This document shows, piece by piece, positions 1 through 23,470 of a DNA stretch of 23,470 bases. The notes below the pieces were generated by a model. That model did no database searches, had not been told where the DNA came from, and was given only the letters and a program-made list of their open reading frames with translations. Position numbers and translations under genes: made by a program. Every line of letters begins with the position of its first letter. Position 1 is the stretch's first letter. The stretch comes from a virus. Location: the IMG/VR virus record IMGVR_UViG_3300042451_001431, positions 1 through 23,470 of that record; one strand, 5' to 3'.

Positions 1-3000
1 AAGTACCGTCTGTACCACTTGTTCCTGATGTTCCACTAGTTCCTGAAGTTCCGTCCGTACCACTAGTTCCTGAAGTTCCGTCCGTACCACTTGTTCCTGA
101 AGTTCCGTCCGTACCCGAAGTACCACTTGTTCCTGAAGTTCCGTCCGTACCTGATGTTCCTGAAGTACCACTTGTTCCTGAAGTCCCACTAGTTCCTGAA
201 GTTCCTGAAGTACCACTTGTTCCTGAAGTCCCATCTGTTCCACTAGTTCCTGAAGTTCCGTCCGTACCTGATGTTCCTGAAGTACCCGATGTACCACTTG
301 TTCCTGAGGTACCATCTGTACCACTTGTTCCTGAAGTCCCATCCGTACCACTTGTTCCTGATGTTCCTGAAGTTCCCGACGTTCCACTAGTTCCTGAAGT
401 TCCGTCCGTACCTGATGTTCCTGAAGTACCCGATGTACCACTTGTTCCTGAGGTACCATCTGTACCACTTGTTCCTGATGTTCCCGACGTTCCACTTGTT
501 CCTGATGTTCCGTCCGTACCTGATGTTCCACTAGTTCCTGAAGTACCACTTGTTCCTGAAGTTCCGTCCGTACCTGATGTCCCACTAGTCCCTGAAGTTC
601 CGTCCGTACCTGATGTCCCACTAGTCCCTGAAGTACCACTTGTTCCTGATGTCCCACTAGTCCCTGAAGTACCACTTGTTCCTGAAGTTCCGTCCGTACC
701 TGATGTCCCACTAGTCCCTGAAGTACCTGATGTCCCACTAGTCCCTGAAGTACCATCTGTTCCTGAAGTACCACTTGTTCCTGAAGTACCCGATGTTCCA
801 TCGGTTCCACTAGTACCGTCCGTACCTGAAGTTCCACTAGTTCCATCTGTTCCTGATGTTCCACTAGTACCATCCGTTCCTGAAGTACCATCCGTTCCAC
901 TTGTTCCTGAAGTACCATCCGTTCCACTTGTTCCTGAAGTACCGTCTGTACCTGATGTTCCTGATGTTCCGTCTGTACCTGATGTTCCTGATGTTCCGTC
1001 TGTACCTGATGTTCCATCGGTTCCTGAAGTACCGTCTGTACCTGATGTTCCATCGGTTCCTGAAGTACCATCAACACCTGATAATCCTGACGTACCTGAT
1101 GTTCCTGAAGTACCATCCGTACCCGAGGTTCCATCGGTTCCTGAAGTACCGTCTGTACCTGATGTTCCTGATGTTCCGTCGGTACCTGATGTTCCACTAG
1201 TTCCATCTGTTCCTGAAGTACCATCCGTACCCGAGGTTCCACTAGTTCCATCTGTACCTGAAGTACCATCCGTACCCGAGGTTCCACTAGTACCATCTGT
1301 ACCTGAAGTACCATCCGTACCCGAGGTTCCACTAGTACCATCCGTACCCGAGGTTCCACTAGTACCATCCGTACCTGAAGTACCATCCGTTCCACTTGTT
1401 CCTGATGTTCCGTCGGTACCTGATGTTCCACTTGTTCCACTTGTTCCGTCTGTACCCGATGTTCCTGAAGTTCCGTCCGTTCCACTTGTTCCTGAGGTAC
1501 CATCCGTTCCACTCGTTCCTGAAGTTCCGTCTGTACCCGATGTTCCTGAAGTTCCACTAGTTCCATCTGTTCCTGATGTTCCACTAGTACCATCCGTACC
1601 TGAAGTACCATCCGTTCCACTAGTTCCTGATGTACCATCTGTTCCACTTGTCCCTGAGGTACCATCCGTTCCACTCGTTCCTGAAGTACCATCCGTTCCA
1701 CTCGTTCCTGAAGTACCATCCGTTCCACTAGTTCCTGAAGTACCATCCGTTCCACTAGTTCCTGATGTACCTGAAGTACCATCTGTACCTGAAGTACCAT
1801 CTGTACCACTAGTTCCTGATGTCCCTGAAACGCCATCAACACCTGAAGTTCCACTCGTACCTGAAGTACCATCTGTACCACTAGTTCCTGATGTTCCATC
1901 TGTTCCTGATGTTCCATCTGTTCCTGAAGTTCCATCTGTTCCTGAGGAACCATCGGTACCATTAACCCCAGATAAACCCGACGTACCACTTGAACCTGAA
2001 GTTCCATCTGTTCCTGAAGTTCCACTTGAACCTGAAGTACCACTTGTTCCTGAGGCACCGTTAATTCCTGAAGTACCACTAGTTCCTGAAGTACCACTAG
2101 TTCCTGATGTTCCTGAAACACCGTCAACACCTGAAGTACCGCTAGTTCCCGATGTTCCACTTGTACCTGAAGTTCCATCTGTCCCTGATGTTCCACTAGT
2201 ACCGTCCGTACCTGAAGTTCCACTAGTTCCATCTGTTCCTGATGTTCCACTAGTACCATCCGTACCTGAAGTACCATCCGTTCCACTCGTTCCTGAAGTA
2301 CCATCTGTTCCACTTGTCCCTGAAGTACCATCTGTTCCACTTGTCCCTGAGGTACCATCCGTTCCACTTGTTCCTGAAGTACCGTCTGTACCTGATGTTC
2401 CTGATGTTCCGTCTGTACCTGATGTTCCTGAAGTTCCGCTTGTACCATCTGTTCCACTTGTCCCTGAGGTACCATCCGTTCCACTTGTCCCTGAGGTACC
2501 ATCCGTTCCTGAAGTTCCGTCTGTTCCACTTGTACCATCCGTTCCACTCGTTCCTGAAGTACCATCCGTTCCACTCGTTCCTGAAGTACCATCCGTTCCA
2601 CTCGTTCCTGAAGTACCTGAAGCACCATCAATACCACTAGTACCTGATGTTCCGTCGGTACCGCTAGTTCCTGAAGTACCTGAAGCACCATCAATACCAC
2701 TAGTTCCTGAAGTTCCGTCTGTTCCTGAAGTACCATCCGTTCCACTTGTTCCTGAAGTTCCGCTTGTACCGTCTGTTCCTGAAGTTCCACTAGTACCATC
2801 CGTACCCGAGGTTCCACTAGTACCATCCGTTCCACTCGTTCCTGAAGTTCCGCTTGTACCGTCTGTTCCACTCGTTCCTGAAGTACCTGAAGCACCATCA
2901 ATACCACTAGTACCTGAAGTACCATCCGTTCCACTCGTTCCTGAAGTACCTGAAGCACCATCAATACCACTAGTACCTGATGTACCACCTGTACCACTAG

Positions 3001-3973
3001 TACCTGATGTTCCTGAAGCACCATCAATACCACTAGTACCTGAAGTTCCTCCAGTCCCTGAAGTTCCACTCGTTCCCGATGCTCCGTCAATACCACTAGT
3101 ACCTGATGTACCACTAGTCCCACCTGTAACATTAATTAAAATATTCCCTTCACCATAATCAATTACAGAGGCACCGGAAAAAGTCATTCCCGTAACATTT
3201 AGTGCGGTCACACCTGACGTTGAATCATAGACCGTTAATGTCCCCGTATTTGAAGTAATTCCTGTAATTTCAACAACACTTCCATCACTATTATTTAATT
3301 GTAGTGTTGAAGTACCTGCACTATATGTTCCTCCCGTAACCGAACCATTAAATCCTGAAATGGTAATAGTTCCGCCCGTATTATTATATAAATCTAATTC
3401 TTGAGTTCCTGAAAAATAAGTTCCACCCGTTATTTGAACGTCGCTACCATAAAATACTCTCCAACGAGAATCTAAACCACCCGTATACCCTTCAATTGTT
3501 GAAGCCGTCCAAGCGTTGATGAATGCAGCACCTTCAGGTGTGTCATCATAAACTTCATAACTACTACCCAAATCAACAATTGAACCAACCAATTCCGCGG
3601 CATCCCATAATGAGGTAAATCCCGTCATAGTATATTGATATACAGTATCATTCTCTTGAACGTGAACTTGCATACCAAGTCTTCTTCTACCCGAAGAAAT
3701 ACCATCATTATTTAGTGTTAGTATGTTTGGGGAGACGAATGGTGCGTTGTATTGAAAATTAATTGGGATAGAATTTCCTGAATACAAAACCGGCCCACCA
3801 TTAATTAAAATATCATTTGGTATAGTCCAATCCAAATCGGATAAATAAAATACTTCCATGTATCCACCAATACTATTAACAGAGAATACCGTACCTGTAT
3901 TAGACTCTCTAAGTACTGAATTAGGTGAACTTACTAAGATTGGTGATGTCGGATTTTTATATTGAAAACTCAT
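1..3973 (-). CDS. Giant collagen-like tail fibre protein (partial, 3' end outside window)
   Basis: The reading frame starts at ATG 3971-3973 (MSFQYKNP) and stays open to the left edge, giving 1324 complete codons and no stop. I followed the frame from the start and from the left edge and the two agree. Residues 1-284 are a non-repetitive region. Within it, residues about 181-238 hold two copies of a beta-rich unit of the form ITGGTY..GT..L.L.N..G....ITG, a style common in phage tail fibres. From residue 285 on the protein is almost pure Gly-X-Y, mainly Gly-Thr-Ser and Gly-Thr-Asp, for about 1040 residues. This resembles the collagen triple-helix repeat of phage and bacterial fibres, but without proline. 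The gene lies 22 bases after the 324-residue PT-linker gene and is last in the tail cluster. A host-contacting fibre is the likely role; receptor and tip domain are not visible. Confidence 0.85.
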   Translation of the reverse strand, partial: MSFQYKNPTSPILVSSPNSVLRESNTGTVFSVNSIGGYMEVFYLSDLDWTIPNDILINGGPVLYSGNSIPINFQYNAPFVSPNILTLNNDGISSGRRRLGMQVHVQENDTVYQYTMTGFTSLWDAAELVGSIVDLGSSYEVYDDTPEGAAFINAWTASTIEGYTGGLDSRWRVFYGSDVQITGGTYFSGTQELDLYNNTGGTITISGFNGSVTGGTYSAGTSTLQLNNSDGSVVEITGITSNTGTLTVYDSTSGVTALNVTGMTFSGASVIDYGEGNILINVTGGTSGTSGTSGIDGASGTSGTSGTGGTSGTSGIDGASGTSGTSGTGGTSGTSGIDGASGTSGTSGTDGTSGTSGIDGASGTSGTSGTDGTSGTSGTSGTDGTSGTSGTDGTSGTSGTDGTSGTSGTSGTDGTSGTDGTSGTSGIDGASGTSGTSGTDGTSGTSGIDGASGTSGTSGTDGTSGTSGTDGTSGTSGTDGTSGTDGTSGTDGTSGTSGTDGTSGTSGTDGTSGTSGTSGTDGTSGTSGTDGTSGTSGTDGTSGTSGTDGTSGTSGTDGTSGTSGTDGTSGTDGTSGTSGTDGTSGTSGTDGTSGTSGTDGTSGTSGTSGTSGTSGVDGVSGTSGTSGTSGTSGTSGINGASGTSGTSGSSGTSGTDGTSGSSGTSGLSGVNGTDGSSGTDGTSGTDGTSGTDGTSGTSGTDGTSGTSGTSGVDGVSGTSGTSGTDGTSGTDGTSGTSGTSGTDGTSGTSGTDGTSGTSGTDGTSGTSGTDGTSGTSGTDGTSGTSGTDGTSGTDGTSGTSGTDGTSGTSGTSGTDGTSGTSGTDGTSGTSGTDGTSGTSGTDGTSGTSGTSGTDGTSGTSGTDGTSGTDGTSGTSGTDGTSGTSGTDGTSGTDGTSGTSGTDGTSGTDGTSGTSGTDGTSGTDGTSGTSGTDGTSGTSGTDGTSGTDGTSGTDGTSGTSGTSGLSGVDGTSGTDGTSGTDGTSGTDGTSGTDGTSGTSGTDGTSGTSGTDGTSGTSGTDGTSGTSGTDGTSGTDGTSGTSGTDGTSGTSGTDGTSGTDGTSGTSGTSGTSGTDGTSGTSGTSGTSGTSGTSGTDGTSGTSGTSGTSGTSGTSGTSGTSGTSGTDGTSGTSGTSGTDGTSGTSGTSGTSGTSGTDGTSGTSGTSGTSGTSGTDGTSGTSGTSGTSGTSGTDGTSGTSGTSGTSGTSGTSGTDGTSGTSGTDGTSGTSGTSGTSGTSGTDGTSGTSGTDGTSGTSGTSGTSGTSGTSGTSGTSGTSGTDGTSGTSGTSGTDGTSGTSGTDGTSGTSGTDGTSGTSGTSGTSGTDGT
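561..632 (-). repeat. Perfect 36-bp tandem duplication inside the collagen array
   Basis: Bases 561-596 and 597-632 are identical 36-mers (four Gly-X-Y triplets). A third identical copy lies at 687-722, after a 54-nt interval. Identity at synonymous positions, where neighbouring units differ, marks these as recent copies. Confidence 0.9.
805..900 (-). repeat. Dispersed 96-bp block, copy 1 (partner at 2191-2286)
   Basis: Bases 805-900 match 2191-2286 over 96 positions with one mismatch (T versus A in the unit reading CCATCCGT[T/A]CC). The offset of 1386 nt is a multiple of 9, so the reading frame and triplet register are kept. Confidence 0.85.
1545..1620 (-). repeat. Dispersed 76-bp block, identical to 2211-2286
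   Basis: Bases 1545-1620 are identical to 2211-2286 over 76 nt. This is a third copy of most of the block found at 805-900 and 2191-2286. The offset of 666 nt is again a multiple of 9. Confidence 0.85.
2191..2286 (-). repeat. Dispersed 96-bp block, copy 3
   Basis: This is the partner of 805-900 (one mismatch). Its 76-nt portion at 2211-2286 is identical to 1545-1620. The three copies are spread across about 1.5 kb of the same gene. Confidence 0.85.
3260..3433 (-). repeat. Two beta-strand-rich units before the collagen array
   Basis: Residues about 181-207 and 212-238 of the fibre protein align as two related units. Shared positions are T-G-G-T-Y, then G-T, then alternating L residues, N, G and a closing I-[ST]-G. 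The spacing suggests stacked beta rungs that could nucleate trimerisation ahead of the collagen-like shaft. The structural role is inferred. Confidence 0.6.
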
Positions 3974-3995
3974 TTGTCTTTATTATTAAATATTA

Positions 3996-4970
3996 TTATA
4001 TTAATGTTCCTCCTTGCCAATATAACGGATTTCCACTATTAGTGATGTTTACTCCAGCCATAGGTTTAGTTGTGTATACCCTATAAGTTCCTGCAGGTAT
4101 GTTTGTTGAACCTGAATAATTAAACAATAATGACGAATAAGTTGTATTCATAGTAAAGTTTGTCCCTGGAGGATTTCCAATACCTTGTTTAATTGTCTGA
4201 TATATTTGTCCATTAGTCGCACCTGTTGAGACCATCCAAGTATACCAAGCAACTTCCGATGAAGGAACAGTTGTTGCCGGAACTTCAATAGTTTGGAATC
4301 TGTAAGCAACGATTGAGTTACCCCAAATATCACTACCTCCACTTGTGGTTGAGATAGGTGCCGTTAATATTGGTGGTTCAGAACTTCCCCATCCACTATA
4401 AGCAACATATGCGTTCATTTGAGCATCAAATATTGATTGATTTGGTGAAGGTGAATTAATATTAAATCCTCTAAACGCACTTCCTTGTGATACCATCCAT
4501 GTATTCAACGCACCTCTAATCGCAACATTATTTCTATCAATAAATAAGTAAGCTTGGAATCCGGCACTTGTAGGTGTAGGCGTTGGTGTTGAAGTTAATG
4601 TTGGAGTTATTGTTGGTGTAGGTGTTATTGTTGGTGTAGGAGTAGGGGTTTGAGGTGTTGGAGTAGGGGTAAGTGTTGGAGTAGGGGTAAGTGTTGGAGT
4701 AGGTGTAGAAGTAGGTGTAGGTGTTGGACTAGGTGCAACACATGGTAAAATTTGAAACGTTTCACAACCATTCGCATCAATCAATTTTAACATTATTTCA
4801 GGTGCCGTCAAAAATATTGGTGGAATTACTGAAGAATATGTTTGGATTGGTGGTACAGGCCCGGAATTAATAACATCAATCAATGTTTGATTATTTCCGT
4901 AAGCGTCCGCAACATAAACCTGAACCGGATATGCCGCACCATCAATATTAACTAACTCTATTTGAACCAT
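3996..4970 (-). CDS. Tail appendage protein with long Pro-Thr linker
   Basis: This 324-residue protein starts at ATG 4968-4970 (MVQIELVN). Residues 1-79 form a small N-terminal domain, residues about 80-135 are a Pro-Thr-rich linker, and residues about 136-324 form a C-terminal domain rich in aromatic, Ser, Thr and Gly residues. The C-terminal domain contains the motif TWMVSxG twice, at about 157-163 and 244-250, hinting at an internal duplication. No signal peptide or membrane helix is evident. PT linkers usually separate folded domains in extracellular or surface-exposed proteins. The gene lies between the SprB-repeat gene and the collagen-like fibre gene, so it probably belongs to the host-contacting fibre set. 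I do not recognise its family. The 53-nt leader upstream carries a TATTTATAG motif 3 nt before the start codon and no Shine-Dalgarno sequence. Confidence 0.85.
4566..4733 (-). repeat. Pro-Thr linker-coding degenerate hexamer repeat
   Basis: A degenerate tandem hexamer (coding strand ACTCCA, ACACCT and similar) encodes about 56 residues of Thr-Pro alternation, broken by Ser, Leu, Ile and Gln. The sequence predicts an extended, flexible or glycosylatable spacer. Repeats of this kind are prone to slippage-driven length change. Confidence 0.85.
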
Positions 4971-4973
4971 TAA

Positions 4974-4982
4974 CTATAAATA
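4974..4982 (-). promoter_or_regulatory. TATTTATAG motif ahead of the PT-linker gene
   Basis: TATTTATAG on the minus strand lies 3 nt upstream of the ATG at 4970, in the 53-nt gap between genes. The same 8-9-mer lies next to the starts of the gp25-like and 302-residue genes. On the opposite strand it reads CTATAAATA, which contains the T4 late-promoter core TATAAATA but points away from the gene. Its function is unknown; it could equally be an AT-rich translation leader. Confidence 0.3.
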
Positions 4983-5023
4983 CAACAATCTTATATTTAA
5001 TGTCTAAAAATTAAATAATATTC

Positions 5024-7903
5024 TTAAGTAAACGACACATCACAACATGAAGGTATTTGAGACGCACCAAAATTAATTAAACGATTATTTTTTTGCCATG
5101 TTATGGTGTATGGTGAAACATTATCAATTAAATAAACATCTCCACCTTCTGTGGTAAAATAAATATTATTATTATCAATAAACAACCCAAAAACGTCAAA
5201 GATTCCAACCAATTGGATATCCAATTCAACCGCACCCGTAGTATAATCTTGTTGGGTTATGTATTCAATGCTGGTATTAACATCATAATTAGTTGTAATT
5301 AATTTATTGTTTGTTGTTAAAACAATATCACCAGTTATCCGTCTATTAATATTAGGTAAATCAAATTTAGCCGAAAATACCGCAGAAATCCCTAATGTAA
5401 TCTCACCAATAGTATTATTTATTGATGAAATCAATGTTGTATTGTCTTTAGCACAAAGTCCCGGTCCTAAACCCGGCATAATATAAAATCTATTAGCCAC
5501 ACCACTAAAAGGATTTAATGTAATATCATACTCACGTATGTTTGATGAGTCATATAACCACAATTTAGTGTTAGTATGTGCAACATCATCAGAAGTTCCC
5601 GGTAAAGGAACATTAAAATATGGGTTAAGTAGTGTATAAGTATTTGTCAGATAAGTGTAAGAATACACATCAGCATTATCTGTATTAATTATAACTGAAC
5701 ATTGAGGAACTATTGGAGTGTTTGGTGTAGGAGTCGGAGTTGGTGTAGGAGTCGGAGACGGAGTAACAGGACAATCAGAACATAATATATCATATTCAAT
5801 AGTTAATTCAACAATAAGTTCTTGATTATTTAATGTGTCGTCCCAAGGAATTGTACTAACAATTATTTGGTTATTCTCTTCATTAATAGTTACATCACCA
5901 ACACCCGGTACCGTTAATAATAAACTTTTAAGTGTATTAAGATAGAGCGTATCTGTTGGTACCGAAGTCAATGTTGTTCCGGTGAAAAAACTTTGACTTG
6001 TTGTAAATCCGTTAGGGTTTACAAAAATATTAATACCAAATATCGATTCATTCAATCGACAATTTTCTCGGTTAGTCGTTAAATCAAGGAATCCTTCATA
6101 TAACATTTGATTTAACCCAAATTTAGATTGTGTTTGAATTATAAAATCCTCCCCACCCATAACATATGTCTGATAGGAAGTATAAAGTTTATCACAATTT
6201 ATTGTTGTACTTCTCTGTAAAACACACCCTAAACTATCTGTGATTGATAGTGTGTATGTGTCAGCACTTAAACCACTAACCTTAATATCTTGAGGATTAC
6301 CCGGTACATTAGTAGACCAATTAAATGTAAATGGTGGAGTACCTGATGTAATTAACGCAGTTAGTATCCCACCCGAACCACTTCCACACGACGTACTATA
6401 TAATGTAAAATCTAAAGGTACACTACTATTAACAAAAACATTACCCGTTTGAACACAACCCGCATCGTCTGTTACACTAATAGTATGTTGCCCTGAACTT
6501 ACATTACTAAATGTCACCGCAGATAAATTAGTGTTTAAAACATTTTGAATCCCATCTAAAGAAAAATCGTATGGACCAACACCACCTTCAGTTCTTGTAA
6601 CTAAAACCGAACCGTTATTTTGATTACAAGTGGTTCCTGTAGTATTTGCAGATATTGTAAAAGTATCTGTGGCAACTAATGTAACTTCCTCAATATAAGA
6701 ACAAGACGATGAATCTTGAACTACAACAGAATAAGTTCCTGAAGATAAATTTGAAAATATTACGACCGTTTGGGAACTAGTAATATTCGTGGTATTCCCA
6801 TTAGGATATATTAAAGTATAAGTATATGGTGTAACACCTCCAATTACTGAAACTTGGATAGACCCATCAGTACTTGAACATGTAGACCCGTTTGTATTAA
6901 CACTAACAGATGACATTCCTTGTGGAGATAATAACGAACTTCCAGCAATAAATGTACATAACGCGGCATCCGTAACTTGAAAATAATAATCGCCCGGCGA
7001 CAATCCACTTAACGTCCAAGAGGCACCATATTGTATCGCAACTTCACCTGTTGATGCAGAAAAATAATAAGGTATTGTTCCTCCGGTGACCTGTATGGTT
7101 AACGAGCCATCCGCCTGAAAACAAGTAGGTGGAATTGCGGTAAAAATCCCCAAACCAATTGGAGGTACATCAGTAACTGTTGTATTTCTAGTTTGAATAC
7201 ATCCTGAAGAATCAGTAATAGATACCGAATACTGTCCCGATGTTAACCCTGTTATTGTACTTCCTGTTGCACCATTAGACCAATTATAGATATATGGCGG
7301 TGTACCGGTAACTCCCGTGATAAAAATTTTACCAATCGGAGCACCACCACAAGAGGAATTTGGTACGGTGTATAACCCGAAATTTAAAACATCCGACTCT
7401 TCAATTATAAAATTTTGACTATACCCTGTACACCCACCAAAATCAACAACTTTCATATAATATGTTCCTGGTAATAAGTTATCAAAAACAACGTAATTGA
7501 TATTTGTGGTCGCTGACATAAGGTAAATGTCCTCTGAATCGTATAAATAAAAATTAGTTGTCGAATAATTGGAAGATGAACTTCCAGTCACCGAACCATT
7601 ACTTTGTGAACAAGTGGTACCTTGTACCGCTTCTATATTCACACAAACCCCAGAAGATACAATAAGATTAATATAATATTCTAAATTAGTTGGTTCTGTA
7701 CTATCATTAACCCTAACCACATATGTTCCAGCACTTAAAGAATCTCTAAAAGATGAAAGTACATCAGTATCAGTACCTAAATTAGGGTTAGACCATTGAA
7801 TCGTATAGTCAGGTGTTCCTCCTGTAAGTTCTATAAATACAGCACCTGAATTAGTATTTTGACAATCGCCTGTTATCGATAAATTATAAGAAAAATTTGG
7901 CAT
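5024..7903 (-). CDS. SprB-repeat tail adhesin with PT linker and propeller-like C-terminus
   Basis: I prefer the ATG at 7901-7903 (MPNFSYNL, 959 residues) to an upstream TTG at 7915, because it forms a TAATG overlap with the previous gene, as at two other junctions. Residues about 4-570 are seven modules of 70-90 residues. Each has a Cys/Asn/Gly-Ser start, a GGTxPYxYxW-like turn and a closing SGxYxVxVTDxxGC motif. This is the SprB repeat pattern known from Bacteroidota gliding adhesins. Residues about 570-712 form a separate domain with LCSDCP at its end. A short TPTPTP linker (about 713-733) follows. The last 225 residues contain recurring blocks such as KLWLYDSSNIREYDI and NNIYFTTEGGDVYLIDN that look like propeller blades. 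The likely role is a multi-domain tail fibre or adhesin binding the host surface. Family membership of the repeats is fairly sure; receptor binding is inferred. Confidence 0.85.
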   Translation of the reverse strand: MPNFSYNLSITGDCQNTNSGAVFIELTGGTPDYTIQWSNPNLGTDTDVLSSFRDSLSAGTYVVRVNDSTEPTNLEYYINLIVSSGVCVNIEAVQGTTCSQSNGSVTGSSSSNYSTTNFYLYDSEDIYLMSATTNINYVVFDNLLPGTYYMKVVDFGGCTGYSQNFIIEESDVLNFGLYTVPNSSCGGAPIGKIFITGVTGTPPYIYNWSNGATGSTITGLTSGQYSVSITDSSGCIQTRNTTVTDVPPIGLGIFTAIPPTCFQADGSLTIQVTGGTIPYYFSASTGEVAIQYGASWTLSGLSPGDYYFQVTDAALCTFIAGSSLLSPQGMSSVSVNTNGSTCSSTDGSIQVSVIGGVTPYTYTLIYPNGNTTNITSSQTVVIFSNLSSGTYSVVVQDSSSCSYIEEVTLVATDTFTISANTTGTTCNQNNGSVLVTRTEGGVGPYDFSLDGIQNVLNTNLSAVTFSNVSSGQHTISVTDDAGCVQTGNVFVNSSVPLDFTLYSTSCGSGSGGILTALITSGTPPFTFNWSTNVPGNPQDIKVSGLSADTYTLSITDSLGCVLQRSTTINCDKLYTSYQTYVMGGEDFIIQTQSKFGLNQMLYEGFLDLTTNRENCRLNESIFGINIFVNPNGFTTSQSFFTGTTLTSVPTDTLYLNTLKSLLLTVPGVGDVTINEENNQIIVSTIPWDDTLNNQELIVELTIEYDILCSDCPVTPSPTPTPTPTPTPNTPIVPQCSVIINTDNADVYSYTYLTNTYTLLNPYFNVPLPGTSDDVAHTNTKLWLYDSSNIREYDITLNPFSGVANRFYIMPGLGPGLCAKDNTTLISSINNTIGEITLGISAVFSAKFDLPNINRRITGDIVLTTNNKLITTNYDVNTSIEYITQQDYTTGAVELDIQLVGIFDVFGLFIDNNNIYFTTEGGDVYLIDNVSPYTITWQKNNRLINFGASQIPSCCDVSFT
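5705..5767 (-). repeat. Pro-Thr linker-coding repeat in the SprB-repeat gene
   Basis: About 21 codons encode Thr-Pro alternation between the LCSDCP domain and the propeller-like C-terminus. The coding DNA is a degenerate hexamer like the longer linker at 4566-4733 in the next gene, which suggests shared ancestry or exchange between the two linkers. Confidence 0.75.
6197..7894 (-). repeat. Seven SprB-like modules (protein-level repeat)
   Basis: The seven modules begin near residues 4, 92, 174, 248, 332, 416 and 496 of the 959-residue protein. Recurrent hallmarks are GCIQT, GCVQT and GCVLQ endings after VTD or ITD, and GT[PT]P[YF].[YF] turns. The DNA copies have diverged, unlike the collagen array, so this repeat is old and held by protein selection. 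Confidence 0.8.
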
Positions 7904-10887
7904 TATTGTTGACAATTAATATTAATGTTTATTCCCACATCTAAAGAAATTGAATTTGTTGTTATCGCATCCAAACAACTTAACCCGTTTATTGTTAATG
8001 TATTTCCCTCTAATATATATGAATATCCATAATTTATCAATTGTGGAAGATATTCAACTAATGATAATCTCCATTGTAGTGGTGTTGGGACATCTGTATA
8101 ACCATATCCAACATAAAATAACTCTTTAATTATTTGTTGTCCATTTATCTTTAAATCCACATACCAATCAGTCATCACAGAATTTTGAGAACATTGATTT
8201 AACGTTAAACCACTTTGACTTAACATATTATTAACTCTATTACTTAAAATACTATCAAAGTTTGAAACATTAATATCACCATTATTCCAAGGATAGATAT
8301 TAAATTCTGCAAATTCACTATTACAATTATAGTCAAATATCCCTGATATTATAAAACATGGGTCAACAGGTACGGGAATAAATTGACATCCTCTCTGTCG
8401 TCTATATACAAATTTCTGTTTATGAAAAATTGAATTCTCCAACCTAACACCTCCATTCCAAATGGTTGTTGCCGGTATCATCTGTTCAACTAATTTCGTC
8501 CAATAAGGGCCAATACCATTAACATAATCAATTAACTTTTGGTAAGTATATTTGTTATTTGGTATTCCAACGGTTTGTTCGGATTCAATATATTTCCAAA
8601 AAATGGATTGAAGGGTTGGATATCCTCCGGTTTTTCCGTCTGAAATATATTGTCTATTTCTTGTATTGACCATATTTTCCCAAAATGTTTGAGAAAATTC
8701 AAAAAATGTTTTTTTCTTTGGTTCGGGATTTATATATGTCGCATCAACACCTCCCGGAACCGGATAATTAACCGTTAATCCTGTTTCAGGTATTGGGTAG
8801 TCATATCTTCTTGATTCTTCCCACACATCATACACCAATCCTTGTGCAGGATTTAAGAACACATCAACATTTTTAACATTTAACACTAACTTCTCATTAT
8901 CAACAAAATAATAAGCATTATAATCTCCTTGGGTTGACACCCTAATTTTATCATCATCGGATAACCAAGACTTATTATTATCAACAACTTTTCTAAGTTT
9001 AAACCCTTCATTCATATATGGAAAATCCCTATAACGATTCAAATAGGTCTGACCATAAGTAAATGGTATTAATTGAGTTTGTATATTATAATTTTGTCCT
9101 GTATAAACCGCACCTGTTAATTGGACCTCATCAGGACTTCTATGTTGTGCCGTTGTTTCATACCAACCCGCACCGATTTGGAAAAAGAATGTTTCGGTAT
9201 TCCTTGGTGCTTTAGGGTAACCTTCAAAATCAATTGGATAACTACTCAAAGTAGTATTAACATTTTCATAAATGGCAGTTGATGTATATGCGGTAAATAA
9301 ATTACCTTTAAACTTATATGTTTGCCCCGGTAAATAAGTTGGGATTGTATTTACATAAGTTCCTCCCGAGATTTGAGCCCACTGTGTATTAAATTGGTCT
9401 AAATTGATTTTTTGGTCGGCCAAATAAATATGTTCATTATATTCAATTAATGAATCAGGTGCTCCAATCAATCTCAATAAAAATTCAATAGACCTTCGAG
9501 TTCCTTTAGATTTAAACAAATAAGACGCATTTAAGATTAAGTTTCTATAATAAGCGTAATTTAACTCCGTTGGTGTTAGCGCTCTCGCATAACCAGGGTA
9601 TGTTGGTGTTGAAGTATTCCCAAATACAGAACTTAAGAAATCTTCATTTGTTATTGGTGAGAAATTTGATGACCACCCTAAAGTTCTTGAAAGATTTACT
9701 AATAACTCAGATGGAATATCATTTGACGGATTATAATTAACTGAATTCATGTAAGCCAATCCATCAACAAATTGTTTAACTTGGTCAAAACTTCTACCGT
9801 AAATTTGAAATATCTTCTCTACTTTTTGCCCTAAAGTGTCAAATTCTTTAAGTGAATCGGTCACCAAAAACCTTGAAATCAAATTTGTCTTAAATGAATC
9901 AAGATTTACAGCAATTTCTTGAATCTCTTCTAAGTAGCTGTCAAATTGATATGATGATATGTCCAAATTCCAAGGCCCTCTTTTAGGCCAAGTAACTTGT
10001 CTATATTGAGTATAAGTTTGTCCGTATTCATTTTGTTGTGGTACTTGAAATACCGCAGTATATTCAGGTCTAACCAACCTATTTAATAAAAATTTTTCAA
10101 CTTCATCAAAATCTTCTTGAAATACTTTATCAGATATTAAATCATTAGGTCTAATTTGGTATTCACTATTCGTAATAGTCGTGTCTTTACCAAATGGAGA
10201 ACCGGAAACATAAAATTCCAAATATCCTGTTGATAATGTCTCTGAAGGAGTGAAACCAATCACTTGATATATATTGTCATCAATACTAATACAATAATCT
10301 AAATAGGTGTTATATAAATTTCTATATTTTGAAGTTTCAATTTCCCTTACCGATAAGTTGTTAGTTGAATTTACCGAATAATCAATATCAAAAGGGTTGT
10401 CAAGTCTATCAACATTAACCCTAAAATAAGTCTCATCTTCTTCTTTGTCGTAAAATATATCATAAGCCGTATTCCCACTAATAAATTCGGTATTAATAAA
10501 CCTAACATCCAACGACGCCGGAAAATAATGAATAATTTTTGTAATAGACACACTAAACCTCTTGGATAATGACCCATACATTGAAAAATTAAGAACTTGT
10601 GAAATATCATAATTTGGATAAACCCTAAATTGAGTCGCAAGAATTGCTCTACTCTCTTCCAAATTATTAATGCCCATCATATCTAACGATATTGGTTCCG
10701 AAAATGCACCAACATTGAAAGTCCTATTGACTTTCTCCACAACTCCGGTTGTGAATTCAAAATTACCTTGAGTCAAACCTCCTCCTTCAACAGTTTGTAA
10801 ACCTACAATGTTGTCCGAGAAAGTTCCCGCACCGTTGCCTGGGCGTGGGGGGTAAAAAAATTTCGTGTTCTTAGTTTCTACTGCCAT
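7903..10887 (-). CDS. Large tail/baseplate protein with a P2 gpI-like segment
   Basis: This 994-residue protein starts at ATG 10885-10887 (MAVETKNT), with a TAATG overlap on the previous gene. Residues about 393-478 run from LLVNLSRTLGWSS to YLFKSKGTRRSIEFLLRLIG. That layout (LP..LA..LG, then a helix, then KGT..ai..ll...G) is like the core of P2 tail protein I (Phage_tail_P2_I), which joins the baseplate to the fibres. The rest is not recognised. Residues 840-994 hold a Cys-containing C-terminal domain ending NININCQQ. Its length far exceeds gpI (about 180 residues), so it would be a gpI-like core embedded in a larger protein. Position after gp25/W and gp6/J genes and directly before fibre genes fits a link between baseplate and fibres. 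The gpI relation is inferred from motif and gene order. Confidence 0.7.
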   Translation of the reverse strand: MAVETKNTKFFYPPRPGNGAGTFSDNIVGLQTVEGGGLTQGNFEFTTGVVEKVNRTFNVGAFSEPISLDMMGINNLEESRAILATQFRVYPNYDISQVLNFSMYGSLSKRFSVSITKIIHYFPASLDVRFINTEFISGNTAYDIFYDKEEDETYFRVNVDRLDNPFDIDYSVNSTNNLSVREIETSKYRNLYNTYLDYCISIDDNIYQVIGFTPSETLSTGYLEFYVSGSPFGKDTTITNSEYQIRPNDLISDKVFQEDFDEVEKFLLNRLVRPEYTAVFQVPQQNEYGQTYTQYRQVTWPKRGPWNLDISSYQFDSYLEEIQEIAVNLDSFKTNLISRFLVTDSLKEFDTLGQKVEKIFQIYGRSFDQVKQFVDGLAYMNSVNYNPSNDIPSELLVNLSRTLGWSSNFSPITNEDFLSSVFGNTSTPTYPGYARALTPTELNYAYYRNLILNASYLFKSKGTRRSIEFLLRLIGAPDSLIEYNEHIYLADQKINLDQFNTQWAQISGGTYVNTIPTYLPGQTYKFKGNLFTAYTSTAIYENVNTTLSSYPIDFEGYPKAPRNTETFFFQIGAGWYETTAQHRSPDEVQLTGAVYTGQNYNIQTQLIPFTYGQTYLNRYRDFPYMNEGFKLRKVVDNNKSWLSDDDKIRVSTQGDYNAYYFVDNEKLVLNVKNVDVFLNPAQGLVYDVWEESRRYDYPIPETGLTVNYPVPGGVDATYINPEPKKKTFFEFSQTFWENMVNTRNRQYISDGKTGGYPTLQSIFWKYIESEQTVGIPNNKYTYQKLIDYVNGIGPYWTKLVEQMIPATTIWNGGVRLENSIFHKQKFVYRRQRGCQFIPVPVDPCFIISGIFDYNCNSEFAEFNIYPWNNGDINVSNFDSILSNRVNNMLSQSGLTLNQCSQNSVMTDWYVDLKINGQQIIKELFYVGYGYTDVPTPLQWRLSLVEYLPQLINYGYSYILEGNTLTINGLSCLDAITTNSISLDVGINININCQQ

Positions 10888-11795
10888 TAACTTGTAATTG
10901 TTGTGAAGTTTTTACTAAAATCAATATTATTACCTCTACTTTGTCTAACCTCGTAAAGAAGAGCATTAAATTGGTCTCTAATCTCATATAGATTGTACTG
11001 ACGATAAATATTATTTTCAGAGTCGTAGATTGTGTAGATACCATCATCAATGGATTTGGTTTGATTACCATAAAGAGCAATAGCAAGAGATGATATATCG
11101 TATTCCACCATTTCAATCTCCAATGTAACTGGATTAAAGAATGTATTACTAATGATTATATTTTGATTTGGCTGACCAATAAATGGTGTTGCATTTGGTT
11201 TGTTTGAAGGAGATGAAGATGGAGATAAAGTTAAAAATATTAAATTTGACGTCCCATCAACATATCGGTACCTAATTGATTTCTGAACGGTATTAACCTC
11301 ATTACTAATAACAGGTTCACAGAAAAATGATGAAGTCACCACTCTAAAGAAATTTGGTATTTTTGACCCGTCAGGATTTAAGTATTCAATTCTAAAACCA
11401 ACCAAACCTTGAGGAACAAATTTATTTTGGTATTGAGCAGGAACATTAGACACATCAATGATAATCCCTTTAACATTGGGTAATGCGTTTAACACTCCAC
11501 AATCCGTGATTACCGTTCTAATTTGTGCGGGTCTTATATATAATGTATAAATCCCTATTTCATTAAATTGTTCTGCCGGTAATGTTAAATTATATAATCC
11601 ACCTAAAATTTCAACACCCGCGTTTCCACCTGTTTCAGTATTATTGAAATAAGGTTTTAATAGTGTTGGTGCATCAAGTTGAGTTAGGATAAAATCATCC
11701 GTAGCATCTCTTGATGGAGTGTAATTCATAATTATCTGAACATCTTCAGGTGAAACATCACTTGGTCTTATTGTACCGTATGAACCGATTGCCAT
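10887..11795 (-). CDS. Unrecognised tail-cluster protein (302 residues)
   Basis: The gene starts at ATG 11793-11795 (MAIGSYGT) and stops in a TAATG overlap with the 994-residue gene, so the two are probably translationally coupled. The first 180 residues look beta-rich, with a Ser/Pro/Asn-rich hinge near 190-210. A probable amphipathic helix near the C-terminus (YEIRDQFNALLYEVRQSR) could be a coiled coil or docking element. There are no membrane segments and no catalytic motif I can name. AAAGAGA lies about 5 nt before the start and is the closest thing to a ribosome-binding site in the window. I infer a small baseplate or fibre-adaptor protein from context only. Confidence 0.75.
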   Translation of the reverse strand: MAIGSYGTIRPSDVSPEDVQIIMNYTPSRDATDDFILTQLDAPTLLKPYFNNTETGGNAGVEILGGLYNLTLPAEQFNEIGIYTLYIRPAQIRTVITDCGVLNALPNVKGIIIDVSNVPAQYQNKFVPQGLVGFRIEYLNPDGSKIPNFFRVVTSSFFCEPVISNEVNTVQKSIRYRYVDGTSNLIFLTLSPSSSPSNKPNATPFIGQPNQNIIISNTFFNPVTLEIEMVEYDISSLAIALYGNQTKSIDDGIYTIYDSENNIYRQYNLYEIRDQFNALLYEVRQSRGNNIDFSKNFTTITS

Positions 11796-11810
11796 ATTCT
11801 CTTTTTATAT

Positions 11811-11818
11811 TATAAATA
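11811..11818 (-). promoter_or_regulatory. TATTTATA motif in the 25-nt gap before the 302-residue gene
   Basis: TATTTATA lies just after the TAA of the 369-residue gene and 15 nt before the next ATG. It matches the motif at 4974-4982, 23282-23290 and 23308-23316 over 8 bases. The variable spacing to the ATG argues against a simple ribosome-contact role. Confidence 0.25.
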
Positions 11819-11820
11819 GT

Positions 11821-12930
11821 TTAGTTCTTTTTTTGTATATTAAAAAATCCGTATCCGTAATTAATCATGTCTCCCAGGTTATCGACCTCGCCCAATCTTT
11901 GAATCCTCTCAAAAGCCGAATTTTTTCCCCGTTCAATGAAAATATTTGTTTGAATTTGAGGTTGACCAATAACCTTTAATAAAACTTCTTCTTTAGTTAT
12001 TGGAACCGCAGTTAAATTATTTTCAGTAAATCCCGAAGATTTTTCAAAGAAAATTGTTGTACCATCAAAATAAGTATAATAATCAACATTGTTAATAGTA
12101 TATGCAGTAAATTCCGGATTAATATCTGTAATCGCCCCCCAAATTTGTCCATTCCTAATTACCGGAACGCCCACTTGATATTGATTTGGCCCATATAACG
12201 CCAATTCGGTAAGACTTGACTTAGTATAACCCGAGACAACATATGGGACATTTACATAATTTGATGAAATTTGAGGTGCAACTTCATTAACTGCATCCCC
12301 TGAAAAAATATAATCATAACTTACCGGAGTATTAACCCAGTTGCCGCCAGCAGGAATAAAAAACGCCTCACCATTTGGATTGTTTGGTACAATGTTCGTA
12401 TAAGGTGTCGTTATTGTTTTAGTCACCCGAGTAATACCCCAAGGATTTGCCTGTTCTAAAGTAATTTGATAAGTTTTATTTGCCACAGGATAAGTATGGC
12501 TCATCGAATTTGGTGTATATCCTGTTATCGTCTGTTTTGGACTACCATCACCCCAATCCACTTTATATGAAGACAAATCCAAAAACTTTTGAAATTCACT
12601 TGAAGTATTATAAATATGGTACACATATGGTGATGAGGTTGTTGATGAAAATATAAAATTGGCAACAACATCTTTTTGTAAAACTGCCCCGTCAAACGGA
12701 CTATAATATCCGGTGTCAATCGCGGTTTGTCGAATTAAGATAGGTACCGTTAAACCTGTTAATAATGATGAATCGTTTGGTCCCGCGCTAAGAACTTGGG
12801 TCATAGCAGAATATACCCCAACAGTCTGACCTCTATAGTCAGGACCAACATTTTGTCCTCCAAGATTTACTCTAAAAATATCACCAATAATATTTTCAGG
12901 GGATATTTTTATTTTATAATAATCTTCCAT
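11821..12930 (-). CDS. Tail-cluster protein with a PKD-like domain
   Basis: This 369-residue protein starts at ATG 12928-12930 (MEDYYKIK); its first base overlaps the TAA of the preceding gene in a TAATG junction. Residues about 88-178 resemble a PKD/Ig-like beta-sandwich, with the hallmark VDWGDGSP at 124-131, a SHTYP at 144-148 and a closing YQITLE...TRVTKTI strand. PKD domains act as rigid spacers or carbohydrate-facing modules in surface proteins and phage tails. The flanking regions (1-87 and 180-369) are not recognised; the C-terminal part ends in a basic NIQKKN tail. A structural role in the baseplate periphery is inferred from gene order. Confidence 0.75.
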   Translation of the reverse strand: MEDYYKIKISPENIIGDIFRVNLGGQNVGPDYRGQTVGVYSAMTQVLSAGPNDSSLLTGLTVPILIRQTAIDTGYYSPFDGAVLQKDVVANFIFSSTTSSPYVYHIYNTSSEFQKFLDLSSYKVDWGDGSPKQTITGYTPNSMSHTYPVANKTYQITLEQANPWGITRVTKTITTPYTNIVPNNPNGEAFFIPAGGNWVNTPVSYDYIFSGDAVNEVAPQISSNYVNVPYVVSGYTKSSLTELALYGPNQYQVGVPVIRNGQIWGAITDINPEFTAYTINNVDYYTYFDGTTIFFEKSSGFTENNLTAVPITKEEVLLKVIGQPQIQTNIFIERGKNSAFERIQRLGEVDNLGDMINYGYGFFNIQKKN

Positions 12931-13772
12931 TATTCGGGGTTAATATATTCATACCATTTTATGGGGATAGTCGCCCCCGCTCTTCCATCTAAATTACTAT
13001 AAATTTGCTGACTAGGGTTCATATTAAATACCTGATAAGTTTGTTTATCATAATCCATCTGAACTCTATAATAAAAATATTTAGTATTATCAAAAACGTG
13101 TTTATTACCTGAAATTGATGATTGGGGCATATTCATCATTCTTTTGAATGAACCGACGCTCGCATCATAAAATTTCGCGGTCATATAAAAAGTTGAAATG
13201 TCCAAAAAATTTCTTTTTTTCAACCAATATATAAAAAACCCTTCTTTGTCTCCAACATAATCTAAAACAAATTTAGGTTTCTTAATTTTAACAGGGGTTC
13301 TTTGCATTATCGTATCCATTGTTAACCCTTGTTGTGTTGGTATTATTATTGTAATATAATTTGTTTGTCGTTTTTCATCTACATTATCATATAAATCTAA
13401 TTTGAAAAAAGAATTTGAGAAATTATTCGTATAATAATATATCTCTTCTGGAGTAAAGCCTTCGGAGATATAATTAATAGTCCAACTTGACTGATTATTT
13501 AACGTACTACCCGAATGAAAATAAAATTCATATTGTATATCAGTAAATTCAAATGGAGTATTTGAGTTTGGATTATTAACGGTGATTGGGGCGTGTGCGA
13601 ATCGACTAACCTCAAAATCACCAAAACCTCCGGTTACTTTTTTAATTATTTCACTTTCATATTCGTTAATACTTTGGTCAAGACCCAAATAATCCCATGT
13701 CAATTTTATAGGAACCACCAATTCTTTATTGACAAATCCATTATTCATTATCTGTATTTTATTCACATCCAT
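12930..13772 (-). CDS. Unrecognised tail-cluster protein (280 residues)
   Basis: I place the start at ATG 13770-13772 (MDVNKIQI), not at a TTG one codon upstream. It overlaps the end of the previous gene by 14 nt, and its stop overlaps the next start by 1 nt (TAATG). The protein is rich in Tyr, Phe and Asn with many alternating strand-like stretches and no membrane helix or signal peptide. No family is recognisable to me. The tight overlaps on both sides suggest it is made with its neighbours as part of one assembly, probably a baseplate or tail-tip subunit. That role is inferred from context only. Confidence 0.75.
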   Translation of the reverse strand: MDVNKIQIMNNGFVNKELVVPIKLTWDYLGLDQSINEYESEIIKKVTGGFGDFEVSRFAHAPITVNNPNSNTPFEFTDIQYEFYFHSGSTLNNQSSWTINYISEGFTPEEIYYYTNNFSNSFFKLDLYDNVDEKRQTNYITIIIPTQQGLTMDTIMQRTPVKIKKPKFVLDYVGDKEGFFIYWLKKRNFLDISTFYMTAKFYDASVGSFKRMMNMPQSSISGNKHVFDNTKYFYYRVQMDYDKQTYQVFNMNPSQQIYSNLDGRAGATIPIKWYEYINPE

Positions 13773-15477
13773 CAATTAAAGGTTTTATAGGGAATTCAAT
13801 ACCATTTAAGTTTGAATTATAATTTATTCCATCAGGGATTAATCTAAACTGCACATCTTTAAACGGATAATGAGAAAAATTCAAAAAAGGATAATCAACT
13901 CCTCTATCCAAATTGTCTATAAATCCATAAGTATATAAATCTCTCCATCTAAATTCTTGGTCGGAACTTGAATAATACGAATATGACGGAATACCTTCAA
14001 TTATATTAATGTCGCCAGTTTCTATATAATCGGAAAATACTCTAATCGTCATTGGGGTATGTGGTTGGTAATAAAAACCTGGTGCGTTCAATCTATCAAA
14101 TTCTGATGTTGTTGCAAACACATCTTGATTATATTTTAATTTATGAAAATAACCCGATATTACTCGTTCTATTTGTTCATAATTGTTCCATTCACAAAAA
14201 TCTCCATCCATAGTGTCACCGGACATTAAATCCCGATTATAATAAAAAGTTTTAGTGACGCCACTTGTTAAGGTATAATTTGATGTCGGGATATTAGTAT
14301 TAGAATTCACATTATTATCATCCCACCATGAATTAACATTTTGAGTTAAATTAAATTTCCACCCTTGTTTTAAGGCAACATTACCACCTAATGATGGTTT
14401 ATTGAAATAACCGGTATATCCCTTATTTATAATCGTTAAAAACAACTCACTAACAGGTCTTTTTTGATTATCAAGAACACCATTTAAATCAAAATCATAT
14501 TTAAATGTTATGTTATAACTATTACTACTTGTTTTTTGTGAAATTCTTGACTTGTCATCTGGTGTTAATACATCGTATTCAAACTTTTTTTCTTCATTAA
14601 ACACATTTTTTTCAAATCCATTTTTAGTAATAATACATTCATCAACATTCGTTAATATTTTATGTTGTCTAACATAATATTCCGATGTCGTTTCTAATAT
14701 GTTTTCAGGGTTAATGACCCTTCTAAATGTCCCTCTTCTTCTATTTGTAAAAGTAGTTCCTGTGTATCCTACATCGTAAATATTAAAAATGTACTCCTTA
14801 CTATCAAATAAACCATTACCTAACGAATAGACCTGAAATAAATCAATATTGTTATAATTAAATGGGGGATTTTTAAATTTTATTTTAACGTATTCCCCAA
14901 CCGATAACCCATGTGGTACAATACATTGAAACTGAATTATTGGATTCCCATTTTGGAATGTCTTTCTAATAATATATGGAATTCCTTCGGACGCAGTCCA
15001 ATTGTCCTCACTATTATTTAGTTCATAAAATAATTTTTCGTCATAATTATTCCGATAAACATAACTTAAATAATATGTCCAATTATATGTATAAGCACTT
15101 TTAGCTTGATATTGTATATGTTGGTCGCTCACATTAGGACGATATAAGTCAAATTCATAATATTGAGGATAGCCAAACCATTTTCCACTAGCCACTGATT
15201 TTTCCGCTTCAACATAATATAAATTATTTTTAAATGGTAAGTATTCTGTAGTTCCCGTATAAGTGTTAGCGTAAATATAGTTCACCTTAAATGTTGGTCT
15301 AAAAATCGTACAAGATTGTCTTTCATCATCATATATTTGAGCAAGACTAATACTTTGACTTCTATCATATTCAGTAATTTGTTGACTTTGTTCCTCCAAA
15401 GATAACGAAATTTCTTGGTCAATAAAAGGTGCAGATTTATATTGTAAACTACTTGGGATTATGGTATACTTATTCAT
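13759..15477 (-). CDS. Unrecognised tail-cluster protein (572 residues)
   Basis: The preferred start is ATG 15475-15477 (MNKYTIIP), which overlaps the upstream stop by 8 nt (ATGAATAA). A TTG directly before it is less likely. The sequence is very rich in Tyr, Asn and Phe and predicts a mostly beta protein. Residues about 188-199 read PHGLSVGEYVKI, a turn-and-strand pattern of a kind I associate with beta-sandwich domains of phage tail proteins. The C-terminus ends LIDGCE. No enzyme motif, coiled coil or membrane segment is visible. By position, between the 1800-residue protein and the small tail proteins, it is likely a structural baseplate or tail-fibre-anchor component. I cannot name a family. 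Confidence 0.75.
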   Translation of the reverse strand: MNKYTIIPSSLQYKSAPFIDQEISLSLEEQSQQITEYDRSQSISLAQIYDDERQSCTIFRPTFKVNYIYANTYTGTTEYLPFKNNLYYVEAEKSVASGKWFGYPQYYEFDLYRPNVSDQHIQYQAKSAYTYNWTYYLSYVYRNNYDEKLFYELNNSEDNWTASEGIPYIIRKTFQNGNPIIQFQCIVPHGLSVGEYVKIKFKNPPFNYNNIDLFQVYSLGNGLFDSKEYIFNIYDVGYTGTTFTNRRRGTFRRVINPENILETTSEYYVRQHKILTNVDECIITKNGFEKNVFNEEKKFEYDVLTPDDKSRISQKTSSNSYNITFKYDFDLNGVLDNQKRPVSELFLTIINKGYTGYFNKPSLGGNVALKQGWKFNLTQNVNSWWDDNNVNSNTNIPTSNYTLTSGVTKTFYYNRDLMSGDTMDGDFCEWNNYEQIERVISGYFHKLKYNQDVFATTSEFDRLNAPGFYYQPHTPMTIRVFSDYIETGDINIIEGIPSYSYYSSSDQEFRWRDLYTYGFIDNLDRGVDYPFLNFSHYPFKDVQFRLIPDGINYNSNLNGIEFPIKPLIDGCE

Positions 15478-18400
15478 CAACAGAATATTTTGTTTTAAAT
15501 TTATCTAACGCACTTTCACCTTTAATTATCCCAAAATAAAAATGGTTTGGAGCGCTAACTAAAAAGTTTTTCACTTCACTATTTTTATAAACATTTGAAT
15601 ACTTTCCATCGCTATCCACACCAAATAAATATCCACGTAGATAAATGTCTCCAAGTCCTATCGCGTCACTATCCGTAAAATAACTTGGGGTTGAGGTAGA
15701 ATTATCGATTCTACGACTTAATGATTGGTAATTTTGACTAAAAATATCACTCTCATTTGTTACCCAATTATTTTTTTCGCTACCAAATATGGTGGTACCC
15801 CCATTCAAACTCCATTTATAAAATGGTACTTCCTGTGATTTAATCCCATATTGATATGTTATTGCATTCACATTATTTGAAGGTCTGAAGTTTATAATCC
15901 CCGGACTCAAATAATCTTTATTTTGTAAATCAAATGTTGTGGATGAAAAGAAAATACCTATCGTGGGATTATCGGGGTATCCAACAACATTAACTGGAGA
16001 TGGGTTTTCATTTGTATTGTAAAATTGAGGTGAGAATGGAATAACACCAAATTCGGAATTGATTGACATAGCTTGTGCTAAATCCCCATCAATTCTAAGC
16101 ACATTACGATTTCCTCGAGAGAATAACTCATTTAAACTATTATTAAATCCTGATAAAATTTTTGTTAAAAATTTACTAGTTGTGATTCGACTAATGACAA
16201 ATAAATTAACCAAGTCAGAAGTATCCGAATAACTTGATGGGTTTAAACTTTTCATAATATACCCTTTGGACGATGGTTCAAATAAAATTTCTTGATAGAT
16301 GTCGTCTTTCATTCCCAAGTTAACTATTGTAGTTGGGAATAGTAAATTCCGTCTATTAACCGACTGTTCTAAATCCCCCGTACCTCTTCCAATAAATTTG
16401 GTTCCATTATAAGGTGAACTCCTATAGTAGAATGTATTAGTTTTTTTATCGAAATAAACAAGTTGTTTTGCAAAAATTGAACGTGCTTCCCCTAATAAAT
16501 TAAATGAAGTATCAACTTGAAGTGGGAACATATACAACGAACCATTAACCCAATTATTTGTGAAGGATTGTGCCAACACTCCTCGACATAACCCATAATT
16601 AAATCTAAATCTATATCCCCATTCAGCAAAAGTCCCTAAATCTTTAGTTAAATCAGTTAATGGTTTTCTAACCATAACATAACACCCACTTTCAACGGGG
16701 TCTGTTTCTCGGCATCCATCTTTCACTCTAAAGTTAGTACCATCACCCTCATAACATTTAAGACCCACCATTTGTTCACAAGTATTTAAACTAGTGAATA
16801 CGTTAATCGCTGCATATTGACCTCCAATGTCTGCGGTTGGTTGTTGGGCCCCAGTTGAGAATCCTGGTGATGCGTACAAATTCAAATTTCCATCTATAGG
16901 GTACATTGCAAACCCTAAATTTTGTTGTAATAATCCAGTACTACCACTATAATTAAAATCATTATCCAAATAATCCGATGATGGTAATCTATCGGTTCTC
17001 ATAATATTTAATTTTTTATTTGCAACTAATAAACTTTGAGTTGGTCCGGTTGTTGCGGTAAATTGTGGATATAATATAGGACTATAGTATAAATTAACTG
17101 GTGCATTATTTGCGATATCACTATTATAGTTGAAACTACCAATATTATTAATAGTCCAAGGTGCCCTATACATTAATGCTGCTCCAGATAAATCATCATT
17201 AGGTCTATATTGTCGTAAATAATTCCAATTGGTTGTTGGTGGATTATTAATATCAATATAATAAGGTCCATTATAATTGAATACGTTACTGGTAATACCA
17301 CCACTTTTCTTAACCGTTAATGAGTTAGGAGTTTGATTAGTGTTAAGATTACTAACCGAATAAATTCCGGTGTCATTTGAGATGGTAGTAACCCCATAAG
17401 TATATGTGACTCCGTTTCCTTGATTTATAGTTCCATTTGCATAGAAAGAAAATGAAAGTTTAGCAATGTTAATAGATAAATCGTTATTATTAAACCACGT
17501 TTTATCTAACGCACCATAGTACCCAACATTTGATGTTGTATATGATGAATATGAATATCCGGGATTTGAAGATGTTACAGGAAATAATGAACTTGGAATA
17601 CCCGGTTCAAAGAAAACTGATGGATAAAAAATTTCATCAGAATTTTTATGATTTTGTACCGATATTGTCGAATTTTGAGGAAGAGATTGAATTGGTACGT
17701 TAAGTCGGGTTGAGGCCGTAAATATAAAATTAGGGTCATTCTCTGAATTCCCAAATAAATTTCCAATCTGATATCTATTAATGTATTTTGGAGAATATGG
17801 GTCTACGCCTCTTTGTAATATTAAAATAGTTTTACTTGATAGGTCGTCTAGTGTTACTAAAGGATTTTCATTAAAAGGGGGTGGTACGGGTACGGCACCA
17901 AAAGGTGTTACGACACCATTTTGGTTATCTCCGAATCTCCAACCGTTTGTAGGATTATCTTGTAGATAATACCCAATTTGATTCCTACTTATAATATTCC
18001 AAAAACTTTCACCCGCCGATGATGATGTTACATCAGGGTTAGTACTAATCACCGGTTTACCATTAGCATCGGGAATAACATTTATTGTTACTGCGGTTAG
18101 TACTTGACAATATTCTATATCTAATGGAAACTCATATCTTTTAAACGCAATCCCTTTGACTATTTTTTTATCGTCAATAATTGCAGTCCCCCCAATCGAA
18201 CTAATATTAATACCATTTTCATTTTTAATTGTAAGTTGTCCTATTGGAGTTTCAGGAATTTTATATCTTATACCACTACAATCCAAATAAGTTGTGGTTC
18301 CAGATTCAATAACATCAACCGTAATATCATAATAACATTCTGATTCAACTTCAGGTAAAAAATATTGAGTTGTGTTGGATAGAAGAGGATTACTAGGGTG

Positions 18401-20872
18401 GTTTGGATTAACCCACTTAAGTCCTAAATTAGTCTGTTTATTATTGAAAACCCCACAAATACCTCTTAAAGGGATTTGTACTCCAGAACCGGTAGTTCCT
18501 GTCCATGTAAAATTTCTATCTGTTGATTTACCCGGATTTACGAAGGTTAATAATGTTCCCGGTTCTAAAACTTGGTTTCCAAGTACAATTAACGTATTAT
18601 CATAGTGAAATTTATTAATATTTCCGGGTTGATTGAATGTTACTTTTATTTTATTTAAACCTTCAAAAAATTTTCTACGAGTATTAAATAAATTTATACG
18701 TTCACCTATAGGTAGTGTCACACTCTGACTCATAAATGAATTTCGAAATCCATTGTCGTTAAATGAAGAAACAACTTGACTTTGTGTTGATTTAAATTGC
18801 AATGGGTTTTTTGAAGATACCGCTCGTCCCGATATCCATTGTGTCTCATACGGATTAAAAATCGCGGCACCATCTTCATTTCCACCATTAGATTTTAATG
18901 ATTTTTCTGTCATTGTATTATAGTATGACATAGGATTAGAAGTCTGCAAAAGTATTCCAGGTTGAGGAGGTTGTTCTGTGTCTCCTCCACCAGGTGTTGT
19001 TGCCTCAGGGTCACACTCACACGCCTGACAATCAGGATATGTCATCATCGGCAATTTAAGTCTACCAAATACGTAAGACACAATATCAGTAAATTTAGTG
19101 GTTAGTAATACTAATAGTGCAATATATGTCACCAATATTGCCGCTTGTCCCGCAATTGTTAGTGCGAGAGTAAAAGTGAAACCTACTGAAGCCGCCGCGG
19201 TTAAACCGATTAAAATTGCCTGTTTTGTCGCCAAACTACCAATATAAACTATAAGTCCTGCTAACAATATAACCGCAAAATTGTTCCAAAGAAACGCTAA
19301 AAAATGATAAATAATTAATAACGGTACTCCAATAATCTGGATAACTTGTAAAATTATTGCAAAAATAAAATATAACAAATCAAAATTTCTAAAACCTTCA
19401 TTAACAGGAAATTTATTAACCGTTGTCTCACAATCTTGACTATCAATTTCTTTAATCCCAATAAATCGACCTCTTCCACCATTTTTAAATTGGTCTATTA
19501 AACCTGAAACCGTATATACTTTATTAAACTGAAATTCATAAAAAGTATCTTCACAATTTATAATTTCATTTAATCTATTATTTTTTTGAGTTCCGGCAGA
19601 AAACCCATTAGTATATCCACTCCAAGCCAAACCAAAATAATATGAACTTTCTAGTTGAAGGTTTGGATTATTTGGGTTAGGGTCATCTCCCGAACTATTA
19701 TATTCTTTAACATTTGGTACCAAATAATACGCTCGTCTAACTTGTTCACTCAAATTAGGCGATTGCGACCATTTAATTTTAAAACGATACTTAGCTTTAG
19801 TTGGAATTCCTACTGTCGGGTCATTTGATAACACTTTTTCACCAAATTCATTAGTGATAAAATAATCTAAATTCATTGGTAATTCGGTTAACCATACACC
19901 ATTTCCATCAATGATATTTCCCGATTGTTCTAATTGATGTTGTTCTAAAACCGGATTACCTTCATTATCTTGATAAATTGTCTGTCTAATTGCCAATATC
20001 TGTCCCGGCCCTGTTGTTAATGAACATAAATTACCCATATCGTCCGGCGGTTTGGCATTTGGTCTGACCCTATAACTATCTGACGTAGAATAAATTGAAC
20101 CCATAAAAACTGATGTGGGTTGTATATCAATATTAGAGTCTTCCCTTAAATCATAATCAACTCTATTAATTGCAATATCACACAATTCAGGGTCACCCCA
20201 AAGAGGTGAAACTTGAACATCTTTAACAACATTAATTATTTGAGGTAATGAATTTAAATCGGTAGATGTTCTAAACCTATTACCCGCAACTTGAGCCTCA
20301 GTTGCAAGACCCATTCTTATTAAGTCTTGAGGTGTTAATGAAAATTCACCAATATCTGATAAGTCAACGTCCATTACCAAAGTATGATTACCTTGAGGGA
20401 CTCCCATTATCATATAATCCCCACTTTCATTAGTTTTGGCGGTATATTTATAATACTTATCATATATTTCAACTGCAGTTGACCCCGTTAAAGTATCTAA
20501 TCTTGATGGTAAAGTTCCGGTAGCCGAATGACTTGAATAAGATTTTTCATATGGTAATAAATTATATCTATAACCATCTTCATTTATATCATTAGGTGAT
20601 TTGTATGGATATAAACTTGAAATGATAGGGTTTGATTCATCAACCGGAGTTATTGGTATGAAAATTGAAACTCTAGCGTTAGGTATTCCAAATCCATTAT
20701 TCGCGGTTACTCTACCAACAACCACACCATATTGAGAACAACTTTTAATGTAGATATCTTCTTGTTGTAAAGTTAAAGATAAAATTTCTAAAAATTCAAA
20801 TTGTTGGTCTAACTGAACATTAATTGTTTTATTAACCCCTAACTCCGTTCTTATTCTATATGATTGTCCCAT
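15470..20872 (-). CDS. Giant baseplate-cluster protein with CarbopepD-reg-like domain and hydrophobic helices
   Basis: The start is taken at ATG 20870-20872 (MGQSYRIR, 1800 residues); the TTG before it is less likely. Residues about 48-175 resemble a carboxypeptidase-regulatory-like beta-sandwich (VVGRVTANNGFGIPNARVSI, later TNESGDYMIMGVPQGNHTL). Residues about 499-596 are strongly hydrophobic and could form about four membrane helices. They are followed by DCQACECD, a Cys cluster at about 615-620, and a Gly/Pro-rich stretch. The remaining 1150 residues are Asn/Tyr/Ser-rich, with several Cys between about 1365 and 1430. The gene follows the gp6/J-like gene, where T4 has gp7, but I see no clear gp7 similarity. 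The membrane-type segment suggests a role in tail contact with the cell membrane, or a tape-measure-like function. Both are inferences. Confidence 0.75.
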   Translation of the reverse strand: MGQSYRIRTELGVNKTINVQLDQQFEFLEILSLTLQQEDIYIKSCSQYGVVVGRVTANNGFGIPNARVSIFIPITPVDESNPIISSLYPYKSPNDINEDGYRYNLLPYEKSYSSHSATGTLPSRLDTLTGSTAVEIYDKYYKYTAKTNESGDYMIMGVPQGNHTLVMDVDLSDIGEFSLTPQDLIRMGLATEAQVAGNRFRTSTDLNSLPQIINVVKDVQVSPLWGDPELCDIAINRVDYDLREDSNIDIQPTSVFMGSIYSTSDSYRVRPNAKPPDDMGNLCSLTTGPGQILAIRQTIYQDNEGNPVLEQHQLEQSGNIIDGNGVWLTELPMNLDYFITNEFGEKVLSNDPTVGIPTKAKYRFKIKWSQSPNLSEQVRRAYYLVPNVKEYNSSGDDPNPNNPNLQLESSYYFGLAWSGYTNGFSAGTQKNNRLNEIINCEDTFYEFQFNKVYTVSGLIDQFKNGGRGRFIGIKEIDSQDCETTVNKFPVNEGFRNFDLLYFIFAIILQVIQIIGVPLLIIYHFLAFLWNNFAVILLAGLIVYIGSLATKQAILIGLTAAASVGFTFTLALTIAGQAAILVTYIALLVLLTTKFTDIVSYVFGRLKLPMMTYPDCQACECDPEATTPGGGDTEQPPQPGILLQTSNPMSYYNTMTEKSLKSNGGNEDGAAIFNPYETQWISGRAVSSKNPLQFKSTQSQVVSSFNDNGFRNSFMSQSVTLPIGERINLFNTRRKFFEGLNKIKVTFNQPGNINKFHYDNTLIVLGNQVLEPGTLLTFVNPGKSTDRNFTWTGTTGSGVQIPLRGICGVFNNKQTNLGLKWVNPNHPSNPLLSNTTQYFLPEVESECYYDITVDVIESGTTTYLDCSGIRYKIPETPIGQLTIKNENGINISSIGGTAIIDDKKIVKGIAFKRYEFPLDIEYCQVLTAVTINVIPDANGKPVISTNPDVTSSSAGESFWNIISRNQIGYYLQDNPTNGWRFGDNQNGVVTPFGAVPVPPPFNENPLVTLDDLSSKTILILQRGVDPYSPKYINRYQIGNLFGNSENDPNFIFTASTRLNVPIQSLPQNSTISVQNHKNSDEIFYPSVFFEPGIPSSLFPVTSSNPGYSYSSYTTSNVGYYGALDKTWFNNNDLSINIAKLSFSFYANGTINQGNGVTYTYGVTTISNDTGIYSVSNLNTNQTPNSLTVKKSGGITSNVFNYNGPYYIDINNPPTTNWNYLRQYRPNDDLSGAALMYRAPWTINNIGSFNYNSDIANNAPVNLYYSPILYPQFTATTGPTQSLLVANKKLNIMRTDRLPSSDYLDNDFNYSGSTGLLQQNLGFAMYPIDGNLNLYASPGFSTGAQQPTADIGGQYAAINVFTSLNTCEQMVGLKCYEGDGTNFRVKDGCRETDPVESGCYVMVRKPLTDLTKDLGTFAEWGYRFRFNYGLCRGVLAQSFTNNWVNGSLYMFPLQVDTSFNLLGEARSIFAKQLVYFDKKTNTFYYRSSPYNGTKFIGRGTGDLEQSVNRRNLLFPTTIVNLGMKDDIYQEILFEPSSKGYIMKSLNPSSYSDTSDLVNLFVISRITTSKFLTKILSGFNNSLNELFSRGNRNVLRIDGDLAQAMSINSEFGVIPFSPQFYNTNENPSPVNVVGYPDNPTIGIFFSSTTFDLQNKDYLSPGIINFRPSNNVNAITYQYGIKSQEVPFYKWSLNGGTTIFGSEKNNWVTNESDIFSQNYQSLSRRIDNSTSTPSYFTDSDAIGLGDIYLRGYLFGVDSDGKYSNVYKNSEVKNFLVSAPNHFYFGIIKGESALDKFKTKYSVDE

Positions 20873-20964
20873 CAAACTACTTTATTTAATAAATACTTAT
20901 TATAGGATTTTTAAAATAATCCCATTATTAAAATTATAGAATAAAGTCAAATAAAGTGAACTTG
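20873..20964 (-). promoter_or_regulatory. 92-nt AT-rich gap with weak hairpin and -10-like box
   Basis: This is the longest gap between two full genes. About 35 nt after the J-like stop, AATAAT-GGG-ATTATT (20915-20929) could form a 6-bp all-A/T hairpin followed by a T-run, a weak terminator at best. TATAATA at 20898-20904 lies 26 nt before the next ATG and could be a -10 box, but no convincing -35 element sits 17 nt upstream and no Bacteroidota TAnnTTTG box is present. Any internal promoter here is tentative. Confidence 0.2.
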
Positions 20965-22803
20965 TTATGAGAAAGTTATTGATTGGAAATTTTTAACAGA
21001 TATTCTAATGTCTCTGTTAGGGTATCTCACTTGATATACTTGTGATGGTTGTGCAAATATGGTATCATCCACCGGACCAATTTGTTTTGTTTCAAGATTT
21101 GAATATTCCATAGATGTTTCAGCTGATGAATATTGACCACCAACTTCGTTAAAAATGTCAATTCCCGCAACAGTTAAAACCCCATTCGTATTTTGGACAA
21201 TACTCCTTAATTCCGAAAGATACACATTTTGACCTAAATTCCTTGTTTGAGGGTTGAAATATGCCGAAACTTTATCAACAACACTCGCAATTACTTGTCC
21301 CGAGTTTTGTGCGGAATCTAAAACAATTGAAATGTCCATACTTAAATCGATAACTTCCGCACTTAATATGGAAATGTAATCGTTCATCATTCTATAATTT
21401 GATAAATAATTTGCAATGTTTTGTCTTAAAGTATTTGAAACAATATTTGTTAATTTACCTGAAGTATCGTAGGATAATATCTGTATTAAAATTTTATTAT
21501 CATTTTCAGTTATTGAAACTTTTGCTGGTGCTCCAAATTGAGCCGGCATATTTCTAATTAAAGATTCATAATCTTGAACCGTAACCGCTCTTTTTTGTGC
21601 CGAAAAATTAAATGAAACATAATTTCTAATCTCTTCTAAAGAAGGTATTCCCGCTCCACCAATAGCCGCAGTCACATTATTACAACGTAAAGAATTCACA
21701 ACAGAGGTGTTTGTAACCTCTGACGGTCCATTAACAAAAAAGGAAACCGTACCAATCTGATTAATTACATTGGTACCTAAATTAGTTGCTAATCCTCCAC
21801 CAATTCTATATTGAATAAATAAGGTAGAATTCGGTGTTAAAGTTGAACCTAATGAAAAGTTATTTGAGTATTTTTGTAATTCTAATGTAGTCCCTAAAGT
21901 CGTAAACTGATTTAATTGGTCTTGGGCCGTATTGGTTCCTCCACCAAAAGTCATTTTCTTAAATCCTTCAGGTGTATATTCGGTTATAAATCTATTTTGT
22001 GTTTGAATATATCTACCTACTTTAATTCCCGGTTGGTCGGAAACTTTTGTTGGGTCTTCAACAAACACTCTATCTTCAGCTAAGGCATCCACTTCATACC
22101 ATCTATTCTCTAACCCTAAAAATTCCGCTGTCGTTGGGACATTCGTATAATTAGTTCCATTTTTCAATAAAACACTTGTAATCCCTAAAACATTTTTTTC
22201 AGGTAAAAACAATTCAAAAAATGGTCTAACGTCATTCGCGCCAATCACCCTTTTGAATATTTTTGTAATTCCATTAACAACTATTTCTCTTTTTGTTATA
22301 GTATAATTTACCAAAACATTATTCGCATTAAAGTTTGGTATTTTTAATCTATTTGGAAATCCTTGAGCGTTATATGGTGACGCAAAATCAATATCATAAA
22401 CATTTTCAAATACAATACCCGCACCAACGACTTGAGAACCTCTTGACAATGTTCCAAGATATCTCTCATCTTCTTTATCACCAAACGCAGGAACTGTAAT
22501 AGAAAAATCAACCAATGAAACTGAAGGTCTTTGTCCCGGTAATTTCAAACCGTAAGTTCGTGCTATGTTGTAAATTGACGACCTTTGTTGGGCATATTGT
22601 AATACAGTCTCTTGAATACTCCTATCTATATTATAGTGTAGATTATCCGCAACTGCCGCATTCAAATCAAGAAATACCGAAAAAACTGAAGCGTCATTAA
22701 AATCCTGAATCAAATCAGGATAATATGTTCGAGTATAATTTAATAAGTCTGTCCTAATTGATTGATAATCTCTACTACTGTACGATATTCTATTGTTTGC
22801 CAT
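20965..22803 (-). CDS. Baseplate wedge protein, gp6 / baseplate J family
   Basis: This 612-residue protein starts at ATG 22801-22803 (MANNRISY). The N-terminus (SRDYQSIRTDLLNYTRTYYP, then DFNDASVFSVFLDLNAAVADNLHYNIDR) is typical of T4 gp6 and P2 J-like proteins. In the second half, TVQDYESLIRNMP, ILSAEVIDLSMDISIVLD and YLSELRSIVQNTNGV match the conserved J-type core. T4 gp6 is about 660 residues, so the length fits. In contractile tails, gp6 dimers form the inner ring of baseplate wedges and bind gp25 and gp7. The gene begins 5 nt after the gp25-like stop, so the two are co-transcribed in the standard order. Identification is firm. Confidence 0.92.
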   Translation of the reverse strand: MANNRISYSSRDYQSIRTDLLNYTRTYYPDLIQDFNDASVFSVFLDLNAAVADNLHYNIDRSIQETVLQYAQQRSSIYNIARTYGLKLPGQRPSVSLVDFSITVPAFGDKEDERYLGTLSRGSQVVGAGIVFENVYDIDFASPYNAQGFPNRLKIPNFNANNVLVNYTITKREIVVNGITKIFKRVIGANDVRPFFELFLPEKNVLGITSVLLKNGTNYTNVPTTAEFLGLENRWYEVDALAEDRVFVEDPTKVSDQPGIKVGRYIQTQNRFITEYTPEGFKKMTFGGGTNTAQDQLNQFTTLGTTLELQKYSNNFSLGSTLTPNSTLFIQYRIGGGLATNLGTNVINQIGTVSFFVNGPSEVTNTSVVNSLRCNNVTAAIGGAGIPSLEEIRNYVSFNFSAQKRAVTVQDYESLIRNMPAQFGAPAKVSITENDNKILIQILSYDTSGKLTNIVSNTLRQNIANYLSNYRMMNDYISILSAEVIDLSMDISIVLDSAQNSGQVIASVVDKVSAYFNPQTRNLGQNVYLSELRSIVQNTNGVLTVAGIDIFNEVGGQYSSAETSMEYSNLETKQIGPVDDTIFAQPSQVYQVRYPNRDIRISVKNFQSITFS

Positions 22804-22808
22804 ATTAT

Positions 22809-23279
22809 TTAAATATTAATGATAACAAAATCACTCCCTCCAAATGTAGAACCATTAGTGGAATAATCTATTCTTATTTTTGCAGTATATTCTGCGGTTC
22901 CTTTACCCGGAAATCTATATATTGACGATTCACTAGTTCCTACAAAATTTTGTCCCGTTGCAATATCCACCTCTTCTTGTGGGTCAGCAGGAGTTATCGA
23001 TAAACTATTAACTAATAAATTTGGCATAAAAGTCTCAATCGCGTCTCTTATGTCAGATTCAATTGCGTTAAATGTTAACCCATCAAAAGGTTCGAATAAA
23101 AATTCATACAATCTTGTACCAAATTGAGGTAAATAATATCTTGACCCCTTTCTAGTTAATAATAAATGAATTAAATCAGCTTTTATTTCATCTGATTCAA
23201 ATTCGGTTAATTGAAGGTAATCTCCCCTTAAAGAATCTCTAAAAGGAAAATTAATACCATAAGTAATTCCATCTGCCAT
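22809..23279 (-). CDS. Baseplate wedge protein, gp25 / GPW family
   Basis: This 156-residue protein starts at ATG 23277-23279 (MADGITYG). The central segment LLLTRKGSRYYLPQFGTRLYEFLFEP is the GPW_gp25 signature: a short helix, a Gly-Ser/Glu-Arg turn, P.FG, and the FEP that lies at the sheath-contact EPR position in T4 gp25 (here EPF, so the Arg is not kept). T4 gp25 is 132 residues; this one has a longer C-terminal extension. The protein nucleates sheath assembly on the baseplate in phages and related contractile machines. It is the first gene after a hairpin terminator, so it likely opens a transcription unit that continues through the tail genes. It has no Shine-Dalgarno sequence; TATTTATAG lies 2 nt before the ATG. 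Confidence 0.92.
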   Translation of the reverse strand: MADGITYGINFPFRDSLRGDYLQLTEFESDEIKADLIHLLLTRKGSRYYLPQFGTRLYEFLFEPFDGLTFNAIESDIRDAIETFMPNLLVNSLSITPADPQEEVDIATGQNFVGTSESSIYRFPGKGTAEYTAKIRIDYSTNGSTFGGSDFVIINI

Positions 23280-23281
23280 AA

Positions 23282-23316
23282 CTATAAATATATTACTCTA
23301 TTTTTTTCTATAAATA
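23282..23316 (-). promoter_or_regulatory. Two TATTTATAG motifs upstream of the gp25-like gene
   Basis: TATTTATAG occurs on the minus strand at 23308-23316 and 23282-23290, separated by 17 nt, in the short AT-rich leader between the terminator and the gp25-like start. A promoter for the tail operon is expected here, because the terminator should stop read-through from upstream. I see no standard -35/-10 pair or Bacteroidota -7 box, so the motif is a candidate phage-specific signal. Confidence 0.35.
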
Positions 23317-23328
23317 GATAAAAAAAGA

Positions 23329-23353
23329 AAATCCCAACATTAAGTTGGGATTT
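23329..23353 (-). terminator. Rho-independent terminator (bidirectional)
   Basis: A perfect 10-bp stem (AAATCCCAAC at 23329-23338 with GTTGGGATTT at 23344-23353) encloses a 5-nt loop. On the minus strand it is followed by TTCTTTTTTT. It begins 4 nt after the TAA of the upstream gene. On the plus strand it is followed by ATTTTT, so it could act both ways. Confidence 0.85.
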
Positions 23354-23357
23354 ATTT

Positions 23358-23470
23358 TTAAGATGAACATCCAAAACATTCAAATGGACTATCTTCAGGT
23401 TTAGTTGTTGTGTTTACAATTTCAACTTTAGGTATTTCCACACTTGTTTTCGGTTTTTGAATTTTTGAAA
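23358..23470 (-). CDS. C-terminal end of an unidentified protein (partial)
   Basis: An open frame enters from the right edge and ends at TAA 23358-23360, giving the last 36 residues. These are Lys/Glu/Thr-rich and end in KPEDSPFECFGCSS. The low-complexity, charged composition and terminal CxxC look like a flexible tail rather than a folded domain. The terminator directly after the stop supports it as a real gene end. Too little is present to name a family. Its place before the gp25-like gene suggests a tail or structural gene, which is only a guess. Confidence 0.65.
   Translation of the reverse strand, partial: SKIQKPKTSVEIPKVEIVNTTTKPEDSPFECFGCSS

Follow-up and report, generated by a model that had tools for sequence, protein, structure and literature searches.

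A probable tail-fibre gene with a long, proline-free collagen-like shaft near a T4-like baseplate module

Collagen-shafted phage fibres and the place of the gene

The side-tail fibres EPclA and EPclB of Escherichia coli O157:H7 prophages, as described in PMC3368898, consist of an N-terminal domain, a collagen stalk whose length varies by triplets, and a C-terminal trimerisation domain; EPclA is trimeric, and its stalk of 111 residues is ca. 30 nm long by EM. Putative receptor-binding proteins with triple collagen repeats are also reported from the structural operon of pelagimyophage, a myovirus likewise known from metagenomes (PMC7029224). Phage fibres with a collagen shaft are already known, and the gene described here is a variant without imino acid, with charges of one sign only and of great length. 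Its relatives have the same three-part order, and their stalks also vary by triplets. In contrast, the EPclA and EPclB stalks in PMC3368898 have 63–190 residues, Pro at 48% of the X positions, and charges of both signs, while the present array has at least 1040 residues and no Pro, Lys, or Arg. The EPclP fibre domains PF08400, PF06820, and PF03406 had no match in the visible part of the fibre, where only PF01391 matched.

The gene lies in the 23,470 bases of IMG/VR record IMGVR_UViG_3300042451_001431 (hereafter the window, meaning this whole stretch), and the contig end truncates its array. All genes that we took as real are on the minus strand, beginning with a baseplate wedge protein gp25 (22809–23279) and a baseplate wedge protein of the Baseplate_J/T4 gp6 type (20965–22803), both assigned by family matches, and ending with the fibre gene. 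Several large proteins without clear family match lie between the gp6/Baseplate_J gene and the SprB-repeat gene. One of them, of 1801 aa (15470–20875), has only a weak CarboxypepD_reg match, and its first half contains, by eye, an extended hydrophobic region that looks membrane-like; another, of 994 aa (7903–10887), has no family match and is assigned as a baseplate/tail protein by position only. They are followed by a putative virion adhesin with SprB repeats (PF13573; 5024–7915), a Pro-Thr-linker protein directly upstream of the fibre gene (3996–4970), and the tail-fibre-type gene itself (2–3973), which starts at 3973 and encodes 1324 aa with no stop before the edge. The fibre gene is therefore located in a tail/baseplate module, with gp25 and Baseplate_J in the same window. 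The earlier note had called it a fibre gene, and our analysis supports a fibre-type gene.

The N-terminal domain of the fibre (residues 1–284; 3122–3973, minus strand) is common to 26 viral-contig loci at 47–100% identity. No relative turned up among the phages collection's 50,697 records, and none was confirmed in genome contigs. To these 26 loci we added L037, found via its tip, and a stretch of contig G049, giving 28 relative loci for the comparison of neighbourhoods. The 994-aa, SprB-repeat, Pro-Thr-linker, and N-domain proteins were each matched in 27/28 loci; the missing matches were the 994-aa protein in L037, which begins after that gene, the SprB-repeat and Pro-Thr-linker proteins in L034, and the N-domain in G049. 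The G049 stretch has the same neighbours, a different fibre N-terminus, and 370 triplets. The Pro-Thr-linker protein, matched in part, stood directly upstream of the fibre gene in 20/28 loci and elsewhere upstream in seven, and was absent from one. In the relatives, this comparison covered the N-domain and the three upstream neighbours.

The gp6-like protein was 26–28% identical to proteins of six phage records, namely an uncultured phage, four Flavobacterium phage records, and a Microcystis phage. SprB repeats are known from the gliding adhesins of Bacteroidota. Together with the Pro-Thr linkers beside the fibre, they are a weak hint that the host is perhaps a member of Bacteroidota. The virion-type SprB-repeat protein and the Pro-Thr linkers adjoining the fibre gene are also further Thr-rich candidates for glycosylation.

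The array, its frame, and its relatives

Gly occupies every third position from residue 285 (base 3121) to the window edge, giving a collagen-like array of 346 complete Gly-X-Y triplets and 1040 residues (2–3121, minus strand). GTS accounts for 232 triplets, GTD for 87, and others for 27. The X position is Thr in 321/346 triplets (93%) and never Asp; the Y position is Ser in 246/346 and Asp in 96/346 (28%) and never Thr. The array contains no Pro, Lys, Arg, or Glu, and its charges are negative only, with 96 Asp per chain. The earlier note had reported about 346 uninterrupted triplets still repeating at the edge, with Thr at almost every X, Ser or Asp at Y, and no Pro; our recount agreed with it in each respect and found no stop codon.

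Over the 346 nine-base units, positions one and two of the Gly codon were invariant (GGN in 346/346), and the third base had an entropy of 1.31 bits (GGA 175, GGT 147, GGG 23, and GGC 1). At the X codon, the entropy was 1.75 bits for the third base vs 0.34 and 0.26 bits for the first two. Since the GG of Gly is constant while silent third bases vary freely, the reading frame of the array is maintained at the level of the protein. The array is also open in two other long frames, which were rejected as by-products of the repeat, and a plus-strand open frame at 3–3158, encoding Val-Pro-X (elastin-like by eye), was rejected as a mirror of the array and not a gene.

The array matched PF01391 with E = 2e-141 (460 bits vs a cut-off of 27.2). 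The fibre protein also matched PHROG tail-fibre families, and this match is driven by the repeat. Sequence matches of the array in PDB track the Gly periodicity, and there is Pro in the three that were aligned; a query of 499 array residues had no match below 1e-20. NCBIfam NF038329 (Scl2/SclB streptococcal LPXTG adhesin) scored 549 bits vs a cut-off of 325, with its best stretch within the Gly-X-Y array. The fibre starts with MSFQYKNP, in which we saw no signal peptide by eye, and the C-terminus, where LPXTG would stand, is cut off in the window. The complete relatives end in a phage-type tip. Any long Gly-X-Y array runs the risk of being misnamed by NF038329 in this way.

The longest array lacked Pro, Lys, and Arg in 26/26 N-domain loci, and Glu occurred in it in only two (11 residues in L025 and one in L030). 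Of these relatives, 23/26 end inside the array, and its repetitive length may explain why the contigs of this family are cut at the fibre gene. Four genes are complete: L023 (1656 aa; 407 triplets), L029 (2361 aa; runs of 506, 44, and 20 triplets with knob domains between), L030 (2040 aa; runs of 476 and 24 triplets), and L037 (2796 aa; runs of 191 and 569 triplets). In each, the N-domain is followed by 407–760 triplets in total, with at most two small knob domains, and by a C-terminal domain related to those of the others. With a rise of 0.286 nm per residue, the shaft would be ca. 297 nm long in the visible part of the window and 652 nm in L037 with both arrays. The value of ca. 300 nm given in the earlier note for the visible part is borne out at 0.286–0.29 nm per residue, and the complete relatives are longer. 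Directly behind the 2361-aa fibre gene is a second giant fibre-type gene (L209, positions 1–5998 of contig G008, which is the L029 contig, minus strand), with the N-terminus MANEFVARKG and ca. 630 Gly-X-Y triplets, open at the contig edge. Open frames of 3352–3994 aa with PF01391 matches in four viral records outside the family (G040, G044, G046, and G050) are still longer candidates.

Near-identical phages differ in the length of the array. L009 showed two base differences from the window in 10 kb upstream, and the first 2799 bases of its fibre gene, of which 1947 are array, were identical; the next 1099 bases held one 18-base indel and one mismatch. The clean difference was 81 bases between L014 and L029 and 36 bases between L028 and L030, the latter pair with an additional aligned fragment at the end of the L028 contig. 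These three clean indels are all multiples of nine. L016 vs L029 showed many gaps, four of which were not multiples of nine, so that the simple triplet picture does not fit this pair. L012, L013, L015, and L017 matched L029 without mismatch over 1890–4028 bases from the gene start, in data sets that may not be independent. Judged from these alignments, the shaft appears to grow and shrink by whole triplets, with the L016/L029 pair as a misfit.

To see how widespread such arrays are, we looked for GTSGTSGTSGT in viral contigs with a DNA pattern and read 80 loci among the matches listed. At least 83 ORFs contain the pattern, and at least 65 of them have at least 20 triplets; the other 18 listed ORFs are shorter, and some are chance frames. 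Among the 65 listed ORFs with at least 20 triplets, 46 had no Pro, 35 had no Lys or Arg, and 27 had neither. Proline-free Gly-X-Y shafts thus appear, from these ORFs, to be common in collections of viral sequence, and the present phage is no isolated case. Within the titles and abstract openings listed from the open-licence literature, we found no description of a proline-free phage shaft, which does not prove that none exists.

The pattern biases this set to Thr at X and Ser at Y and makes no demand for Asp. In the 65 listed ORFs, Asp occurred 727 times at Y vs 28 at X and Asn 573 vs 80, Glu was opposite to Asp (35 at Y vs 87 at X), and Ile/Val/Leu occurred 729 times at X vs 96 at Y. For viral collagens except EPclPs, Ghosh et al. 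(PMC3368898) list Asp/Glu at 35% of X and 8% of Y positions and Thr at 3% of X and 9% of Y positions. The code of the window, with Thr at X and Asp at Y, is the reverse of the viral and Gram-positive collagen preferences in Table 4 of PMC3368898.

Stability of the shaft and candidate glycosylation genes

Collagen is usually stabilised by Pro/hydroxyproline or by pairs of opposite charge. Both are absent from the visible array (0 Pro, 0 Lys, and 0 Arg). The stability puzzle is therefore real, with no imino acid and only negative charges. The earlier note had reasoned that either the fold or its stabilisation is unusual; the 27/65 listed ORFs without Pro or Lys/Arg show that the case is not unique. 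Salt bridges, which the note had proposed as one stabiliser, are ruled out within the visible array for want of Lys or Arg, and likewise in the longest array of 26/26 relatives.

Asp was never found at neighbouring Y positions in the window (0 pairs vs 26.4 expected; 0/2000 shuffles as low). We applied this test to 15 arrays. In 11/11 arrays with at least 27 Asp, two of which (L028 and L030) are one phage, neighbouring Asp were rarer than by chance (0–2 pairs; at most 4/2000 shuffles as low); the other four arrays have at most three Asp and are uninformative. The spacing fits charge repulsion, as treated in PMC7824840, or could reflect copying of longer units.

Triplets with Pro do occur beside such sequence. 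Among the 112 uninterrupted runs that reach 20 triplets or more, three or more Pro triplets are present in nine, and six of these nine also contain a Pro-free stretch of 65–352 triplets. That Pro triplets share runs with Pro-free stretches is the best, if indirect, evidence of a collagen fold for the latter. In G007, a 3' piece contains, in one frame, a visible Pro-free array of 15 triplets, a two-residue break, a Pro-rich array, and an S74 chaperone. Both ends of this 295-kb contig lie in collagen arrays of the same strand (L207 and L208), which is no more than suggestive of a circular genome; we make no claim that these pieces belong to a single gene.

The Thr-rich collagen-like shafts of the Bacillus spore protein BclA and of vent-worm cuticle collagen are said to be held by O-glycosylation. 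Both of these carry Thr at Y, and BclA also has Pro at X, whereas the present array has Thr at X and no Pro. We searched for glycosyltransferase genes in the records of the fibre family. PF00535 was above cut-off in 8/10 large relative records and in 14/14 control genomes, and PF00534 in 2/10 of the large relative records, so that these two families say little. PF11397 (GlcNAc transferase), whose known members act on Thr or hydroxyproline of proteins, was found in 11/28 fibre-family records and 0/14 control genomes. It was present in all 11 family records of at least 64.8 kb and in none of the 17 shorter ones; since six of these records represent a single phage or close to it, the eleven amount to about six separate cases, plus G049. 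The gene is on the fibre strand at contig positions 63–79 kb, with the fibre at the contig start, and the window's own records (23 and 36 kb) end short of this place.

PF01755 (family 25), also the family of procollagen galactosyltransferases, was found in 11/29 records (G049 included). It lay within 2 kb of PF11397 in nine records, i.e. eight of the 11 large relatives and G049; of the others, it was ca. 3 kb away in G007, elsewhere in G001, and absent from G006. In G023, a gene that combines a PF01391 array with a C-terminal half that is not collagenous stands immediately before the PF11397 gene, and PF01755 comes next. The fibre-type 3' piece of G007 is succeeded by genes for a 2OG-Fe oxygenase and family-2 transferases, and one 620-aa frame holds both an oxygenase and a glycosyltransferase domain. 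The 2OG-Fe oxygenase PF13640 was found in 3/10 records and would be without its usual substrate, because the arrays hold no Pro or Lys.

Among 26 other records, which may be fragments, PF11397 was absent from 25, of which 17 have PF01391; the one exception was G049, whose neighbours are like those of the fibre family. The named phages with a related transferase, XacN1, CM1, and RAS14, gave a PF01391 match in 0/3. PF11397 is therefore a trait of the lineage and not a general partner of collagen shafts. PF01755 was found in 5/26 other records (G049 among them), all within the 18 with collagen (5/18 vs 0/8 without; Fisher p ≈ 0.13, calculated by hand). Genes of a family with Pro-Thr linkers are directly upstream of PF11397 in G001, G005, and G006. 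Given its position at 63–79 kb, away from the fibre, PF11397 may act on other virion proteins with Pro-Thr linkers. Glycosylation of the shaft at Thr/Ser, which the earlier note had raised, is a plausible hypothesis judged from gene content: the PF11397 and PF01755 genes in the lineage give it circumstantial support, and the link is missing outside the lineage.

Terminal domains and the reading of the array

The N-domain had no significant family match, and its AlphaFold2 model was poor (mean pLDDT of 45.5). In its last third, we noticed by eye two copies of the motif ITGGTY..LxL..ITGF. The two C-terminal domains of relatives that were scanned had no significant Pfam or PHROG match. A search with three tips of relatives gave 27 loci, of which three lie on contigs found before. 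Gly-X-Y runs of at least eight triplets occurred in 11 of the 27 tip-bearing ORFs and were lacking in 16, one of the latter (L043) being cut at its 5' end. The presence of the same tip on ORFs without such runs indicates that it is a separate module capping several kinds of shaft. In L050 and L046, the same tip caps a shaft that is also Pro-free but differently coded: most triplets are Gly-Glu/Gln/Thr-Thr, which places Thr at Y.

AlphaFold2 predicted a beta-sandwich with a pLDDT of 87 from 19 tips of relatives. In VIA-align, the C-terminal domain of T4 gp9 (PDB 1qex) ranked first (Z of 12.6 over 103 residues, 2.1 Å), followed by a Klebsiella phage baseplate-region chain (10.6), Acinetobacter tailspikes (10.0 and 8.9), and a Klebsiella fibre (8.8). 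C1q heads had Z of about 4, below the telling level of the tool, and folds missing from the list carry no weight as evidence. BclA has a trimeric beta-sandwich head. The gp9 domain resembles the tip model in fold at 7% identity, and a shared fold is not a shared function. Foldseek against PDB gave phage tailspikes at best (E = 1.3e-3) and T4 gp9 at E = 0.012; against predicted viral proteins, there were 105 matches at E ≤ 0.001, and the top-ranking ones included cyanophage tail fibres. The 3' fibre piece of G007 ends in an endosialidase-type (S74) chaperone (PF13884), and the complete fibre L086 has the same ending by eye, which is another sign of trimeric fibres.

From these results, the most likely product of the gene is a collagen-like tail fibre that is trimeric, sits near a T4-like baseplate, and measures at least ca. 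300 nm, with ca. 650 nm in one relative. We give a probability of roughly 0.63 to a phage with a T4-like baseplate whose fibre has a long homotrimeric collagen-type shaft and a gp9-type tip. The N-domain would attach the fibre to the virion at or near the baseplate, and the Gly-Thr-Ser/Asp array would form a long, thin homotrimeric shaft. The C-terminus, beyond the window, is most likely a gp9-type beta-sandwich as in the complete relatives; it would form the fibre tip, trimerise the chains, start triple-helix folding from the C-terminal side, and perhaps bind the receptor. Changes by whole triplets would alter the reach without breaking the fold. The shaft might be stabilised by phage enzymes that O-glycosylate Thr/Ser, by a cool habitat, or by end domains that clamp it. 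Points against this reading are the all-negative charge, the reversed X/Y code, the tip beyond the window, and the irregular L016/L029 pair. A more specific form of it is tentative: a class of reversed-code collagen fibres of 300–650 nm, without imino acid or opposite charge pairs, with Thr/Ser at X and with Asp at Y but rarely in neighbouring triplets, whose shafts would be densely O-glycosylated at Thr/Ser by phage PF11397 and PF01755 transferases.

It is less likely, yet the most serious alternative, that the array is a flexible, disordered polar tether between baseplate and tip, like a Gly-Ser-Thr linker. Such a chain, rich in Gly, Ser, and Thr, with small polar residues, no Pro, and like charges only, could be disordered; the neighbouring proteins use Pro-Thr linkers, and slippage of nine-base units would preserve the period at no cost. 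A tether, however, needs no Gly at every third place, yet Gly is kept in 346/346 under free wobble change and long Gly-X-Y runs are kept in the relatives. Nor does it account for the avoidance by Asp of X and of neighbouring Y positions, or for the six cases in which Pro triplets share uninterrupted runs with long Pro-free stretches. These same Pro-containing runs speak against an improbable second alternative, a three-residue period in a non-canonical fold such as a polyglycine-II-like bundle or Asp-Gly/Asn-Gly/Ser-Gly turns. The reversed positions in the 65 listed ORFs (Asp and Asn at Y; Ile/Val/Leu mostly at X) would suit it, as would the frequent Asx-Gly pairs that arise because every Y precedes Gly; a single-chain bundle, however, needs turns or loops, and none interrupt runs of 346 to ca. 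630 triplets. Very improbably, the array is an assembly artefact or a non-coding repeat open by chance, as the break of 23/26 relatives in the array, where assemblers break, and the unclean L016/L029 alignment might suggest, against which stand identical arrays in separate contigs (L012, L013, L015, and L017 with L029; L009 with the window) of data sets that may not be independent, complete genes with the tip in frame, and the GG of Gly that never changes.

The collagen-shaft reading predicts tail fibres longer than most phage tails, with a reach that changes by whole triplets. The largest examples have 760 triplets per chain in a complete gene with two arrays and ca. 630 in one open gene. Gly-X-Y shafts without Pro or opposite charges are a natural set for a direct test of the rule of collagen stability, and proline-free shafts would offer simple, low-complexity sequences for very long protein fibres.
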